IMG/VR virus record: IMGVR_UViG_3300044644_001981
Location: 23,371 to 87,370 of that record
DNA length: 64,000 nucleotides
Strand: one strand, 5' to 3'
DNA from: a virus
A program made the position numbers and the translations under genes. Under the pieces are notes generated by a model. It was not told the origin of the DNA and made no database searches. It saw nothing but the letters and a program-made list of their open reading frames with translations. Below are positions 1 to 64,000 of the stretch, in pieces. The stretch's first letter is position 1. Every line of letters begins with the position of its first letter.

Positions 1-40
1 AACAAGCTACTCAATCACAAATTAATTAGGAGCTTTACTT

Positions 41-277
41 ATGAAACCCTCAAGAATTGTTTTCGTTTCTGCGCTAACTTTACTTGTCTTTTTTGGAGTC
101 AGAGGGATGACAGTTGAAACCGCTATCAAGACATTATTCGAGAAAAGTGTAGGGACTTTAACCTATTGGTTCGGCGGGTCTATAAATGCCACAAATAATC
201 GTCAACTTCCCCCCGGTCAAGGTGACGATTCCGATTCAACCATTACCCCAATTGAATCACTGGAGGATGTTAAATAA
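41..277 (+). CDS. Small single-pass membrane protein, lysis module
   Basis: A 78-residue protein with one hydrophobic segment at about residues 6-24, followed by a polar tail rich in Asp, Ser and Thr. An AGGAG ribosome site lies 8 bases before the ATG. It is the first of four tightly packed genes, two of which encode peptidoglycan hydrolases, so a holin, spanin or membrane-accessory role is plausible from position only. No family is recognised. A secreted or membrane-anchored protein of another function is equally possible. Confidence 0.6.
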   Translation: MKPSRIVFVSALTLLVFFGVRGMTVETAIKTLFEKSVGTLTYWFGGSINATNNRQLPPGQGDDSDSTITPIESLEDVK

Positions 278-627
278 TGAGAGTTTTATTCTATTTTGGA
301 TCTGTTCTGGGTTGGGTATTTCTGATTTACTTTTGTTGGAATCAGTCAATCCCTTGGTGGTTTAAAAAGGGTGTAGCCGAAACGGTAAAAACCATCCCAG
401 AAATAACTAGGCAGATACCCAAGGAGGACTGGGCAAAACCTAAAGAAGAACCCAAAACCGATGATAAAAAATCTTCCGATTCCACTAAACCCGAAAAGAA
501 AGAGACTGCTAAAAATCTGTTCAGTGGAGAGTTTAAATTAGGTGGCTTGCGATCGCGCTACAACCTTGACGTTCCCCAAAACGATAAATCAGAACAAATA
601 GGCAAGCAAGATATGGGGGGAAAATAA
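277..627 (+). CDS. Membrane-anchored Lys/Glu/Pro-rich protein, lysis module
   Basis: A 116-residue protein. Residues 2-22 form one strongly hydrophobic N-terminal segment, followed by a long charged, disordered-looking region rich in Lys, Glu and Pro. The layout fits a type II membrane anchor with a flexible outer arm, as in some spanin-like proteins, but no signature is present. Its start shares a base with the upstream stop (TAATG), which indicates translational coupling. Function unknown; a lysis role is inferred from the neighbouring peptidase and muramidase. Confidence 0.6.
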   Translation: MRVLFYFGSVLGWVFLIYFCWNQSIPWWFKKGVAETVKTIPEITRQIPKEDWAKPKEEPKTDDKKSSDSTKPEKKETAKNLFSGEFKLGGLRSRYNLDVPQNDKSEQIGKQDMGGK

Positions 628-631
628 GGCA

Positions 632-1234
632 ATGTTGAACCGGAAATTGGAGGAGAGGATAAGGGATTGTGAGGAACAGTTGGATGATGCTTTTTTCTGG
701 ATTTTCATTACTTGTCTGTTGTTGGGCTTTGGGATTCTTAAATTCAACCAATCCTCTCCCCAAGTTTCTAGTCCCCAATCAACAGAATCTAGTCAAACCT
801 CAACAGTCACGTTAGGTAAAGATGCCCCTAAGTTTATTTATCCCCATTCAACACCCTACACAATATCTTCTGGGTTTGGTATGCGCGAGCATCCTGTAAC
901 GGGAGGGCAAAAAATGCACAACGGGATTGATTTTGCAGCGCCAGGGGGTGCAAACATCTTAGCTGTTGCCGATGGTCAGGTGTCTTTTGCGGGTGACATG
1001 GGCGGTTGTGGCAATGCAGTTGAGATCAATCATTCCGGTGGCTACCTGTCCAAATATTGCCACGCCTCGAAAGTTTTAGTCCAAAAAGGTCAATCAGTCA
1101 AAGCCGGTACACCTATTGCATTGGTTGGTACTACGGGAACATCAACCGGAAATCACCTACACTTAGGAATAAAACTCAACGGGAAATATATTGACCCTAA
1201 AAAAGTAATCCCAATAATGGAGCCAAAAAAATGA
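632..1234 (+). CDS. Membrane-anchored M23 (LytM-type) peptidoglycan endopeptidase
   Basis: A 200-residue protein with a transmembrane segment at about residues 20-38, a Ser/Thr-rich linker and a C-terminal peptidase M23 domain. The zinc-site pattern of the family is visible: His96 and Asp100 in HNGIDF, a further His in KYCHAS, and His175/His177 in HLHLG. M23 enzymes cut peptide cross-links in peptidoglycan. It sits directly before a muramidase gene and overlaps it by four bases, so the pair probably acts as a two-enzyme endolysin set. A virion-associated cell-wall peptidase is an alternative. Domain assignment is firm. Confidence 0.9.
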   Translation: MLNRKLEERIRDCEEQLDDAFFWIFITCLLLGFGILKFNQSSPQVSSPQSTESSQTSTVTLGKDAPKFIYPHSTPYTISSGFGMREHPVTGGQKMHNGIDFAAPGGANILAVADGQVSFAGDMGGCGNAVEINHSGGYLSKYCHASKVLVQKGQSVKAGTPIALVGTTGTSTGNHLHLGIKLNGKYIDPKKVIPIMEPKK

Positions 1235-1851
1235 TTTTCAATAACTTAATGATGTTAGGGGTAACGGGGTTTACACTTATCAATTTATTACAATCTCCCG
1301 CCATTCAATCAGTAACGGGTGTTAATCCATCGGGTAATGTTTCCGGTGATATTTCCAAAGCACAAGCCCCTGAAGACATCAAGAAAGCTGTTAGTCAAGC
1401 TGGTATAAATGACGAGGGTTTTGCATGGGCGATCGCGCATATTCTAAAAGTAGAAGGAGGTTGGTCGGATCACCCTGCCGATGGCGGTGGGAAAACCAAG
1501 TATGGTATTATTGAAAGTGTAGCTAAACGGCACGGGTTAAACGTTTCCTCAATAACTTTACCCCAAGCAATAAAGATATATCACACCGACTACTGGATAG
1601 CTTCAGGTGCAGATAAAGCCCAGAAACCGCTTAATTTAGCTATTATGAATAGTTATGTTAATAGTGGTAAAAAGTGGGATATCTCAGGGTCAACACCGCA
1701 GGAACAGGCGTTAAACTATCTCAAGTCTCAAGATAGTTATTACACCTCAATTTATACCAGTAGACCTTCTCAAACCGTGTTTAAGTCGGGTTGGCATCGT
1801 AGAACTAAATACATGACGGATGCCGTTAATGGCGGTAATCCGAGTTGGTAA
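1231..1851 (+). CDS. GH108-type N-acetylmuramidase (endolysin)
   Basis: A 206-residue protein. After a hydrophobic N-terminus (residues 5-22), residues 60-200 match glycoside hydrolase family 108, which cleaves the glycan strands of peptidoglycan. The family EGG motif is present, with catalytic Glu75 in KVEGGW, followed by DHPADGGGKTKYGI. The N-terminal segment could be a signal-anchor-release sequence, allowing export without a classical holin. Its ATGA overlap with the M23 gene indicates co-translation. Strong family match. Confidence 0.88.
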   Translation: MIFNNLMMLGVTGFTLINLLQSPAIQSVTGVNPSGNVSGDISKAQAPEDIKKAVSQAGINDEGFAWAIAHILKVEGGWSDHPADGGGKTKYGIIESVAKRHGLNVSSITLPQAIKIYHTDYWIASGADKAQKPLNLAIMNSYVNSGKKWDISGSTPQEQALNYLKSQDSYYTSIYTSRPSQTVFKSGWHRRTKYMTDAVNGGNPSW

Positions 1852-1875
1852 TTTTGAATTGTATTAGGAGAGAGT

Positions 1876-2142
1876 ATGGTAAAAGCAAAATCACCCTATC
1901 CACAAATAGCAGAATTAGTGGTTAAGGAAGCCAAGAAACGAGGGGGAAATCAACAACTAACAGATATTAACTGGGTAACTAAAACCCTGTTTAAATATCA
2001 GAATGGTGTGACTCCTCTGACTGATACCGACTCCGATTGCGTCAGGATTGGAGAGGAGTTAAGACCCCGTTATGAGTGGCAGATCACCAGAGATCATGTA
2101 GCTTTTGCTAATCAGAATAGTATTAAGAAGGGATGGAAATAA
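1876..2142 (+). CDS. Hypothetical protein in lysis/resolvase operon
   Basis: An 88-residue basic protein with no recognised motif. An AGGAGAG ribosome site lies just before the ATG. Its stop shares a base with the start of the resolvase gene (TAATG), so the two are translationally coupled. It might assist the resolvase or belong to the lysis block; the sequence does not decide. Confidence 0.7.
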   Translation: MVKAKSPYPQIAELVVKEAKKRGGNQQLTDINWVTKTLFKYQNGVTPLTDTDSDCVRIGEELRPRYEWQITRDHVAFANQNSIKKGWK

Positions 2143-2708
2143 TGATCAATACTTTCATCGGAATTGACCCAGGTAAAACCGGAGCGATCGCTATCATCTC
2201 TCCATCGGGAATCAAACTCATTGATTGTCCAGTTATTGAGACTGAAACTAAGGTTAAAAGCAAAAAGCCAAACCTCACGCTAATTGATCAACTTGTGGAC
2301 AAGGGAACAGTCAAGTCCAAGGCCAAACCCAAAACTAAAATCACAACGAAGTCAAACCCTGCATTAATGGCATCGGAGTTAGCACAGTCAATTACCTCAA
2401 ACTCAATAATCGCCATAGAGAGCGTTCATTCAATGCCAGGACAGGGAGTTAGATCAACCTTTGATTTTGGGACGAATTTTGGCATTTGGTTGGGAGTGAT
2501 CGCAGCGTTAAATATTCCTATGGAGTTGGTGACCCCTCAAGAATGGAAAAAGCATTATGGCTTGATAGGGAAAGACAAGGACGCATCAAGGATTATTGCG
2601 GTGCAGTTATTCCCCCAGATGGCTATGGAATTAAAGCTCAAGAAATACAACGGGCGGGCGGAGGCACTTCTCCTTGCTGAATATCTGCGGCGCAAAGCAG
2701 GAGGCTAG
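2142..2708 (+). CDS. RuvC-like Holliday junction resolvase
   Basis: A 188-residue RNase H-fold nuclease of the phage RuvC type. Asp9 in FIGIDPGKTG is the first catalytic acid, Glu93 in AIESVH the second, and the GRAEALLLAEY segment corresponds to the C-terminal motif where relatives usually have Asp. That motif here carries Glu, which may matter for activity. These enzymes resolve branched DNA before packaging or during recombination. The start at TAATG is preferred over an in-frame ATG nine bases upstream because it sits 8 bases after AAGGGA and couples to the previous stop. A Lys-rich insertion lies at about residues 40-70. Confidence 0.85.
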   Translation: MINTFIGIDPGKTGAIAIISPSGIKLIDCPVIETETKVKSKKPNLTLIDQLVDKGTVKSKAKPKTKITTKSNPALMASELAQSITSNSIIAIESVHSMPGQGVRSTFDFGTNFGIWLGVIAALNIPMELVTPQEWKKHYGLIGKDKDASRIIAVQLFPQMAMELKLKKYNGRAEALLLAEYLRRKAGG

Positions 2709-2712
2709 GACA

Positions 2713-2756
2713 AAACAAAACCCCGTCCAAAATACTGATGGACGGGGTTTTGTTTT
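2713..2756. terminator. Bidirectional Rho-independent terminator
   Basis: A long inverted repeat with a stem of about 12 bp (AAAACCCCGTCC paired with GGACGGGGTTTT) and U-tracts on both strands. It closes the lysis/resolvase operon and may also stop the facing gene at 2813-3118. Confidence 0.9.
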
Positions 2757-2812
2757 TATGGATTAACTACCGACTGTGCTAGAACTGAGTACGGAATTGA
2801 TTTATCTTTTCG

Positions 2813-3118
2813 TCAAACTAATTCTAATTCGTGAATTCTTGCCGACAAATCGGCTGTCCATTTTTCCCAGTCGTGGGTTTGACCATATTTGGATCGAAAA
2901 TAATCATGCTCTGACTGAATCAGAGAAATTAGATTATTAGGGAAGCACCCATCAACCCCAAATGCTGACACGGGGAACCCTTCGGGATTGTATTCGGGGC
3001 TGTATTGATAAGTTGTCGCCATCAACGAGATGGCATCCCCAGATACTTTAAACACGGGAGTATTCCAGTTTTCTTTGAATTTTGCTCTCATTAAGTCAAT
3101 TGCTGTGTAACTATCCAT
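2813..3118 (-). CDS. Hypothetical 101-aa protein
   Basis: An acidic, aromatic-rich 101-residue protein with no recognised domain. The ATG follows a GGAGAC-type ribosome site. It runs opposite to the lysis operon and is separated from it by a bidirectional terminator, so it is a separate transcription unit, perhaps shared with the gene at 3185-3400. Function unknown. Confidence 0.6.
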   Translation of the reverse strand: MDSYTAIDLMRAKFKENWNTPVFKVSGDAISLMATTYQYSPEYNPEGFPVSAFGVDGCFPNNLISLIQSEHDYFRSKYGQTHDWEKWTADLSARIHELELV

Positions 3119-3184
3119 GATTTTGTCTCCGAGTGTTTAACTGTTACCTGTTACTAATATCCCATAGGTCTTAAAGAATGAATG

Positions 3185-3400
3185 TCAAGCCTTTTCCAGA
3201 AATTTTTTATAGATTTCCTGAAACTCGGACGGTGACAGCATCCCACGCCCTAACCTCTCTATGAGTTCGGCACGGGATAACCCAAAGGACGCTGACAGGA
3301 CTTTAAGACCGTCCCACGCGACATCGGTGATATTTATGCCCTTAGAAGTTTTGATTGTGGCGTAGTCGCGGGGTTTCCCTCTGCCTCTTTTTGTGTCCAT
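3185..3400 (-). CDS. Small basic DNA-binding-like protein
   Basis: A 71-residue protein with a basic N-terminus (RGRGKPRD) and a predicted helix-turn-helix-like C-terminal half (SRAELIERLGRGMLSPSEF), resembling small phage repressors. An in-frame ATG exists at 3424, but a TATAAT on this strand at 3429-3434 would place the transcript start on top of it, so the ATG at 3400 is preferred. It is divergent from the zinc-finger gene at 3477 and may regulate the shared intergenic region. The DNA-binding role is inference. Confidence 0.6.
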   Translation of the reverse strand: MDTKRGRGKPRDYATIKTSKGINITDVAWDGLKVLSASFGLSRAELIERLGRGMLSPSEFQEIYKKFLEKA

Positions 3401-3476
3401 AATTATTTTAATTTGGGTTGGCATATTTATTATAACCTGTGCTATGATTATATTATATCACGGGAGAATTAAAATC

Positions 3477-3758
3477 ATGAGTAGAGAATCAAGAGTAATC
3501 TATTATATTCGGTGCGATGTTTGCGGGGAAACAGACGAAGACGGAAATACCTCGTTCGATTACGATTCCGATTGGAATAAAAATCACGGGTTTAATGTTT
3601 GTGACCAGTGTTCAGAAGATGGGGAAAACGGAGAAATCTGGGATTACCGCAGCATCGAGGAGGTTATAACGGATGAGATTCCAGACAGAGAAAACTCCAC
3701 AAACGCTTTCATGAAGGCAGACGCAGAAGGCGAGATTAAATTTGTTAAATGGCTATAG
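3477..3758 (+). CDS. Small CxxC zinc-finger-like acidic protein
   Basis: A 93-residue acidic protein with two cysteine pairs, RCDVCGE near residue 12 and VCDQCSE near residue 40, which could bind one zinc ion. The start is chosen at the ATG after CGGGAGAATT. A longer open frame extends upstream but would overlap the promoter of the divergent gene. Function unknown; a small regulator or anti-host protein is possible. Confidence 0.65.
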   Translation: MSRESRVIYYIRCDVCGETDEDGNTSFDYDSDWNKNHGFNVCDQCSEDGENGEIWDYRSIEEVITDEIPDRENSTNAFMKADAEGEIKFVKWL

Positions 3759-3811
3759 GTTGACTATTTTCTAGTTTTGCTCTAATATATTATATATGCA
3801 CTAGGTAATAT

Positions 3812-3970
3812 ATGGCAAGACAAAAAAAGCTACAGTTGAGTCTATCGGAAACGGAGCATAATCGGCTAAAGTCCTATGCCCAAAGCCAGGAAAAGACTAT
3901 GGCGGAAGTGATGCGCGATTGCATTCGGGGTTTTTCAACAGCAACAACACAACAGGAGAAGCATGAATAA
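3812..3970 (+). CDS. Short ribbon-helix-helix-type regulator
   Basis: A 52-residue protein. Its first part (KKLQLSLSETEHNRLKSYA) and the following helix (TMAEVMRDCIRGF) match the beta-strand, helix, helix layout of CopG/Arc DNA-binding proteins, which repress their own or nearby promoters as dimers. Its stop overlaps the ATG of the next gene by several bases, so the two are co-translated. The length fits the family. Confidence 0.65.
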   Translation: MARQKKLQLSLSETEHNRLKSYAQSQEKTMAEVMRDCIRGFSTATTQQEKHE

Positions 3971-4367
3971 AACAACAACCGAAATCCCCAGATGGGACTT
4001 ATCAGAAGACTTCAAGGAATTAAAAGAATTTATGGAGCTTCAGGCAACAGAAGATCAGGAGGATCACTATAAAAAACTTTTCTGTAATTTTGCTTGCGTT
4101 GAGATTTGTGAAATTTACGATAGCCGGATGGAAATGCTTTGGGATAAAGGAAAGATGCTCAATTCAGATATTGGGACTTTCGTAGTTGACGATGAAAGCG
4201 GTCTTGGATCGGGAGAATACTATTGCAGTATTAAAGAATTAAACGAGGGGCTCGACCTCATCTTTAACTCTCAAACAGATGTGAGTAAGAAAATTTTGGC
4301 TGATCTCAAAGAATGGAAAAGAGACCTAGTGGCGTGGCGTTGTGGAATTGAAGCCACCAAACAGTAA
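3963..4367 (+). CDS. Hypothetical acidic protein downstream of RHH regulator
   Basis: A 134-residue acidic protein with no recognised domain. It starts within the last codons of the ribbon-helix-helix gene. Such a pair can be a regulator with its partner, but no toxin signature is visible here. AGGAGA precedes the ATG. Confidence 0.65.
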   Translation: MNKTTTEIPRWDLSEDFKELKEFMELQATEDQEDHYKKLFCNFACVEICEIYDSRMEMLWDKGKMLNSDIGTFVVDDESGLGSGEYYCSIKELNEGLDLIFNSQTDVSKKILADLKEWKRDLVAWRCGIEATKQ

Positions 4368-4386
4368 ACAAGTAGAAAGGAGAATC

Positions 4387-4812
4387 ATGGGTGAAGCAAA
4401 GCGACGGAAACAGTTAAATCCTGAAGGGTTTAGGAAAGTCTCAGCAACTATCGACGGCAAAAAGTTATTAGTTGACCATTTGAAAATTGAAAGTTATTTT
4501 ACCGACCCCGATCTAATTGATTGGGTTGAAAACTTGCTGCCAGACACTTGTAAGAAAAAATTAAGGATTAGAGTACCGAATACATTGACAGGGCTTGGAT
4601 CTGCCATAGTAAAAGGGAAAGATCCCAAGAAACTTTATGCAGGGTGGGAACCCAAAATATCAAGGGTTCCATACATGGGATTCCGGCTCTCAAGTGGAAG
4701 ATTATGGGTCAATCCTAGTTACCCAGGACTACCCCCTGATTGTAATATTTTGGAATCATGGGTTGATCTCGAAAACCATGTCCCGATCTGGCACAAGTCC
4801 ATCTGGGATTAG
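4387..4812 (+). CDS. Hypothetical protein (MGEAKRRK N-terminus)
   Basis: A 141-residue protein. The start is set at the ATG after AAAGGAG, giving an MGEAKRRK N-terminus that is common in small cyanobacterial and phage proteins of unknown role. The rest is mixed alpha/beta with many Pro and Trp residues and no catalytic motif I recognise. It ends about 360 bases before the replication gene. Confidence 0.65.
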   Translation: MGEAKRRKQLNPEGFRKVSATIDGKKLLVDHLKIESYFTDPDLIDWVENLLPDTCKKKLRIRVPNTLTGLGSAIVKGKDPKKLYAGWEPKISRVPYMGFRLSSGRLWVNPSYPGLPPDCNILESWVDLENHVPIWHKSIWD

Positions 4813-4929
4813 GTTACAAAATTTTATAAGCAAATCCGTCCGATTGTGCTTATAATAGAAAAACGGTCGGGGTGAAAACTTTCTTCTGTTTTTGCCTCGT
4901 CGTGTCCCACCAGTTATAGGAAGATTGAC

Positions 4930-5058
4930 ATGAAAATTCCCAAAGAAAAACCCCGTCCTGAGAAGACGGGGGATTCAAAAACACCAAGAGAACGAGTCAA
5001 ACGAGTCAAAATCTTTTTTAGCAGTATTGAGAACAACAGCCAATTCATTAAAGTATAA
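4930..5058 (+). CDS. Possible leader peptide upstream of replication gene
   Basis: A 42-residue basic open frame after AGGAAG, lying between a TATAAT at 4850-4855 and the replication gene. It reads straight through the hairpin at 4951-4971, so translation would melt that hairpin. This is the arrangement expected of an attenuating leader peptide, but coding is not proven. Confidence 0.3.
   Translation: MKIPKEKPRPEKTGDSKTPRERVKRVKIFFSSIENNSQFIKV
4951..4971 (+). terminator. Hairpin in replication-gene leader
   Basis: CCCCGTC and GACGGGG pair around a 7-base loop, followed by an A-rich rather than U-rich tract. The 361 bases from 4813 to 5173 hold this hairpin, a -10 like TATAAT at 4850 and the short reading frame at 4930. 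It may control replication-protein expression. The hairpin also resembles those at ends of IS200/IS605-type elements. Confidence 0.4.
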
Positions 5059-5173
5059 CAAAGATATCTTGAAAAAACAAGAGTCTTTGCAAAATATTTT
5101 ATGAATTGGCGATCGCACGGTCAACTAACTCCTTTTCAAACTTAAACCCCACGATACTAGAGGGATCAACACT

Positions 5174-8100
5174 ATGATTATTCAAAGACATCGAGACGAG
5201 TTCCTGGCTTCAGCTATTCATCCCCGTATCATCGACTTAAATTTTGAGTCGCTCAAGGGGCAGGATGCTCTTGAAGTCTTGTTGTACGAGGCGATGGAAG
5301 TAGTAGCAAAAAAATCCCCCCACTCGCTTCAGTATGTAACTGCCCCTCTCAAGAGATTGCTTGACCGCTACAAGCACGTAGAGGAAGGGGGATGGAGTTT
5401 TAGGGGCGTTGATCCACTCAATGATTCCAATTATATGAAATGGGGATGCTTTAAGCCGGATAGACCTCGACCATGCCCTATCAACCATTTCAAGTTAATA
5501 AAATATGAGCATCCAGAAAAAGGAACTAGACAGGCATTTTTTGTGGTTCCTTCTTGGGAGATCGGAGTAAAAATCGCTATCAAAGCAGGGGAGCAATTTT
5601 TAGAAAGCTACAAGTCCCGATGCCCGCAGGGGGATTTTGATTGGAGCGAGGGCGATCGCCACTTTTGGGAGTGGGCAATTGAGATCAACTTACCAATCAC
5701 GATCACCGAGGGGGCTAAGAAAGCAGCGTGTTTGATGTCGGCGGGATACGCTTGCATCGGACTGCCAGGAATTAATGGGGGAGTGCGAACCAGCCGATTG
5801 GACAACGGATTCAAAGAACAATGCGCTCCTTACCTTATCCCTGAGATGGAGATTTTCAGGACGGCAGGGCGACGGGTGAATATTGCTTTTGACTATGAAA
5901 CAAAGATCAAGAGCTTTCAGGATGTCCAACGCGAAACTAACAAATTAGGAGAACTCTTCCAAAAGGACAAACGGGATGTCCGGGTTATTTCTTTGCCAGG
6001 GCCAGAGAAGGGTGTTGATGATTTTATCGTGGCGCATGGGGAAAAAGAATTTGATCTCCTATATGATCGGGCTCCAGATTATAGGTTCCATCAATTCAAC
6101 AGAGGTTGGCAGCTAACCAAGACTCCGACATTGACCCTAAACGTTCGATATTTGGGAGATTTACCCACTCCTACTACTGGGCCTGTTTTTATCCAGTCAG
6201 GCATGGGGACAGGGAAAACTAAACGGCTAGAACCTATTGCGCGGGAGGCTATTGCTAGTGGGCGGCGGGTTTTGGTGATTACCCACAGGGTTGAACTTGG
6301 GCGGGCAATCTGCAATGCGGTGGGTGTGCCTTGGGTTGAGGAGTGCAAGGGAAGCGTTGAAGGGAAAAACCTGGGGTATGGGTTGTGTGTAGATAGTTTA
6401 CACCCACTGAGCCAAGCCAATTTTAACCCAGAGGATTGGGAGGGTGCGGTGGTGATCATAGATGAAGTTGAGCAAGTCCTTTGGCATTTGTTCAATAGTT
6501 CAACCTGTGCCGAAAAACGGACAGCAATCCTTTCAAGTCTGGAAACGTTACTGAAAAGCGTTCTAACAACGGGAGGATTGTTAATTGCCCAAGATGCCGA
6601 CCTTTCAAATTACTCAATTGACTACCTTACGGAATTGTCGGGGATTGAAAATCTGGAACCCTACATTGTCGTCAATAAATACAAAGGAAACGGGCGCAAG
6701 GTTCATTTCTATAGCCATAAAGTCGAAGCACTCTACAAAGAGATAGACAAGCAAATTCGTGAAGGCAAGCGAATGATAATCGTGGAGGATAGCCAAAAAG
6801 TTAAAGGCAAATTCTCGGCAATCAATATGGAATCACACATCCGTAAGAATCATCCCCACGTCCGTGTTATTCGGATTGACTCGGAGACTGTATCAAATCC
6901 AAATCACCCGGCTTTTTGCTGTGCAAAAAACATTGACACGGTGATTGAATCGGGTCAATATGACGTTGTGATTGCTTCCCCCACAATCGGGACAGGTGTA
7001 TCTATTGACCTCAAAGGCTATTTTCACAGCGTGTTTGGGCTTTTCAAGGGAGCGATCGCCACAAACGATGTCCTCCAGATGATGTCGCGGCTTCGGGACT
7101 TGGCGGCTGAATGGCATTTATGGTGCGCTCAGTACGGGTGCAGCAAGGTTGGGAATGGGTCATCTGGCGCGCACGTCCTCCTTGAATCTCAAGATCGGGT
7201 GACTCGCAAGCATATCGAAATCTTAGAGAAATACGACAGGGCAGGATTTGATATCGACACCCAAACCGACACTCGGCACACAAGTGCATGGGCTAAGTAT
7301 GCGGCACGAATCAACGCAGGGCAGTGGAAATACCGAGAAACGGTTCTTTACCTATTGAAACAGGAAGGGCATGATGTTTCCAATTCGGATGATTCTCAAA
7401 TGCGATTTGACGAGGATAGATTAGCTTCTGAAGAAGCGATCGCCCGACAAATGGGGGATTTAGAGAAAGCCGACGATATTCAATACGAACGGGGACGGAT
7501 TGAAGTCATCACGGACGAGCTTGACAGTAAGATTCAGGTAATCAAAGCCGAGGCGGAGGAGATTCGCACCCAGAATCGGGTGGCGAACGCCGAGGTAATC
7601 ACGAACGCGGAGGATATTTCGTTCTCTAAATACGAGAAGCTGCAAGACAAGAAAGCCAAAACCCCAGAAGAACTGGCGGAGCAGCAAAAATACTACCTGA
7701 AGGACACATATAAAATAGATGTCACGCCAGAGCTTGTCTTAAAGGACGAGGACGGTTGGCTAAAACAGCTACGATTGCACTATTTCTATATGAATCCTGA
7801 GCAAGTTCATGATCGGGATGCCAATCACATCAAAAATGCGGTACAAAACGGGGATGGGCAAGTCCACCTGCCGGACATCAAACTTTATAGTGCCTGTGTT
7901 GAAATTCTCAAGTTGATGGAACTGGATCGATTCCTGAACGGAGAGGAATTTACTAATGAATCCGAATTGATCCAAAAACTAGGCAAAATCTTCAAGGAAC
8001 AGGGGCGAGAGATTCGGGAATATTTTAAGGTAGGGCCGACAGGCTTGACCCCGATTGCTCAGATCAACCGATTTTTCAAAGATACTATTGGACTAAGAAT

Positions 8101-8743
8101 GTCTGGGCGGCAAATCCGTGACGAGGAAGGGAATAGAACAAGAGCTTATTCCTTCAAAGGCTTTGAGGATGGACGTTCTGTGGTTTTTGAAGCCTGGGAT
8201 AAAAATGTAGCCCAATATACCAATAACGAGATAATGGCTGTCACACCAAAACATAATAGAAGATTAATAAAAAACACTGACACCACTAATAAAATTCAGT
8301 GTGATCAAATTCAGTGTGATCATGGAGAAGAAGGAACACCCTTTCCAGTAGATATAAAGCGGGGGGAAGAAGCCCAGCGAGTAGCGATTTCATTGACCAA
8401 GCCAGAAGAAGCTCAAAACACTCCCAAAGATTGGCAAAATCAGGGGAGTGCGGTGGGTTCCGGTACTTTGGTAGAGGCGGTGTCGAATAGTTGGAAGGGT
8501 GTTGTGCGGCTGGTTAAGTCGGTCTTCCCTGAATGTTGGGTAGCTAAGTATGAAGTCAGCTTCCTAAAACGAAACCTCTTGCTAGAAACAGCAGGGAAGG
8601 CATTTACAATCGACTCACCCGCCGCACAATGGGTTCATAACGCATTAGACCCCGATGGTGGTGCATGGGCTTTCCAGGGCTACATAGAGGGCAGTACGCA
8701 GATGTACACAATCCCTCTGGGATGCCTGGATTTCAATCCATAA
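5174..8743 (+). CDS. CyRepA1-type replication protein (TOPRIM primase + helicase)
   Basis: A 1189-residue protein with the layout of the cyanobacterial plasmid replication family CyRepA1 (DUF3854). Residues 170-250 form a TOPRIM-like primase domain with Glu179 in TEGAKKA and the FDYETK acidic motif. Residues 343-349 (GMGTGKT) are Walker A and Asp430 in DEVEQ is Walker B of a superfamily 2-like helicase. The region near residues 600-650 holds the second helicase lobe. Residues 1040-1050 carry a short IQCDQ repeat made by tandem 15-bp DNA repeats that reappear at 31.4 kb. The last four codons and the stop lie inside the first CRISPR repeat. It probably initiates replication of this element and suggests plasmid-like maintenance. 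Confidence 0.85.
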   Translation: MIIQRHRDEFLASAIHPRIIDLNFESLKGQDALEVLLYEAMEVVAKKSPHSLQYVTAPLKRLLDRYKHVEEGGWSFRGVDPLNDSNYMKWGCFKPDRPRPCPINHFKLIKYEHPEKGTRQAFFVVPSWEIGVKIAIKAGEQFLESYKSRCPQGDFDWSEGDRHFWEWAIEINLPITITEGAKKAACLMSAGYACIGLPGINGGVRTSRLDNGFKEQCAPYLIPEMEIFRTAGRRVNIAFDYETKIKSFQDVQRETNKLGELFQKDKRDVRVISLPGPEKGVDDFIVAHGEKEFDLLYDRAPDYRFHQFNRGWQLTKTPTLTLNVRYLGDLPTPTTGPVFIQSGMGTGKTKRLEPIAREAIASGRRVLVITHRVELGRAICNAVGVPWVEECKGSVEGKNLGYGLCVDSLHPLSQANFNPEDWEGAVVIIDEVEQVLWHLFNSSTCAEKRTAILSSLETLLKSVLTTGGLLIAQDADLSNYSIDYLTELSGIENLEPYIVVNKYKGNGRKVHFYSHKVEALYKEIDKQIREGKRMIIVEDSQKVKGKFSAINMESHIRKNHPHVRVIRIDSETVSNPNHPAFCCAKNIDTVIESGQYDVVIASPTIGTGVSIDLKGYFHSVFGLFKGAIATNDVLQMMSRLRDLAAEWHLWCAQYGCSKVGNGSSGAHVLLESQDRVTRKHIEILEKYDRAGFDIDTQTDTRHTSAWAKYAARINAGQWKYRETVLYLLKQEGHDVSNSDDSQMRFDEDRLASEEAIARQMGDLEKADDIQYERGRIEVITDELDSKIQVIKAEAEEIRTQNRVANAEVITNAEDISFSKYEKLQDKKAKTPEELAEQQKYYLKDTYKIDVTPELVLKDEDGWLKQLRLHYFYMNPEQVHDRDANHIKNAVQNGDGQVHLPDIKLYSACVEILKLMELDRFLNGEEFTNESELIQKLGKIFKEQGREIREYFKVGPTGLTPIAQINRFFKDTIGLRMSGRQIRDEEGNRTRAYSFKGFEDGRSVVFEAWDKNVAQYTNNEIMAVTPKHNRRLIKNTDTTNKIQCDQIQCDHGEEGTPFPVDIKRGEEAQRVAISLTKPEEAQNTPKDWQNQGSAVGSGTLVEAVSNSWKGVVRLVKSVFPECWVAKYEVSFLKRNLLLETAGKAFTIDSPAAQWVHNALDPDGGAWAFQGYIEGSTQMYTIPLGCLDFNP
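8293..8322 (+). repeat. Two tandem 15-bp iteron-like repeats inside the rep gene
   Basis: Two copies of AATTCAGTGTGATCA side by side. The same core in reverse orientation (CACACTGAAT) is found at least five times between 31391 and 31744. In plasmids, repeats of this kind bind the initiator protein. Confidence 0.6.
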
Positions 8744-8992
8744 AATAGGCAATCGTCTATTGCGGGTAGATATTTTGCGGAGTTTTGCGGAAATTAGAAA
8801 AGCTGTTTCAATCCATAAAATAGGCAATCGTCTATTGCGGGCCCAAGCTCAAATTCTTGGGGGGTATATTGACTATCAGAGGTTTCAATCCATAAAATAG
8901 GCAATCGTCTATTGCGGGTTCTAGCTCCCCTAGATTAACTGTAGTCAGGTTTTCCGTTTCAATCCATAAAATAGGCAATCGTCTATTGCGGG
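8730..8992 (-). CRISPR. CRISPR array: four 37-bp repeats, three spacers
   Basis: Repeats lie at 8730-8766, 8805-8841, 8882-8918 and 8956-8992, separated by unique spacers of 38, 40 and 37 bp. On the plus strand each begins with TTTCAATCCATAAAATAGG after a leading G and ends with CTATTGCGGG. The first copy has A for the leading G, so it looks like the terminal, leader-distal repeat. The repeat folds into a 7-bp stem (AATAGGC with GTCTATT, loop AATC). Minus-strand transcription is proposed: the cas gene points the same way and ends 19 bp before the array, repeats then end in ATTGAAAC ahead of each spacer, and the anti-repeat at 10859 pairs with that strand. No adaptation genes are present. Confidence 0.93.
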
Positions 8993-9011
8993 AGCTTAAT
9001 CCGCAATTGTT

Positions 9012-10688
9012 TCAGGCGTTTCTATCGAAATCACCTAAGCTCATTTGATTTATTATAGCATGAGTTTTGGTGGTTTCGGCAACTAAAAAATCGTGAACCC
9101 CGTTTTTAAACAAATCATCTGGAATCGTTATGGTGTCTGACTTTTTGGTTTTTTTCTTGGTTGCCTTTTTAGAACAGCTAGGGGTTGCCGAATTTTTATT
9201 AATCAGGAATTTATACCAGAAATTATCGGACAATTCCACACCTTGATTGATTGCCATTTGAGCTAAACCTTTTAACTTAATGTTCTGTCCTGAGTTGACA
9301 TCACGAGCAACGGTATAACCACAATTAGAGCATTTGTGAGTGCGTTGAGATAGCTTTTTCTTCTCTTGATGTCCACACTTCGCACAACATAAAGTAGTTC
9401 CCCAATTATCAACCCGAATCACTAATTTTCCGTGTTCCTTTGCTTTGGTTTCTAATAAATCAATAGCTTGACCAATAGCTACATCACTCCCTGTTCTGTT
9501 ACTTCCTCGTTTGCGTTTTTGACTATTTTTATCGTAGATAACTGTACCATTTTCGGCAACCACTGGATTTCCTTCTGTGTCTAATTTTGCCTTGGCTTTA
9601 GCTTTTCGGTAGACGTTGGCGGGTTTGTAATCCTCAACAAAAATCACGTCAAACCAATTGATTAAATTGGTAGAATGCCAGTGATTGAATGATCGGCGGT
9701 GACGGGCGATTTTCTCATGAAGTTTAGCAATTTTATTATTGAGTTTCTCCCAATTCTTAGTTTTTCCCTCGTTCATTCGATACTTGCGAGATAATTGTTG
9801 CTGCATTTTCCTTAGACGTTTTAGCGATCGCTTTAAAGGTTGTGCAGCCTCAATAGTATGACCATTATCCAATGCCATAACAAACTGATGTCCGGGGTCA
9901 ATTCCACAACATAACCCTGTCTTCTTGGCTTGTTTGACAGGGACGGACGCAGTTAATTGTATATACCACCCCGACGCTTTTTTGCAAATTTTCATCGGGT
10001 TAAAATCGCAACCATACCACCGTTTATCAAATCCAATTACTTCGATATAACCCAATTTTGGAATATTGATCTTACTGTCCTTAACGCCTAGATCCTTAGC
10101 GTTGTAATGGATTAAAGTCATTACCTTATCTTTAGCTGTTTTGAAACGTGGACGACTGTGGCGACCCGCTAAAAATCCCTCCCAAGCCTTTGATAGTTCA
10201 TGCGCTACACCTTGAATAAATTTTGCCGGGCAATCGGTGAAATTAACTTTTCGCTCCTCACCTCTAACTAAATAAGTCACAATCCGATCCTTGTGGTGCT
10301 GATGTCCAAATACCTTTAGAAACCCGTATAGTACCGACTTTTTAGAATCCAGTGAGTCAATAATAGGACTATTTTCATCAATGGCGACAGGATGGATTAA
10401 CCCCTTTTTCTTCTCGACTCGCTCAATCCCCATCTTCCAATCTGGGATCTCAATTCGTACCCATTGCTTGAGCTTGCGGTCGTATCGTTGCAGGGGAGTT
10501 GCAGGGACGTTAGACTTCGACAGTTTATCGTAAGGGTTCCACTCGTTAAATTCCTCTATCAGTCCTAACGAGCGATTCCAAACCCACTTACAAACTAGCA
10601 TCCAATCTTCTAGGGTTCGCTCTTGTTCTGAAGATAAAATGAGTTTAAACTCCTTTGTTCGCACATTTTCGCTAAAATTAGAAGACAT
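9012..10688 (-). CDS. Compact type V (Cas12/V-U-like) CRISPR effector nuclease
   Basis: A 558-residue TnpB-like RNA-guided nuclease. All three RuvC acids are visible: Asp264 in CGIDPG, Glu352 in FVEDY and Asp463 in ARDVNSGQNI. A zinc ribbon is formed by Cys435, Cys438, Cys453 and Cys456. The N-terminal part has the WVWNRSL helix and a charged wedge-like region typical of TnpB/Cas12 relatives. It is longer than TnpB (about 400) and lies 19 bp from a CRISPR array, opposite a tracrRNA-like gene, so it fits a type V-U miniature effector, perhaps V-U2. The intact RuvC argues against transposition-linked Cas12k, and no Tn7-like genes are near. It is followed by a Lys-rich tail (residues 490-530). 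Subtype and activity are inference. Confidence 0.87.
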   Translation of the reverse strand: MSSNFSENVRTKEFKLILSSEQERTLEDWMLVCKWVWNRSLGLIEEFNEWNPYDKLSKSNVPATPLQRYDRKLKQWVRIEIPDWKMGIERVEKKKGLIHPVAIDENSPIIDSLDSKKSVLYGFLKVFGHQHHKDRIVTYLVRGEERKVNFTDCPAKFIQGVAHELSKAWEGFLAGRHSRPRFKTAKDKVMTLIHYNAKDLGVKDSKINIPKLGYIEVIGFDKRWYGCDFNPMKICKKASGWYIQLTASVPVKQAKKTGLCCGIDPGHQFVMALDNGHTIEAAQPLKRSLKRLRKMQQQLSRKYRMNEGKTKNWEKLNNKIAKLHEKIARHRRSFNHWHSTNLINWFDVIFVEDYKPANVYRKAKAKAKLDTEGNPVVAENGTVIYDKNSQKRKRGSNRTGSDVAIGQAIDLLETKAKEHGKLVIRVDNWGTTLCCAKCGHQEKKKLSQRTHKCSNCGYTVARDVNSGQNIKLKGLAQMAINQGVELSDNFWYKFLINKNSATPSCSKKATKKKTKKSDTITIPDDLFKNGVHDFLVAETTKTHAIINQMSLGDFDRNA

Positions 10689-10717
10689 ACCTATTTAAGA
10701 AATTGAAATGTATATAT

Positions 10718-10746
10718 TGACATTTCCATTATATACAACTATAATG
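10718..10746 (+). promoter_or_regulatory. Perfect sigma70-type promoter with palindromic -10 region
   Basis: TTGACA at 10718-10723, a 17-bp spacer and TATAAT at 10741-10746, an exact consensus. The -10 is the right arm of an inverted repeat, CCATTATA (10727-10734) and TATAATGG (10741-10748), whose left arm supplies a TATAAT on the minus strand for the cas gene. The palindrome could be an operator that couples tracrRNA and nuclease expression. Confidence 0.85.
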
Positions 10747-10752
10747 GAATCA

Positions 10753-10900
10753 CCGACGTTTAGATCGGCAAGCCAAAAGCTGCCCTTGGAGCCGAAAGGA
10801 TTAACGATTAGGCGATGAAGAGGGAATATTCTCTAACCAGATATGGTTAGCAATTTTAAAAATAGGTAATCAACTTAAAAAGGGGCTCCGGCCCCTTTTT
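10753..10900 (+). ncRNA. Probable tracrRNA of the type V locus
   Basis: A predicted RNA of about 148 nt from the perfect promoter to the terminator at 10877-10900, with no convincing reading frame. Hairpins are visible, for example CCGA/TCGG near 10760, GGCA..GC with GC..TGCC near 10775-10795, and CTAACCA/TGGTTAG with a GATA loop near 10833-10850. At 10859-10871, AAAATAGGTAATC can pair over 13 bp (one G-U) with the minus-strand CRISPR repeat sequence GATTGCCTATTTT. Size, 3'-end anti-repeat and divergence from the effector gene fit tracrRNAs of small Cas12 systems. Confidence 0.75.
10877..10900 (+). terminator. Rho-independent terminator of the tracrRNA-like gene
   Basis: A perfect 10-bp stem, AAAAAGGGGC with GCCCCTTTTT, loop TCCG, ending in a U-run. 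It stops the RNA six bases after the anti-repeat. Confidence 0.92.
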
Positions 10901-10995
10901 AGTGGACTCCATCTATTGTCCTGATATTGTCCTGCCCACAAAATCAGAATCAAAAAGGACATCGCAACACCTCAAAAAATATTTTCAGAAAACGC

Positions 10996-11024
10996 TTGAC
11001 ATCTTTTGGGATGTTGTGTACTAT
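10996..11024 (+). promoter_or_regulatory. Phage promoter, duplicated module copy 1
   Basis: TTGACA, 17-bp spacer, TACTAT. It lies in a segment of about 70 bp that is nearly repeated at 11905-11977, including the upstream AATATTTTCAG and the downstream TAAGGATAAAACAC leader. It drives the gene at 11067. Confidence 0.8.
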
Positions 11025-11066
11025 GTTAATTGTAAGGATAAAACACGAAGCAAAGGACAAAACGAC

Positions 11067-11609
11067 ATGGCTATTCAATCACTGACAAAAAGATACTTAC
11101 AACTAAAATCTTTAATGTCCAAGTTCAAAAGCGTCAAGTCACTAATTAGAAAGTGGGCTTTTGAGTTAACTCAGTTAGAAGGGAAAATCGAAGATTTCTA
11201 CAAAGGAATAACAACCAAGCCCGTCAAACAAGTCGAGAAAGTTGCAGAAACAATCACAATAAATGTTGGCTCACAAGTATTGAAATTCCCCGTAAAAAAT
11301 GAGGGTGATAGCGAAAAATTCAAAATAACAATCAAAAGTATTCAAAAATTAATTGCTAACGCCACAGCTAAGTGGAGTGATGAATATGGCGAATATTGGC
11401 AGTTTAATGGTCGAGCATCTTACGGGGTTATGATGGGTTTACAAGAGATGATGAAAGTTTATAAAAACACATCTGGCAACGGTGGACTAAAATTAGAAGA
11501 TATGTCTCATACATACATGATTAATTGGCGGTTTCCTGGAAACTTTGTTGGTCAAGCTAATATGGTCTCATTAAGTTGCAGTATCCTGATTAACAATCGC
11601 AAACCCTAG
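11067..11609 (+). CDS. Hypothetical 180-aa protein
   Basis: A lysine-rich 180-residue protein with no recognised domain. The frame is open upstream to 10902, but the promoter at 10996-11024 and the AAAGGA ribosome site place the start at 11067. The region from about residue 60 onward is predicted helical with an aromatic C-terminal part. A hairpin (AGTCACC with GGTGACT, 11620-11644) follows the stop. Function unknown. Confidence 0.7.
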   Translation: MAIQSLTKRYLQLKSLMSKFKSVKSLIRKWAFELTQLEGKIEDFYKGITTKPVKQVEKVAETITINVGSQVLKFPVKNEGDSEKFKITIKSIQKLIANATAKWSDEYGEYWQFNGRASYGVMMGLQEMMKVYKNTSGNGGLKLEDMSHTYMINWRFPGNFVGQANMVSLSCSILINNRKP

Positions 11610-11674
11610 CCAATAAACAAGTCACCGGATTTGATCTGGTGACTGTAAGAATAAAACACAACCCTATTATAACC

Positions 11675-11905
11675 ATGCAATGCCCATCCTGCAACACCGC
11701 AATGTGGCTAGACGGATTTAAGAGAGGTCGTCAAGCCTACAAATGCCCTGAATGCCACAAACAGCTAACAGATCCCGCACAACAGGGAAAAGCAGGGCGA
11801 CCCAGTGGCACATCAAAAGGTCGGACTTGCACCCTCTGTGACAAACCCCATTACGCCGGGGGATTGTGCCAAATGCACTACAGGAGGGAGAAACGGAAGA
11901 AATAA
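11675..11905 (+). CDS. InsA-like zinc-ribbon protein, copy 1
   Basis: A 76-residue protein with two CxxC pairs (CPSC near residue 3 and CPEC near residue 26), a GRPSG linker and a second Cys cluster (CTLC, CQMHYRR). The first half resembles the zinc ribbon of IS1-family InsA proteins, which bind DNA. No transposase catalytic part or inverted repeats are seen. Related small proteins lie at 16646 and 33469, so this appears to be a phage-resident regulator family. The ATG after ATAACC is preferred over an upstream GTG-region start. Confidence 0.6.
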   Translation: MQCPSCNTAMWLDGFKRGRQAYKCPECHKQLTDPAQQGKAGRPSGTSKGRTCTLCDKPHYAGGLCQMHYRREKRKK

Positions 11906-11925
11906 AAAATATTTTCAGGAAACGC

Positions 11926-11954
11926 TTGACATCCCAAAAGATGTTGTGTACTAT
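11926..11954 (+). promoter_or_regulatory. Phage promoter, duplicated module copy 2
   Basis: TTGACA, 17-bp spacer, TACTAT, in a near copy of the module at 10996. The two copies differ mainly at the inner spacer (TCTTTTGGG against TCCCAAAAG). The shared 3' half of the spacer and the leader suggest common regulation. Confidence 0.8.
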
Positions 11955-12000
11955 ATTAATTGTAAGGATAAAACACAAAAAGGCATTAGAGGTTAAAATA

Positions 12001-12180
12001 ATGATCAGAGTTCAAGACGTTACACAGTATCAAATTAGCAATCTTGATACGTCGTTGCCAATTTTAAGAGTAAGGACAGTTTACGGGAAAACAGAAATCT
12101 ACACAGGAAATCAAGCTATTAAAAACTTAAAAATAATCAGAGAAGTTTTTGACAGAATCGAGCAGGAATTAAACCATTAA
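12001..12180 (+). CDS. Hypothetical 59-aa protein
   Basis: A 59-residue protein with alternating hydrophobic residues and a helical C-terminus. The frame is open upstream to 11866, but the promoter at 11926-11954 puts the start at 12001, after GAGGTT. It is followed at once by a terminator, so it is a single-gene unit. Function unknown. Confidence 0.55.
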   Translation: MIRVQDVTQYQISNLDTSLPILRVRTVYGKTEIYTGNQAIKNLKIIREVFDRIEQELNH

Positions 12181-12186
12181 CTACCA

Positions 12187-12216
12187 AAAAGGCACGGGTT
12201 TGAATCCGTGCCTTTT
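12187..12216 (+). terminator. Rho-independent terminator
   Basis: AAAAGGCACGG pairs with CCGTGCCTTTT around an 8-base loop. It separates the plus-strand unit at 12001 from the minus-strand genes beyond. Confidence 0.88.
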
Positions 12217-12222
12217 AAGTAT

Positions 12223-12363
12223 TCAATTCCAAATCCCAGATAAGAATAATTCCTGTTCCTCAATCAACTTCCATTCCTGCCTATCCTCAAGTAACCAGTC
12301 AATAGTCGCTGCGTATGCTTTTAATAATTTGTTTAACGCAGATTTGTTGATTTTAATAGTCAT
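12223..12363 (-). CDS. Small acidic 46-aa protein
   Basis: A 46-residue frame with an AGGAC ribosome site 8 bases upstream of the ATG. It is Trp- and Glu-rich and mostly helical (DWLLEDRQEWKLIEEQE). It directly follows the membrane-protein gene on the same strand. Function unknown; coding is likely from the ribosome site and operon position. Confidence 0.5.
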   Translation of the reverse strand: MTIKINKSALNKLLKAYAATIDWLLEDRQEWKLIEEQELFLSGIWN

Positions 12364-12372
12364 ATTTGTGTC

Positions 12373-12858
12373 CTAATAAAAAGAAGATAAAATGATATTT
12401 GCTGCAATAAGTAAGATTGTAAAACACAATATTCTACTTGCCCATTTTGCTATATCCGCTTTTTCATCTCTCAATGTCTCAAGCTCTTTTAGTGCTTCTA
12501 TCCAAGTTTTAGTAATAATTAATCGGCAATCCTCATCGGTATCATAGTAGTTTTCTTTCATCAGCAAACCAGGTGGAGTCATCCCTCCTGCTGCTTTTGG
12601 ATGTAACCCTAAATAACTTAAACCTACTGTTATAACGAGAAAAACGCAAATTACAGTTTTAACGTTATTGGGCGAGTCTGGCAAATTAAACAGAGACAAA
12701 ATACTGGTGACAAAGATTATCCCTAGCTTTATATCAAGCCTACTTATGCTTTTATTAACTAATTTTATGTGATATTTTGTGTAACTATATATTAATTCAA
12801 TATTCGTGTGTTCCATTCTAACCTCTTTTGATTTTAACTCAATATTCGTGTGTTCCAT
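12373..12858 (-). CDS. Three-helix membrane protein resembling Pycsar-effector type
   Basis: A 161-residue protein with hydrophobic segments at about residues 45-60, 68-85 and 142-158 and a cytosolic helical stretch (TWIEALKELETLRDEKADIAKWASR) between the last two. The order, with RLDIKLGIIF before the first helix and a proline after the second, resembles PycTM/DUF5706 effectors, which damage the membrane in antiphage signalling. No nucleotide cyclase gene is adjacent, so this is only a resemblance. The 5' end is a 42-bp tandem duplication that creates two ribosome sites and two starts (12858 and 12816) encoding MEHTNIEL twice. Confidence 0.6.
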   Translation of the reverse strand: MEHTNIELKSKEVRMEHTNIELIYSYTKYHIKLVNKSISRLDIKLGIIFVTSILSLFNLPDSPNNVKTVICVFLVITVGLSYLGLHPKAAGGMTPPGLLMKENYYDTDEDCRLIITKTWIEALKELETLRDEKADIAKWASRILCFTILLIAANIILSSFY

Positions 12859-12983
12859 TCTAACCTTTTTTGATTTTAACTATTGATCCACCACCCGATT
12901 TGACGATATTTGGCTATAGGATCGTTTTTGTTGAGCGGTGGCTTGCCAACTAAAAGCCTTACAAAAGCGAAGATAAAGAATAA

Positions 12984-13020
12984 AATAACACCAGAAGAGA
13001 ATGTTTTTCCTGGTGTTATT
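12984..13020 (-). terminator. Terminator downstream of methyltransferase gene
   Basis: An 11-bp perfect stem (AATAACACCAG with CTGGTGTTATT) with A/T-rich flanks. It lies 18 bases after the methyltransferase stop on the minus strand. Confidence 0.8.
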
Positions 13021-13038
13021 CTTTATATTTTGTTGGTT

Positions 13039-13773
13039 CTATTTAGAAAGAATGATTATTTTCCCCCCAACGTTAGTTCCGCTTTCCTTAAACGCGCCTG
13101 GCTCAATATCTAAGACTTCCGCATCATTCTCGTCTAGGAATTGAATAAACTGGATCTGTTTCCGTTGACTCCCGTTAAACCAGGACGTAGAACAAATCGA
13201 AACCAACCGACCACCATCATTTAAACAGTCCCACATCTTTAGGATATGGTCAATATCCTGATTTTTGGTAAATGGAGGATTGGCAATAATCCGGTCATAC
13301 TTCCCCTCGCTATGATTCAGAAAATCGTCTCCTAGTAAATTGAATTTGAGCTTGGTTTTTTTTAGGATAATGCGATTAACCTCCATCAACTCGTAGCAGT
13401 CCACCCTTACATTACAAATGGCGTTTATCGCCCGAATGATGGCTCCTTGTCCGGCGCTCGGCTCTAATATTGAATGGTTATTATCAACCTTCGCTAGTTC
13501 AACCAAGTAGTTAGCGAGTGGGGCAGGGGTTCCAAAAAACTGAAATTCTTTCTTGAGATTGCGATCGCCACCATTGGCAATTTCGCTTAATAATTCAGTT
13601 GGATCAGTTAAGAAAACAAATCCTTGAACTTTCCCTCCTTTCCACTTGCCACCGATTAAATTAAGGGATTTGGCAACTTCCAGATAAAGTTTTCTTTCTA
13701 ACTGGTCTTCTGGGAGTTTGACGATATTCCCGTCAACGGTACATTTGGACAAAATATCTTCTTTCGTGGTCAT
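13039..13773 (-). CDS. DNA adenine methyltransferase (NPPF type)
   Basis: A 244-residue class I methyltransferase. The S-adenosylmethionine site is LEPSAGQG at about residues 103-110 and the catalytic motif is ANPPF at 164-168, typical of N6-adenine enzymes. An N-terminal helical region of about 80 residues may bind DNA. No restriction enzyme is adjacent, so it is an orphan methylase, perhaps protecting the element from host restriction or marking its DNA. Its ATG overlaps the upstream gene (ATGA). Confidence 0.85.
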   Translation of the reverse strand: MTTKEDILSKCTVDGNIVKLPEDQLERKLYLEVAKSLNLIGGKWKGGKVQGFVFLTDPTELLSEIANGGDRNLKKEFQFFGTPAPLANYLVELAKVDNNHSILEPSAGQGAIIRAINAICNVRVDCYELMEVNRIILKKTKLKFNLLGDDFLNHSEGKYDRIIANPPFTKNQDIDHILKMWDCLNDGGRLVSICSTSWFNGSQRKQIQFIQFLDENDAEVLDIEPGAFKESGTNVGGKIIILSK

Positions 13774-14045
13774 GATTCTTCCTGAGAGTTGTTTTCGGTG
13801 CTTTTGATACTTACCATGCTTTTAACTTTGTTACGTTCATCCTCAAAAGACAAATACGTCCCTAAATCCTCTTTTTTGACGAAAGTGATCAACGTATAAC
13901 CACTGATCTCCTTTTTTTCGGCAACAACCCATCCTTTACTTGCCATCTGCTTCACTGCAAGAGCTATTTTTTCAGGGTTTTGATTTGTATATCCCTTTAC
14001 CTTTATTTGGACTTTTGAGGCGAAACACCTTTTCGTGATTGTCAT
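13770..14045 (-). CDS. Hypothetical 91-aa protein coupled to methyltransferase
   Basis: A 91-residue lysine-rich protein with mixed alpha/beta character. Its stop overlaps the methyltransferase start by four bases, so the two are co-translated. No motif is recognised. The region from 14046 to 14306 upstream is AT-rich and shows no further gene. Confidence 0.65.
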   Translation of the reverse strand: MTITKRCFASKVQIKVKGYTNQNPEKIALAVKQMASKGWVVAEKKEISGYTLITFVKKEDLGTYLSFEDERNKVKSMVSIKSTENNSQEES

Positions 14046-14306
14046 ATTAATTTAATTCAACTCCTACTCTTTGTTGTTGGATTAGGGGTTATTCCCTATT
14101 GCTCCAATTATAACTTAAACCCGATGAATTATCAATGACAACACCACAAGAACAAAAAGAGTGACTAGCAGGGGTTGGGTTTCGCGTGTTACGGGGTGAT
14201 TAGGCTTTTTGGATGGCAGTCCCACAAAAATCCCTTACAAGAATAAGCCCAGACACCGGACACACAGGGACTTTCAGGGATTTCTAAAAATTCTTTTAGA
14301 AATCGC

Positions 14307-14335
14307 TTGACAATTCCTATGGTTCGAGCTATAGT
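14307..14335 (+). promoter_or_regulatory. Phage promoter (TTGACA-17-TATAGT)
   Basis: TTGACA at 14307, a 17-bp spacer and TATAGT at 14330. It has the same form as those at 29248 and 37421. It lies about 90 bases upstream of the gene at 14425. Confidence 0.8.
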
Positions 14336-14424
14336 TAAAAAAGTAGAAAACATAAAGGAAACGGCTGGCTACCCTGCAAAAGTCACCAACCGAATCCCTC
14401 CACCTAACACAAGGCTTAAATATT

Positions 14425-15051
14425 ATGTTACACCAAACGAACCACTTAGTCAAACCCGAGTACCGGAACAGAATAATTGTAGCCCAGGTTTTGACTTGGG
14501 ACAATTACGGACAACAAGAGGTGAGACCGGAAGATATCACACAGATGGCGATCAGCGATGGGATCTTAACCTACCGACTGGGGGCGAAAGCCCACCCCAT
14601 AGGGGTTGATCAGTTCAACCGCTTCTGGAAAGCGATACAAGAAGCTAAAAAAGCCGAAGCCCAGAAACAAGCCCAAAAACAAGCCCAAAAACAAGCCCAG
14701 GAAGCAGCAACCGAACCCGAATGGAAAATTGAACACTCCTTTATAGACTTCGATGATACGGAAGTAGATGTAGTAAGCCGAACAATCAACGGGGTCAAAG
14801 AAACACGGATGATGTGGCGAGAAGATAGTCCAAACTTTGACCTGGACTTTGCGATCCGCACAAGCTCAGGTGTGGTGGTCAAAGCCTCCTGGAAGTATGG
14901 ACACCGCAATTCATGGTTAAACGCCTACCGAGGCCTCTGGACAGCCCGTAACCGCCAACGGAACGCGGAACGGGACGCTATTGAACGGATGGAAGCCGAG
15001 CGCAACGATGCCCGATCCTACTGGGAAATGGCAGACGCAGCATCATATTAA
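14425..15051 (+). CDS. Hypothetical protein with KQAQ coiled repeat
   Basis: A 208-residue protein. Residues 70-95 hold a Lys/Gln/Ala helix with three AQKQ-type repeats, a probable coiled coil. The C-terminal half (from EWKIEHSFIDF) has beta character and resembles part of the 136-residue protein at 38840 in layout (sensing-type strands, then a WLNAYRGL or WMTAYKTL helix). That similarity, seen by eye, suggests a small phage family. Function unknown. Confidence 0.65.
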   Translation: MLHQTNHLVKPEYRNRIIVAQVLTWDNYGQQEVRPEDITQMAISDGILTYRLGAKAHPIGVDQFNRFWKAIQEAKKAEAQKQAQKQAQKQAQEAATEPEWKIEHSFIDFDDTEVDVVSRTINGVKETRMMWREDSPNFDLDFAIRTSSGVVVKASWKYGHRNSWLNAYRGLWTARNRQRNAERDAIERMEAERNDARSYWEMADAASY

Positions 15052-15056
15052 GATCC

Positions 15057-15075
15057 GAGGGGTGAAAATCCCCTC
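15057..15075 (+). repeat. Intergenic mini-hairpin, copy 1
   Basis: GAGGGG, loop TGAAAAT, CCCCTC. It belongs to a recurring family found just after stop codons at 15271, 39263, 39832, 40246 and 41672, with a reversed form at 37784. The loop is usually TGAAAT-like. It has no U-tract, so mRNA stabilisation or processing is more likely than termination. Confidence 0.65.
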
Positions 15076-15101
15076 AATAATTAACCCTATTAACTGAAAC
15101 C

Positions 15102-15263
15102 ATGAACTACAAAGGCTACGAAATCACAACAGAACAAATCAAACAAGGATTTGTGTTCTCCCAACCGTCGTACTGGGTGGTAAGCATCGACGGCCGACTG
15201 CAACAGCAACAATTCGATTCTGAAGAAGAAGCGATCGCCTATGCAAAATTCACTATCGACTAA
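15102..15263 (+). CDS. Hypothetical 53-aa protein
   Basis: A 53-residue protein (MNYKGYEITTEQI...) ending in an EEEAIAYAKFTID helix. This short layout of two or three strands followed by a helix is common among phage orphan proteins. It is flanked on both sides by intergenic mini-hairpins. Function unknown. Confidence 0.6.
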   Translation: MNYKGYEITTEQIKQGFVFSQPSYWVVSIDGRLQQQQFDSEEEAIAYAKFTID

Positions 15264-15270
15264 AAAATCC

Positions 15271-15288
15271 AGGGGGTGAAATTCCCCT
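15271..15288 (+). repeat. Intergenic mini-hairpin, copy 2
   Basis: AGGGGG, loop TGAAATT, CCCCT. Same family as 15057. It is followed by a duplicated 17-bp segment (15312-15340) containing AAAGGACAATTAACC, so the next gene has two ribosome sites in tandem. Confidence 0.6.
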
Positions 15289-15340
15289 TCAATACAACTA
15301 ACAGCAAACCAAAGGACAATTAACCAAAGGACAATTAACC

Positions 15341-16225
15341 ATGACATCTCAACAATCTGAAACCGAATTTCAACCAATCAAATACCCCAACGGGTTAACC
15401 GTAACCAAGTCGATGACAACCCCATCAAAACCAGGCAAGAAACCCCGCGAGGTTTGGACTGTGACAGGGTTAACGCTTAACGAATACCGTGATGCACTCT
15501 ACGACCTTGGTGGTCGCCCCTATCCCCGTAGCTCAAAGCATAATTTCAACTTCTGGGATGACCCCAATAGTGATATCGCAGCGTTAAACGATAGCGATAA
15601 AACATCCTTTGCCGAACAGCAAGAGGGAATGAAAAAACGGGCGGTAGCTCGTTCAGAGCGATATGAGGAGTTAGCTCAAAAGAACTCCGATAAATCAAAC
15701 GCTTATTATCAGACTTCTAGTGACGCTGTAGCAGGCATCCCCCTGGGGCAACCCATCCTAATCGGTCATCATAGCGAAGGGCGACATCGGCGCGATATAG
15801 CCCGTTGTCATAGTGCTATGGACAAGAGTGTAGAGCATCAAAAGAAATCGGAACACTACGAATATAAAGCAGCCGTTGCAGCCAGTAATGCCGAAAGCCA
15901 CGGCATTGAGTTTATTGGCAACCGAATTGCCGACTGTGAGGCTAAAATTCGGGCTTGCGAAAAATACCCAGACACGCAGTTTTATATTCAACAAAAGAAA
16001 GAGGAAGAAGAAAAATTAGAATACTGGAAACAGAAGTTCGATGAAGCTGGCGGGTTACGGGTTGAGATTAGCAAGATAAAGAAGGGTGACTATATTAAGG
16101 TGCGGGGTCAGTGGTACACGGTAATCAGGGTTAACAAAAAGACCGTAACCCATTCATGGTTTTATGAAGGCGGAGAATGGAAAAGCCCACACCATGAAAT
16201 TCAAGAGCATAAAACGGTAGTATAG
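15341..16225 (+). CDS. DUF3560 family protein
   Basis: A 294-residue protein whose middle (about residues 100-190) matches DUF3560: RSERYEELAQKNSDKSN, then GIPLGQPILIGHHSEGRHRRD. The family is widespread on plasmids and phages and has no known activity. The C-terminal 60 residues (KGDYIKVRGQWYTVIRVN) look like a small beta-barrel, possibly nucleic-acid binding. An acidic coiled segment (KKEEEEKLEYWKQKF) links the two. The domain call is firm; the role is unknown. Confidence 0.75.
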   Translation: MTSQQSETEFQPIKYPNGLTVTKSMTTPSKPGKKPREVWTVTGLTLNEYRDALYDLGGRPYPRSSKHNFNFWDDPNSDIAALNDSDKTSFAEQQEGMKKRAVARSERYEELAQKNSDKSNAYYQTSSDAVAGIPLGQPILIGHHSEGRHRRDIARCHSAMDKSVEHQKKSEHYEYKAAVAASNAESHGIEFIGNRIADCEAKIRACEKYPDTQFYIQQKKEEEEKLEYWKQKFDEAGGLRVEISKIKKGDYIKVRGQWYTVIRVNKKTVTHSWFYEGGEWKSPHHEIQEHKTVV

Positions 16226-16236
16226 GGCAAAAATAA

Positions 16237-16545
16237 ATGCAACACAGACTGTACGGATTAAGAGGAGAGGCATACACCCAGGAATATAAACGGTTGTACA
16301 CCGAGCTTGCTCCAGAGATCAAAACAGAAATTTTGAAACTCAAGACTTCATCGGGGAGTTTCACGATCTACGACTTTGGCAGTTTATGTATGAAGTTTGA
16401 AATCCCTGCAATAGTGATGGACGACTACCTAAACTCAATTTTCCCTCCTCCTTCTGATAGCTTCTTTTGGGGTGCAGGGACGTGGGAGAGACTTCATAGC
16501 AATGGGGTCAAAGCCGAAGACATCGGGATAGCGTGGGGTGATTAG
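16237..16545 (+). CDS. Hypothetical 102-aa protein
   Basis: A 102-residue protein with no recognised motif, just downstream of the DUF3560 gene in the same orientation. Right after its stop lies AGAAAGGAGATGAT, a strong ribosome-site-like sequence with only a three-codon frame behind it, then a terminator. Function unknown. Confidence 0.65.
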   Translation: MQHRLYGLRGEAYTQEYKRLYTELAPEIKTEILKLKTSSGSFTIYDFGSLCMKFEIPAIVMDDYLNSIFPPPSDSFFWGAGTWERLHSNGVKAEDIGIAWGD

Positions 16546-16566
16546 AAAGGAGATGATCATTTAGTG

Positions 16567-16590
16567 CCGCCCTTTTTTCGTGGAGGGCGG
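16567..16590 (+). terminator. Rho-independent terminator
   Basis: CCGCCCT pairs with AGGGCGG, followed after a few bases by TTTCTATTTTTT. It ends the 14.4-16.5 kb unit. Confidence 0.85.
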
Positions 16591-16645
16591 TGTTTCTATT
16601 TTTTGATACAGTACAATTAATTAAACAAAAAGCAAGGAGAAGGCT

Positions 16646-16951
16646 GTGGAAAACAAATGTCCCAGATGTGGAAGCAAATCTTTCTATTACAATGGAATAA
16701 GAAAGCGAAAAACAGGCGACGCACAGCAATATCGCTGTAAAAACTGCAATAAACAATGGATTGATGAACCTCTGCCAGGAGGAAGACCTCCTCTATTGAC
16801 ATCCTACGACGACGAATATTGGTGCCGGAACCATTTAGGCGTTAGAGCCAAAGCCAAGGGCTTGTGCGCGAACTGTTACGCCACTCACCGAAGAAAGGAG
16901 AGGGGAAAAGGAAAACCAGATCCCCTTGAGTCTCTATTAGTTTTAAGTTGA
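16646..16951 (+). CDS. InsA-like zinc-ribbon protein, copy 2
   Basis: A 101-residue protein starting at GTG after AAGGAGAAGG. CPRC and CKNC pairs flank a segment like the IS1 InsA ribbon (QQYRCKNCNKQW), followed by GGRPPL. A second cluster (CRNH, CANCYATHRRKE) resembles that of the 11675 gene. There are no transposon ends, and promoter and terminator are private, so it behaves as a stand-alone phage gene. A DNA- or RNA-binding role is inferred. Confidence 0.65.
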   Translation: MENKCPRCGSKSFYYNGIRKRKTGDAQQYRCKNCNKQWIDEPLPGGRPPLLTSYDDEYWCRNHLGVRAKAKGLCANCYATHRRKERGKGKPDPLESLLVLS

Positions 16952-16967
16952 GGATTAGCCAATAGAA

Positions 16968-16988
16968 AACCCTGGTCATGCCAGGGTT
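16968..16988. terminator. Hairpin terminator between facing genes
   Basis: AACCCTGG and CCAGGGTT around a 5-base loop, between the zinc-ribbon gene and the facing regulator gene. Confidence 0.7.
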
Positions 16989-17012
16989 AGGGTGTCTATT
17001 TTAGGCGATCGC

Positions 17013-17273
17013 TTATTTCCCGTCACCTAAAACCGCATCCTCTAATTGCTTTAGCCGCGACTCTATTGCCATGAACCTCTTGCTGTCTGGACTGGGATTG
17101 GCAGAATTGATCGCTTCTATCCCTGCTTTTATTAAAAGTTTTAGGGTTCGCCCTTGATTGAACTCCAGCATTTTCCCAGGCGTGGGATAACTCTCTAACC
17201 CGATTTTCTCCATCTCCTCGTAGATTTCGGGAGGGCATCGGAAATTGATTGCTATAGAAGATTGTCTGTTCAT
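17013..17273 (-). CDS. Ribbon-helix-helix regulator, copy A
   Basis: An 86-residue protein. Its start (SSIAINFRCPPEIYEEMEKI) has the strand-helix form of RHH DNA-binding proteins and closely resembles the N-terminus of the gene at 36801 ([17 protein letters not shown]). The C-terminus (RLKQLEDAVLG) is a short coiled coil. Upstream, 17274-17461 is AT-rich and contains three AGTAAAC motifs, similar to the GTAAAAC motifs near promoters at 37.4-38.7 kb. It probably represses its own promoter. Confidence 0.7.
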   Translation of the reverse strand: MNRQSSIAINFRCPPEIYEEMEKIGLESYPTPGKMLEFNQGRTLKLLIKAGIEAINSANPSPDSKRFMAIESRLKQLEDAVLGDGK

Positions 17274-17461
17274 GATGGAATATGGTTTACATTATTTCCC
17301 TTATTATAGCCTATTGTTGACATTTTGCAATACATAAGTAAACCAGTAGAGTAAACTGTAATTATGTAAGAAATACTAAATGCGAATGGTTGCAAAAAAG
17401 TAAACGGATTAGGTACTATGCAAGACAGTTTTCTGAATTTTAAAAAATTAGGAGCGATCGC

Positions 17462-17641
17462 ATGAATTATTTTATCATTAAAGCTAAAGGTGCATCTGTC
17501 TTTTGGACAGGTACTCAATGGCATCATCCAGCTAAAAGATATAAGTCAAGAAAGATAGCTGAGAATGCTATCAGAAAAACAACCAATCACTATGAGTTTA
17601 AAAGACGAGAAAAAGAAGTAATAGAAATCAATCTTCCATAA
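17462..17641 (+). CDS. Hypothetical basic 59-aa protein
   Basis: A 59-residue basic protein with a strand-rich first half (MNYFIIKAKG...) and a helical second half. AGGAG lies 8 bases before the ATG, in GGAGCGATCGC. It is divergent from the RHH regulator, whose operator region probably controls it too. A terminator follows at once. Confidence 0.6.
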   Translation: MNYFIIKAKGASVFWTGTQWHHPAKRYKSRKIAENAIRKTTNHYEFKRREKEVIEINLP

Positions 17642-17648
17642 AATTCAA

Positions 17649-17671
17649 CCCCGTAAAGTTAATTTACGGGG
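17649..17671. terminator. Hairpin terminator
   Basis: CCCCGTAAA pairs with TTTACGGGG around a 5-base loop, between two facing genes. Confidence 0.8.
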
Positions 17672-17678
17672 TCTGTTA

Positions 17679-17984
17679 TTATTTCTTTTTCTTCCAACTT
17701 TTTCCGACTTTATTTAACAAGCCAGGAAACATTCTAGTCCAAAATATTCCCCCTATAGCAAAAGCAATCATTGTGGCTTTAGTCGGTGGATCACAATTAA
17801 AAGGAAACCCACCAGCCCTATTGTCGAAAGTTTTATAACCAACAATATTGTCATCGTCAATATCGGCAGTTTTAGTAACTAGCCTTAACCAATTAATAAA
17901 TAATTGAGGATCGGATTCAAAAACCATTTCAACAATCCGATCCTCAATCAATCCCAACTTTTTCGCATCCATCATTTTTACCAT
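17679..17984 (-). CDS. Hypothetical protein downstream of Dam-like gene
   Basis: A 101-residue protein with one possible membrane helix near residues 70-87 (MIAFAIGGIFWTRMFPGL) and a KSWKKKK tail. Its start overlaps the stop of the methyltransferase gene by a few bases. Function unknown. Confidence 0.6.
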   Translation of the reverse strand: MVKMMDAKKLGLIEDRIVEMVFESDPQLFINWLRLVTKTADIDDDNIVGYKTFDNRAGGFPFNCDPPTKATMIAFAIGGIFWTRMFPGLLNKVGKSWKKKK

Positions 17985-18529
17985 TTAGAAGTTTGACAAA
18001 CGGTTCCCCAACCCTCAAAAATTTCCTCAAATCTTTGAGGTTGCAATCCAAAATAAAACAGAGTTTGGGAGAACCTGTTTTGGTCTTGTTTTTTTCCTTC
18101 CGCCGCCCGTTTGGGACTGTAGAATGTGAGTCGGGTTGAGGGTAGGCAGAAGCGATCGCACCGATTCAAAGCCTTTTTATACCAGGCTGTACTGTTGTCA
18201 GTATTGGTCAACAAGAATGCTTCCGCTTCCGTCTCGTTCAGGGTTTGAATCAATTTGTCAACAACCTTCTCAACAAATCCCGCGCTGTAGGGAGGGTTTA
18301 ACCAGAGTGTCTTAGCCCGTCTCCAGTTCTGTTTAAATCCATCATCTTGAATTGTGAATATCTTTTGAGCTTTTACCGTTCGGTTGGCAAGTTCACAGCT
18401 AAAAGGGTCTAATTCAGGAAATCCATAAAACTCATGGACTAAATCAATCAAATCAGACGGGGTATAATTTTCGTTTGAATCAATTAATGATGGTTGTGTT
18501 TCAAACAGACAAAGTTGTTGTATAATCAT
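17978..18529 (-). CDS. Phage-type DNA N6-adenine methyltransferase
   Basis: A 183-residue Dam-like protein of the phage family (PF05869 type). The YTP segment at residue 22 aligns with the start of the family domain, DPFS near residue 41 with the cofactor region and LNPPYS at 77-82 with the catalytic motif. It is an orphan enzyme and the second of three methyltransferases in the window. Such enzymes may hide phage DNA from host restriction. Confidence 0.85.
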   Translation of the reverse strand: MIIQQLCLFETQPSLIDSNENYTPSDLIDLVHEFYGFPELDPFSCELANRTVKAQKIFTIQDDGFKQNWRRAKTLWLNPPYSAGFVEKVVDKLIQTLNETEAEAFLLTNTDNSTAWYKKALNRCDRFCLPSTRLTFYSPKRAAEGKKQDQNRFSQTLFYFGLQPQRFEEIFEGWGTVCQTSKW

Positions 18530-18687
18530 TGTTGTTTACTCCTTTTGTGTTTAAAAGTATCTGAGATGCTCTACAAACTCAGATACTTTTTCTTTATTAT
18601 AAAGTATTAGAGATTTTTTGGCGGTTTTGCTATGTTTATTTTATCATTATTAGTGATAAAATAGTTTTTAAAATTGAGGAAGTAAAA

Positions 18688-18855
18688 GTGACAACAGAAA
18701 CAGCACTAACGGAAATAGCTACGCCGTCGATTGTAGGGTATTTACTCGACAATCAAGGGAAGACAATTAAGTGCAAAGCAACGATAAACTCAAAGGGATA
18801 TATAGTTTTTTATCCCGTGGACGAGGAGTGCGATCGCAATGCCAACAACGACTGA
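18688..18855 (+). CDS. Hypothetical 55-aa protein
   Basis: A 55-residue frame starting at GTG after GAGGAAG. Mostly beta (SIVGYLLDNQGKTIKCKATI). Its last codons overlap a copy of the start of the gene at 18989, in another frame, so its 3' end may have been rearranged. Function unknown. Confidence 0.5.
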   Translation: MTTETALTEIATPSIVGYLLDNQGKTIKCKATINSKGYIVFYPVDEECDRNANND

Positions 18856-19011
18856 TTATGTTAATGTTTTCGTGTTATAATAATATTGGTGGAAAGATTC
18901 TCTCTTAAAGTTACCCGGCATCCGCTTGGTGGCTTTTTGTTTTATGGGTTTGGGTGTTAGAATATTATTGGAGAGATCAGGGGGAGAAATGCCAACGACA
19001 ACTGATTATGT
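18839..19011 (+). repeat. Duplicated gene-start segment
   Basis: ATGCCAACAACGACTGATTA at 18839 is nearly repeated at 18989, where it begins the next gene. A further pair, GTGTTATAATAATATTGG near 18874 and GTGTTAGAATATTATTGG near 18954, flanks it. The first copy runs into a stop after 13 codons. The arrangement looks like an old tandem duplication or a recombination scar. Confidence 0.55.
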
Positions 19012-19834
19012 AAGCTCGGTTTCATTGCTCCCAACAGTGGAATTTTTGGAGTTGGTAGCTAAGAAGCAATGGGACTCAACCGTTAGTTATGGCCTAGGAA
19101 TATCAACTATTGTCCCGATGTTTCACTCCACAACCAACTCGGAATGGCTATGCCTAAACTCTGAAGCCGAGTTTTTGAACTCACCCATAGGGACAGTATC
19201 AATTAAAAATCCCTTTGCCTATACCCGACCGGAATCGTCGCCCGTTTATGTTGGCTATAACGATATTTCCATCCCCTCTACTAAGGCAAATAAAGCCAAA
19301 TCACTCTATTTGTTCAGGATAGATGAAGATGGGATAAATGAAGTTATTATGGTTTCTAATTATGATAAAAAGGATCGGAATGTTACCACCGCACCGCCAT
19401 TGGATTGCTTCTCTAGGGAGTGTTTAACTTGGTTTAGTAGCGATGTTGATTGGTTTACGGGGTTCGGCGTTACCTCTCAGTCTCTGGCTTCGTTTGTTGT
19501 TAACGACAATGGGATTATATTAACTAAGTCTAGCGATATCTTATCGGGGGTAATTCCTGAATCGGTGACAACGGTTGACTATACAAATATTCAGGTTGTT
19601 AACACAGTCTCCACTTTTACCCCTTGGGTTTCTATTCAGTTATCAACAGGGGTTCAGTATATGGGTTCAGAAGATGATAAAGCTAATATATTATTCTTGT
19701 ACTCAGTAGATAAAGATAATGATTCCTTGGTGGCATTTGCTCATGGTTATACTGCACCAGTGAAAATGCGAGCAAGCTATGATAACATTGAATCACAAAT
19801 TTATTTTGATAGCAGTGAAATTATAATAATATGA
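18989..19834 (+). CDS. Hypothetical protein, possible virion component
   Basis: A 281-residue Ser/Thr- and beta-rich protein without recognised domain. The start is the ATG after GGGGGAGAA; the frame is open upstream. AT-rich codon use and repeated short beta-like stretches resemble tail-tip or fibre proteins. It overlaps the next gene by four bases and faces a minus-strand cluster that carries a glycosidase, which supports a virion-surface role by inference only. Confidence 0.65.
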   Translation: MPTTTDYVSSVSLLPTVEFLELVAKKQWDSTVSYGLGISTIVPMFHSTTNSEWLCLNSEAEFLNSPIGTVSIKNPFAYTRPESSPVYVGYNDISIPSTKANKAKSLYLFRIDEDGINEVIMVSNYDKKDRNVTTAPPLDCFSRECLTWFSSDVDWFTGFGVTSQSLASFVVNDNGIILTKSSDILSGVIPESVTTVDYTNIQVVNTVSTFTPWVSIQLSTGVQYMGSEDDKANILFLYSVDKDNDSLVAFAHGYTAPVKMRASYDNIESQIYFDSSEIIII

Positions 19835-21561
19835 AAATAAATGGTGCTTATAAGTTTAGAACGAAAGCCAACGTTTTCCCTAGCTTTAAAATATGCTTTT
19901 TGGGTCAATACCAGGACAGAGAGAGTGGAGATACAAATTTCTATTTTTTTGTTGCAACCCCTGACAAAGAAATAGAAGAAGTCACAATAGAAAATTCTTA
20001 TTCCGAAGCTTTTTTTACCCCCAAGGTCAAGGAAGTTTATTTTCAGAATATAGGGAATCAAAAAACTGACTGGGTGGCAACTTATACCTGTTCGTGGGAT
20101 ACATCGCTAAACGAACAAGAAGGAGAATTAAAAATATTGTTAGGGTATAAGGTGGGAGAAACGGCAACAAACGAAAAACCCAAAGAATACAATTCTATTG
20201 AAACCGACCCAAAATATTTAGTTAATACTGTGGCTCAAAGAAAATTCGGAGCGCTGGAGCCGATAGGAGGAGGAGATTTTGTTGGTTGTTTTCCTCTTGG
20301 CTGGCAAAGGTATAGAGAGACTGCCCATAATACAGGGGGTTATCCCTCCTATATTGATTCTGCTACCGTTTATGTTAATGATGAACTGTACGCAGAAAGC
20401 TCTAGCTCTGTTTCGTTTTTTTTAGGTGGGGGTGGTTATACAACATCAGGGTGGAATACTGATGTTAAAGTATATCCAATAAGTAGTTATTTCTATTTTT
20501 ATAATAACTCAGGATTAACAGAAGAAACATTAACCCCATCATTCTCTTTGAATAAGAATTATTCAAGATCGTGGAGGCAAGACTTTACTATTCCAGAAAG
20601 TGGGTATATTGATATATCTTTTGATCTTTCGGGATCTGGATTGATTTACGAGGAACTTGGTAGTATATATGGTGGGCTTATTAATAATATTAATCAAGAC
20701 CGGATATTTGGCCCTGCGACAATAAGCAACGACTACCTCCCAATACGGACAGCAAGCTTAAAATATAAATATTGGCTAACAGACTCAGATTCGTTTTTAT
20801 CGACATTTACTGCCAGCCACAACTATGCAGGGAATGGAACAGCCAAGGGGAACAATGCTGCTCAAAACATTGATTTACAGTATAATGCCGTATTATTCAA
20901 TAACTGGGATTGCAAGACTTTTTCAACCTTTTTAACAAGAAATCTTAATTATTCATTCCTTATAGAGAACCAAGAGTCGGCTAGTTTTAGCGATATCACT
21001 GGCGGCACAACACTTAATTCTAGTTATTCCTCTGATTACACGACATCAATTTATTTGGTTTCCTTGGAATCTGGTACAAAAGAAAAGATTTATGAATGCA
21101 GCGTTTTGGCTACATCTTCATCTTTTTATTCTCATTACCAATACGTCAGAAGATACTATACCAGACCTCTATTTCCCTGGGATGGATACCGTTACGGTGG
21201 TATCAACCAATTCAACCCAATAACAAATATTTCTTACGCTTCCACAGATGGGTTTTGGGGGGGTGTGCGTAGTTATTCCTCTCAAATACAGGAGGAGGCG
21301 ATGATGCTATTTTTAAAGGCTATCTCTCATAGAGACAAAAGCACATTAAGAGGGGATTACTTGTATTATGTTGAAAACGATGTATTCGATCCTATTAACA
21401 CCTTTTTGACACAAGAATACACTGTAGATGTACTGGTTTTTGATATTAAGGATATTGAAAAATATATCAGGAAGCAGGTAAGGATGAAGCCGTCAAAGAT
21501 ACCCGAAGGAATGGAAGGCTTAACTATTACAAAAATAATGGCCATGCAATATTTGGAATGA
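19831..21561 (+). CDS. Hypothetical 576-aa beta-rich protein, possible virion component
   Basis: A 576-residue protein rich in Ser, Tyr, Asn and Gly, with no signal peptide and no motif I recognise. Composition and the many aromatic-polar strands suggest an extracellular or virion protein such as a tail spike or adhesin. The C-terminal 60 residues are more charged and helical (RKQVRMKPSKIPEGMEG). It is translationally coupled to the 281-residue gene by ATGA. It ends 12 bases from the facing GH10-like gene. Confidence 0.65.
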   Translation: MKINGAYKFRTKANVFPSFKICFLGQYQDRESGDTNFYFFVATPDKEIEEVTIENSYSEAFFTPKVKEVYFQNIGNQKTDWVATYTCSWDTSLNEQEGELKILLGYKVGETATNEKPKEYNSIETDPKYLVNTVAQRKFGALEPIGGGDFVGCFPLGWQRYRETAHNTGGYPSYIDSATVYVNDELYAESSSSVSFFLGGGGYTTSGWNTDVKVYPISSYFYFYNNSGLTEETLTPSFSLNKNYSRSWRQDFTIPESGYIDISFDLSGSGLIYEELGSIYGGLINNINQDRIFGPATISNDYLPIRTASLKYKYWLTDSDSFLSTFTASHNYAGNGTAKGNNAAQNIDLQYNAVLFNNWDCKTFSTFLTRNLNYSFLIENQESASFSDITGGTTLNSSYSSDYTTSIYLVSLESGTKEKIYECSVLATSSSFYSHYQYVRRYYTRPLFPWDGYRYGGINQFNPITNISYASTDGFWGGVRSYSSQIQEEAMMLFLKAISHRDKSTLRGDYLYYVENDVFDPINTFLTQEYTVDVLVFDIKDIEKYIRKQVRMKPSKIPEGMEGLTITKIMAMQYLE

Positions 21562-21573
21562 ATTTTAAGTTGA

Positions 21574-22326
21574 TTACAAGTCACGCATAATAAAGAGACT
21601 TAAACTCTCAAAAGTTGGCATCCGCCGACCAACCTCGGCATCCTCAGAACATAGCCACCAACTACAAAATGATTGGACTTGATGCTGTTCGGCTATTGAT
21701 ATCAACTCCGACCATAGCCCATTACAAATCGCTTTATCGGCAACGGATTTATACCATAAACTCGCCTCTATAAAATGCACGGGAACATCAAACATCTCAA
21801 TAATTTTAGATAATCTGGTTAGGATCACCGGAGCATTATAGGTTTTCAAATGAGTTTGAATCCCTACCTCAACAGGAAAATCCTTAGCTAATTCGTGGCA
21901 GATGTTGGCGATCGCATCCCATTTATTGAATAGGTGGGGTTTGAAATCTCCCAAAATTAATCGAGCTTTGGGGTTGGCAATATGCGCGACTTCACAATAT
22001 CGCTTTAGGTTATCAAGTTTATAACCAGGATAGCCGACACCTAGATCGTCGGTAAATTCATTTGTTAATACCCATTCATTAATCTTAGGGAATTTTGCAA
22101 CCCGTTTTTTTATCCATTGTTCTATCGTTTCACAACCGGAAAATGGACAGGGCTTTTGATGTTTATGCCCATAAAGGAATTGCGCTCGGATAATTTTATC
22201 TGGGAAGTCCAGAGGGTTTTTAGTCCCGTTCCGGTCAACAAATAACTGCCAATGGTAGCCAATCACAACCCCGTCAAATAGCGTTAAGTCCAAAGGTTGT
22301 GAACTTCCACAGGTAAATTGCAACAC
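21574..22326 (-). CDS. GH10-like glycoside hydrolase (xylanase fold)
   Basis: A 250-residue protein with the ordered motifs of glycoside hydrolase family 10: acid/base Glu90 in LTNEFTDD, GIQTHL at 155-160, probable nucleophile Glu187 in HFIEASLW, and the FCSWWLCSED segment near residue 220 that matches the family's WG.SD region. GH10 enzymes cut xylans and related glycans. It is shorter than typical family members (about 300), with a reduced N-terminal part. In a phage this could degrade the host sheath or capsule. It lies last in a cluster of probable tail genes and directly follows the 162-residue gene. Confidence 0.7.
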   Translation of the reverse strand: MLQFTCGSSQPLDLTLFDGVVIGYHWQLFVDRNGTKNPLDFPDKIIRAQFLYGHKHQKPCPFSGCETIEQWIKKRVAKFPKINEWVLTNEFTDDLGVGYPGYKLDNLKRYCEVAHIANPKARLILGDFKPHLFNKWDAIANICHELAKDFPVEVGIQTHLKTYNAPVILTRLSKIIEMFDVPVHFIEASLWYKSVADKAICNGLWSELISIAEQHQVQSFCSWWLCSEDAEVGRRMPTFESLSLFIMRDL

Positions 22327-22814
22327 TAACTAGATCCCCCCTCTCCAATTGCTACCCAACCGCCGTTAAAAACATGGTACAAAATACCTGTCGAGGTATC
22401 TTTCCACATCTCTCTCGCACTATTGGGGGTCTTAGAAACACTTGCCGGGGTGTTAGTGTGTACGCGCATTCTGGCATCTGTCTCTACCCATGCCGTGCCG
22501 TTGTAGACATAGGTTAGGACTGAATCATAGTTATTGACCGCCCCATTCTCTTGATATATCCAACGGGTTCCAATCGCAGCCGCCCCCGTTGGCGTGGTAG
22601 TGGCGACAACCGTAGAATCTCTGGATATAAACCATCTACCTCCGCCCGTGGCAGTGTAGCAACTTTTACTATTTGCTGTTGAAGTCGTGTCGGTTTTAGC
22701 TAATGCTAACCAAACTTTTTCAGCAGAAGCATAGAAGACAATTCCATCTTCTAAATCAGTAACACTTAAAGCCACAATCGCGGCTATATTCGCCTTTGAA
22801 CCCATCCAAACCAT
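22326..22814 (-). CDS. Probable tail-fibre-like protein
   Basis: A 162-residue Thr/Ala/Gly-rich protein with short aromatic beta motifs (GRWFISRD, YVYNGTAWVETDARM, LYHVFNGGWVAIGEG). Repeats of this W/Y-G pattern are typical of phage fibre tips and adaptor proteins. It begins four bases after the previous stop and shares a base with the next start. The role is inferred from composition and context. Confidence 0.6.
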   Translation of the reverse strand: MVWMGSKANIAAIVALSVTDLEDGIVFYASAEKVWLALAKTDTTSTANSKSCYTATGGGRWFISRDSTVVATTTPTGAAAIGTRWIYQENGAVNNYDSVLTYVYNGTAWVETDARMRVHTNTPASVSKTPNSAREMWKDTSTGILYHVFNGGWVAIGEGGSS

Positions 22815-22818
22815 TGTC

Positions 22819-23181
22819 TTAAATCTCCGCTACGGTTAAACCTAAAAACACCGATACATCCCCAACACTCGCACTATTCCAATCATTTATTAATCCAGAG
22901 TTCCAATTATCAATTCCATGCAAATCCCAAACTAAATTAACAGGGGTGTCACTCGCCCAAATTTGGAGAGCTTGACCCGTAGTTAGCAAGATTTTAGTCT
23001 GCAACTGGAATGGAAAACCCTGGTCAATTTTGGCGTTAACCAGGAGGGGTTTTATTGTGAGGTAGGCATCTACTGATGTCAGGTTAGATGCTATCCCACC
23101 GATAACCATTGTGTCCTGAGTTGGGGTGAATAGTGTTGTCGGCTGGTTTATTCGTTGCCTAATTGATTGTGCGATCGACAT
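22819..23181 (-). CDS. Hypothetical protein of probable tail-tip cluster
   Basis: A 120-residue beta-rich protein. The start is set at the ATG after GGGGAGAAG; the frame is open further upstream to 23214. No domain is recognised, though the strand pattern (DAYLTIKPLLVNAKIDQG) would fit a small virion jelly-roll or tail-tip protein. It overlaps the upstream gene by 23 bases. Confidence 0.6.
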   Translation of the reverse strand: MSIAQSIRQRINQPTTLFTPTQDTMVIGGIASNLTSVDAYLTIKPLLVNAKIDQGFPFQLQTKILLTTGQALQIWASDTPVNLVWDLHGIDNWNSGLINDWNSASVGDVSVFLGLTVAEI

Positions 23182-23377
23182 TGTCTTCTCCCCTAGCTTT
23201 TCTGATTGCCACACCCGTCAATCGGTAGATTTCTTTACTACACATTCTCACTATGTCATTAAGGATACCTTCCTTCTCGTCATCGTTTACACCCCACCCT
23301 TTAAGCTCAACAACTAATCTTTCTAGTTGTTCAATATTTAAAGGGGGATTTTTTTGATATTGTCCTCTATTTTCCAC
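23159..23377 (-). CDS. Hypothetical 72-aa protein
   Basis: A 72-residue charged, helical protein with no recognised motif. It overlaps both neighbours (HU gene upstream, tail-type gene downstream), indicating one operon from HU to the glycosidase. Confidence 0.6.
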   Translation of the reverse strand: MENRGQYQKNPPLNIEQLERLVVELKGWGVNDDEKEGILNDIVRMCSKEIYRLTGVAIRKARGEDNVDRTIN

Positions 23378-23648
23378 TCCCCACTACCTCCTTGAAGTTT
23401 TTCCCTGCCGAAAACACGGGGACAGTAACCGCAGGGATAATCATTGTTTCACCTGTTTTTGGGTTTCTTCCTTCTCTTTCCTTCCGTTCCCGTGACTGAA
23501 AAGAACCAAAACCAACCAATGTTACCTTATCTTGATTAGAAACCGCTTCCATAATCGTATCTAAAGCCGCTGTCAACACAGTGCCAGCTTGTTTTTTAGA
23601 TACGCCAGCGCGTTCTGCCACGGCATCCACTAATTCACATTTATTCAT
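23367..23648 (-). CDS. HU-family histone-like DNA-binding protein
   Basis: A 93-residue HU/IHF homologue of normal family length. It begins MNKCELVDAVAERAGVSKKQ, and the conserved GFGSFQSRERKEREGRNPKTGE segment (in two parts: GFGSF and RNPKTGE) forms the DNA-binding arm. HU bends and compacts DNA and helps replication, recombination and packaging. It is the first gene of the 21.6-23.6 kb operon, with GGTGGAT before the ATG. Confidence 0.92.
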   Translation of the reverse strand: MNKCELVDAVAERAGVSKKQAGTVLTAALDTIMEAVSNQDKVTLVGFGSFQSRERKEREGRNPKTGETMIIPAVTVPVFSAGKNFKEVVGSGK

Positions 23649-23693
23649 TGATCCACCTTCAGCTTAGTAATTAAGTTAATAATATCACAAAAC

Positions 23694-23912
23694 CTAAAGG
23701 ACATGGGAGTTTTCTGTGATTCCAATTATTTTTATTCTTTCCCGCAAAACTTCTTTATATTTTTTCATCGCACTTAATTGGCAAAGTTGCCTCTGTCTTT
23801 CCCCATTTGAGACGCGATTCAGTGCCGGGTTGGAACCGATAAAACTTGCTAGTTTTTGAATCCTAGAATCAAGTTCCTCTTGCTCTAGGTATATATCACT
23901 CGACTTATTCAT
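23694..23912 (-). CDS. crAss001_48-related small protein
   Basis: A 72-residue protein with the pattern of a small phage family named after crAss001_48: EELDSRIQKLASFI, a variable middle, then QLCQLSAMKKYKEVLRERI. The role of the family is unknown. Two helices are predicted. Confidence 0.6.
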   Translation of the reverse strand: MNKSSDIYLEQEELDSRIQKLASFIGSNPALNRVSNGERQRQLCQLSAMKKYKEVLRERIKIIGITENSHVL

Positions 23913-24218
23913 TGTAAACTAATAATTTGAACGAGACAATGGTGGGCTAGGTCAGGGATTACCCAGACACACAGCATGAAGCAGACGTTCACCCACCACT
24001 ATTATTTTAACATTTTACTTGATTTTTGACCGATTGAGAGAGGCGGAGGATCTGGATCTCGGCGATCGCCCTGGGCAATAAAAAACTTCAAACACACCCC
24101 ACGCCCCTATCTTACCGATGAAGAATTAAAACAGGAATTGTTTGGAGTATTAGAGGAGAGTTGACGAGATAAACAGATAGAATCCAAATCAGGAGGGTGG
24201 TCTATTCAACCATCAGCA
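23913..24218. other. Intergenic region with inverted repeat and ORF fragment
   Basis: About 300 bases without an intact gene. CAATGGTGGG near 23938 faces CCCACCACTATT near 23993, which could fold on the minus strand as a leader of the 72-residue gene. From about 24053 to 24164 a startless plus-strand frame ends in TDEELKQELFGVLEES and may be the tail of a deleted gene. Confidence 0.35.
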
Positions 24219-24434
24219 TTAAAAGTAATGCGGCTTCATTGCTCTTAATAAATTTGTCCGTATCATATCATTTTGGGTTACTTGCAGGATAAAATCTCGC
24301 ATCTCATCAAACCCTTCCCGTATTCTCCCTGAATCTATTGCGAATTGGATTTTCATATCGACTTCGGCTTTGATTGAGGCTAACTGAAATTGCTGTTCTA
24401 AAGACAATGCTCCGGGTTCTTGCTTTGCTTGCAT
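24219..24434 (-). CDS. nblA: NblA-like phycobilisome degradation protein
   Basis: A 71-residue protein. LSLEQQFQLASIKAEV at residues 10-25 matches the first helix of NblA (usual form LTLEQEFxLRSFEAQV), and the C-terminal helix with LQVTQNDMIRTNLLRAM matches the second (LxxQMMxRxNMYxxLL). NblA tethers phycobilisomes to Clp protease and causes their breakdown under starvation. Cyanophages of Microcystis and Planktothrix carry nblA. This copy is slightly longer than the usual 55-65 residues because of an insertion between the helices. It is a single-gene unit with AAGGGA upstream of the ATG. Homology judged by eye. Confidence 0.6.
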   Translation of the reverse strand: MQAKQEPGALSLEQQFQLASIKAEVDMKIQFAIDSGRIREGFDEMRDFILQVTQNDMIRTNLLRAMKPHYF

Positions 24435-24686
24435 AGTTTATCCCTTTCAATAGATAGTGAATTTACCCCTATCTTATCCTGTGGATCGCTAAGAGAAAGA
24501 TGTTATTGATACATTTAGGTGTTGCCCTAACGAATACCGTGTAACACGCTAACCTTTGTCGGGAGGGTAGGGGGGTCTTTTTGGGATTATGTGTTATAGT
24601 GAATATGGCTTAGGCTAGAACTGCTCTCGCACCACACGCAGTTTAGTTCAGTCCTTGGCTCCTTAACTCTTTGTTTTTCGATTTAT

Positions 24687-24717
24687 TGTCCCAGGAGAAA
24701 TCTTGGGACACTTTTTT
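24687..24717 (+). terminator. Rho-independent terminator without a coding gene upstream
   Basis: TGTCCCA pairs with TGGGACA and is followed by CTTTTTTG. The nearest upstream plus-strand sequence (24600-24686) has a TATAGT at 24595 but no reading frame, so a small RNA of about 110 nt ending here is possible. No good -35 is seen for it. Confidence 0.7.
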
Positions 24718-24728
24718 GTTTATAGGGG

Positions 24729-24758
24729 TTGAGTTTTCCCTGGTGTTTGAGTTATAGT
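24729..24758 (+). promoter_or_regulatory. Phage promoter (TTGAGT-18-TATAGT)
   Basis: TTGAGT at 24729, an 18-bp spacer and TATAGT at 24753, upstream of the small genes at 24794-25623. Same -10 as other phage promoters in the window. Confidence 0.6.
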
Positions 24759-24793
24759 TAAAGCAGGAAACAAGGAGTAAAAAGCAAGGACAC

Positions 24794-24958
24794 ATGAATT
24801 GTTTAGACTGGATTAATTGGCGGAGCAATGGCTTCCGCGACTACACCGTTAATTTCCGGCTGTGGCGAAACATCGTCAGCCGCACAAACCCCTACGATCA
24901 CCAGATCATTGCTTTCTGGTATTGGTTGAATTATCCCAGTTCAGAAGGTGATGGTTGA
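24794..24958 (+). CDS. Hypothetical 54-aa Trp-rich protein
   Basis: A 54-residue protein with five Trp residues (WINWRSNGFRDYTVNFRLWR) and a polar C-terminus. AAGGA precedes the ATG by 6 bases. It overlaps the next gene. Function unknown; a small anti-host protein is possible. Confidence 0.55.
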   Translation: MNCLDWINWRSNGFRDYTVNFRLWRNIVSRTNPYDHQIIAFWYWLNYPSSEGDG

Positions 24959-25292
24959 AATGAAAAAAGCAGCGTCATGGCGAGATCATGCGATTTCAAG
25001 GATATCAAACGCCCTCCTTGAATATGAAGCACAATGCGCTTGCTTAGGGGAAGAAATCAACCCTAAAGACGCACGGAAGTGGGTAAACGACCGCTACCCC
25101 TTCGGAATTAGGGAACATTCCCCCTACAAGATATGGCTTGAGGAACTGAAACTAATTGAGAAGTTTCTCAAGTTGGGTGAGCCCGCTAAATACTATTCCC
25201 ATTGGCGAAATCATGTAACCAGTCGAGGTGAGTCAGGAAGCACTCGCAAATCCAAAGCAGTAGTTTACGAAGGTCAATTAAGTTTATTTTAG
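24951..25292 (+). CDS. Conserved phage hypothetical protein (YPFG...HSPYKIWL)
   Basis: A 113-residue protein. VNDRYPFGIREHSPYKIWLEE is a pattern I recall from small phage orphan proteins of no known role, usually ending in QLSLF as here. A GTG at 24948 and an ATG at 24960 are alternative starts; AGAAGG favours 24951. It overlaps the upstream gene by eight bases. Confidence 0.65.
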   Translation: MVEMKKAASWRDHAISRISNALLEYEAQCACLGEEINPKDARKWVNDRYPFGIREHSPYKIWLEELKLIEKFLKLGEPAKYYSHWRNHVTSRGESGSTRKSKAVVYEGQLSLF

Positions 25293-25314
25293 TCTAATCA
25301 ACACAAAGGAACAA

Positions 25315-25623
25315 ATGGAATTATTAACTTTCAAATCATTCAAAGAACAAATCAAGAAACTGTTTCCCCATTTCCACGAAGAAGTGGAGATTCACGCTGC
25401 AAACTTAACGGAATCAGCATGGGAATCCATAACGATCTTGTATATTGCGAAGTTTGGCTACGACGATCCGAATGAGCATATTGTTGAATACGAAACAAGC
25501 GGGTGTTTTTATTACCACTCCCAGAAAATTATTGGGGTTGGCAAAACACTCTCGGATGCCATAGAAGATCATCGGGTAAAAGCTAAATCTAATCTTTCTT
25601 TCCTTTCAATGTCCAAAAGTTAA
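25315..25623 (+). CDS. Hypothetical 102-aa protein
   Basis: A 102-residue protein with an alpha/beta layout and an HFHEEVEIH segment, but no recognised family. AAAGGAAC precedes the ATG. It is the last gene of its unit, closed by the terminator at 25687. Confidence 0.6.
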   Translation: MELLTFKSFKEQIKKLFPHFHEEVEIHAANLTESAWESITILYIAKFGYDDPNEHIVEYETSGCFYYHSQKIIGVGKTLSDAIEDHRVKAKSNLSFLSMSKS

Positions 25624-25686
25624 GCCAGATTACCGTGTAACACAGCAATTATGGCTTGACGAATCCAAGAAAGTGAGTTATGTTTA

Positions 25687-25733
25687 AAGATAGGAAGTCG
25701 CAAAACCAACAACAGCGAGTCCTATCTTTTTTA
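25687..25733 (+). terminator. Rho-independent terminator
   Basis: AAGATAGGA pairs with TCCTATCTT across a 24-base loop and ends in TTTTTTA. It sits only 12 bases before the helicase gene, so that gene either needs read-through or the structure acts as a leader switch. Confidence 0.7.
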
Positions 25734-25744
25734 TATCAAAAACA

Positions 25745-27985
25745 ATGGCAAATCCAACACCAAGGCAACTAGAGTTTTATTTCAAAGGGAAGTGGAACAA
25801 CCTCCCAACAAAGGTCATTAGGCTCCCTGAAGTTTTCCATAGGAAAACTTACGAATTGTGTAAACTTCTCGACAATGGAATTGATCCACTCGCAAGAGTT
25901 GAATCCGTGCCACAAACCTCTCCCTGGACAATGGAGGCGGTTCGGGACTGGATGGTTCACGAAGATCGGGAACTGCCTGAACTCCTGCCGTTAGAGCAAA
26001 TATTAACAAAAGCGATCGCCGATGCCAGGGAACGGAAGATTGACCGCAGACTGGAACGAGCCGTTTGTTTTTTGGCTGACCGATGCGACGGAGCCAGGGA
26101 ACATGATGGGTGCGGTTTTAATACCTGCGATTCCCAGTTTGGGAAATGGATTGCGGAACGAGTGCGGAGTGGTAAGCATCTATCGGGAAATATGGCAAAA
26201 GCCACACTCAAGATGCTGCAAAAGTATGTCCGGCAGTTAGAGAATAGCGGGTTAGTTCTACCGGAGTGGGAAGCGATCGCCCACCAATATCAAGCTACAC
26301 CCGAACCCTCACAAGAGGAAAAGCCACCAAAACGGATTGAGGTTATCGGACATCGGCTCTGTGTTTTCCATCCCTTTGACGGGACGGGAGCATTCCAACA
26401 GAAAGCTAAAACCGTCCGAGGCTATAAATTTAACGAGTTGAATAACAAAGGATGGTGTTATCCCCACAGCGTATTAGAGGACTTAATTAAGGTGTTTCCC
26501 CAATCAGACTTTTACTATGACGACGAGATTCAGACCATGATCCATTTAATTGAAATCAAGAAAGCCGAAGCCGAGGCGGAACTCCATGCCGAAGCATTAG
26601 GAAAAGCAACCCGAATTATGGGGTTAGTCGAGAAGGCAAAAATAGACCAACCTCTCTCAAATGGTTGGATATTGCGAGACTATCAACAGAAAGGGGTTGA
26701 GTGGCTCCTGGCTCACAGCGAGGGCGGGATTTATAAAGGAGGCATTTTAGCCGACGATATGGGACTAGGGAAAACCTTAGAATCCCTAGTGGCAGCAAAA
26801 GCCCTACAACGGACGCACAACTGCCCTGTGTTTGTGGTTTGCCCTGTATCTTTGATGGAGGGTTGGCGACGGGCAGCTACAATGGTAGAGGTTGAGGTAG
26901 AGTTGTTTTCTAATCACTTTAGTCAAATCCCTGCACCCTTAGAAAGCGGGGGTTTTGTGGTAATCTTTGACGAGGCACATAGCTTTCAAGATCCCACATC
27001 AAAGCGGACAAAAAAATTCTTGAATTTATGCCTTGCCGAGAATTGCATCGCCGCATGGCTTCTGACCGGAACGCCAATGAAAAACGGACGACCAATTAAC
27101 CTGATGCCCCTTTTGATGGCGGTTGAACATCCCCTCGTGCAGAACAAACATAAATTTCAGGAGCGATACTGCAACGGGCATCGGAAGGTCATTAACTCCT
27201 ACGGAAAGACTGTCTGGGACGTGACCGGAGCCGCATTCTTGGACGAACTTAGCCAGAAAACCCATGACGTTATCCTGCGGCGGACTAAAAAAGAATGCCT
27301 CCCTGAACTGCCACCAAAGACCCGAATCTTTAAGCAAGCGGAATTAGAGAAAACTCGTGCATCTGAATACCATGCCGAGATTAAAGCCTTAGTTCAAAAC
27401 TACAAAGACCGTGCCGATGCAGGGGAGGTTGACCCCTCTGCCGAGGCCCTTGTTACCCTGAATATACTGCGAGGAGTGGGGAGCCGATACAAGGCTGACA
27501 GCGCCATCACACTCGCCCAAGAACTGCTAGAACAAGGGCAGCAGGTGGTGATTTTCACCGAATTTATTGAGAGTGCCAAGGCTATCAATGCGGCGCTTGG
27601 GGGTGAGCTACTTATTGGGGGAGTAGATCCATTACTCCGACAGGATATGGTAGATCGGTTCCAAGTCGGGAGAAGTCGGGTGTTTGTCGGGACAATTAAA
27701 TCCGGTGGGGTAGGTTTGACACTGACCGCGGCATCAAACGTAATCCTAGTGGATCGGGCATGGACTCCAGGTGACTGTGAACAAGCCGAGGATCGGTGTT
27801 ATCGTCTCGGACAATTAAATGCAGTCTTCTGCCACTGGCTGAAATTTGGGACGGTTGACGAGGCGATTGACTCGTTGGTTGGCGAGAAGCAAGAGCGAAT
27901 TGAGATTGTCTTAAAGGGCAAAACCCACACTATCAAAGCATCCTCCCCGATGGAATTAGCCAAGCAATTACTACAGATTTTATAG
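25745..27985 (+). CDS. SNF2-family DNA helicase/translocase
   Basis: A 746-residue protein. The first 270 residues are a helical region without a known fold. Residues 305-480 are the first RecA-like lobe with Walker A DDMGLGKT (GKT near 343-345) and DEAH at 409-412. The second lobe ends in the SNF2 motif VI, QAEDRCYRLGQ. SNF2 ATPases move along duplex DNA and remodel protein-DNA complexes; phage versions work in replication or recombination. The gene stands alone between two terminators. Confidence 0.85.
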   Translation: MANPTPRQLEFYFKGKWNNLPTKVIRLPEVFHRKTYELCKLLDNGIDPLARVESVPQTSPWTMEAVRDWMVHEDRELPELLPLEQILTKAIADARERKIDRRLERAVCFLADRCDGAREHDGCGFNTCDSQFGKWIAERVRSGKHLSGNMAKATLKMLQKYVRQLENSGLVLPEWEAIAHQYQATPEPSQEEKPPKRIEVIGHRLCVFHPFDGTGAFQQKAKTVRGYKFNELNNKGWCYPHSVLEDLIKVFPQSDFYYDDEIQTMIHLIEIKKAEAEAELHAEALGKATRIMGLVEKAKIDQPLSNGWILRDYQQKGVEWLLAHSEGGIYKGGILADDMGLGKTLESLVAAKALQRTHNCPVFVVCPVSLMEGWRRAATMVEVEVELFSNHFSQIPAPLESGGFVVIFDEAHSFQDPTSKRTKKFLNLCLAENCIAAWLLTGTPMKNGRPINLMPLLMAVEHPLVQNKHKFQERYCNGHRKVINSYGKTVWDVTGAAFLDELSQKTHDVILRRTKKECLPELPPKTRIFKQAELEKTRASEYHAEIKALVQNYKDRADAGEVDPSAEALVTLNILRGVGSRYKADSAITLAQELLEQGQQVVIFTEFIESAKAINAALGGELLIGGVDPLLRQDMVDRFQVGRSRVFVGTIKSGGVGLTLTAASNVILVDRAWTPGDCEQAEDRCYRLGQLNAVFCHWLKFGTVDEAIDSLVGEKQERIEIVLKGKTHTIKASSPMELAKQLLQIL

Positions 27986-27995
27986 GACAAGATTA

Positions 27996-28027
27996 AACCC
28001 GCCATCCTAGTTAGGGAACGGCGGGTT
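27996..28027. terminator. Hairpin terminator between facing genes
   Basis: AACCCGCC pairs with GGCGGGTT around a 16-base loop, with an AT-rich tail. It separates the helicase gene from the facing gene at 28033. Confidence 0.8.
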
Positions 28028-28032
28028 AATTT

Positions 28033-28341
28033 TCAGTTCTTTTTGCTTTTAGCTGTTCTCTTTTCTTTAACTTTTGCAACCCTCTCTGGTATTTTTCGAG
28101 GGATAATCTCAACGTTTCCCCATAACCACTGGGAATCGTTAATCTCCTTGAAAACCAAGTAATAGCGCGGAGGTTTTCCTTCTTGTAAAACGTGCAGTGT
28201 CGTTTCCTCACGATCTGCTTCTGGGTTGTACCGAGTAGGAGAAATCTTACAATAGTATGAAGGACATCCAATCCCCTCCTCTACTCCCTCTCCAAACTCT
28301 ACCGGGGGGTTGGCAAGAACATAAGAAACCTGTTTATACAT
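28033..28341 (-). CDS. Hypothetical protein downstream of thyX
   Basis: A 102-residue protein with two Cys residues (CPSYYCKISP) and a Lys-rich C-terminus (KVKEKRTAKSKK). The frame is open upstream to 28404; the ATG at 28341 gives a more typical start (MYKQVSYVLANP), but no strong ribosome site decides it. It is transcribed with ThyX, which lies just upstream. Function unknown. Confidence 0.55.
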   Translation of the reverse strand: MYKQVSYVLANPPVEFGEGVEEGIGCPSYYCKISPTRYNPEADREETTLHVLQEGKPPRYYLVFKEINDSQWLWGNVEIIPRKIPERVAKVKEKRTAKSKKN

Positions 28342-28406
28342 AACTTGCAACTTATACTTGTAACACGCGAAACCTAGGCATTTAACTCCCTGTCCAGAAA
28401 GCAAAA

Positions 28407-29126
28407 TTAGGGAGCAAGCCGAGCTTTCCCTAATCTATTTTTCTCATACCAAGCTGAAATCTCAGGAACCCATTCTTGAGTATGGGCCCACATCATTTCA
28501 GAGAGTTTTTGAATCTCTAACTGGGCATCTTTTTTGAATCTTAAATCGAGAAAATGTAACAGTGAACGCAGGTTACAAGACATAACAAAATGCTGTCTGA
28601 AATCGAACGGGATTAAACCCCTGGCGTGTTCTTCACTCATCCCAGACTCAATGTTTTGTTTATACAAACCACAAGCATCTACACAGTGTTGTAAATGGAT
28701 TTCTCTTAATTCAGGTGAATAATAATATTTTTTCCCTTGGCGGTCAACATATTCACCAACAGGTCTTAAATAAAAAACATCTTCTAAATCACGTTTACCA
28801 TCAACAACATCAATGATTCTTTGGCCTGAGTAACGCATCGACTCAACGCTAAAAGAAATATGCCTATGTCGGGTTGCTTGCTGCATGACGCTATGGGGAA
28901 AGTAGCCAACATTAAAGACAATATAGGCAGTTTCGGCACAACTCCAATGCCCTCTATCACCTGCTAACAATCTTTTGACTGCTATCTCGCCACACTCTTT
29001 TTCTGGGGGGATTGATAAAATCCCCCCAAACACATAATTCTCGCTATAACATTGGTGCAATGCCAGGTAAATCATCTGTTGGGGATTAGCTGTTTTCGAT
29101 AAAACATCAACCTTGAATCTGTCCAT
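28407..29126 (-). CDS. thyX: FAD-dependent thymidylate synthase ThyX
   Basis: A 239-residue ThyX homologue of usual length. The signature RHRxxSxxxxSxRY is present at residues 86-99 (RHRHISFSVESMRY). ThyX makes dTMP from dUMP with FAD and methylene-tetrahydrofolate, feeding phage DNA synthesis. The usual Asn before Glu in the signature is Val here (SVES rather than NExS), a minor variant. AGGAGAT-like sequence precedes the ATG. Confidence 0.92.
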   Translation of the reverse strand: MDRFKVDVLSKTANPQQMIYLALHQCYSENYVFGGILSIPPEKECGEIAVKRLLAGDRGHWSCAETAYIVFNVGYFPHSVMQQATRHRHISFSVESMRYSGQRIIDVVDGKRDLEDVFYLRPVGEYVDRQGKKYYYSPELREIHLQHCVDACGLYKQNIESGMSEEHARGLIPFDFRQHFVMSCNLRSLLHFLDLRFKKDAQLEIQKLSEMMWAHTQEWVPEISAWYEKNRLGKARLAP

Positions 29127-29247
29127 TAATCTCCTGCTCTTTTGTGCATCGTAATCATACCATTATATCATTTAATCACCCATCCCAAAATAGCCCACTT
29201 CCCAAAATGTCCATAACTTGTCCCCAAAAAAAAGTTTTAAAAACCCC

Positions 29248-29276
29248 TTGACATTTCCTAGGGTATCGGTTATAGT
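29248..29276 (+). promoter_or_regulatory. Phage promoter (TTGACA-17-TATAGT)
   Basis: TTGACA at 29248, a 17-bp spacer and TATAGT at 29271, then AGGAAAGTAGAGAACAAAG. It is very similar to the promoter at 14307, including the sequence after the -10. Confidence 0.85.
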
Positions 29277-29309
29277 TAGGAAAGTAGAGAACAAAGAGCT
29301 AAAACGACC

Positions 29310-30326
29310 ATGAACTATAGAGAACTTCAACAATCCTTAAAAGCCTACCGTGCATCGGGTTTGACCATAATCAAACTCAATCAAAAAACGGCCGTTCTTC
29401 AGGCCGAATATAACCGGATTCAAGCCCAACAAGCCCAACAAGTCCAACAAGCCCAACAATTCCAACAAGCCCAACAAGCCCAACAAGTCCAACAAGCCCA
29501 ACAATTCCAACAAGCCCAACAAGCCCAACAAGTCCAACAAGCCCAACAATTCCAACAAGTCCAACAAGCCCAACAAGTCCAACAAGCCCAACAAGCCACC
29601 AACGACTTACCAGACAGCCTCACCTTCGGGGTTGAAATCGAAGTAACCCGGCTAATAAGCCAGGAGGCGATCGCACAAGCCCTACAAGCCGCAGGGATAG
29701 CGGCTGAGGTCGAAAACTATAACCATGTAACGAAGCGGCACTGGAAGGTCGTAACGGATGGCAGTTGCGGCTACGAGGTCGTAAGCCCCATACTATGGGG
29801 CGAGAAGGGCATCGCCGAGCTTCGGAAGGTTTGTGAGACTCTAACCCGTATAGGGTGTAAAGTAAACAAGCATTGCGGACTGCACGTCCACCTGGGGGCG
29901 GACTTCCTAGGGGTCGCACGGGTTCGGAACTTCGTAAAACGCTACGTGGCGAATGAGGTAAACCTGGATGCCATCCAGCCTAAAGCACGGCGAGGATCGG
30001 CGAACCGATTCTGTCTACCGACTTCGGAAACAATGAGAACCCATCTCATTGATAACTGCCTCACAATTGACGAAATGCGTCAATTACAGCACAGCCGATA
30101 CAGCAAGTTGAACTTGCAGAGCTACCGGAAATACAACACCATCGAAATCCGGCATCACGCCGGGACGACCAACGCGACAAGGATAGAGAACTGGGTAAGA
30201 TTTTTAATCGGGTTCGCTACAACCGCCACGCCCGAAAACGCCACGAACATCGAATTTAACGAGATGTTCAACAACAATAACATCGCCACCTTCTACCGCC
30301 GACGGCGCGCCGCACTCGCCGCATAG
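29310..30326 (+). CDS. Amidoligase-family protein with Gln-rich repeat
   Basis: A 338-residue protein. Residues 35-105 are a low-complexity coiled segment of AQQVQQ and AQQFQQ units. From residue 107 (TFGVEIEV) it matches the putative amidoligase family (COOH-NH2 ligase fold), with GVEIE, DGSCGYEVVSP, HCGLHVHLG and EIRHHAG motifs that form the ATP/metal site. The family is thought to join amino groups to carboxylates, and phage versions may modify cell wall or proteins. The repeat contracts and expands easily. The domain call is good; the substrate is unknown. Confidence 0.75.
   Translation: MNYRELQQSLKAYRASGLTIIKLNQKTAVLQAEYNRIQAQQAQQVQQAQQFQQAQQAQQVQQAQQFQQAQQAQQVQQAQQFQQVQQAQQVQQAQQATNDLPDSLTFGVEIEVTRLISQEAIAQALQAAGIAAEVENYNHVTKRHWKVVTDGSCGYEVVSPILWGEKGIAELRKVCETLTRIGCKVNKHCGLHVHLGADFLGVARVRNFVKRYVANEVNLDAIQPKARRGSANRFCLPTSETMRTHLIDNCLTIDEMRQLQHSRYSKLNLQSYRKYNTIEIRHHAGTTNATRIENWVRFLIGFATTATPENATNIEFNEMFNNNNIATFYRRRRAALAA
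29427..29598 (+). repeat. Gln-codon tandem repeat inside the amidoligase gene
   Basis: About 170 bp built from AAGCCCAACAAGTCCAAC-like and AAGCCCAACAATTCCAAC-like 18-bp units, with a higher 54-bp period visible three times. It encodes AQQVQQ/AQQFQQ and probably varies in length between strains. Confidence 0.8.
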
Positions 30327-30447
30327 CCGCATAGCCGCATAATAGACTACGGGTAGGGAATCCTACCCTGTCCTACCCTATCCTACCCTACCCTATCCCA
30401 ACCCCCTATCCCAACCCCCTATCCCCTACCCCGCAAAGGACAAAACA

Positions 30448-30702
30448 ATGACCACTAAAACAATGGCTTACAGACTGTTTGATGATTCGATAACCGTTAC
30501 AGGTTCACCGGAACAGATCACCGCCGCCCTATGGCGAAATTGTGTACGAGGCTGCCACTCCCCATTACCCGATGTCAAAGCCTATATGGAATGGCAGAAG
30601 CGGGTTGAGGTGAATTGGTCGGGCAAAACCCTTGACACAAGCTCTTACGATGCGTTTGTAGCCTCCCTCGTCACGGTGGGGTTCCTAGTGCCTATCAAAT
30701 AG
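30448..30702 (+). CDS. Hypothetical 84-aa protein
   Basis: An 84-residue protein with a strand-helix start (AYRLFDDSITVTGSPEQITAAL) and no known domain. AAAGGAC precedes the ATG. Upstream, 30338-30436 is a C-rich low-complexity stretch with CCTACCCTAT-like and CCCAACCCCCTAT-like direct repeats. Function unknown. Confidence 0.6.
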   Translation: MTTKTMAYRLFDDSITVTGSPEQITAALWRNCVRGCHSPLPDVKAYMEWQKRVEVNWSGKTLDTSSYDAFVASLVTVGFLVPIK

Positions 30703-30871
30703 CCAACGGCTCCCTACTCCTGCCGTGATGCACAACGGTACTCCATAGGGGGAAGTCATGGGGCAAATGACCGATGTTGAAAACCAGATGAATGACGCTA
30801 TAGGGATCGCGTTGACGAAAATCTAGTAAGCACACCCTATAGCACACCTAAAATAGTATGAGGACGATAAA

Positions 30872-31108
30872 ATGATGTCATCAACAAAGTTTCAAATTGA
30901 TTATTTCTTAACAACATCAAACTATATTCCTATTACCGAAGCAGGGTATCCCAACGGCTGTCAACTAGGACTAGGGGAGACCATTGCCTTCTTTTCAGGG
31001 ATAGACTCCCGTGGATACACCATCCAAGCTGTCTACCGAGTCTCTGGGGTCGCAGATGACCCCGAACGGGGAGTGGTTGCCCAATTGCACTATATCGGGC
31101 AAAGTTGA
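30872..31108 (+). CDS. Hypothetical 78-aa protein
   Basis: A 78-residue beta-rich protein (TIAFFSGIDSRGYTIQAVYRVSG) that looks like a small SH3-type barrel. No family is recognised. The 169 bases upstream hold only a possible 22-codon frame at about 30759. Confidence 0.6.
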   Translation: MMSSTKFQIDYFLTTSNYIPITEAGYPNGCQLGLGETIAFFSGIDSRGYTIQAVYRVSGVADDPERGVVAQLHYIGQS

Positions 31109-31142
31109 CCCCATACCCTATAAACCCTCTACAGCCTCCTTA

Positions 31143-31196
31143 AACCTAGGGAGGTTTTGTTTTGCCAAAAACCTAGGGAGGTTTTGTTTTGCCAAA
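31143..31196 (+). repeat. Tandem 27-bp duplication
   Basis: Two adjacent copies beginning AAACCTAGGGAGGTTTTGTT and ending in TTGCC. Each carries a small CCT/AGG inverted repeat. It lies just before the candidate origin region. Confidence 0.7.
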
Positions 31197-31216
31197 GTAA
31201 AGGATAACCCCATTCG

Positions 31217-31522
31217 TCAGTTTAGAGGGCAATAATAGGGAATTTGAGGAGGGTTGACACTGGTTTTAGTAGATTCCCATTGTGACCATCCCCTCAAGCC
31301 CTCAAACCCCGTCATCCCCGTGTGGTTTTCAGCCCTCCCATTAGATCTAATGGAGGGGGGATCTTTATCCTTCTGTGTCACACCAAAAAATTTGTCACAG
31401 TGAATTCTGTCACACTGAATTCTGTCACACTGAATTTTTATCACAGTGTTTTTTATTAATCTTCTATTATGTTTTAGTGTGACAGCGATTATCTCGTTGT
31501 TTGTATCATAACCTGATACCAT
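31217..31522 (-). pseudogene. Copied C-terminal fragment of the CyRepA1 gene
   Basis: A 101-codon minus-strand frame. Its start (NNEIIAVTLKHNRRLIKN) is almost identical to about residues 1016-1035 of the replication protein (NNEIMAVTPKHNRRLIKN), and the DNA is nearly identical over roughly 60 bp. It then runs through IQCDR repeats made by the iteron-like units and diverges. It has no helicase or primase part. It looks like a duplicated piece of the rep gene that carried its iterons along, or the reverse. Expression is doubtful. Confidence 0.6.
31336..31362. repeat. Perfect 16-bp palindrome
   Basis: CCATTAGATCTAATGG is its own reverse complement, and flanking CCTCC/GGAGG-type bases extend the possible stem to about 10 bp with one mismatch. 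It lies at the edge of the iteron-like repeats and could be a protein site or a cruciform in an origin. Confidence 0.65.
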
Positions 31523-31759
31523 TTTAAGGATTTCTTAACTATCTCCAGAAGCCACACCCCATAAAGGTTAGAGCCATTTTACTGCTGTTGAAGAAAAAAT
31601 CATATTATTTAAGAGTCCAACACCTTCTCCTCTGTCACACTGAATGCCATTGGGTTAAGGTTACGGGAAATAATAGCTTTACCCCCACTTTACCCCCATG
31701 ACACACTGAATAACTTAAACCCTATGAAACATGACACACTGAATAACTTAAACCCTATG
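31391..31759. repeat. Iteron-like repeat cluster (candidate replication origin)
   Basis: The core CACACTGAAT or a one-base variant occurs at 31391-31405, 31406-31420, 31421-31435, 31631-31645, 31698-31712 and 31730-31744, and in part at 31436-31448. The first four are 15-bp direct repeats of TCTGTCACACTGAAT type. The last two belong to a 32-bp-period duplication (31699-31759). The same unit is found twice in the rep gene. The 690 bases from 31109 to 31801 hold no other convincing gene. Confidence 0.65.
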
Positions 31760-31801
31760 GCACTCGTTCAATTTCTTAGATTTTGATCTATGTGGACATC
31801 C

Positions 31802-32158
31802 TTAGAAAAAAATGTCCATCTTGTCTTCTTTATTATTAGGGAAAAACACAAAAAGGGTGTTATCCCCGCACTGTATAGCCTGTAGCCCGCTTGATGTCAC
31901 GGTCTGGTATTGTCCCCGTCGATTTAGGGCGATCGCCTCCGGTGTTGACGCGAAAATAGCGGGAGACATCCTATAAAACCCATTTAACAATTCCCGAAAA
32001 ACGGAAGGAGATAAGGTTGCAAAATGGGTGCAATTAGTAGCACACCCCCTATATCCCAAAACTTGTAATTGCCTTGATATTGTCCAGTGGATAGTCTGGA
32101 TGGTTTCTGTAAATCCGTTCTCTGCCATAAAATCTTTGATTCTGGGTGACTCGATCAA
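31802..32158 (-). CDS. Hypothetical protein (CTHFATLSP type)
   Basis: A frame of 118 codons. The part from GYRGCATNCTHFATLSPSVF to the end looks coding, with a RRGQYQTVTSSGLQAIQCGDNTLFVFF core. The first 110 bases overlap the gene at 32049-32285, so the true start is probably internal, for example a TTG at 32059. No known domain. The protein ends in KMDIFF. Confidence 0.5.
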   Translation of the reverse strand: MIESPRIKDFMAENGFTETIQTIHWTISRQLQVLGYRGCATNCTHFATLSPSVFRELLNGFYRMSPAIFASTPEAIALNRRGQYQTVTSSGLQAIQCGDNTLFVFFPNNKEDKMDIFF

Positions 32159-32285
32159 CTACATACACTTTGTCCCCTTCTCTTTTAATCAGTTTGCGGA
32201 CATTCCTGAGATACTTGATCTCCCTCACTACGACGTTTTGACCAGGAGTGTGAAAGATGACGGAATAGTGGCTGTGGGCTTTCAT
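32049..32285 (-). CDS. Hypothetical basic 78-aa protein
   Basis: A 78-residue basic protein with a beta-helix-beta look (VIFHTPGQNVVVREIKYLRNVRKLIKREGDK). No family recognised. It probably forms an operon with the frame downstream. It is divergent from the KilA-N leader at 32320. Confidence 0.55.
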   Translation of the reverse strand: MKAHSHYSVIFHTPGQNVVVREIKYLRNVRKLIKREGDKVYVVDRVTQNQRFYGRERIYRNHPDYPLDNIKAITSFGI

Positions 32286-32319
32286 AATTGGCGATCTCGC
32301 CTAAAATCAATTCTAATGT

Positions 32320-32357
32320 TATAATTAAATATCCCCACGATGTTTCCGCATCCGGGG
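32320..32357 (+). promoter_or_regulatory. TATAAT plus leader hairpin upstream of broken KilA-N gene
   Basis: TATAAT at 32320-32325 is followed by a hairpin, CCCC with GATG facing CATC with GGGG (32333-32357). The same order, -10 then hairpin then KilA-N, occurs at 33904-33946, so the leader is conserved and may be an attenuator or protein-binding site. Confidence 0.6.
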
Positions 32358-32394
32358 ACGTGAGTTCACCTAAACTAAAGACAAGAGGCAAACT

Positions 32395-32882
32395 ATGTCA
32401 AATCTTATCACAACCAAATACAATAACGTCGCTATCTCTACAAGAGATTCCGATGGGTGGGTCAACCTGACTCAGATGTGTCAAGCCGATGGAGTCAAGT
32501 TTAACGACTTCCTCCGACTAAAATCTACAAAAGCCTACGTCTCAAGCATGGTAGCTGATACGGGGATTCCCGCATCACAAATTATTGAAGTTGTCAAAGT
32601 GTCAAAGGGAAGTTTTCAGACGGAAGGCAATAAGGAAGTTGGGGACACCCTGAGATTGCACTTTTGTTAGCTCAGTGGATCAGTCCTGAGTTTCATCGGT
32701 GGTGCAATGCTCACATCTTTGTCCTGTTAAAAGACGGTAAAACTTCCCTGGACACCGACCCGTTTGCTCGGATGCTGGAAATCAGGGGAGAAAACTATGG
32801 CGATCTTGATAATCAGATTTTAATTGATAACCGCTTCGTTAATATCGAGGCTTACTCTAGCTGGTCTGTTGACGCGGAGTAG
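32395..32882 (+). pseudogene. Frameshifted KilA-N domain gene
   Basis: Two frames (32395-32670 and about 32643-32882) together encode a KilA-N protein like the intact one at 33966. The first carries SDGWVNLTQMCQADG, the second WGHPEIALLLAQWISPEF and DGKTSLDTDPFARMLEIRG. The break is near 32640, after AAGGAAGT, where one base appears to be missing before TGGGGACACC. KilA-N domains bind DNA and are common in large viruses and phages. A sequencing error or programmed frameshift cannot be excluded. Confidence 0.75.
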
Positions 32883-33055
32883 GGACAACAAAGCCAGACT
32901 CCGGTGCGATCGCCACAAGAAAAATCACCCTACCACTCTCGACTCGTTTGATGATTGACTAACGGCGATCGCAATCGCAAACCAATTTAAGGCATGACTT
33001 TGGTTGGTATTGTGGTAAAATCAATGGGTTAAATAAAATCTCGTTATGTCTTTCA

Positions 33056-33262
33056 ATGAAAAACAGTAACACCTACCTGATCGCGTTTATTGTAGCCATT
33101 TCGGTCTTGACCCCCTGGATTAATGCCATAAATCTCGCCCATCACTTCTCTTTTCAAGGGAAGAAGGTTCAGGTTCTTGAATTGGTGGCAAATGGCGAAA
33201 CTGGCGAAACCCCTAAAACAGAAACGAGTCCGAAGCGTGGCAATGGGAGACGTGAAGCATAA
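33056..33262 (+). CDS. Small single-pass membrane protein
   Basis: A 68-residue protein with a membrane helix at about residues 7-27 and a polar tail (ETGETPKTETSPKRGNG). No clear ribosome site. It is separated by nothing from the next start (33263). The 170 bases upstream contain two GCGATCGC-type sites and no gene. Function unknown. Confidence 0.5.
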   Translation: MKNSNTYLIAFIVAISVLTPWINAINLAHHFSFQGKKVQVLELVANGETGETPKTETSPKRGNGRREA

Positions 33263-33472
33263 ATGGAAAAGTTAAAAGCCTTTCTCAAAGCCCGAATCAT
33301 GGGGAAAAGGCTGTTAACCATAAACCCTAGATCGGTGCAGTCCGAGTTACAGCTTACCCCGTTAGAATTTTGGGAGTCTATGGATCAATTAAAAGCCGAT
33401 CAACAGATTAATTTCTACCAAACTAAAGGTAGTAGCGTAACCATCTATCCCGCAGCTATTCTCCTCGAATGA
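33263..33472 (+). CDS. Hypothetical 69-aa protein, winged-helix-like
   Basis: A 69-residue protein. The order of helices followed by a strand pair (QSELQLTPLEFWESMDQLKADQQINFYQTKG in parts) suggests a small winged helix. It overlaps the zinc-ribbon gene downstream by four bases. A regulatory role is inference. Confidence 0.6.
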   Translation: MEKLKAFLKARIMGKRLLTINPRSVQSELQLTPLEFWESMDQLKADQQINFYQTKGSSVTIYPAAILLE

Positions 33473-33735
33473 ATAACTGCCTAAAATGCCAGATCCCTCT
33501 CAAAAAGAATGGGATGGCTTCTGGGAATAGACAAAAATGGAGATGCCGAGACTGTGGGTTTAGTTTTACCGAGAATCCACAGCTAGGGGGAAGACCTCGG
33601 ATATTTGAAGATCACATCTTGACCACTGCCGAACAAACAGCCCGACACCGGAAAAAGAAAAAGCTCAAGTTAACGGGATTATTGGTGGAGACATTAAAAG
33701 ACAAGGGAACTATGTCAATAATGCAGATAAAGTAA
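33469..33735 (+). CDS. InsA-like zinc-ribbon protein, copy 3
   Basis: An 88-residue protein. CLKC and CRDC pairs with WRCRDCGFSFTENPQLGGRP give the closest match in the window to the IS1 InsA ribbon. The C-terminal half is basic and helical. No IS1 transposase follows, but an IS200/IS605-like end hairpin lies 3 bases beyond the stop. It is translationally coupled to the 69-residue gene. Confidence 0.65.
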   Translation: MNNCLKCQIPLKKNGMASGNRQKWRCRDCGFSFTENPQLGGRPRIFEDHILTTAEQTARHRKKKKLKLTGLLVETLKDKGTMSIMQIK

Positions 33736-33737
33736 TT

Positions 33738-33775
33738 TGACATCCGCCCCGCCGTAAAACGGGCGGGGATTGATA
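33738..33775 (+). other. GC-rich hairpin resembling an IS200/IS605-type element end
   Basis: TTTGACATCC is followed by CCCCGCC, a short loop and GGCGGGG, then ATTGATAA. In cyanobacteria similar TTGACAT plus GC hairpin plus ATT sequences mark right ends of IS200/IS605-family elements. No transposase lies nearby, so it would be a remnant. A simple terminator is possible, although no U-run follows. Confidence 0.35.
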
Positions 33776-33903
33776 AGTTTAAATAGTGAATTAATGCAAA
33801 CTACCCCATTAACAAAGTTTAGAAATGAGCTCCCCAAGTTTAAAAGGCAAGCTCAATAGGGGTTTAATCCTAGGCTTTTTAATATTCAGATTATTTTAAA
33901 TGT

Positions 33904-33946
33904 TATAATTAATTAGTCCCCAAGATGTTCTCTCATCTGGGGACTA
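33904..33946 (+). promoter_or_regulatory. TATAAT plus leader hairpin upstream of intact KilA-N gene
   Basis: TATAAT at 33904-33909, then a strong hairpin: TAGTCCCC (33914-33921) with GGGGACTA (33939-33946), extended inside by AGATG with CATCT. It is related to the leader at 32320-32357. The ribosome site TAAGGA follows at 33955. Confidence 0.65.
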
Positions 33947-33965
33947 TTCAAATTTAAGGAATTAT

Positions 33966-34469
33966 ATGAATTATAACATCATTCCGTTCGACTACAACGG
34001 GGTCAAGATTCAAGTTCGGGAATCTGACGGATGGATAAACCTGACCGAGATGTGCAAAGCCTATGATGTGAGGCTCGACAACTGGATGCGGTTGAAAAGC
34101 TCAAAAGCTGAACTAGAAAGCCTCGTAAACTCCCCCAATCTTAACTACCTCAGATGTGAGGGAGTTAGCTCAAACCCTTACGGTGCAATCCTTGAAACAA
34201 AAGAAGGGAAGAAAGGTGGAACATGGGGTCATCCGTTACTCGCAGTCAAAGTTGCCCGATGGATTAATTCTGATTTTGCCAACTGGCTCGATGCTCATAG
34301 TCTCGTTCTACTAAGAGACGGTAAAACTTCCTTAGACACCGACCCGTTTGCTCGGATGCTGGAAATCAGGGGAGAAAACTATGGCGATCTTGATAATCAG
34401 ATTTTAATTGATGACCGCTTCTATGATGTGGACACTTATTCTACTTGGACTCTTGACTCAGGGGAGTAG
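33966..34469 (+). CDS. KilA-N domain protein
   Basis: A 167-residue protein. Residues 5-110 form the KilA-N fold (ESDGWINLTEMCKAYD, WMRLKSSKAELESL, GGTWGHPLLAVKVARWINSDF), a DNA-binding module of phage and viral antirepressors and regulators. The C-terminal 60 residues (DGKTSLDTDPFARMLEIRGE) are almost identical, in DNA as well, to those of the broken copy at 32395, suggesting recent duplication or gene conversion. A private leader hairpin and terminator surround it. Confidence 0.85.
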   Translation: MNYNIIPFDYNGVKIQVRESDGWINLTEMCKAYDVRLDNWMRLKSSKAELESLVNSPNLNYLRCEGVSSNPYGAILETKEGKKGGTWGHPLLAVKVARWINSDFANWLDAHSLVLLRDGKTSLDTDPFARMLEIRGENYGDLDNQILIDDRFYDVDTYSTWTLDSGE

Positions 34470-34478
34470 ATAGCGATC

Positions 34479-34508
34479 GCACCCTCTGGCATTCAATCCA
34501 GAGGGTGC
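34479..34508 (+). terminator. Hairpin terminator after KilA-N gene
   Basis: An 11-bp perfect stem, GCACCCTCTGG with CCAGAGGGTGC, loop of 8 bases. The U-run is short. Confidence 0.75.
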
Positions 34509-34590
34509 TATTAACCATTAAGACTCCCGTTGGCTTTAAGTAGGCGATCAGCAACCCATCTATATATTCAGTTAATCAAATACTCAACAC

Positions 34591-34617
34591 CCCTTTATCC
34601 GCAAGATGATAAAAGGG
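34591..34617 (-). terminator. Terminator after ParB-methyltransferase gene
   Basis: CCCTTTATC and GATAAAAGGG pair with one mismatch, 10 bases beyond the methyltransferase stop. Confidence 0.6.
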
Positions 34618-34626
34618 TTTATCTTG

Positions 34627-35940
34627 TCAATCAAGCCGACCGATAAGTTTTGGTTCTATACCAGAGAATGCTTTGAACCGATCTAAAATTACAGTGCAGT
34701 ATTGTGGCGATAACTCAAATCCGTAAACTGTGCGATCGCCCTCCATTTTTTGCGCAGCCATTAATGTGGAACCACTCCCTAAAAAGCCATCGTAAATTAG
34801 ATCCGTGGGTGCACTGCTATTGCCGAGAGCGTACTCAATTAAATCCAAGGGTTTCATCGTTGGGTGTTCACGGGATGCGGTGGGACGGTTAAAGTTCCAA
34901 ACGGTAGTTTGGGAGCGATCAGCGTACCAATTGTGTGCGGCTCCAGGCTTCCATCCGTAGAGGATGGGTTCATGCTTCCAGTGGTAGTCTTGTCGCCCAA
35001 GGACGAGGGATTGTTTAACCCAAACTATTGATTGTTTATATAGCCAGCCCCCTTCTCTCATCCCACGCCTAAAGTTCTCCCCTTCCGTATCGGCATGGCA
35101 AACGTAAATCGCGGCTCCAGGTTTTGCTGCGTTACAGCATGAGGAGTAATATTTTAACAGGAACGTATAAAAATCAGACGAGGACGCGAACGAGTCGTTT
35201 TCAATGGTGAGCTTATCCTTAGTTCCCCCTTCATAAGCCACGTTATATGGTGGATCTGTGAAAATCATCCCTATCTGCCCGAAGCGATCGCCCAACAAAG
35301 CCCGAAGATTGCCCTCAACAGTAGAATCCCCGCAACCCAATCGGTGGCGGCCTAAGCTCCACACCTCGCCTGGTTTAACACGGGGTTCAACTTCCTCAAC
35401 GTTGTCTAAAAGTTTCTCAACGGCTTCTTGATCTTCCTCTTTCTTTTCGTGGGGAGTTGATTCTCCTCCACCGCCACCTTCGGTTTCCTGTGATTCAGCT
35501 AACTCGCTAGTTCTACCTTCTAACTCCTTGAAAAGATCCTCTAACTTCCCAGGGAAACAAAAACTTTCGAGATCAACCTCTTGGGATATTTCTCTCAAGA
35601 TGTCTATGTCATAGGTAGAGGCATCGGAAGCGTAGTTATCAACAAAGGTGTATCGCTCCCACTGCTCCTCTGTTAGCCCCTTCCTTTGAACTGCAACAAT
35701 TTGATCTCCGGTTGCTTCAACAATCAGGACATCCTCCATCCCTAATTCCCTGGCTTCGGTTATTGTCCCGTTACCAGCGCGAATGATTCTATTTTCGTCA
35801 ATAACAATACTGCGACAAGCACCAAATTCCTTGAGACTTTTGTTAATAACAGAAGCCGATTCAGGGGTTCGCTTCCGAGGATTCCGAGGTGTCAATTTTA
35901 GGTCGGCAATATCAACTTGTTCGATTTTGGGTTTCGTCAT
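34627..35940 (-). CDS. ParB-like/DNA methyltransferase fusion protein
   Basis: A 437-residue protein. Residues 5-110 are a ParB/sulfiredoxin-like domain (LTPRNPRKR, ENRIIRAGNGTITEAREL). A Gly- and Glu-rich linker follows, then a beta-class N6-adenine or N4-cytosine methyltransferase with catalytic DPPYNV at 229-234 and a C-terminal FLGSGST cofactor loop. This fusion is common in phages and prophages. It is the third methyltransferase in the window and has no restriction partner. It is divergent from the gene at 35957, separated by only 16 bases. Confidence 0.9.
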   Translation of the reverse strand: MTKPKIEQVDIADLKLTPRNPRKRTPESASVINKSLKEFGACRSIVIDENRIIRAGNGTITEARELGMEDVLIVEATGDQIVAVQRKGLTEEQWERYTFVDNYASDASTYDIDILREISQEVDLESFCFPGKLEDLFKELEGRTSELAESQETEGGGGGESTPHEKKEEDQEAVEKLLDNVEEVEPRVKPGEVWSLGRHRLGCGDSTVEGNLRALLGDRFGQIGMIFTDPPYNVAYEGGTKDKLTIENDSFASSSDFYTFLLKYYSSCCNAAKPGAAIYVCHADTEGENFRRGMREGGWLYKQSIVWVKQSLVLGRQDYHWKHEPILYGWKPGAAHNWYADRSQTTVWNFNRPTASREHPTMKPLDLIEYALGNSSAPTDLIYDGFLGSGSTLMAAQKMEGDRTVYGFELSPQYCTVILDRFKAFSGIEPKLIGRLD

Positions 35941-35956
35941 AAATCAATAATATCTT

Positions 35957-36703
35957 ATGGTTGATTATGGTGTTCTGTCTATGTTAGCATCTAATTGTCC
36001 ATTTCGGCACGACTCGGAAGGAGTTCGGAATACTTTGAACAAACCTGATAATACAAGACTAGACCTTTTGATCAAAGCAGTCGAAATTTTAGTCGAGAAT
36101 CCATACTTGTCCAACGTAAAAGTTGCCAAGTTAGTGGGGTGTGACGAAGGCTCTATTCGGCGATGGAAGAAGTTGGATATATGGAAAGAAGAAGAGCAAA
36201 AAATATTAAAAATAAGAATGGAGGTAGCAGGAAATATATTATCAAATATCGCAAAAGGTAATCAGAGTGAGCAAAGAAACCAAAGTCATCAGGATACTCA
36301 AAGTCATCAAAATACTCAAAGATATCAGAATACTCAAGGTGTTCGGGAGCAAAACGAGGATGTTAAAGATTTTGATCGGACTGACGTATTTGAAACAAAG
36401 AGACGGATTCAGTATCAAGCCAACCTAGAGAAACAGCAAGACGACTTAAAGTTATTCCTAGAGGCAATCAAGGCAACGGGTGTCCAATCGCTAAAGTTAG
36501 CAAATAAAACTTATACCGAGTTAGGGAAAATGGATAACCCTGTCAAGGCTTGCCAGCAGGGGACAAAGGCAGGGGTTCATTTTCACGTCCGTACGGGGAT
36601 GGATGCAGTAAAGGAAGTAGACCGACTCATTGAACGAATCTATCAAATAGATCGGGTTCTTGAATATATGGAACAACAAATTGGGACAGATGATTATGAT
36701 TAA
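35957..36703 (+). CDS. HTH protein, possible small terminase subunit
   Basis: A 248-residue protein. Residues 35-75 hold a helix-turn-helix (AVEILVENPYLSNVKVAKLVGCDEGSIRRWKK) of the type found in phage small terminases and transposase-like regulators. Residues 105-130 are a degenerate SHQNTQ repeat, and the rest is helical and basic. Small terminases recognise the packaging site and often carry this N-terminal HTH. No large terminase is adjacent, so the call is tentative. An ATG at 35981 is an alternative start. Confidence 0.55.
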   Translation: MVDYGVLSMLASNCPFRHDSEGVRNTLNKPDNTRLDLLIKAVEILVENPYLSNVKVAKLVGCDEGSIRRWKKLDIWKEEEQKILKIRMEVAGNILSNIAKGNQSEQRNQSHQDTQSHQNTQRYQNTQGVREQNEDVKDFDRTDVFETKRRIQYQANLEKQQDDLKLFLEAIKATGVQSLKLANKTYTELGKMDNPVKACQQGTKAGVHFHVRTGMDAVKEVDRLIERIYQIDRVLEYMEQQIGTDDYD

Positions 36704-36756
36704 CTTATATGGGACTACGTGTAACAGGCGAATCTACGGGAATGACAATACAAGAA

Positions 36757-36784
36757 AACACCCAATTAATACAGGGTGTTTTTG
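36757..36784. terminator. Hairpin terminator between facing genes
   Basis: AAAACACCC and GGGTGTTTT around a 10-base loop, with U-runs on both strands. Confidence 0.88.
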
Positions 36785-36800
36785 ATTGATAAGATAACTC

Positions 36801-37196
36801 TTAACTATCGGCGTTAAAACCATCTACAATCCCCATCAAATCAGGAATTAAAGATTGAATCTTTAAATATTTTTCCGATAAAGCCCCCTCCATTGCCTCC
36901 AGCCGTGCCTCTATGTCAGGGTCAATTGTCGGGGTTTGTCGTGCCTCTAGTTTGGCAATTCTGTCCAGCAGTTCAGCGTAGCTTGATTTGGGCTTTTCAA
37001 CCTTCCTCTCTAGTTTTACCTCGCCATCGGTTAAGGTTTCAATCCCACTAATCAGGATATCTCTGATCGTTTTTGATTGGTCATAGTTAACGCTCCCCCT
37101 GTTGTTAGGGGCTGTGGGGTAATGTTCCCGTCCGTAGGCTTCTATTGCAGTCAGAAGGTCGTCGGGACATCGGAAGTTAATCAGTCTGTTAGCCAT
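36801..37196 (-). CDS. Ribbon-helix-helix regulator, copy B
   Basis: A 131-residue protein whose N-terminus ([19 protein letters not shown]) matches the RHH regulator at 17013. A long C-terminal coiled coil follows ([31 protein letters not shown]), probably for oligomerisation. Directly upstream lies a run of about ten 12-bp repeats, a natural operator array for a protein that binds DNA cooperatively. It may repress itself and the divergent early operon. Confidence 0.75.
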
Positions 37197-37243
37197 AGGT
37201 TCTCTGTTTTACTTTGTGGGTTAAGTATAACACAACAATTGGG

Positions 37244-37366
37244 AATATAGGACAAATAACAGGACAAATAACAGGACACATAACAGGACACATAACAGGA
37301 CATATAACAGGACATATAACAGGACATATAACAGGACATATAACAGGACACATAACAGGACATATA
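37244..37366. repeat. Ten tandem 12-bp repeats, probable operator array
   Basis: Nine clean copies of ATAACAGGACAY-type units from 37256 to 37363 plus a degraded first copy. Variation is confined mostly to the last two bases of each unit. The array lies between the RHH regulator and the divergent promoter at 37421. The 12-bp period is close to one helical turn, placing all units on nearly the same face. Confidence 0.85.
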
Positions 37367-37420
37367 AGTAAAACATTATGTTTTATGTCTTACCTATAGA
37401 AAAGTCTGATGTAAAACACC

Positions 37421-37449
37421 TTGACAAAGTAAAACAAATCGGTTATAGT
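37421..37449 (+). promoter_or_regulatory. Phage promoter (TTGACA-17-TATAGT)
   Basis: TTGACA at 37421, a 17-bp spacer containing GTAAAAC, and TATAGT at 37444. It starts the early unit at 37508. GTAAAAC also occurs just upstream at 37411 and 37368. Confidence 0.85.
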
Positions 37450-37507
37450 GTTATACATAGGGTAAAAAAAACCCTTAAACCACTACGGAACACGGAACCT
37501 TGAAATT

Positions 37508-37774
37508 ATGAATAACCAAACAGAACGCTTCTTAACGTTTGCATCAGAAAAAATGGTGACAGTAGAAGGCTTCTACTACTGTTTCAACGATACCGGAATC
37601 GAGTTTATGCCCTCTGATAGTGAGTTATGGTTAACACTCACCTTTGAAGGGCAACTGGAAACCACCTATATCCAATACGAGGGGACTAAATCAATAGTCG
37701 AAGTCACTGAAAGATTCCCAGAAGATGTAAAGGTTACTGAAATCATCAAATGGTTAAAATCGAAAATTAAATAA
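37508..37774 (+). CDS. Hypothetical 88-aa protein
   Basis: An 88-residue acidic protein that looks like a small beta sheet ending in a helix (EIIKWLKSKIK). No family recognised. First gene after the regulated promoter at 37421. Confidence 0.65.
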   Translation: MNNQTERFLTFASEKMVTVEGFYYCFNDTGIEFMPSDSELWLTLTFEGQLETTYIQYEGTKSIVEVTERFPEDVKVTEIIKWLKSKIK

Positions 37775-37783
37775 ATCCTAAAA

Positions 37784-37799
37784 CCCCTCCCTAGAGGGG
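37784..37799 (+). repeat. Intergenic mini-hairpin, reversed form
   Basis: CCCCTC, loop CCTA, GAGGGG, followed by AGTTTCACCC. Read on the other strand it resembles the family at 15057. Confidence 0.5.
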
Positions 37800-37871
37800 A
37801 GTTTCACCCACCTATAACTCAACTGTCTTACTTTTAAGTAAAACCTATAAGTAAGACTAATCTAAAACTAC

Positions 37872-37900
37872 TTGACATCTGTAAAGCATAGCTGTAAGAT
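37872..37900 (+). promoter_or_regulatory. Phage promoter (TTGACA-17-TAAGAT)
   Basis: TTGACA at 37872, a 17-bp spacer and TAAGAT at 37895. The flanks carry AAGTAAAAC and AAGTAAGAC motifs, and ACTACTTGACATCTGTAA is shared with the promoter at 38696. Confidence 0.75.
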
Positions 37901-37988
37901 GTAAGACATCAGAGTAAAACAACCAATACAGTTTAACCCTGATAACGCAACACAACACAACACAGTCACTACATATAAGGACAACACA

Positions 37989-38612
37989 ATGCTGTTTACT
38001 CAACACATCAACGCTTTGACCGCTTCAGTCGATGGTATCCAATCTCAAATCGAATCTTTAGAATCACAACTCAGAACCTTACGCAGTCACAAAGCAGGAT
38101 TTGAGTCTGAGTTGCAACAAATCCTAACCTTAGAAGGTGCTGCTGAAAGTGCTTTGAATCAATCCCAGATGTTTGTAAATGCAGCCGAATCGTTGGGACG
38201 GACTGACTTGATTGAAACCTTCTGGGAGTCAATGGATGCTATGCAATCACCCGTTACCTATCAACTCCCAGAATCACCCGAACCCGACACCGACACACCG
38301 AAACCAGAACCCATTAACCCGATAGAACCCGATACCGATGATACAGACACCATCACGGTTGACCCTATCCTAGAATCACCCGAACCCGACACTACACCGG
38401 AATCAGAACCCGACACTACACCGGAATCAGAACCCCGTAACCTTGCTGTTGAGTGTGCAGTGTTTAACCCTTCTACTGCCGATTTTGACAACCTCAAAGC
38501 ATGGGTACGGAGTCACCAGGGGGATGATAAAACCCGACTACAAGGAACCCTAACCCGGCGCACAACATGGGAATACGCCGCCAAATTGATTCTTGAAAAT
38601 CTAATCAGATAG
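37989..38612 (+). CDS. Coiled-coil protein with Pro/Glu/Asp/Thr-rich linker
   Basis: A 207-residue protein. Residues 5-50 form a coiled coil (VDGIQSQIESLESQLRTLRSHK). Residues 90-150 are a disordered linker of repeated EPDT and ESEPDTTP units. The C-terminal 50 residues are a small helical domain (DFDNLKAWVRSHQGDDKTRLQG). The layout suits a tether or scaffold, but no family is recognised. The linker DNA is repetitive and probably variable. Confidence 0.65.
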   Translation: MLFTQHINALTASVDGIQSQIESLESQLRTLRSHKAGFESELQQILTLEGAAESALNQSQMFVNAAESLGRTDLIETFWESMDAMQSPVTYQLPESPEPDTDTPKPEPINPIEPDTDDTDTITVDPILESPEPDTTPESEPDTTPESEPRNLAVECAVFNPSTADFDNLKAWVRSHQGDDKTRLQGTLTRRTTWEYAAKLILENLIR

Positions 38613-38695
38613 GGACTTCTAACCTATCTGTAAGACTTATAAGTAAAACATATAGTAAAGTGTTTTGCTTATAAGTAAGATTGATGTAAAACTAC

Positions 38696-38724
38696 TTGAC
38701 ATCTGTAAGACTTTTAGTTATACT
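38696..38724 (+). promoter_or_regulatory. Phage promoter (TTGACA-17-TATACT)
   Basis: TTGACA at 38696, a 17-bp spacer and TATACT at 38719. Flanked by GTAAAAC upstream and its inverse GTTTTAC downstream of the -10. Confidence 0.8.
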
Positions 38725-38839
38725 GTTTTACATAGGGGTCAAGAAAACACCTCTTAAAACAACAGAGTCAGAAGGGCTACTTTCTCAGGGACGCCCAACC
38801 GACTCCAATCAACCCAATAAAGGATCTAATCTAAATATC

Positions 38840-39250
38840 ATGGTAGCTCAAATCACGACCGCAATCACCACCGAGATTGTCGCCTCTTACACATCAGACT
38901 TCGACGGAATCACGATTGACACAATCCAAATGACTTACCCAGACGGGTCAACGGAAATCCGATACGGTTGGACTGAATTAATGGAAAACGGTGGCACAGT
39001 CCACTTTATCCGTACCGAGAAGGGGAGCGTCCTTAACGGGAATTGGGCAACGGTTCGCTCCAACAAATGGATGACAGCTTACAAAACTTTAAAACCCAAA
39101 ACAACCCAAGCCCGACCCGTCCCTGTGATTCGCTCCTATGCAGGAAAAGCCTTCAGTTCAGGACGGATTAAAAGCAATCCAGACCTCGATATTACAGAAG
39201 CACAATATCAAGAAATTATGAGTGATTATCGGGTATCACTCGGTTTGTAA
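38840..39250 (+). CDS. Hypothetical 136-aa protein
   Basis: A 136-residue protein. The frame is open upstream to 38696, but that would overlap the promoter, so the ATG after AAAGGA at 38840 is chosen. A beta-rich part (GITIDTIQMTYPDGSTEIRYGW) is followed by a WMTAYKTL helix; a similar order appears in the gene at 14425. Function unknown. Confidence 0.65.
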   Translation: MVAQITTAITTEIVASYTSDFDGITIDTIQMTYPDGSTEIRYGWTELMENGGTVHFIRTEKGSVLNGNWATVRSNKWMTAYKTLKPKTTQARPVPVIRSYAGKAFSSGRIKSNPDLDITEAQYQEIMSDYRVSLGL

Positions 39251-39262
39251 TTAATAAATTCC

Positions 39263-39281
39263 GGGGGTGAAATAATCCCCC
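39263..39281 (+). repeat. Intergenic mini-hairpin
   Basis: GGGGG, loop TGAAATAAT, CCCCC. Member of the 15057 family. Confidence 0.65.
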
Positions 39282-39317
39282 TCTCCTAACACTTCAAACC
39301 ACTTCTAAGGTAAAACA

Positions 39318-39818
39318 ATGCAACTTCAAACCCCTACAACTGCCACTAACACAGCGATTCTACCCAACACTCCAAAGGATTTAAGAGTCGCTCTAGCATC
39401 CGGTCAAACGTTAGGAATTAACCGCCCGTTTCTTGAGATTCAAAAAGACTTATATCGCAAAGTTCCTGATAGCTATTATCAGTTTAAAAGTAAAGGGAAC
39501 ACTCAGATTATTTACTTACCTTGGGAGCTTCTCTCATGTTGCATGGATTACATTACCCCCGGATGGGAGAAGTCCATCAGTCTTAATCAAATCGGTGAAC
39601 GGGTGACTGTTGAGTGTACCATCACGATTCATAGTTCCGACGGGTCATTCAAACGGACTGCCACAGGGAGCGACACTCTACTCGACGAGGGATATGGGGG
39701 GCCTGTAGTTGATGCAGAAAGTCAGGCATTCAGACGAGCCTTAGCTAATTTTGGATTTTGCTCTTATTTGTGGGATCGAGAAATTAGCAATGCCTTGATT
39801 AAAAGAATCAGAGGCTAG
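39318..39818 (+). CDS. Rad52/22-family single-strand annealing protein
   Basis: A 166-residue protein. From about residue 15 it has the Rad52-type order: a helix with FLEIQKDLYRKV, strands around WEKSISLNQIGERVTVECTI, and the signature DAESQAFRRALANFGFCSYLW near the end. Such proteins anneal complementary strands during phage recombination and replication. It is short but covers the full core. An exonuclease partner is not visible next to it. Homology by eye. Confidence 0.7.
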   Translation: MQLQTPTTATNTAILPNTPKDLRVALASGQTLGINRPFLEIQKDLYRKVPDSYYQFKSKGNTQIIYLPWELLSCCMDYITPGWEKSISLNQIGERVTVECTITIHSSDGSFKRTATGSDTLLDEGYGGPVVDAESQAFRRALANFGFCSYLWDREISNALIKRIRG

Positions 39819-39831
39819 GAATTAACCAATT

Positions 39832-39853
39832 GAGAGGGATTAAAACCCCTCTC
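39832..39853 (+). repeat. Intergenic mini-hairpin
   Basis: GAGAGGG, loop ATTAAAAC, CCCTCTC. The same loop class as the one at 41672. A 13-codon frame at 39891 follows and is not counted as a gene. Confidence 0.6.
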
Positions 39854-40006
39854 ACCGCCTCAAAACAACACTATAAAGGACTTAAAACAATGACCGCTTA
39901 TGATATGTTGTTTGATTGGGAACGCGATTAATACCCCTAGAACAACCGAGACCTGAGCAAGTCTTTAAAAGGCTCAACAAACCATTATTTATTTAAGGTA
40001 AAAAAA

Positions 40007-40237
40007 ATGAACAGAAACTACATCGCCAGCGTCGAACCCTTAATCTTTGACACCTACGAAGAATTTAAAACCTGGATAGGGGAAGAGAGCAAAAGCCCTA
40101 GTTTTATTGCCCCAGCTATGATCGGATTTCCTTCTAAAAAGGAGAGCGATAAATTTATCTTAAATTACAAACCAGAATTAACTTATGACTGTGGATCAGT
40201 CAAATACAACAAAATCTGGGGGAATCAATTCCTCTAG
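40007..40237 (+). CDS. Hypothetical 76-aa protein
   Basis: A 76-residue protein with no motif (FDTYEEFKTWIGEESK). AAGGTAAAAAA precedes the ATG. Part of the early block after the annealing protein. Function unknown. Confidence 0.6.
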   Translation: MNRNYIASVEPLIFDTYEEFKTWIGEESKSPSFIAPAMIGFPSKKESDKFILNYKPELTYDCGSVKYNKIWGNQFL

Positions 40238-40245
40238 CCAATATC

Positions 40246-40264
40246 TGGGGGTGAAATTCCCCCA
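40246..40264 (+). repeat. Intergenic mini-hairpin
   Basis: TGGGGG, loop TGAAATT, CCCCCA. The cleanest member of the family, starting 9 bases after a stop codon. Confidence 0.7.
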
Positions 40265-40302
40265 ATTCAAACAATCAACCAAATCAACTAAAAGATTAAA
40301 TC

Positions 40303-40659
40303 ATGGCAACAAATTCTCCCGCATCAAAAATTAAATCTAAACTAAAAAAAATATTTCCTAATACTAAGTTTAGTGTAACAACACCAGATTATCGCTCTAC
40401 CAAAGTTCATGTTAAATGGGATATGGAAATCGGTAGCAGTCTAACTTGGAATACAATCAAAGCTGTTACAGATAAATACAACACTCATCCAACAATTAAT
40501 AATTCTAGTGTTGAGTTATTACCTAAATTCAGTAAAGAACGAAAAGATTGGACGTTAGAGTGTATCAAAAATCTTCCCGTTGAAGGTGAAGAAAAATATG
40601 ATGAAATAAAAAGATACAACCACTACATCAAAAATGGTGTATGTAACAATTTAGATTAA
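40303..40659 (+). CDS. Hypothetical 118-aa protein (LPD29/SAP-like small domain)
   Basis: A 118-residue basic protein. ASKIKSKLKKIFPNTKFSVTTPDYRSTKVHVKW, in parts, resembles the large-polyvalent-protein LPD29-type domain found in phage and plasmid proteins (a helix, then strands with FSVxxxxxxxxxxIxW). This is a tentative resemblance. The C-terminus is helical. Confidence 0.55.
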   Translation: MATNSPASKIKSKLKKIFPNTKFSVTTPDYRSTKVHVKWDMEIGSSLTWNTIKAVTDKYNTHPTINNSSVELLPKFSKERKDWTLECIKNLPVEGEEKYDEIKRYNHYIKNGVCNNLD

Positions 40660-40689
40660 TAAACAAATCAACCAAAGGAAAAAAATATC

Positions 40690-41025
40690 ATGTTAGATAA
40701 TTTAATTGTCGGTGGCAAATACACAATACATTTCATCTTTGAACAGTTTTATAAAAAAACTGAAACGTTAGTTTTAAACTCGTTTCATTATGAAATATTT
40801 GAGATTAAAAAAACCGATTCAGGATTGCTAATCAAATGCAAACGTAAAGGTCAATTTTACGAAACAGAACTTAGTGCCATCGGTCATTTCATAATTACAG
40901 AAAATTGGGTTAAAAATCCAAAGATTAATTGTGAAAAGCTCAGAGGTTTACCACTCAACGAGATTCTAAAAATCAAAATGAAAGAGATAGGTATTGAAGA
41001 ATCTGATTTCTTGTACCAACAATAA
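40690..41025 (+). CDS. Hypothetical 111-aa protein
   Basis: A 111-residue lysine-rich protein with a beta-rich first half. No motif. AAAGGAAAAAAA lies before the ATG. Function unknown. Confidence 0.6.
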   Translation: MLDNLIVGGKYTIHFIFEQFYKKTETLVLNSFHYEIFEIKKTDSGLLIKCKRKGQFYETELSAIGHFIITENWVKNPKINCEKLRGLPLNEILKIKMKEIGIEESDFLYQQ

Positions 41026-41065
41026 ACCTTTATGGGAATTGGCGATCGCATAACTTCAACTCAAC

Positions 41066-41079
41066 AGAAAGGAGGTGAT
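41066..41079 (+). promoter_or_regulatory. Perfect Shine-Dalgarno sequence with no proper gene
   Basis: AAAGGAGGTGAT (41068-41079) is the exact complement of the usual bacterial 16S rRNA 3' end over 12 bases. The ATG that follows is too close and opens only about 14 codons. A terminator comes 54 bases later. A similar AGAAAGGAGATGAT lies at 16544-16557, also before a terminator. Confidence 0.6.
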
Positions 41080-41132
41080 GTTTAGACGAGGATCATCGGT
41101 CATCTGGTGTTTGTGTAAGTAAGACGAATCCG

Positions 41133-41168
41133 GGGTAGGAAAGACCCTTGAACTACCCTTTTTTTTAA
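41133..41168 (+). terminator. Rho-independent terminator
   Basis: GGGTAG and CTACCC close a stem-loop, followed by TTTTTTTT. Confidence 0.8.
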
Positions 41169-41186
41169 CAAATTAACAGGAGGATA

Positions 41187-41372
41187 ATGAGCGAGTTTAG
41201 GGGATTTGTAGTCAAGAATAGTTTAGGTGCGGTTGTATTTTCAAGTTCAAGACACAGCGAAGCTAGAAAGGAATGTGAAAGGTTAAACCTTCTAGGCAAT
41301 GACAAGTTTTTTATTGAAGAAAACTGGAAAGGAACCCCGACATCGGTTATTACAAGGACAAGGAGAACATGA
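41187..41372 (+). CDS. Hypothetical 61-aa protein
   Basis: A 61-residue basic protein (FRGFVVKNSLGAVVFSSSRHSEARK). AGGAGG precedes the ATG. Its stop overlaps the next start by four bases. Function unknown. Confidence 0.6.
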   Translation: MSEFRGFVVKNSLGAVVFSSSRHSEARKECERLNLLGNDKFFIEENWKGTPTSVITRTRRT

Positions 41373-41659
41373 GAAAAACAATTACAACACAGACAATTTA
41401 TGGACTAGGAAAAGCTCAAGCCACAGCTAGAAAATGGTTGGCAGTTAACCGACTTGATGATGATTATTGGGGGATAACTTATATTCCGTTTGGGGTACGT
41501 TTTCCTGGTTGGTTTGCTACAAAAAGAGATGCGATCGCAGCGTCAAAAATAGCAAGGAGAATATTCCCTTATCCATTCAAAAATAACGAACACCTGATGC
41601 CAACAGAAGCGCAGTGGTTTGAATCCCTAGAAGACAATCAAATCAATTTTTATAGATAG
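41369..41659 (+). CDS. Hypothetical 96-aa protein
   Basis: A 96-residue basic, aromatic-rich protein with no known domain. It is co-translated with the 61-residue gene through an ATGA overlap and has AAGGAGAAC before the start. Confidence 0.6.
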   Translation: MRKTITTQTIYGLGKAQATARKWLAVNRLDDDYWGITYIPFGVRFPGWFATKRDAIAASKIARRIFPYPFKNNEHLMPTEAQWFESLEDNQINFYR

Positions 41660-41671
41660 GAGAAATCAATT

Positions 41672-41693
41672 GAGAGGGTTTAAACTCCCTCTC
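41672..41693 (+). repeat. Intergenic mini-hairpin
   Basis: GAGAGGG, loop TTTAAACT, CCCTCTC, between two genes of the early block. Confidence 0.6.
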
Positions 41694-41721
41694 CTAAACT
41701 TCACCAATAGGACTAAAAACA

Positions 41722-42123
41722 ATGCAAAAATCTACTTTTAAGATTGCCACAAAATTTTCGGATGCTACTCGCACCGAACCCAGAAAACCTATCGAATACA
41801 CAGAGGTAGAAGGGTTTGTTGTCGGGAATTGGGGAATTACTAATCATGGGGCCGGGGATGGGGGAATTACTAATCATGGGGCCGGGGATGGTTGGGTCGT
41901 CTACCATATTGTTAAGGGTTTGCGATTGTCCTATCTATATTTTGAGTGGGATAACGCCGTCGTTGTTTTGCAGATGACCGTTAAATTATTTGGGGAAAAC
42001 AACGACGGCGAACCGACCTCCGATAATTATAAAAAATCCTGTGATTGGGAGCGCGAAGCACGCCTAATAGCGGCCCGCGATTGTCTTTATTTTGATGATG
42101 ATTGCGATAGTGACGATGATTAA
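41722..42123 (+). CDS. Hypothetical acidic protein with 11-residue duplication
   Basis: A 133-residue protein. Residues 36-59 contain GITNHGAGDG twice, from a 33-bp tandem DNA repeat (about 41837-41897). The C-terminus is strongly acidic (YFDDDCDSDDD). The rest is beta-rich with aromatic residues. No family recognised; an acidic tail like this can mimic DNA or bind basic proteins. Confidence 0.6.
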   Translation: MQKSTFKIATKFSDATRTEPRKPIEYTEVEGFVVGNWGITNHGAGDGGITNHGAGDGWVVYHIVKGLRLSYLYFEWDNAVVVLQMTVKLFGENNDGEPTSDNYKKSCDWEREARLIAARDCLYFDDDCDSDDD

Positions 42124-42150
42124 TTGATTTGATTGTCAAGAATAACCAAT

Positions 42151-42183
42151 AATCCCTAGGGGTCAAGCTAACCTCTAGGGATT
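42151..42183. terminator. Bidirectional terminator at the early/late junction
   Basis: AATCCCTAGGGG and CCTCTAGGGATT pair around a 9-base loop, between the plus-strand early block and the minus-strand late operon. Confidence 0.85.
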
Positions 42184-42242
42184 AGTTTTATTTTACGCTT
42201 GTAGCGATCGCATTCCCTACACTTCCCAGTAAGATAGCTCCA

Positions 42243-45200
42243 CTAATTACGGGAGAGGTTAACCATTTGCTGAATAACATTTTCTAATCTTGGCTCCACT
42301 TGTTTCTTAATTGATTCCCCCACTTTTTGATCGCCGTTTACGGTAATTGGAATATTTATTGTTGGAGAGATTGTCGTCTGCCCTTTCTCTGTGACTTGTT
42401 GCAACGCCCGTAAGAAGTCTGGGGGAATACTAGGGGATAAAACGGGAGACAATGCGGAGGGGAGTTTTAGAGGATCTGTTAATTGAGGAGAAGGTACTGA
42501 TCCCCCTCCAAGTCCGCCAGTAAGTTTGTAGATTTCAGAAGATGCGCTACCTGTCGCACTAGAGAACTCCCCATCCCCTCTTATGCTCCGCATTGTTCCC
42601 TCTGCGGACATCCCTCCTGGCAATCTTCTGCTCCCTTTTAATCCACTTTCTCTGAGGGCTTGCTCTCCCGTCGCTGCGGCTCGACCCGTTAGATCGCTTA
42701 CGCTGCCCACTCCAAAGCTTTCATTCAGAACATCTTCCTTAATATCGTTCATCCGTTGTCGTCTCAAACCTCGATTGGGGGTATTGTTAGCAAGTTCTAC
42801 CTGAGCAGATCGGATCATCCCTTTACTTCTATAGTCTAAAGCCTCTCTCTGGAGTTTGAAAACTTTTGACTGGTTAATATGTTGTTTCCGTAATAAATCC
42901 AAGTTTTGCTCTTGGTAGCCAACGTTCTCTCCTGCTATATCTGCCGCTGTTTGCAGGTCGTCTAACTCTTCTGGGGTTGTTCTAGGATCTTTCTTGGCTG
43001 ATTTAAGAGCATTATCAGCTTTTCTTTTTTCAACTTTCGCATCATTCAACGCCCTTCTAGCAGCTAGTTTGTCCCGTTCTATTTCAATATCTTTCATTAA
43101 TTCTTGGGATATCAGGCTTTGTCTATCAAATTCAGCTTGTTGCATAGCTGATTTTAATTTAATAGCCGAGATTAATTCAGCGAGTTGTTTTTTCTTCCGT
43201 TCAGAGCGTTCTCCTTGGACTAAAGCATCTAATTCCCCTGAGTAAAAGCTACTAGCCGCGTCAAACACCCCTTTTTGTGCGTCCTGTAATTCCGAACGCA
43301 TTTGAAGGGCTTTATTGAGAATATCGAATTTCCGACTCTGATTATCTAGTTCGTTATTCTGGCGTTTAATAGTGTTCTCATAGGCCTGTGCTTCCTTGTT
43401 TAACCCTGCTTCGTATTTCCTTACGATTGCATCAATCAACTGCCCCTGAGCCTCAACCAACTGCAACTGGAGCTTAATTTTCTCGCTAGCATCCGTCTCT
43501 AAACTAATTTTGGTTTGTAATGTTCTAATGGCTTGCTGTGCTATTGTTAGATCATATTCTTCCCCAAAAATCTTCCCTTGGTTTAGCAGGGTTTTTAAGG
43601 CAATTATTTCCTTAGTATTCTTAATCTCGGTTTCGGCAATCTCTAATGCTGCCCAGGCTTCTCGTTCTTCCCTGGTAGCTTCCTCTAGGGACAGCCTTAA
43701 CTTGGCTTGCTTATTGACATCTTTTTCTCGGCTAAGTTGAAATTGCAACTCCTGAACTTTATCGGTAGCACTTGAAGCCCCTTCTAGCTCCCTGAGTGCG
43801 TTACCACTACTAATCTGCTTTTCTATGCTTAATAATTGAGCATCATTCTCTTTGGCGATGTTCCCTAAAACGGTTTGAGTGTGGGCATCCCAGGCTTCCT
43901 TCTCGGTTTTCAACATCCCCAGGGATTGTTGGAGTTGTTCTTGTCTTAGCTTTCTGATTTCAGTTTGTCTATTAGCCTCTAGTCGTGGGTCTGAGAGTGC
44001 GGGTTGAGCTTTTTTTGCCTCTAGTTTTTTAAATGTGTTATTGTATTCAGACTCAAGAGTTTTGAGGTTGTTTTTAATATTTTCCTCGTCAATTAAGTTC
44101 CGATCACCTCCAAATTCATTAAACGACCTCTGAACTTCATTTTGTCTAATTAATTCAGCTTCTTTAACTAAATCAACAGTTTTTTTAAGTTGTTTTTCTA
44201 GTGTAGAAAGTTCTTGGTCGTAGCCATCCTTGATTGTTTTTTGACGCTGAACTTGGAGTTTTCCGATTTCGGCGTTGACAGCTTCTCGACCTTCTTTGTC
44301 AGTATCCGCTAACTTCTTTAATTTGTTCTGTTGTTGCCTGATTTGTTCATCTAACCCCTTGATTTGTAATTGTGATTTTTGGCTATTGTAGTTTTCCTCT
44401 GTGGATAATCCTTGAGCAAGATATCCCTCGATGATTGACTGTTGCTCCTGAAAGTTTTTAACCAGTTCCTCGTTTCGTTTAGATCGTTCCTCTGCAATGG
44501 CTTTAGTGATATCCGATTCTATTTTCTTAATTTCTTCCCCTGCTTTTCGGACTGCTTCAAGATTTCCAAAGGATTGTTGTTCAGACTGAATCCGTTGTTG
44601 TGCTGCCTTGCGTTCCTCTAATTCCTTAATTGTTAGTTCGGTGGTTAATCTCTCTGATTCTCTAATTCCTATCTCCCCATTCTTTTGTTGAGACTCTATT
44701 TCGGCTTTTTGTTTTGCGATAGTATCGGATCGCTTTTTGCTTTCCTGCTCAATGACTTTAGTAATTGTTTCCTGTGCCTTGCGTTGAACCTCTTGATCTA
44801 ACCTTGTATCATGGGCTAATTGACGGAGTTTGCTAGTAACATCCCTATCAATCGTTTGCCCCATTTCTAATAGAGCCATGTTAAACTCAATAACCTCGGA
44901 CGCTTTTTTCTTGAACACATCCTGATCTCCAGATGGTTTTAGAATTGCATCCATAGCTTCATTTGCTTTTTTCTTTAACTGTTCTAACGCTGTTCCTAAT
45001 ACCATTAAATCTTTTGGGGCAATAACCACGTTAGAGGAGGCTTGGGCTAATGCCGTTTTTAACTTTTCTAACTCGCCTATTTGAGATTGAATATTAGACT
45101 TGTTAGCATCCCCTTTGACCGTTCTTTCTTGTTCTTTTAGTGCAGCTATCTGATCCTCGATAAGTCCAATTCTTAGCCGTGCCTGTGTTTGCAATTGCCG

Positions 45201-47291
45201 ATTTTTCCTGTATTCTCCATCCGTTAATCTAATACCTAATTTATCAGCTTCCTGTTGCTTTTTCTGAGCCACAGACAGTTTCTCAAGGGATTCAATAGCC
45301 AAATCCCCGTATTCCTCTGTTCGGGTTGCTAGTTCGGTTGTTGCCTCCGTAGAATCGTTTAAGGATTGACTATAAAGAACGAGTCCAACCCCTCCCAAAA
45401 CCGCAGCCACAGCCAATAAAGGTGCTAATAGTGCTGCGGTTGATAGTACCAATCCTTTTATTGCAACACCCAATCCTCCGACCGTCAAAGTCCCAGCAGC
45501 CGCAGCCGATGACAATCCCAACAATGAACTCGCGGCACTCCCAGCACTTGCAGCCATCCCAGCCAAACCAAGGGAACTTAATACCCCCGACAAAACAAAA
45601 AATGCCGTGGTGGCACTACTTACAACACCAGCCAATTGAATTTGGATGAAGGACAATATCGCAGGGATTAATTGGGCGCGGAAGGCGATCGCTAAACCAG
45701 TAACAACAACTGTTGAGGTAATTAAAGCGGACTGCCACGATCCAACCAGAATGTTGATAACCTCACCCAAACCCCCGGCAACCCCTCCGAGAACCTCCAT
45801 CAAGGCTTTATTCTGAAGAATAAATGTGTCAATTGCCTTAAACGCAGCAAAGGCGACAACCGCAACCCCGACACTCTTGAGGACATTCCCTAGTGCGGCG
45901 GTTGCAGCCGTGATTAGGGTCACAGATCCGGGTATCAGTTGGAGATTGGCGAATAATCGCGCCGCTCCTGTTGCACTAAAAACAGAAGCTCCCCCTAAAC
46001 TTGTGAATGCTGCTACCAATCCCCACGCGTTCCTTGCTAACAACAGCAGTAGTTGCCCCACGCCCGGAAGGAGAATATTCCCCAAAACCCCGAAAGCGGA
46101 GGTAAGTAACTTGACCCCAAAAACGAGAGATTTAACCTGTAGAGCAACTACTAAAAACCCACTAGCTAGAGGTGCTATAGCCCCTGACAAAGCCGAAAAT
46201 AGATTCAGTGCTGGACGCAATACCGCCATTGTGAATCCCAGCCCTTGATTCAGTGCCTCCAATGCGTTCGCCAGAGAGGTAAACAAGAATAGGGGGACAT
46301 CTTTAAAAACCGTCACTACATCCCCCAAGACGGTTTTAAAAATAGATTGAAAAGCTAGACCCGCGCGAAGGATCTGATCTGTAACCTTCCCTGATTCGCC
46401 CACCAACATCTCAAGGTTCGTTTGTAAAAACTTATAGACTTCGTTTAGGGATTGAGTCAAAGGTGCTAATAGTTTTTCCCCCGATCTTTGTCCTATTAAT
46501 TCAAACATCTCTTGAATGTTTGACGTTACCCCAGAAAAACTCTGTGCGGCTAATTTATTTCCAGCCCTAAACGCAGACAATCGTGTGGTTAATTCCTGAA
46601 CTAAAGTCCCTTGAGCCTTCCACTTGGCAACCATCGTGTTAGTTATTCCTAACGATTTAGCCAAGATAGAATTCATGTCAATTGTTCCTAGGAAAATTGA
46701 TTGAATCTCTTGTCTACTTTGATATAAAGGAACCTGTAATGTCCCCAAAGCGGCTGCAAAGTCAATGGTTAGACTCCGGGCATCGCTTAGGGTAGCCCCG
46801 ATAGGTGTAGCTCCTTCTGCGACCTGTTGAAATATTGGGATTAATTGCTTTGACGTGACCCCAACTAGATCAATAGAATCAATCCTTAACTGTCTAATCT
46901 GATCATTTATAGGTTGATTGAGAGCTAAGATAGCCTGGGTGGGATCTTTAATCTCAAACCCATTACTAATAATTTTTGAAGTTGCTGCCATCGTTGATGC
47001 GACCGATAGCAACTGCCCTTGTAGTTCGACAGTTTGTCCAATCAACAAATTAAACGGGCCGTTAGAAACCAACCCTCGAAGCGTTGACATCCCCTGCCCA
47101 AAGAATCCAATAACTGAGGTCGTCTGAACAATTGAGCTTGTCACTCCCCCAAAAGATTCACGGAATAAATCAAAAACCTGCAAAGGCTGACGTAGACCGA
47201 GGAGGCTTTCCCCTAGATCCCTGATTACATCGACAGCCTGGCTGGCGTTTGCTGTAATCGTAATGGTAGTCCCGCCAAATCCTGCCACCAT
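42243..47291 (-). CDS. Tail tape measure protein
   Basis: A 1682-residue protein, the longest in the window. The N-terminal 600 residues contain long hydrophobic and Ala/Gly-rich helices (for example near residues 340-400 and 490-640), and residues 650-1550 are almost continuous charged coiled coil. This is the usual build of phage tape measure proteins, which set tail length and leave the virion with DNA. The C-terminus is Pro/Ser-rich. It follows a probable tail-assembly gene. The size suggests a long tail of well over 150 nm, assuming the usual relation of about 1.5 angstrom per residue. Confidence 0.85.
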   Translation of the reverse strand: MVAGFGGTTITITANASQAVDVIRDLGESLLGLRQPLQVFDLFRESFGGVTSSIVQTTSVIGFFGQGMSTLRGLVSNGPFNLLIGQTVELQGQLLSVASTMAATSKIISNGFEIKDPTQAILALNQPINDQIRQLRIDSIDLVGVTSKQLIPIFQQVAEGATPIGATLSDARSLTIDFAAALGTLQVPLYQSRQEIQSIFLGTIDMNSILAKSLGITNTMVAKWKAQGTLVQELTTRLSAFRAGNKLAAQSFSGVTSNIQEMFELIGQRSGEKLLAPLTQSLNEVYKFLQTNLEMLVGESGKVTDQILRAGLAFQSIFKTVLGDVVTVFKDVPLFLFTSLANALEALNQGLGFTMAVLRPALNLFSALSGAIAPLASGFLVVALQVKSLVFGVKLLTSAFGVLGNILLPGVGQLLLLLARNAWGLVAAFTSLGGASVFSATGAARLFANLQLIPGSVTLITAATAALGNVLKSVGVAVVAFAAFKAIDTFILQNKALMEVLGGVAGGLGEVINILVGSWQSALITSTVVVTGLAIAFRAQLIPAILSFIQIQLAGVVSSATTAFFVLSGVLSSLGLAGMAASAGSAASSLLGLSSAAAAGTLTVGGLGVAIKGLVLSTAALLAPLLAVAAVLGGVGLVLYSQSLNDSTEATTELATRTEEYGDLAIESLEKLSVAQKKQQEADKLGIRLTDGEYRKNRQLQTQARLRIGLIEDQIAALKEQERTVKGDANKSNIQSQIGELEKLKTALAQASSNVVIAPKDLMVLGTALEQLKKKANEAMDAILKPSGDQDVFKKKASEVIEFNMALLEMGQTIDRDVTSKLRQLAHDTRLDQEVQRKAQETITKVIEQESKKRSDTIAKQKAEIESQQKNGEIGIRESERLTTELTIKELEERKAAQQRIQSEQQSFGNLEAVRKAGEEIKKIESDITKAIAEERSKRNEELVKNFQEQQSIIEGYLAQGLSTEENYNSQKSQLQIKGLDEQIRQQQNKLKKLADTDKEGREAVNAEIGKLQVQRQKTIKDGYDQELSTLEKQLKKTVDLVKEAELIRQNEVQRSFNEFGGDRNLIDEENIKNNLKTLESEYNNTFKKLEAKKAQPALSDPRLEANRQTEIRKLRQEQLQQSLGMLKTEKEAWDAHTQTVLGNIAKENDAQLLSIEKQISSGNALRELEGASSATDKVQELQFQLSREKDVNKQAKLRLSLEEATREEREAWAALEIAETEIKNTKEIIALKTLLNQGKIFGEEYDLTIAQQAIRTLQTKISLETDASEKIKLQLQLVEAQGQLIDAIVRKYEAGLNKEAQAYENTIKRQNNELDNQSRKFDILNKALQMRSELQDAQKGVFDAASSFYSGELDALVQGERSERKKKQLAELISAIKLKSAMQQAEFDRQSLISQELMKDIEIERDKLAARRALNDAKVEKRKADNALKSAKKDPRTTPEELDDLQTAADIAGENVGYQEQNLDLLRKQHINQSKVFKLQREALDYRSKGMIRSAQVELANNTPNRGLRRQRMNDIKEDVLNESFGVGSVSDLTGRAAATGEQALRESGLKGSRRLPGGMSAEGTMRSIRGDGEFSSATGSASSEIYKLTGGLGGGSVPSPQLTDPLKLPSALSPVLSPSIPPDFLRALQQVTEKGQTTISPTINIPITVNGDQKVGESIKKQVEPRLENVIQQMVNLSRN

Positions 47292-47382
47292 CTAAAAATC
47301 CCCCTTTTCCTTGCTATGATTAAGAGACAGTTTTAATTAAATACTACGCATTGGTTTAATTGCATTGGTTTAATTGAATTGT

Positions 47383-47420
47383 AACAATAAAACCCCAAGA
47401 ATACCTGGGGCTTTATTGTT
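47383..47420 (-). terminator. Terminator or processing hairpin upstream of tape measure gene
   Basis: A 15-bp stem with one mismatch (AACAATAAAACCCCA with TGGGGCTTTATTGTT), U-rich on the minus strand. Between here and the tape measure start, TTGGTTTAATTG occurs twice (47351, 47365). The tape measure gene must use read-through or its own promoter. Confidence 0.75.
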
Positions 47421-47440
47421 CTCCCTACTTGTTAGGGAAA

Positions 47441-47965
47441 TTAATTGATTGGAAACGAAGACATCTCAGCGTTTAATTGCTCTATCTGCTGTTTGATTTC
47501 CCGAAACCGTGATTCATTCAAGGACGAGGCGTTATGGACATTCCCCTTAACAGACACTTGAATCCCCCCTAATAGTAAAGCAATCTTCTGATCTCCAAAT
47601 TGTTTCCCAATCTGGTCTGCGGCTTGTTTCAATAGGGCAATCTTTTCTAGGATTTCAGTGGAGGATCTTTCTTCTGAAGGGAGAGCTTCAACTGCGGCAA
47701 TCCGTTTGTCGATAACCGCCACTACTAACTTTGCCACAAAATCGACAATCTGATAAGTGTCAATCAATGGGTAAACATATCCCTCTGAGGAGTAGAAGAA
47801 ATGTTCGGGGATTGAGGGACAGACAGCTTTTAAGGTGTTGCTAATTTTATTAAGCGACTCCGCGCTAGTGAATCCATCTTTTGTGCCTTCTATAGCCCAA
47901 TTCAACATAAAATCCACAGGTTTTTCCAGGGGATACTCAACACCGTCCAATACAATAGAAGCCAT
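47441..47965 (-). CDS. Probable tail assembly chaperone-position protein
   Basis: A 174-residue mostly helical protein (VDFVAKLVVAVIDKRIAAVE). No motif identifies it. It lies just before the tape measure gene in transcription order, the place normally held by tail assembly chaperones. No slippery heptamer is evident for the usual frameshift product. Call by position. Confidence 0.5.
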   Translation of the reverse strand: MASIVLDGVEYPLEKPVDFMLNWAIEGTKDGFTSAESLNKISNTLKAVCPSIPEHFFYSSEGYVYPLIDTYQIVDFVAKLVVAVIDKRIAAVEALPSEERSSTEILEKIALLKQAADQIGKQFGDQKIALLLGGIQVSVKGNVHNASSLNESRFREIKQQIEQLNAEMSSFPIN

Positions 47966-48088
47966 ACATTTTAATCCTATAATTTCTTAACTATTCTATC
48001 AAAAAATTAGTATTATTGGAAAATTCAAACAATTCACCAGAGAGGATGTGAAATTAGTGGGGCGTTTATTCTGATTGACCTATTAATT

Positions 48089-49648
48089 TCAGTTCCCTTG
48101 CCTAACTACAGAATAGATAAAATCAAACATTTCTGGATCGTTCTTAGCTAGGTAAATAGGGTTCCTGTGCATTAATTCTAATCCCATTGATAAAACCTCT
48201 GTATTATACATATTACTCCCGTACACTTTCCCTATGTAAGGATGTATCCATTTATCAACCTTGGTAACTTCGTAATCTTCGTAATTAAGTGGATGTACAT
48301 CTTTTAATTTTACTATCTCCTCTCCGGCAGTTCTTCTATTATAAAAATTAAGCACCTCTTTGTGTATTAAAGGGGAACGATCCTCTATCCAATGCCCAGC
48401 TTCATGTATTAATGTTGCTTTCTCCGTGGTTCCCATGTCGATAGTCCCCGTTTGCCAGCAACAGCTTCTTTGTCCTTGTTTTATTTCACGAATAGACAAT
48501 GTACTGGTTAACCCTGGAATTTCAATCATTCGAGAAAGTTCTTCTATCCCATCCTGATATTCTTTTTTTCTCTTTTTATCTAAAACTGTATTGTTAGTAT
48601 TGATTTTTGTGGGATTATCCACATAGATTAATTTTCTGGCTTCTTGAAGAATTGCCTTAATTCTTTCGTTCGTCTTGGCTCCAGTGTAGTATTCAATGTT
48701 TTCATTTGTTAAAAATTGAGCTATAACCTTTTTAGGTAAAAATCGGGGTACGGGAGGGGAATTGTTTAAGTCTTCCTGTAATTTTAATAACTGCGCTCTT
48801 TTCCCTTGTGCTTCGATCATCAATGCGTCTCGTCTTCCCTTCCGTTGTTCCAATAAAATATCTAATTCTGCATCTTTAGCCTCTTTCTCCTTTCTTTCTT
48901 TCTCCCATTTCGCTCTAATCTGATCTGCTTTTATTCTAAGTTGTTCTGATATTGTTCTGAACTTCTCATCTACCTCATTAGCTTTTTTGAGACGTTCTTG
49001 TTCCTCTAGCATTACCTGTTTCTGTTTTTCTGATTTCTTTACTTCATATTCTTCCCTTTTTCTTTGTACTTCCTCCCATTCCTTTATTAACAAGGGTTCT
49101 GTTATTTTCTTGAGTTCATCAGCTTTTTTAAGAAATTCTTTTTCTTCTTCGGGTAAAATACCTGGTTTCGTTGATCGTCTTAAATATTTTGCTCGTAATT
49201 CGTTTAATTTAAAAAGCCTTTCCTGAGAGAAATCGTCCTGAGCATTGGCTCTGCAACTTTTCTTGATATTGATACAAATACTTCCACAATTATAGGAAGT
49301 TGGCTTTACACACTGGGCTTTCTCCCTTTTCGCTCCCCCTGCATCAATTCGGTAAGAATAACCTGCTGAGAAGTCTTCCCAATTCTTTAAATCAACACCC
49401 CGACTATCAATTCTAGGGGTGAATGGTTTATAAACAACCGACTTCCTGTTTATCTCAAAACTAAACACACGAGATCTGGTTAAGTCCTTAAACCGCCCTG
49501 TTATCTTTTCATTTTCCAGGGTTCCAGGATCGAAATCTAGCACAATGACCGGAGCATTATAGGCAAATGACATTGACAGAATTTGACCTATTGCCAATCT
49601 CATCTGAGCTTCGGAAGGTGCCATGTTAGGGGCAAAAGATTGAACCAT
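48089..49648 (-). CDS. Cassette effector 1: shared N-domain + zinc metallopeptidase
   Basis: A 519-residue protein. Residues 10-115 are the shared cassette domain (AQMRLAIGQ, FAYNAPV, GRFKD, VFSFEI, YKPF). A Cys-rich module follows at about 110-140 (CVKPTSYNCGSICINIKKSC), then a charged coiled coil (150-290). The C-terminal 150 residues hold a zincin site, His415-Glu416-x-x-His419 in HEAGHWIE, and a later Glu in TEVLSMGLEL that could be the third ligand. Gene position between neck and tail genes suggests a virion protein; delivery into the host is inference. Confidence 0.75.
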   Translation of the reverse strand: MVQSFAPNMAPSEAQMRLAIGQILSMSFAYNAPVIVLDFDPGTLENEKITGRFKDLTRSRVFSFEINRKSVVYKPFTPRIDSRGVDLKNWEDFSAGYSYRIDAGGAKREKAQCVKPTSYNCGSICINIKKSCRANAQDDFSQERLFKLNELRAKYLRRSTKPGILPEEEKEFLKKADELKKITEPLLIKEWEEVQRKREEYEVKKSEKQKQVMLEEQERLKKANEVDEKFRTISEQLRIKADQIRAKWEKERKEKEAKDAELDILLEQRKGRRDALMIEAQGKRAQLLKLQEDLNNSPPVPRFLPKKVIAQFLTNENIEYYTGAKTNERIKAILQEARKLIYVDNPTKINTNNTVLDKKRKKEYQDGIEELSRMIEIPGLTSTLSIREIKQGQRSCCWQTGTIDMGTTEKATLIHEAGHWIEDRSPLIHKEVLNFYNRRTAGEEIVKLKDVHPLNYEDYEVTKVDKWIHPYIGKVYGSNMYNTEVLSMGLELMHRNPIYLAKNDPEMFDFIYSVVRQGN

Positions 49649-49656
49649 GATTTTAC

Positions 49657-49956
49657 TTAATAAACAATTTCAGACTCATCAACAACTTTCCCGTTAATTA
49701 CCAAAGGAGGAGGAGCAATAGGTTGATCCATCACTGTCCCATCAAAGGTTTTTGCTATCTCGGTGGCAATTAACCAATCAGGATCGGGAGTTGCGGGGGA
49801 ATTAAGCCAGAAGAAAGGCGAGTCCGGGTCTATGGCTGCCAATTTCTCCATTGCTAAAACATTGTTCAGGATCGAGGCATAATGGGGCGTTGAGGATGTC
49901 CAAACTCCATTCTCAATAACTGCCACTACACCGTTGATTTTGACGCGATAAGCCAT
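49657..49956 (-). CDS. Hypothetical 99-aa protein between effector genes
   Basis: A 99-residue protein with no cassette domain. It starts with beta strands (YRVKINGVVAVIENGVW) and ends in PPPLVINGKVVDESEIVY. It could be a small tail or adaptor protein, or an immunity-like partner of a neighbour. It is closely spaced with both neighbours. Function unknown. Confidence 0.65.
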   Translation of the reverse strand: MAYRVKINGVVAVIENGVWTSSTPHYASILNNVLAMEKLAAIDPDSPFFWLNSPATPDPDWLIATEIAKTFDGTVMDQPIAPPPLVINGKVVDESEIVY

Positions 49957-49957
49957 G

Positions 49958-51124
49958 TTAACCTCTTCTAACTACCGAATAAATAAAATCAAACATATCG
50001 GGATCTTGTTTAGCAAGTGCGACTGGATTCCTATACATTAATTCTAAACCCATTGAGAGAATTTCCGTTGACTTGTCAGGATAAACTTTTCCCATATAAG
50101 GACGCATCCATTTATCAACCTTTGTTATTTCAGTATCTCTATACGATTTGATTCCGGTTGCGTCTCGCATTTTGACCGCTTTTTCTCCCTTTGTCCTGCG
50201 ATTGTAAAATTCTACAACTTCTTTCTTTATTTCTGGGACGGAGTATTCTATCCAGTGACTTAATTCGTGAATAACTGTACCAGGGTCATCATTCCCCATT
50301 GACACGGTTTTATCTGCATTATTATAATAACTTCTCTTATCTCCCTCTGGCAAGCCTTTGACATTAACCTTACTCGTTAAACCAGGAATTGACACCATTA
50401 AAGACAGTGATTGAATCCCCTCATCCCATCGGGATTTATTCTTTTTATCTTTTACTTCAATGTTAAGATTTGTAGGCAAATCGACTTGAACTAATTTTCT
50501 AGCTTCACTTGAAAACCTTTTGAAGTCTTCTGATGCAGCCTCTAATTCCCTTAATTTACCTTCACTTAAAATATCAGCCAATGGCGGGTTTGTTTTTAAT
50601 AGTTTATCAATTTCTTTCTTTGTTCCTTTTATTAATTTGTTTAAGTATTTCTCTGGCTTTCCATCGTCAATAGCCTTTATAATAGCACTACCTTTGTGTT
50701 TAGAAGGATCAAATTTAGATATAAAATCCTCTGACATTTTATCTAATCGTCCCCTAACTTCTTTCGCTTCTTCTAATAACCTAACTTTTCTTTGTTCTGG
50801 GGTTTCTGGTTTATTTATTGGTTTCTCTTTAGCAAGCGAAGGAATGTCGGGGGTGAAATCATTGATTGACTTTAAGTTATCGACACCAGGAGGAATAATA
50901 GGATTGGATTTAATAGCCTTTTCTTTTGCAGACCTTCTACTAACGGCGGTAACGTAATCAATTCCTATCGCTTTTAGCTTCTCAAGCCTATCCTTTGACC
51001 TAGAATCATTCGGAACTATCCTGCAATTTTTCTTAACATTAATGCAAGATAGACCACAATTATAGGAAGTAGTCTTTACACATTGAGCTTTCTTTTCCCT
51101 CTTGTCTTCTCTATATTTAATCAT
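49958..51124 (-). CDS. Cassette effector 2: Cys module + zinc metallopeptidase, short N-terminus
   Basis: A 388-residue protein. It lacks the 100-residue shared domain and starts almost at the Cys module (CVKTTSYNCGLSCINVKKNC, residues 16-35). A helical linker follows, then a metallopeptidase domain like that of effector 1, with HELSHWIE at about residue 286 and TEILSMGLELMYRNP later. The C-terminal 60 residues (DPDMFDFIYSVVRR) are nearly the same as in effectors 1 and 3. It overlaps effector 3 by four bases. Confidence 0.75.
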   Translation of the reverse strand: MIKYREDKREKKAQCVKTTSYNCGLSCINVKKNCRIVPNDSRSKDRLEKLKAIGIDYVTAVSRRSAKEKAIKSNPIIPPGVDNLKSINDFTPDIPSLAKEKPINKPETPEQRKVRLLEEAKEVRGRLDKMSEDFISKFDPSKHKGSAIIKAIDDGKPEKYLNKLIKGTKKEIDKLLKTNPPLADILSEGKLRELEAASEDFKRFSSEARKLVQVDLPTNLNIEVKDKKNKSRWDEGIQSLSLMVSIPGLTSKVNVKGLPEGDKRSYYNNADKTVSMGNDDPGTVIHELSHWIEYSVPEIKKEVVEFYNRRTKGEKAVKMRDATGIKSYRDTEITKVDKWMRPYMGKVYPDKSTEILSMGLELMYRNPVALAKQDPDMFDFIYSVVRRG

Positions 51125-52221
51125 TTTCTCCTCACAACACTATAAATAAAATCAAACATTTCAGGATCATTCTTGGCTAGATATACCGGATTCCTATACA
51201 TTAATTCCATCCCCATTGATAATATTTCAGAAGCATTTTTATATTCTTTGCCCATATAAGGATTTAACCATTTATCAACTTTTGTAACCTCATCATCTCT
51301 ATAGTTCTTGTTTCCTGTGACTTCGCTCATCTTAACGGTTTTTTCCCCTGCCGTTCGCTTTTCGTAAAAAGATTCAACTTCTTCTCTAATCCCTGGCACT
51401 TTCTCCTCTAGCCAATGACTCATCTCGTGAACTACAACAGCAGGGTCAGGATTCCCCATATAAACATTATTTGTTTTCGGTTTGTAATAGCTTCTCCCTT
51501 TTCTTTCTGGAGGAGCATCAACTATATTAACTGGAGTATCCAGCCCTGGAATTGAGATCATTTTTTGGAATACCTCAACACCTTTTTGATGGGATCTAGG
51601 AGTTCCGGTTTTGACGGATGAATTCAACTTAGTTGGACTATCCACTTCTACCAATTTTCTAGCCTTCTCTAAAAAAGCCTGAGCTTCTTTGTTCGAGGTA
51701 TTAAACACTCTCTCCGCCCTTGCTGATAGCCTCTCAGCCTCTTGTGGGTCTTCTTGCGACAAACCCTTGATTTTCTTACTGTAAAGAAGTTTATTCTTTT
51801 TAAGTTGCCGAACGGGGTTCTCCGATTCAAGTAACGAGGCAGTCCCTTTCTTCGTAACAGATGTTTCGCTAACGCCCTCGTATAATTTCAGCAGTTCCTC
51901 TCGCTTGCTTGCAGCCTCCGCTTTTAGTCGTGCTTTCCTGCGAGCTTGATTGATAATCTTCCTGTCCACTGCCAACTCGGACGCTTCTGTTTTTCTGGCT
52001 TTTTCTACCACGCCAACCAATTTATCGGCCGCGGCTTTTTGCCTTAAAGACCTTGCTGACTTCGATTTTGATTGAGCATAGAATTGAGAGATTTGTTTTA
52101 ACCTCTGAAGACGCGATCGCCCAAAAGATTCAGAAGGGACTTGCCGGCAATTTTTAGAGACGTTAATACAGGCGTTGCCACAGTTATAGGATGTTGGCTT
52201 TTCGCATTTGGGCTTCTTCAT
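51121..52221 (-). CDS. Cassette effector 3: Cys module + zinc metallopeptidase, minimal N-terminus
   Basis: A 366-residue protein that begins directly at the Cys module (CEKPTSYNCGNACINVSKNC, residues 5-24). A basic helical linker follows, then the same peptidase domain with HEMSHWLE near residue 265 and SEILSMGMELMYRNP. A degraded copy of its first 17 codons lies at 57887-57979. Proteins 2 and 3 show that the Cys module alone can head a cassette member. Substrates are unknown. Confidence 0.75.
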   Translation of the reverse strand: MKKPKCEKPTSYNCGNACINVSKNCRQVPSESFGRSRLQRLKQISQFYAQSKSKSARSLRQKAAADKLVGVVEKARKTEASELAVDRKIINQARRKARLKAEAASKREELLKLYEGVSETSVTKKGTASLLESENPVRQLKKNKLLYSKKIKGLSQEDPQEAERLSARAERVFNTSNKEAQAFLEKARKLVEVDSPTKLNSSVKTGTPRSHQKGVEVFQKMISIPGLDTPVNIVDAPPERKGRSYYKPKTNNVYMGNPDPAVVVHEMSHWLEEKVPGIREEVESFYEKRTAGEKTVKMSEVTGNKNYRDDEVTKVDKWLNPYMGKEYKNASEILSMGMELMYRNPVYLAKNDPEMFDFIYSVVRRK

Positions 52222-52250
52222 TTCAGAACATCACAACCGATCTAATTGGT

Positions 52251-52451
52251 TTACTTTATATTGATCTTTCTTTGAGGTACTCCAGAGGTTTTATCTTTAG
52301 ACTTGCCTTCTGCGTTTAACTTGCTTTTCAATGCTTTGAGTGCTTTGAGTTTGCGAGATGGGGCAGCAGATATCCCGTATTCAAGTTCAAGATTATCAAT
52401 TTCATCCATATCTATTAGGATTTCATCGTCTGTTTGAGGTTTGTTATCCAT
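52251..52451 (-). CDS. Small acidic protein in effector block
   Basis: A 66-residue protein with an acidic N-terminal half (DDEILIDMDEIDNLELE) and a basic C-terminal half (KLKALKALKSKL). Its leader (CATGTTTTTATCCTTAAATA on the plus strand) is the same as that of effector 4 at 53892, a further sign of duplication. Possibly a partner or chaperone; function unknown. Confidence 0.6.
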   Translation of the reverse strand: MDNKPQTDDEILIDMDEIDNLELEYGISAAPSRKLKALKALKSKLNAEGKSKDKTSGVPQRKINIK

Positions 52452-52494
52452 GTTTTTATCCTTAAATAGTGCCTATATTTTATCTTATTATATT

Positions 52495-53892
52495 TTATTC
52501 TAGTTTGGTTTTTTTCTCGTATTCCTTGACAAATGCCTTGGCTGATTTTTCTGACAGATGAAAATATTCAAGTTCATATCCATATTTAGCACCTTTTTCA
52601 ATTCGTTTTTTAAACCCAACTGACTCATAAAACGGCACAGCACTTTCTAATGACTCTAGTTTTATTTTCCCTTTAAATCCTCTTTTTACACTCTCTTGAA
52701 TAGCATGATATATGATTTGTTTCCCCACTCCTTTTGTATTGGTTATTATATTTGATGGATTAGTACCTAAAAATTCTATATACATAGATTCTTTAGATTT
52801 GTCATTTCCCGTAGTAAAGAAGCCTTGAGTTTTTCCAGATTCGTCCTTTAAAAAAAACGCATCTTGTAATCCTGCCTCGACTTCTGTTGCCCAAGCTAGA
52901 CCCTCCGCCACACCATTTGAGTCATCAACTAAATCTTTTTTTGCCTCCAGAACATCTCGCTCAATCACCTCATTGTCATACTTTATAAGTTTACCATACG
53001 GGGACTGCTTTAATGCTTCCCCCGTACTATCAACGTACTTACTGGATTTATTAATCCATTCTTTTGCCGTTTTCTTTATCTCTTTTACGGATGCAATAGA
53101 AGGCGTTAATTTACCAACTTTTCGCACTGGGGATTGTTGCTGTTTCTGTTTTTCTAGCTGTTTTTCTAGCTGTTTTTGTTTTTCTAGCTGTTTTTGTTTT
53201 TCTAGCTCTTTTTGTCTTTCTAGCTCTTTTTGTCTTTCTAGCTCCTTTTGTTTCTCTGGCTCTCTTTGTTTTTCTCTTACACCCCTGAGTGCAAGAGTAG
53301 TCACCTTATATTTTTTGAGAAGTTTAGCCTCCCTCTCCCTCTCTTTGTCAGGATTTAAACTATTTAATTGATCTAAATACAGTTTTTTTAACTTGAGTAA
53401 CTTATCAATCCGTTCCTCCGAAAGTTCATCGTCAGCATTAGCACTGCAATTTTTATTGATATTGATACAGATACTTCCACAATTGTAGGATGTAGGCTTT
53501 ACACACTGGGCTTTCTTCCTTTTTACTCCCCCTGTATCAAAACGATAGGCATAACCTGATCGGTAGGAGTAACCTGCCGAGAAGTCTTCCCATGCCTCAA
53601 CATTCAAACCCGTGCTGTCAATTCGAGCCACGAAGGGTCGAGCCACGAAAGGTTTATAAACAACCGACTTCCTGTTTATCTCAAAACTAAACACACGAGA
53701 TCTAATGGCGTCCTTAAACCGCCCTGTTATCTTATCGCCGTTACTATCCCCTAAATCAAAATCAAGTACCACCACAGGCGAATTATAGGCAAATGGGAGC
53801 GATAACGTTTGAGCGATCGCGAGTTTCATTTGAGCCTCGGAAACCATAGTATTTGGATTAATTTTCACTTCCATAGGAGGTTTGTTGTTCAT
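52495..53892 (-). CDS. Cassette effector 4: shared N-domain + GNAT acetyltransferase
   Basis: A 465-residue protein. The shared N-domain (residues 10-110) is nearly identical to that of effector 1 and is followed by the Cys module (CVKPTSYNCGSICININKNC). Residues 205-250 are a run of EKQKELERQ-like repeats. The C-terminal 150 residues are a GNAT N-acetyltransferase with the acetyl-CoA loop in KGVGKQIIYHAIQES and the VPFYESVGFKKR end motif. GNATs acetylate amines such as protein lysines, tRNA or drugs; the target is unknown. A GNAT domain of the same type ends effector 5. Confidence 0.75.
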   Translation of the reverse strand: MNNKPPMEVKINPNTMVSEAQMKLAIAQTLSLPFAYNSPVVVLDFDLGDSNGDKITGRFKDAIRSRVFSFEINRKSVVYKPFVARPFVARIDSTGLNVEAWEDFSAGYSYRSGYAYRFDTGGVKRKKAQCVKPTSYNCGSICININKNCSANADDELSEERIDKLLKLKKLYLDQLNSLNPDKEREREAKLLKKYKVTTLALRGVREKQREPEKQKELERQKELERQKELEKQKQLEKQKQLEKQLEKQKQQQSPVRKVGKLTPSIASVKEIKKTAKEWINKSSKYVDSTGEALKQSPYGKLIKYDNEVIERDVLEAKKDLVDDSNGVAEGLAWATEVEAGLQDAFFLKDESGKTQGFFTTGNDKSKESMYIEFLGTNPSNIITNTKGVGKQIIYHAIQESVKRGFKGKIKLESLESAVPFYESVGFKKRIEKGAKYGYELEYFHLSEKSAKAFVKEYEKKTKLE

Positions 53893-53925
53893 GTTTTTAT
53901 CCTTAAATAGTGCCTATATTTTATC

Positions 53926-55929
53926 TTATTTTAGTTTTTTCTCGTATTCCTTGATAAATGCGTTAGCTGATTCTTCTGATAAGTCAAAATATGAATCACC
54001 TTCTTTGTCTATTGTTTCCTTGAAGCCTATTGTTTTGTAAAACGGCACAGCACCTTCTAATGCCTGTAGTTTTATCTTCCCTTTAAGCCCTCTTTTTCTA
54101 CTCTCTTGAATAGCATGGTACATGATTTCCTTGCCAACTCCTTTTTTCTCGTTTATTACATTACTTGGATTAGAGCCAAGAAATTCTATATACATAGAAT
54201 CCTTCTTCGATGCTTCTTTCCCTATACAAAAAAATCCTTGCGGTTTTCCAGACCTGTCATTAAGGGATACCACATCAACTTCCTCTGACTTGTCTACATC
54301 CTCCCCCTCTCCATAGATTTTCAGCGCTGTAGTAACAATAAAAGATTCAGTGACAATATCTTTTTTCCCTAACACATATTCTTGCTTAGGAAAGGAACCC
54401 GGAGGTAATTGTTCAGCTTTTTTTACAAGATTGACAAAATCTATGGCTGTCTTAGCCCATTCACCTCCTATTTTTGCTTGATCTGCCTTGGACATTACAG
54501 ATGGCTGGAGCTTGGTCTTAGCGGGATTTGTGTTTTTTTCGGGTTCTTCGGCTTCTATTCCTGGTTTTGCTGTAGTTGTTTTGGAGGATTTAGATACTTT
54601 TTTCTGATTGATTGATACTTTTTCTTGCAAAGGATCAACCTCTTCAACATCTACATACATAACACCCCCTTCTTCTCTAACGCTTTTAACTTTGTGTTTG
54701 GCATTCTTTGGAACAATAACCTCAGACTCTATTTTTCCTAACCAACTTAGGTTAAAAATAGACACACCTGACTTGTTGTTGACCGACTTAATTACAACAG
54801 GCACTCTATCTAGATCATCTTCTTCTATATCTGTTGCAAACCCTTTAGCAACTTCAAGTTCAGAACTCCAGGATGCGTGGGCGTTTTGATTGTCTAAAAC
54901 ACCATCTTTATCCCCTTTCAGCCAATCCTCCATCTCTTTTTTGTTGTCAAAAGTTATTCCACGGTAAACCTCCCCTTTGTATGGGGTTAAGTTTTTGATA
55001 TAATTATCAATAAGTGTCGCTCGTTCATTGACACGTCCTTCTTTTTGATCTTTTCTTATTTCTTCATACCCGCCTCCAGTCCAGTCATTAATAGCCTCAA
55101 CAGTATCTTGAGCTTCTTTTAATGTTATTTGCTTCCCGTTTTTAGTAGCAAGATTATAATACTCCTGGGCATTTCTGGGCATCCCTTCGTGTGACCCGTC
55201 TCCTGTCAAACCTTCTTCTTCTGACCTTGTAGTTTTAATCTGACTCCCGAACGCTATCCCTTTGGTTTTCATGTAAATAGCAACACTGTCTTTTATTTTT
55301 TCTAATTGAGCACCGCTAACCCCCGCTTGTTTAGCTGTTTGCTCTAGTTTATAAACAGGAACTCCTGCTTTCTTTGCCAAACCTTCTACTTGGGCAATGG
55401 AAAGAGTTTTTGTTTTTTCTGCTACAGGTTTTTCCGTTTTAGATTTAGGAGTTTCTTTGGTTTTGGGTGTTGTTTTTGCATAATCTTTCCCGATTCCCTC
55501 TAGCTTTTTAAGCCCATCTTTTATTGTGGGATCATCGGTTTTGCTATTGCAGCTTTTCCTAATGTTAATACAGGCTGCACCACAATTATACGCTGTCGGT
55601 TTAACACACTGTGGCTTCTTATTACCTCCTATCCCCGCATCTACCCGATAGGAGTAGCCACTAGAGAATTCCTCCCAGTCATCTACGCTATCCATCCGTC
55701 CTGGGGTGTAAGGTTTAAAGGTTACTGACTGCCCTTTGATATTAAATGAAAAAATACGGGGACGGGTTGCATCCTTGAATTTGCCTTCAAACTCCCCTTG
55801 ATCATTTACCGAAAAATCCAACATCACCACCGGAGCATTATAGGCAAATGGTTGAGACAGAGTTTGGGCGATCGCCAACTTCATCTGTGGCTCGGTTGGC
55901 GTGGCATCTTTTCTAGTCGTTGAACTCAT
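53926..55929 (-). CDS. Cassette effector 5: shared N-domain + ADP-ribosyltransferase + GNAT
   Basis: A 667-residue protein. Shared N-domain (10-115), Cys module (CVKPTAYNCGAACINIRKSC) and a helical domain at about 175-215 (TLSIAQVEGLAKKAGVP), also found in effector 6b at 58095. Then comes an ADP-ribosyltransferase with Arg323 in VYRGI, the SWS variant of the STS motif in AHASWSS, and the ExE motif in IESEVIVP. A GNAT domain closes the protein (KGVGKEIMYHAIQES, VPFYKTIGF). Two enzymes in one chain suggest a fused toxin. Domain calls are by motif. Confidence 0.78.
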   Translation of the reverse strand: MSSTTRKDATPTEPQMKLAIAQTLSQPFAYNAPVVMLDFSVNDQGEFEGKFKDATRPRIFSFNIKGQSVTFKPYTPGRMDSVDDWEEFSSGYSYRVDAGIGGNKKPQCVKPTAYNCGAACINIRKSCNSKTDDPTIKDGLKKLEGIGKDYAKTTPKTKETPKSKTEKPVAEKTKTLSIAQVEGLAKKAGVPVYKLEQTAKQAGVSGAQLEKIKDSVAIYMKTKGIAFGSQIKTTRSEEEGLTGDGSHEGMPRNAQEYYNLATKNGKQITLKEAQDTVEAINDWTGGGYEEIRKDQKEGRVNERATLIDNYIKNLTPYKGEVYRGITFDNKKEMEDWLKGDKDGVLDNQNAHASWSSELEVAKGFATDIEEDDLDRVPVVIKSVNNKSGVSIFNLSWLGKIESEVIVPKNAKHKVKSVREEGGVMYVDVEEVDPLQEKVSINQKKVSKSSKTTTAKPGIEAEEPEKNTNPAKTKLQPSVMSKADQAKIGGEWAKTAIDFVNLVKKAEQLPPGSFPKQEYVLGKKDIVTESFIVTTALKIYGEGEDVDKSEEVDVVSLNDRSGKPQGFFCIGKEASKKDSMYIEFLGSNPSNVINEKKGVGKEIMYHAIQESRKRGLKGKIKLQALEGAVPFYKTIGFKETIDKEGDSYFDLSEESANAFIKEYEKKLK

Positions 55930-55940
55930 GGTTAAATCTC

Positions 55941-57890
55941 CTATACTTCCTCAGCTTCAACAATAATCCGTCCGTTTTCTTCCTTGACACTTTTAACTCG
56001 ATGGCGAGTGTCTTTTAGCACCATAACTTCGTCTTCTTCTTTGATCCTGCTCAAATTCCTAATAGACACACCTGATTTATTAATGGTTTTAATGACGACG
56101 GGATACCTTTTTTCCTCAATAAAGAAATCGTCCGAAAAATTCTTTGCTGTTTTAAGGCTAGATGACCAAGAGGCGTGAGCACCTTGATTATCTAGCACCC
56201 CATCCTTGTCGCCTTTAGTCCAGTTTAAAGCCTCCTCTTTGGTTGCAAAATGAATCCCTCGGTAAACTTCGCCTTCGTATGGGGTTGAGTTCCTGACATA
56301 ATTAGAAATCCGATTGGCATCCTCGTTTTCTTCCCCTGCTTTTTGATCGACTCGGATGTCAGTGGCATCCCTTGTCCATTTATAGATGGCTGTAGTGGTG
56401 GCTGTTGCCTCTTTCTTAGAAATATTTACCCCTGCTTTTTCCAGTGCTTCACGATACTCATCGGGGGTTGAGGGCATGGATTCATGGTCGCCCTTCCCTA
56501 CTAAATTAAGGTTTTTAGGTTTTTCTTCGGGTTGTTTAACCGCCTTTTCCTCGGATTCTTTTTGGGTTTTAGTTATTTCTGGTGATGGTTCAGGCGTTTT
56601 CTTTTCCTTGTTAGGAGAAACTTCTTCTGTCTCAACGATCAAAACACCATCTTCGTACACAACCTTTTTAACCCGATGGCGAGTGTCTTTGATGACCACT
56701 ACCTCATCTTCCGTATCAAAGGTGCTTAAATTTTTGATAGAGGCACCTGACTTATTAATTGTTTTGATAATGATAGGTTGTGATGTCTCATCGAACGCAT
56801 TGTCAACAGCAAATTCTCTCGCTTTATCCCAATTAGAAGTCCAAGATGCGTGGGCATTTTGATTGTCCAATATTCCGTCTTTGTCTCCTTTTGCCCACTC
56901 CAGTGCTTCTTCTGTTGATTCAAGGGAGATACCTCGGTAGATTTCACCTTTGAATGGCGTTGAACTCTTGACGTAATCAGTGATCCGGTCGGCAACGAGG
57001 CTGTATTTCCCTGCTTTTTGAGATTCTCTAATATAAGAGGCATCTTCTGTCCACTCTTTAACGGCTCCGGTAATCTTTATAGCATCGTCATAAGAGATGG
57101 GATTACCCGATGCTTTCATTGCTTCAAAGTACCCGTATGCGTCGCCAGGAACGGACTCATGATCCCCCTTCCCTACTAAATTAAGAGGCTTGGGTTCGTT
57201 TTCAAGTTCTTTAAGGGTTTCTGTTTGATCTTCACTCTTTACAGCTATTTTAGCAGCTTTCTTCCCTTCTTCAAAGTCAGATTCTTTCCCTTTTTTGCTA
57301 GGGGGAATTTCCTTTATTGTTTCTGGAATTTTATCTATTTCTGGTGGTTTTTCTACCTCTTTCTTGGTTTTTGTAGTTGATTTAGGATTGGATTTCTTGG
57401 CTTCTTTAGCGTAATCAATACCAGCAGCTTTCAATTTCTCTAAACGATCCTTTGACTGAGCGTCATCGGGGTTTGATTTACAATTATTATTAATATTTAT
57501 ACAGGCTTTCCCGCAATTATATGCGGTGGGTTTAACGCATTGGGGTTTCTTTTTGTCTCCTGCCTTGCCTTTTGCCTTAACTCCTTTAGCTTTAGCATCA
57601 AAACGGAAGGAATAGCCTAAAGAAAACTCCTCCCATTGTTCTACTGCATCGCCCGAATCCATCCGTCCTGGGGTGTAAGGTTTGAAGTTAACGGTATTTC
57701 CATCTAACTCAAAATCAAACACCCTCGGACGGGCAGAATCCTTAAATCTCCCAGATATTTTACCCGTGTCATCTACCTTAAAGTCCAACACGTCCACTGG
57801 GGCGTTATAGGCAAAAGGAAGAGCAAGAGTCTGGGCGATCGCTGCTTGCATTTGTGCTTTTGTTGGGGCTGTTTTAGTCTCTATGCTCAT
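55941..57890 (-). CDS. Cassette effector 6: shared N-domain + two ADP-ribosyltransferase domains
   Basis: A 649-residue protein. Shared N-domain, Cys module (CVKPTAYNCGKACININNNC), then two ADP-ribosyltransferase domains in tandem at roughly 240-435 and 465-649. Each has an Arg (IYRGI, VYRGI), AHASWTS or AHASWSS and an ExE motif (TEDEVVV, EEDEVMV). The two are about as alike as paralogues, so they arose by internal duplication. The ExE form usually marks arginine-specific transfer. Its start overlaps the stop of a 30-codon cassette remnant. Confidence 0.8.
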   Translation of the reverse strand: MSIETKTAPTKAQMQAAIAQTLALPFAYNAPVDVLDFKVDDTGKISGRFKDSARPRVFDFELDGNTVNFKPYTPGRMDSGDAVEQWEEFSLGYSFRFDAKAKGVKAKGKAGDKKKPQCVKPTAYNCGKACININNNCKSNPDDAQSKDRLEKLKAAGIDYAKEAKKSNPKSTTKTKKEVEKPPEIDKIPETIKEIPPSKKGKESDFEEGKKAAKIAVKSEDQTETLKELENEPKPLNLVGKGDHESVPGDAYGYFEAMKASGNPISYDDAIKITGAVKEWTEDASYIRESQKAGKYSLVADRITDYVKSSTPFKGEIYRGISLESTEEALEWAKGDKDGILDNQNAHASWTSNWDKAREFAVDNAFDETSQPIIIKTINKSGASIKNLSTFDTEDEVVVIKDTRHRVKKVVYEDGVLIVETEEVSPNKEKKTPEPSPEITKTQKESEEKAVKQPEEKPKNLNLVGKGDHESMPSTPDEYREALEKAGVNISKKEATATTTAIYKWTRDATDIRVDQKAGEENEDANRISNYVRNSTPYEGEVYRGIHFATKEEALNWTKGDKDGVLDNQGAHASWSSSLKTAKNFSDDFFIEEKRYPVVIKTINKSGVSIRNLSRIKEEDEVMVLKDTRHRVKSVKEENGRIIVEAEEV

Positions 57891-57979
57891 GTTTTTGTTC
57901 TTCCTTTTGCTTCAGAATTATCAAGACCTGTATTGCCGCAATTATAGGATGTTAGCTTTTCGCATTTGGGCTTCTTCAT
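57887..57979 (-). pseudogene. Remnant of a cassette gene (Cys-module start only)
   Basis: A 30-codon frame, MKKPKCEKLTSYNCGNTG..., whose DNA from about 57945 to 58000 is nearly identical to the start of effector 3 (52180-52240), including the untranslated part upstream. It then loses the module and stops, overlapping the next ATG. It marks a past duplication or recombination between cassette genes. Confidence 0.7.
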
Positions 57980-58094
57980 TTCAGAACATCACCATTAAGT
58001 TTATTGGGTTACTTTTTTGTATTGATTTTTCTTCGAGATAAAGCATAATTAATAGTAGGAATTAACTATGTTTTATTTGGGATTGAGTCGTCGC

Positions 58095-59579
58095 TTAAAT
58101 TTCTTCTACTTCGACATATATTGTGCTATCTTTTTTTGTGACATTCTTAACCTTATGTTTTGCACTTTTTGGTACAACAACTTCGGACACCCACTCATAA
58201 CCCTCTGGGGTAAGGTTTTGAATAGATGCACCCGTTTTATTTATTGCCTTAAGCACAACACGTTGTCCAGCATCACCGGCTCCTCTAAAACCAGCAAATT
58301 TTTCGGCAGTCTTGGGATCAGTAGTCCATGAAGCATGGGCACCTTGATTGTCTAATACCCCATCTTTGTCCCCTTTTAGCCAATTCATAGCTTCATCTTC
58401 TGAATCAAAATTCATCCCCCTCTGTATCTCTCCCTTGTATGGGGTCGAATTTGCAAGATATTTAGAAATTAAATTTGCTCCTACGTTTGGTCTATTTTCT
58501 TTTTGTGATCTTCTAATTGCTTCGGAATTATAAACCCACGATCTGACATATTTAACAGTCGCCTTAGCCTCGCCTTCTGTTATTTCAATTCCTTTCTTCC
58601 TGGCCATCTCATAGTATTCTTGTGGGTTTTTAGGTGTACTTTCATGAGTCCCATCACCAATCAAATTTGTTAGCTCAGGCTTCTTGGTCTCTGGTTCAGG
58701 TTTTTTAGTTTCTTCCTTTGGTTTAGATGCTTCTTTCTTTGGTTTAGATGCTTCTTTCTCTGGAGATTGAGTGGAACTTGGCGCTGTCGTTTTTTGGGAT
58801 TTTATGTAGTTAGCAACACCATCTTTTATTTTTGATAATTGAGTGCCACTAACCCCGGCTTTCGTTGCAGCTTCTTCTAGTCTAAGAACACTAACTCCTG
58901 CTTTCTTTGCCAAACCTTCTATCTGAGCAATGGAAAGAGTTTTTGCTTTTTCTTTCGTCTGTTTTTCTGCTGGTTTTTTCGTTTCAGCATTAGGATCTGT
59001 TTTAGCTGTTTTAGTTACTTCTGATGCCTTGGGTTTTTCTGTTACTTTGGTTGTTTTTGCATAATCCTTCCCTACTTCCTTTAATTTACTAAGCCTCTCC
59101 TGTGAATTACTATCTTCTGTGCTGGATTTGCAGCTATTCTTAATATTGATACAGGCTTTCCCACAGTTATAGGCTGTCGGCTTAACGCATTGAGGCTTTT
59201 TTTTGCCACCTACTCCCGCATCAACACGGAAGCCATACCCTGCTGAAAATGCCTCCCATTCTTGGACATCTTCCTCTGATTCTAAGCTGTCCATTTTGCC
59301 AGGTTTATAAGGCTTATAGGCTACGGACTCCCCATCTAGGGTAAAGGAAAACACCCGTGGACGTGCCGCATCTTTAAATACTCCGGTAATATTGCCATTC
59401 TCGGCAACATCAAATTTAAGCACAACAACTGGGGCGTTGTAAACAAAATCCATTGACAAGGTTTGGGCAATAAGTAACCTCATTTGAGCTTCGGTTGGTG
59501 CAGTACCTCCGCCACCATCCCCAACTAATACTTCATCTTCGTCAACACGGAACAAAGAACTTGGTTTTGTTTTTAACAT
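58095..59579 (-). CDS. Cassette effector 7: shared N-domain + ADP-ribosyltransferase
   Basis: A 494-residue protein. An extra N-terminal peptide (SSLFRVDEDEVLVGDGGGG) precedes the shared domain; the Cys module is CVKPTAYNCGKACINIKNSC. The helical domain TLSIAQIEGLAKKAGVS follows, then a KPKEE-rich linker and one ADP-ribosyltransferase domain with IQRGM, AHASWTT and YEWVSEVVVP. Here the residue two before the catalytic Glu is Val, not Glu, so the ExE motif is incomplete and the acceptor may differ. It is the first cassette gene after the neck genes. Confidence 0.78.
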   Translation of the reverse strand: MLKTKPSSLFRVDEDEVLVGDGGGGTAPTEAQMRLLIAQTLSMDFVYNAPVVVLKFDVAENGNITGVFKDAARPRVFSFTLDGESVAYKPYKPGKMDSLESEEDVQEWEAFSAGYGFRVDAGVGGKKKPQCVKPTAYNCGKACINIKNSCKSSTEDSNSQERLSKLKEVGKDYAKTTKVTEKPKASEVTKTAKTDPNAETKKPAEKQTKEKAKTLSIAQIEGLAKKAGVSVLRLEEAATKAGVSGTQLSKIKDGVANYIKSQKTTAPSSTQSPEKEASKPKKEASKPKEETKKPEPETKKPELTNLIGDGTHESTPKNPQEYYEMARKKGIEITEGEAKATVKYVRSWVYNSEAIRRSQKENRPNVGANLISKYLANSTPYKGEIQRGMNFDSEDEAMNWLKGDKDGVLDNQGAHASWTTDPKTAEKFAGFRGAGDAGQRVVLKAINKTGASIQNLTPEGYEWVSEVVVPKSAKHKVKNVTKKDSTIYVEVEEI

Positions 59580-59601
59580 GATTTTACCTTTTATAAATAG
59601 A

Positions 59602-59695
59602 AACCTTGTGAGTTGATCACAAGTAAAAACCTTGTGAGTTGATCACAAGTAAAAACCTTGTGAGTTAATCACAAGTAAAAACCTTGTGAGCTAAT
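59602..59695. repeat. Tandem 26-bp hairpin repeats before the effector block
   Basis: Three full copies and one partial of a 26-bp unit containing CTTGTGA, loop GTTGA, TCACAAG. The last copy is the 3' end of the 139-residue gene. Each copy can form its own 7-bp hairpin. They may slow or process the late mRNA, or reflect slippage at the recombination-prone cassette border. Confidence 0.8.
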
Positions 59696-60088
59696 CTTCT
59701 CAACTAACTCCATGTCCCACGTCACGATATTTTTAGTTAGTGAGACTAAGTTACAAACAACTCCATCGGGAGGGTAAAATGTGGTGTCTGCTCCGACAAT
59801 ATAGTCAACCCCCTCACCCTTCAATTGTTCTTCTAAATAACGCCGTGAAATCCCTTTGACGGAATAGGATTTAGTTATTCCCTCCACTGAGCTTAGATTT
59901 TCAATCCCTTCCTTACTTGGGAATTGATCTTGAATAACCGGAGATGGGGTAATCTCCAGATACTCGTAATCATTGCCCAATCTTGTGCGAACGACAAGGC
60001 TTCGAATATTGGGATTGCCAAATCCCCCCGCGAGAGGGGAGATCCGGTCTCTTAGGGCTATCATTTGCTCAACAAAGGATTGACTCAT
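59669..60088 (-). CDS. Neck/head-tail joining region protein
   Basis: A 139-residue alpha/beta protein with no clear family. It is coupled by ATGA to the gene upstream and is the last of the head-neck run before the effector block. Position suggests a head completion or tail-joining protein. Its final codons lie inside the first hairpin repeat. Confidence 0.6.
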   Translation of the reverse strand: MSQSFVEQMIALRDRISPLAGGFGNPNIRSLVVRTRLGNDYEYLEITPSPVIQDQFPSKEGIENLSSVEGITKSYSVKGISRRYLEEQLKGEGVDYIVGADTTFYPPDGVVCNLVSLTKNIVTWDMELVEKISSQGFYL

Positions 60089-60270
60089 TTCTTCTCTTTG
60101 GGAGTATAAGCAGCCTGTGGGTGGTCTGGCTTGTCTAACTTCTTATTGATTTCCTGTAACTCAACATAAATTGCTGCCATTGCTTGCAGTTCTGGCGAGG
60201 CGGGAGCTGCTATTCCAGCAGAAGTAACTCGACCATTATCAACGGTGAAATCAGGGAACTGTACTTTCAT
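60085..60270 (-). CDS. Small neck-region protein
   Basis: A 61-residue protein (MKVQFPDFTVDNGRV...) ending in a helix and PKEKK. The frame is open to 60345, but the ATG at 60270 overlaps the stop of the upstream gene (ATGA), the same coupling seen at its other end, so this start is preferred. Function unknown. Confidence 0.6.
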   Translation of the reverse strand: MKVQFPDFTVDNGRVTSAGIAAPASPELQAMAAIYVELQEINKKLDKPDHPQAAYTPKEKK

Positions 60271-60602
60271 AAAACTAAAATAGGGGGAGTGAAGATAGTA
60301 TTGCGGAGGTGGATATATTGCCTCCCGTAAGTTGTCAAAGACCAATCGTTCTCGGAGCCAGAAGGGGTAGAACTTCCTGGCCCTGATGCGATTCCCGTGA
60401 CACTAGAGGCAATATCCGCCTGTTGAAACCAATCAATGCTGATTCGATGGGCAGCAATCAACATAATTCCATCCGTTCTCTTGGGATCTGCCCAACCAGC
60501 ACAGTAATTATTCTCGGCAAAGTTTAAACTGTATTGAATCACAGAAGATTCGACCACAGCGAACTGAGGATAAACCGCTAAAAAATCGGAAGGGAGAACC
60601 AT
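60267..60602 (-). CDS. DUF4054-type head-tail adaptor
   Basis: A 111-residue protein whose order (FLAVYPQFAVVESSVIQYSLNFAENNYCAGWADPKRTDGIMLIAAHRI in parts, then GSENDWSLTTYGRQYIHLR) matches DUF4054, a head-tail connector family of phages with DUF2213/DUF2184 heads. It probably sits on the portal ring. Closely spaced with its neighbours. Confidence 0.75.
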   Translation of the reverse strand: MVLPSDFLAVYPQFAVVESSVIQYSLNFAENNYCAGWADPKRTDGIMLIAAHRISIDWFQQADIASSVTGIASGPGSSTPSGSENDWSLTTYGRQYIHLRNTIFTPPILVL

Positions 60603-60605
60603 TTA

Positions 60606-61085
60606 TTACCCACGGATGTTCATAGTATTGACCGATTTGATATTCTTGACTTGCTCCGCTATTGCCTTAGAAATAGCGGGACGATCTTCTCTTTTCTCGG
60701 ATCGTTCTAGCCAATCAATATCACTAGAATTGCGAATTAGATCCAGAGCATCTTTTTCAATATAATCAAGGGTTGTTTCAGTAGGAAACTTCCCTTCCTC
60801 TAGGGTGGGAGAGATTACTCTGAATGCTCCGCAATTAACAAGTTGCAATCCGAGGGGATGCCGAACAATATAGTCATAGTCCTCGTCGGGAAGTTCCAAA
60901 TTAGTCCCAGGCAGAATCCAACTCCCCCGTGTTTCCACCGCATCCAACGAGGTTTTTTTGGTTCCCCCACGAGTAATAGGACGGGAGAAACGGATCGGCG
61001 AAGTGATAGCCTCCACTGATATTCCATAGGGAATGCGTGGATTATGAGGATTTAGCTTTGGGTCAAAGATGATAGTTTTAGACAT
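60606..61085 (-). CDS. Hypothetical structural protein downstream of capsid gene
   Basis: A 159-residue protein with a beta-rich first half and helical end. No recognised family. It is separated by two bases from the capsid gene and three from the DUF4054 gene, so a head or neck role is likely. It starts MSKTIIFDPKLNPHNPR. Confidence 0.6.
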   Translation of the reverse strand: MSKTIIFDPKLNPHNPRIPYGISVEAITSPIRFSRPITRGGTKKTSLDAVETRGSWILPGTNLELPDEDYDYIVRHPLGLQLVNCGAFRVISPTLEEGKFPTETTLDYIEKDALDLIRNSSDIDWLERSEKREDRPAISKAIAEQVKNIKSVNTMNIRG

Positions 61086-61087
61086 TT

Positions 61088-62041
61088 TTATTCGGGTAAT
61101 ACTACAATGTGCATGGAGAATGGGCGTTTGAGGTCAATTCCCCCAAACTTAAACTTGGCACCACGCCAGAAAGAATCAACACCAATGGGACGAGTATCAG
61201 TCCACTTTAATGGTTGATAAATCTTAGCAGAGACTTTTTTGGGATCTCGACGGAAAGCCTGAATAAAGCGGGTAGGAGCCAAACCAATCGACTCTAAATA
61301 TTCGGGAGCCATCTCGGACACCACACCGACTTCTTTGATGTTGGAGTTGACTTTTAAGAAGTGTTCTAACACTGTGCGATCTAAGGCAGATGTACCAATT
61401 TGAATGATATCCGAGGAGAGGTGTTCGTAAGTTTCCGAATCCATTAACAATGTGTCAGGCTTCTCTCGGTTATTGGTCAACCGAGTCGGAGCATTAACAC
61501 AATCATTTAACACGCTCAGCTTTTGCTGTGATGTTGCAGACCCGTTTAAAGGGAAGGGAGCATAAGACCGCAGGGCTTGGGGGTGATTTAGAAACCCTGG
61601 CATCCCTGTTTCTAAATCTCCGTTTGCCACCAACTGATTGATTTTTTGTTGTGCGGCTTCTTGAATTGTCCAGATTTTGTCCTCCTCAATGCTCTCGCCC
61701 ATTCGACTGACAGCCGCGATATCATCCTCGGAAACGCTATAACCTTGTCCCCATTTATGGATCGGCATCTTCATCTCGCCATAGACCAGTTCCACTTCGG
61801 GAAGGTCTGTGGTGTAGTTTCGGATTAATTTGAACTGCCCGACGTGACGGAGCCACCGATATCCCCAGGTTTTTGCCCAGGGCTTGTTTTGGATGTTGAG
61901 AGGGCAAATGACTCCAGCAGCGAAAGGATAGTCCGCAAGATCGAACTCCTTATCTACTTGAGCTTCTAAGTCCATCAGGGTGCCAAAGAACGTCCCGATT
62001 TCATCAGCATCCAACCTTGTAGTCCCGGAAAAGTTCATCAT
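61088..62041 (-). CDS. Major capsid protein, DUF2184 family
   Basis: A 317-residue protein matching DUF2184 capsid proteins: an N-terminal arm (TTRLDADEIG), VICPLN and KTWGYRW segments, GQGYSVSEDDIAAVSRMG, and the DTLLMDSETYEHL/SALDRTVLEHFL part, ending in RRDPKKVSAKIYQPLKW. The fold of this family is HK97-like. It follows cement and protease/scaffold genes, the usual order. The RLDA near its start resembles motifs in the effectors and scaffold. Confidence 0.8.
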   Translation of the reverse strand: MMNFSGTTRLDADEIGTFFGTLMDLEAQVDKEFDLADYPFAAGVICPLNIQNKPWAKTWGYRWLRHVGQFKLIRNYTTDLPEVELVYGEMKMPIHKWGQGYSVSEDDIAAVSRMGESIEEDKIWTIQEAAQQKINQLVANGDLETGMPGFLNHPQALRSYAPFPLNGSATSQQKLSVLNDCVNAPTRLTNNREKPDTLLMDSETYEHLSSDIIQIGTSALDRTVLEHFLKVNSNIKEVGVVSEMAPEYLESIGLAPTRFIQAFRRDPKKVSAKIYQPLKWTDTRPIGVDSFWRGAKFKFGGIDLKRPFSMHIVVLPE

Positions 62042-62060
62042 AGTTTAAGTTCTTTCTATA

Positions 62061-62891
62061 TTAAGGAACATTGAAGCCGATTAAAACGCACACCGCGCCA
62101 GTGCTAGTGACCACAGGGGAACATTTGAACTCAGCCTTCGCGGAGATATTAATTGTACCACTTGTCACTTTTGTTGCTTTCCCCTCGTGTCCCGCAGCAA
62201 CAGAGACGTAGACGGCATCATTGATTGTGATATCCGTCTCGACACATTCAACCCAGATCCCTGACGATTCCCCCGTCCGGTCAACCACGTCCATCACATC
62301 CTGATAGGGGTAAGTTGTCCCACTATAGTTTGCACCTTGATAAATCAAAGGTTGCATTTCGATGTCTTTGACGATTCGAGTAATCCCTAGGATTACGTCA
62401 GTGGTAGCAGTAGGAAGTCCTGCAACTTTGGGGTCGGTTTCGGTGTTTGCTCTGGCAACAAACCGACCGAATGGTACGGGGAGAGGAATAATCATCGCCG
62501 TGGTTACAGTTGCCGTTAAACTAGCACCAGTAACTACCAGGATGTTCTCGATACCATATTCCAGTGCCGTGAACAGCACGTTATTCCCACTAACACTTGC
62601 AATCCCCCGTCGCCCAAAAGCAGGGTTTACTCGGATTGCATTCAATAAACCAGCTTGCAGTTCCGCTTGAGTGGCACTAGCATCGGTTGTAAAACGTGCC
62701 GTGCCTAGTCCGTTGTTTAACCTGACGGTATATACAGTGCTAGAAGCAGGGGAGGCAGGAATCGCCAGAGTCCAGACCTCTTTAACAGCATTCTTTACAG
62801 AAACAAGGGCTTTGACTCTCGGAAAATTAATAGATCCCTCGCCCATGCCAGGAGTCGCCCGATCAAATTGAAGATTGTAGTTGTACCGCAT
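62061..62891 (-). CDS. Capsid cement (gp24-like) protein
   Basis: A 276-residue protein. The part from PFGRFVARANTE through VILGITRIV, GIWVECVETDITINDAVYV and AVCVLIGFNVP matches gp24-like structural cement proteins that decorate or lock the capsid. A beta-rich insert of about 90 residues (35-140, IPASPASSTVYTVRLNNG) lies in the N-terminal half and could be a surface Ig-like domain. Its ATG shares a base with the upstream stop. Confidence 0.75.
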   Translation of the reverse strand: MRYNYNLQFDRATPGMGEGSINFPRVKALVSVKNAVKEVWTLAIPASPASSTVYTVRLNNGLGTARFTTDASATQAELQAGLLNAIRVNPAFGRRGIASVSGNNVLFTALEYGIENILVVTGASLTATVTTAMIIPLPVPFGRFVARANTETDPKVAGLPTATTDVILGITRIVKDIEMQPLIYQGANYSGTTYPYQDVMDVVDRTGESSGIWVECVETDITINDAVYVSVAAGHEGKATKVTSGTINISAKAEFKCSPVVTSTGAVCVLIGFNVP

Positions 62892-64000
62892 TATCTAGTA
62901 ACCCCCATGCGTGTTTTTCCTATCGTTAAAGGCTGCTTATAGGCGTGCACCCGTCGTCTTTCCCCTTCGGTGAGTTCATCTCCGTGGGTAGATTGAGCAG
63001 GTCTTTTGAGCATCGAATCAAGGCGATGGGAGAACTCCTCTGAGTCTCCATCGTCTCCATCGTCTCTATCTTCTCTATCTTCTTCCTCCTCGTCATCCCC
63101 TTCTTCTTTATCACCTGGATCGGTGGGGGAAGAATCGTAATTCTCCTGAACGTAGGCAAAAACCCCGTCTACATAAGAATCGGATCGGAACGTCAAGTCC
63201 ATATTGGGTTCGATTTCAGCTAACAAAGTGCGTTTGATGTCGCTAGTAGAGAAGCTACTATCAAACCGAGCGTCAGAGAACCCTGGCAACAAACTGTCGG
63301 CTTCCTTCCATATCGCCAAAAGATCCCCGACCGAATCACCCCGACAAGCACTCTCATCTTCGTCGTTGCTATCAACACGAGGCTTGGACTTTTTTTTCTT
63401 TCTGGAAGTCATAGTTTCTTCTTCCTCTGCAACATCCCATTCTTCCATCATTTCTTCTTCTTCATTGTCCTCCTCTTCCATCATTTCTTCATCTTCGGGA
63501 ACGGGAGGCATCATTTTCTTTTTGCCTCCATCAACACGGACGTACTGCCCCATGTCATTCCGGTAATAACCTAATTCACCAAGGACATTATCGGCATTGT
63601 CTACGATGATCTCTAGGTTATCTAACCGGAACTGGTAATTTTCCCGTGCGGCTTCTAGCTTCCGGTTCTCCCGACTCGTAGTATCAAACCGTGTAACAAG
63701 CGAATCGTGGCGTTCCTTTAATTCTTTCAATTCACGGAATCGAGTACCGCTAATGGAAGCGAAAGATTCAGGGATTCCTGAATACTCAACTCCATCGCAT
63801 CTAACTATTGCCATACGCTGTTCATTATCTCCATTATCATTGGTTTTGTTAGGGTTGCTAGGGTTTTCGATGACTTGCCCTGCGACAGCTTGCCCTGCGA
63901 CAGCTTGCCCTGCGACAGCTTGCCCTGCGACAGCTTGCCCTGCGACAGCTTGCCCTGCGACAGCTTGCCCTGCGACAGCTTGCCCTGCGACAGCTTGCCC
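62891..64000 (-). CDS. DUF2213-type prohead protease/scaffold (C-terminal part)
   Basis: The frame is open to the window edge, so the gene starts beyond 64000; an ATG at 63814 is only internal or a second start. The visible part has about eight GQAVA repeats, then DGVEYSG, a coiled coil (RFRELKELKERHDSLVTRF), a very acidic Met/Glu stretch, and basic ends. This is the C-terminal scaffold half of DUF2213 proteins, whose N-terminal half is a protease. R-x-D-S motifs (PRVDS, ARFDS, HRLDS) are frequent here. Confidence 0.7.
   Translation of the reverse strand, partial: GQAVAGQAVAGQAVAGQAVAGQAVAGQAVAGQAVAGQAVAGQVIENPSNPNKTNDNGDNEQRMAIVRCDGVEYSGIPESFASISGTRFRELKELKERHDSLVTRFDTTSRENRKLEAARENYQFRLDNLEIIVDNADNVLGELGYYRNDMGQYVRVDGGKKKMMPPVPEDEEMMEEEDNEEEEMMEEWDVAEEEETMTSRKKKKSKPRVDSNDEDESACRGDSVGDLLAIWKEADSLLPGFSDARFDSSFSTSDIKRTLLAEIEPNMDLTFRSDSYVDGVFAYVQENYDSSPTDPGDKEEGDDEEEEDREDRDDGDDGDSEEFSHRLDSMLKRPAQSTHGDELTEGERRRVHAYKQPLTIGKTRMGVTR
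63874..64000 (-). repeat. 15-bp tandem repeat in the scaffold gene
   Basis: Eight full perfect copies of CTTGCCCTGCGACAG and part of a ninth, running off the window. On the minus strand it encodes GQAVA in frame. The perfection suggests recent expansion. An assembly collapse of the true copy number is possible. Confidence 0.92.

Follow-up and report, generated by a model that had tools for sequence, protein, structure and literature searches.

According to the parts of the literature cited here, the T4 internal proteins IPI-III and Alt are packaged in the head, processed by gp21 and ejected, and their propeptides measure 10-19 residues (PMC9026906). Head proteins of SPN3US, including the paralogues gp53 and gp54, carry N-terminal propeptides of 111-254 aa, and several protease motifs are found in the gp53 propeptide (PMC10052503). 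The MuF polymorphic toxins are phage-encoded, head-linked proteins with variable C-terminal enzymes, ART and metallopeptidase among them (PMC5576092), while the polyvalent proteins bring ART and zincin domains into proteins of virion context (PMC5512222).

The locus analyzed here lies in a window of 64,000 nucleotides (positions 23,371 to 87,370 of the IMG/VR virus record IMGVR_UViG_3300044644_001981), which belongs to a relative of the Planktothrix phage PaV-LD, a virus of filamentous cyanobacteria. It holds a cassette of putative cargo genes, which by analogy may best be read as working like the T4 internal proteins and Alt, but with polymorphic tails. The likeness to T4, as described in the cited part of the source, consists in a predicted N-terminal propeptide cut off by the maturation protease, in an ART among the cargo, in the presence of several proteins and in their turnover between relatives; the cassette differs in its swapped enzyme tails, in the predicted propeptide being a folded domain of ~80-100 aa followed by a Cys module, and in that we infer its packaging from sequence. 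No Alt- or IP-named family occurs among the Pfam, PHROG and NCBIfam matches of the cargo. The long predicted N-terminal propeptides and the paralogues are likewise reminiscent of the SPN3US ejection proteins, which, in the description consulted (PMC10052503), have another cleavage motif and are not presented as polymorphic enzymes. As in the MuF toxins, the C-terminal domains of the cargo are of toxin type and vary while the head stays the same, but its paralogues stand side by side and lack the MuF domain (PF04233, no match up to E 1 in the seven proteins). Like polyvalent proteins, the cargo is encoded among virion genes, and two of the seven members combine at least two effector domains in one polypeptide (ART+GNAT and ART+ART); the difference from the published outline is that here the enzymes, one to three per protein, follow one conserved front and are spread over separate genes next to each other. 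Neither the cassette nor the R-x-D-[SA] rule considered below was described in the literature searched, which included few subscription journals.

Gene order and the shared front

All cargo genes are late, run in the same direction (minus strand) and are placed ahead of the tape measure gene, in the same slot as in PaV-LD; the genes, strand and coordinates given in an earlier note on this DNA were correct. M1 (48089..49648, 519 aa) comprises an N-domain, a Cys module (49253..49312), a long coiled coil and a zincin-like metallopeptidase (HEAGH). M2 (49958..51124, 388 aa; HELSH) and M3 (51121..52221, 366 aa; HEMSH) consist of a Cys module (51023..51082 and 52147..52206, respectively) and a metallopeptidase, without the N-domain. 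In the remaining four, the N-domain and Cys module are followed by GNAT in G1 (52495..53892, 465 aa; module at 53446..53505), ART+GNAT in AG (53926..55929, 667 aa; 55549..55608), ART+ART in AA (55941..57890, 649 aa; 57480..57539) and ART in A1 (58095..59579, 494 aa; 59130..59189). Small minus-strand ORFs of 99 aa (49657..49956) and 66 aa (52251..52451) lie between the cargo genes, so that an ORF below 150 aa stands directly downstream of 2/7 members (M2 and G1, respectively), while each of the remaining five precedes a further cargo gene or one of 174 aa. PaV-LD encodes homologues of M2 (ORF081R, 50%), M3 (ORF080R, 71%) and AA (ORF079R, 80%); A1 and ORF078R share the head (84%), while the tail differs (25%).

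Of the shared parts, only the Cys module, with the invariant pattern C-x7-C-x3-C-x6-C including YNCG and CIN, is present in every one of the seven members; the N-domain is missing from two of them, as it is from PaV-LD ORF080 and ORF081. The sharing of both parts had been recognized in the earlier note, with counts that were too low: the module, there assigned to six genes and a remnant, occurs in seven intact ones besides the remnant near 57946, and the N-domain (about 100 residues) in five (48089, 52495, 53926, 55941, 58095) instead of four. The remnant (57933..58015, minus strand) is a broken copy of an M3-type gene that covers the leader and the first codons as far as YNCG, its 83 nt being 87% identical to the corresponding region of M3 (51121-52221). 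The E values of blastp matches among the N-domain heads are at most 6e-42 within the window and at most 8e-31 to those of PaV-LD, so the shared head is not due to chance. Heads and tails alike appear to be under purifying selection, with dN/dS between 0.08 and 0.20 for five head pairs and between 0.11 and 0.34 for seven tail pairs, one of which, A1 vs ORF078, is non-homologous; dS exceeded 1.5 in 5/12 of these pairs. The Cys module may serve as a docking element, a metal or redox fold, or a folding aid.

The Pfam and PHROG scans are consistent with the earlier supposition that the head belongs neither to MuF nor to any Alt family known by name. The PHROG profiles phrog_16619 ('minor head protein') and phrog_33618 match window and PaV-LD members; the former name fits the MuF-ART member of P-SS2, from which it has presumably been carried over to the others. 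NCBIfam and PADLOC scans gave nothing useful, and when cellular genomes were searched with a profile of the head, none of the 32 pattern matches was confirmed. At the whole-protein level, Foldseek with M1 against BFVD returned 14 matches at E ≤0.001. Six of them are G9BW entries, presumably PaV-LD proteins, three come from Nodularia phages, and one of the rest is a head-morphogenesis entry. Nodularia phages possess heads of the same family (hhalign of a two-sequence profile against the head, 96%, E 3.4e-9; of a single sequence, 48%), encoded between the portal and the prohead protease. Similar Cys modules, partly ahead of lipase-like tails, were found in Aphanizomenon phage CL131, of which 100 of 113 kb were searched: seven modules in four genes, all in the slot preceding the tape measure. 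The match of CL131 gp045 to the head in hhalign involved the Cys part alone, at low probability (11%). A search with the CL131-type module had at least one viral locus (the contig of L058) among the matches listed. The motif is also present in one unrelated bacterial (MAG) protein; taken by itself, this short Cys motif is therefore not confined to phages.

Enzyme tails and their exchange

The tail assignments proposed earlier (metallopeptidase in three genes, GNAT, ART+GNAT, ART+ART, ART) were confirmed by Pfam, blastp, motifs and models. The ART model PF01129 scored above the cut-off in AA (55941-57890), and GNAT models did so in AG (53926-55929) and fell slightly below in G1 (52495-53892). 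Pfam gave no such match for the ARTs of AG and A1 or for the three metallopeptidases, which were assigned by mutual blastp similarity, motifs and the fold of two modelled proteins. The predicted structure of AG agrees with the ART fold (VIA Z 15.4, rmsd 3.6, 176 residues aligned to 4xzj), and among 40 distinct ART domains the SW-type S-T-S occurs in all 40, E-[VM] in 34 and a narrow [YQ]RG in 24; the modelled fold and the active-site motifs are those of the ART superfamily. The M1 model aligned with 1pwu_B over 136 residues at VIA Z 8.9 (rmsd 3.4), the chance level typically being 7-8, and gave no match at E 0.001 with Foldseek against PDB. Its best-ranked entries were of lethal-factor type, followed by aminopeptidases and thermolysin-type zincins, a listing by which the N-domain is barely tested. 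HExxH is found in 21/22 distinct metallopeptidase domains, the remaining one being a 101-aa fragment, and together with the zincin-like fold of the M1 model it puts these enzymes among the zincins. For the structure alignments, sets of 33 and 28 sequences were picked by hand. In relatives, up to three ARTs occur per polypeptide; no conclusive identification was found for the tails of PaV-LD ORF061, ORF065 and ORF078, or for most tails of the long relatives.

The polymorphism put forward before, one head with exchangeable enzyme tails, can be seen directly at the DNA level. A gene of a relative (L013:3897-5312) is 95-100% identical to AG (53926-55929) up to the Cys module, within which the crossover falls, and beyond it 95-100% identical to the tail of A1 (58095-59579). 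From 68 distinct full-head genes, 142 pairs passed the shared-14-mer filter; 119 gene pairs had heads at least 92% identical, and their tails were less than 70% identical in 75 and between 70 and 90% in 14. These pairs are non-independent, gaps were scored as differences, and heads were truncated in 8 of the 75. In 42 of the 75, the change point lay no more than 90 nt upstream or 209 nt downstream of the first Cys codon; the others are spread, some of them deep in the tails. Paralogous late genes thus share a front, and their tails are exchanged by recombination, the crossover often falling in or near the Cys-module DNA.

Such turnover of tails between near-identical relatives speaks against the idea that these are structural or assembly proteins, whose metallopeptidase and ART would act within the virion (e.g., in capsid processing) rather than on the host. 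The PaV-LD homologue of M2, ORF081R, does bear the GenBank label 'virion structural protein'; however, head maturation in PaV-LD is already served by a separate protease (ORF071), and a repertoire of ART, GNAT and lipase-like enzymes suits host targets better, so we regard this explanation as very improbable.

R-x-D-[SA] sites and capsid maturation

A new feature, recognized at the sequence level, is the presence of R-x-D-[SA] sites, the predicted protease sites, on both sides of a disordered linker between the N-domain and the Cys module. In AG they are RMDS (55687..55698) and, ahead of the Cys module, RVDA (55636..55647); in M1, RIDS (49403..49414) and RIDA (49340..49351), all on the minus strand. 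Tested gene by gene, the motif is significant, among the cargo of the window, in M1, AG and AA only; M2, M3, ORF080 and ORF081 have neither an R-x-D-[SA] site nor the N-domain. Among 54 distinct heads, [RK]-x-D-S occurs upstream in 51, and within 30 aa ahead of the Cys module R-x-D-[AT] is found in 49 and strict R-x-D-[SA] in 43, but the heads are homologous, and their conservation of the motif is therefore no independent evidence.

The minus-strand gene at 62891..63814, which matches the second half (scaffold part) of the head maturation protease family, encodes 6 sites vs 0.40 expected, and the major capsid protein (61088..62041, minus strand) has R9-L-D-A12 at 62006-62017. In six capsid, protease and portal proteins R-x-D-[SA] ranked first among 353 X.Y[SA] patterns (19 vs 2.1 expected; 10 vs 1.6 without PaV-LD ORF071), 353 of 400 having been kept after those with an expectation of at most 0.2 were left out; K.D[SA] was mildly raised as well (6 vs 2.8), and background proteins held 3 R-x-D-[SA] vs 2.2 expected. 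In CL131, the site lies at most 18 aa upstream of 5/7 modules (0/20000 shuffles), the motif tally covering 46/49 CDS of the first 50 kb. The motif had been noticed by eye in PaV-LD ORF071 and capsid protein and in CL131 portal and modules before the tests; S-CBS4 and TLS were unseen in this respect, and the S-CBS4 protease contains 5 sites vs 0.41 expected, its capsid N-terminus having RMDE in place of the motif. No enrichment was found in 2AV2, no such site at the capsid N-terminus of Erwinia phage phiEt88, which has a homologous protease, and no R-x-D-[SA] in the Nodularia heads, one of which has KSDS inside the N-domain.

The repetition of the motif along the scaffold-encoding stretch of the protease genes would also be expected of a prohead-entry or scaffold-docking motif, with the cargo packaged uncut. 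Against this stands the homologous capsid protein of TLS, whose mature N-terminus, ASDMGIW by Edman degradation (PMC11447400), begins directly after K-N-D, that is, exactly at the motif. By BLAST, R9-M-D-A of the CL131 capsid aligns with K25-N-D-A of TLS, and R9-L-D-A of the window capsid with K23-A-D-A of the T1-like BrunoManser; among the proteins of the phage collection, T1-like proteases resemble CL131 gp038 (about 3e-14). The capsid motif of the window thus appears, by alignment, to be in register with the Edman-mapped K-N-D|A cut, and we consider a docking function without cleavage unlikely. R-x-D-[SA] between N-domain and Cys module resembles a site cleaved by the capsid-maturing protease, and the N-domain looks like a removable propeptide.

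The position of the genes directly ahead of the tape measure gene, together with the tape-measure size of CL131 gp048, would fit cargo held in the tail tube or neck and ejected from there, R-x-D-[SA] being a binding motif only. Yet the motif is common to the capsid protein, protease/scaffold and portal but is not shared by the small genes of head-completion/neck type, it occurs once in the tape measure protein (0.58 expected), and the homologous Nodularia heads sit in the head module; a tail or neck location accordingly seems improbable.

Predicted packaging of the cargo

The predicted virion location, suggested in the earlier note, finds independent support in sequence comparison: protease-type sites are common to cargo, protease/scaffold and major capsid protein, and other phages have homologous enzyme domains joined to MuF or portal proteins. 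The metallopeptidase forms the C-terminal end of three MuF proteins (its matches comprised 66 records, three of which were examined besides PaV-LD), and similarity to the end of a portal family was seen for another tail. One fusion, the MuF-ART protein ORF030 of P-SS2, was detected by mass spectrometry, a mean of 96.5 peptides from virions being listed in PMC2784084 (Table 2). The same observations count against late cytoplasmic effectors that are never packaged, with the shared head as a regulatory or folding domain. Such effectors would agree with the two members devoid of the N-domain and with packaging being a deduction from sequence, but we think there is little chance of this. The N-domain as a targeting head is plausible, although its absence from 2/7 members limits that role: M2 and M3, with neither the domain nor the site, show that neither is needed for every member.

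We consider it probable that the cassette encodes head-packaged, polymorphic effectors, and the sequence data suggest that the enzymes ride in the virus particle into the host. Full-length cargo would enter the prohead via the N-domain, and the maturation protease would cut R-x-D|[SA] on both sides of the disordered linker, as with the major capsid protein. The N-domain would thereby be removed, the Cys module and enzyme remaining in the capsid and being ejected together with the DNA. ART, GNAT and metallopeptidase domains (lipase-like in CL131) would then modify host targets or defences, while recombination would keep changing the cargo set. More tentatively, and with a chance somewhat short of even, this may be a MuF-independent modular injection system of cyanophages, in which propeptide, protease site and Cys module form an interchangeable cargo tag and the Cys-module DNA is the joint for tail recombination; one CL131 gene would then encode four tag-plus-enzyme units as a polyprotein cut in the prohead.

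If true, this would provide a sequence rule for spotting phage-packed, injected proteins where many such genes are 'hypothetical', and would make their cut sites predictable from sequence. It would also unite protease-processed internal head proteins with polymorphic swappable tails, two themes kept apart in the literature as far as it is cited here. Finally, [RK]-x-D|[SA] as the site of the DUF2213-type maturation protease may aid the annotation of capsid maturation in more phages.

Organization of the late genes and of the cargo cassette

The window covers bases 23371-87370 of the 87,370-nt IMG/VR source record, and the nearest cultured phage found for it is Planktothrix phage PaV-LD (98.4% identity of the major capsid protein). 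Every gene from 63814 down to 42243 lies on the minus strand. This run begins with a protease-family gene, whose match is to the second half of a family of head maturation proteases. Next come the capsid gene, small genes of head-completion type, the cargo genes, a 174-aa gene and a 1682-aa gene that shares 85% identity, across 1454 aa, with the protein annotated as tape measure in PaV-LD. The cargo genes, named after their C-terminal enzyme parts (tails), encode metallopeptidases (M1, 48089..49648; M2, 49958..51124; M3, 51121..52221), GNAT (G1, 52495..53892), ART+GNAT (AG, 53926..55929), ART+ART (AA, 55941..57890) and ART (A1, 58095..59579). The Cys module was found in all seven and the N-domain in five, which corrects the six and four of the earlier note; the remnant reported there was recovered near 57946 (57933-58015) and is a broken duplicate of the beginning of M3 (51121-52221). 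At least three further viral records (G001:C1:54617-54709, G003:C1:38303-38380, G004:C1:13615-13680) also have a broken module start next to the cargo gene that corresponds to it, so the scar is old or recurrent. In PaV-LD, ORF061, 065, 078 and 079 carry the N-domain and the Cys module, ORF080, 081 and 085 the Cys module, and ORF083 the N-domain only, while ORF062 and ORF066 are ARTs standing alone. A 26-nt tandem repeat (59595-59696) lies directly upstream of the first cargo gene. Dispersed in the non-structural part of the window are three small genes (11639-11905, 16646-16951, 33469-33735), whose starts resemble similar zinc ribbons by eye; the 558-aa ORF at 9012-10688, judged by its start, is presumably a TnpB-type transposon protein.

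AlphaFold models of M1 and AG, built with alignments, contain mostly confident domains in an uncertain overall arrangement (mean pLDDT 71.7 and pTM 0.43 for M1; 76.0 and 0.37 for AG). The N-domain is predicted to fold into four strands and one helix, and the Cys module into three short strands; invariant residues are present in the linker behind the N-domain (residues 79-111 in M1, 78-106 in AG) despite its predicted disorder. In structure comparison, the modelled ART part of AG resembled ADP-ribosyltransferases (4xzj; Z 15.4, rmsd 3.6, 176 aligned), and the M1 tail, which contains HExxH, resembled zincins (1pwu_B; rmsd 3.4, 136 aligned) with a Z of 8.9, barely over the tool's typical chance level. 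A common fold does not reveal the target of the enzyme.

Exchange of enzyme tails between heads

A head-profile scan yielded 45 loci in viral contigs (39 contigs by our count) and none in genome contigs. The head (N-domain plus Cys module) was matched by 120 ORFs of the collected loci, PaV-LD and the window included, 85 of them complete and distinct. In these 85, both head parts were joined to ART (13), ART+ART (9), three ARTs (2), ART+GNAT (3), GNAT (5), metallopeptidase (7), or another tail or none (28); the Cys module alone accompanied metallopeptidase (15) or ART (2), and one ORF had the N-domain only. Heads and tails are also found as orphans. At locus L007, a thymidylate-kinase-like protein, read by eye (L007:9642-10250), has a neighbour (L007:10259-10498) resembling its C-terminal part, and the pair looks like a duplication.

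The architecture is polymorphic and the tails are swapped, which bears out the earlier proposal of one head with exchangeable enzyme tails. Compared in 60-nt steps, the third-slot gene of the related locus L013 follows AG at 95-100% identity, starting 200 nt upstream and continuing until about nt 340; from there on it follows the A1 tail, also at 95-100%. The AG Cys module occupies nt 322-381. The first-slot gene of L013 joins an A1 head (94% aa) to a tail like that of PaV-LD ORF078, the switch lying at about nt 400. Among 119 gene pairs whose heads reach 92% DNA identity or more (mutually non-independent, gaps scored as differences), tails were below 70% in 75, eight of which involve truncated heads, and at least 90% in 30. 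In 42 of the 75, the change point fell within the stretch running from -90 to +209 nt relative to the first Cys codon.

A candidate maturation-protease site

R-x-D-[SA] was first spotted by eye in the cargo linkers, in the modules and portal of Aphanizomenon phage CL131, and in ORF071 and the capsid protein of PaV-LD; statistical testing came afterwards. The window protease/scaffold gene has six occurrences against 0.40 expected, and the capsid protein one (residues 9-12). M1 and AG contain three each, AA two, G1 and A1 one, M2 and M3 none; the tape measure protein has one (0.58 expected) and 33 pooled non-late ORFs five (2.9 expected). In six capsid, protease and portal proteins of PaV-LD and CL131 the pattern ranked first among 353 of the same form (19 vs 2.1), the controls giving 3 vs 2.1 (reversed, D.R[SA]), 0 vs 2.2 (R.E[SA]) and 6 vs 2.8 (K.D[SA]); 10 vs 1.6 remained without ORF071, and the CL131 set alone gave 8 vs 1.3. 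In CL131 it lies at most 18 residues upstream of five of the seven Cys modules (0 of 20,000 shuffles). In S-CBS4, chosen through protease and capsid homology, the protease gives 5 vs 0.41 but the capsid N-terminus reads RMDE; in phiEt88 the protease gives 2 vs 0.36 and the capsid N-terminus lacks such a site. The K form predominates in BrunoManser, and R-x-D-[SA] was not enriched in Nodularia phage 2AV2. CL131 gp012 (L056:8800-12981) combines portal, inorganic-pyrophosphatase and MuF domains in a single protein with four sites, one between the portal and pyrophosphatase domains and one past MuF.

Phage TLS provides an experimental anchor. Its mature capsid protein was Edman-sequenced as ASDMGIW (PMC11447400), which QLRGAKND directly precedes in the capsid sequence; the cut therefore follows K-N-D, at residue 27. 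This differs from the 45-residue loss that its authors surmised from an alignment (PMC11447400), an estimate that may have to be revised to 27. In BLAST alignments, CL131 R9-M-D-A is in register with TLS K25-N-D-A, and window R9-L-D-A with K23-A-D-A of BrunoManser, a relative 77% identical to TLS. The TLS protease (L067:12912-14021) is homologous to those of CL131 (E 6e-19) and PaV-LD (1e-7) in a five-sequence comparison; across the complete phage collection, the E value between T1-like proteases and CL131 gp038 is about 3e-14. The nine [RK].D[SA] in the TLS protease (0.8 expected) suggest from sequence that T1-like phages follow this cut rule too. Such propeptides have precedents: T4 gp24 loses 10 residues (PMC9958956), the targeting propeptides of T4 internal proteins are 10-19 residues long (PMC9026906), and up to 254 residues are removed from SPN3US head proteins (PMC10052503).

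Ties to virion proteins and the proposed mode of action

In other phages, these kinds of tail are linked to virion proteins. The ART homologue of P-SS2, a 1500-aa protein with Pfam MuF and zeta-toxin domains, averaged 96.5 peptides in virion MS and was named major capsid protein by its authors (PMC2784084, Table 2). MuF proteins in Lactococcus 62503, Flavobacterium pippi8-1 and Bacillus BpsS-36 end in the metallopeptidase; of 66 matching records, these are the ones examined besides PaV-LD. The tail of L032:3959-5593 has a match in the final part of portal family phrog_21 (E 9e-57). CL131 carries four module genes in the slot ahead of its tape measure gene; gp048 matches Pfam alpha/beta-hydrolase/lipase models, and the gp047 tail, without a Pfam match, was read as similar. 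The 1811-aa gp048 (L056:42705-48140) has four Cys modules, three with R-x-D-[SA] at most 18 residues before them, and is a possible cargo polyprotein. CL131 virions contain 23 proteins by LC-MS/MS (PMC6293099). In Nodularia phages, two paralogous heads with 37% identity are encoded in the interval from portal to prohead protease. The proteins that bear them are annotated DUF3626 and ParB/sulfiredoxin, the second of these recognized by its length; the two heads match the PaV-LD-type head profile (96%, E 3.4e-9) across the N-domain and module.

The MuF domain was looked for in the cargo proteins and not found, so that the cassette is not classed as a MuF toxin; this agrees with the tentative view of the earlier note that the shared head is not MuF. 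Packaging into the phage head, accompanied by propeptide removal, is the best supported reading, and we consider it probable; action of the cargo on the host is inferred from the enzyme types. The proposed way of working would combine that of T4 internal proteins and Alt with that of polymorphic toxins.
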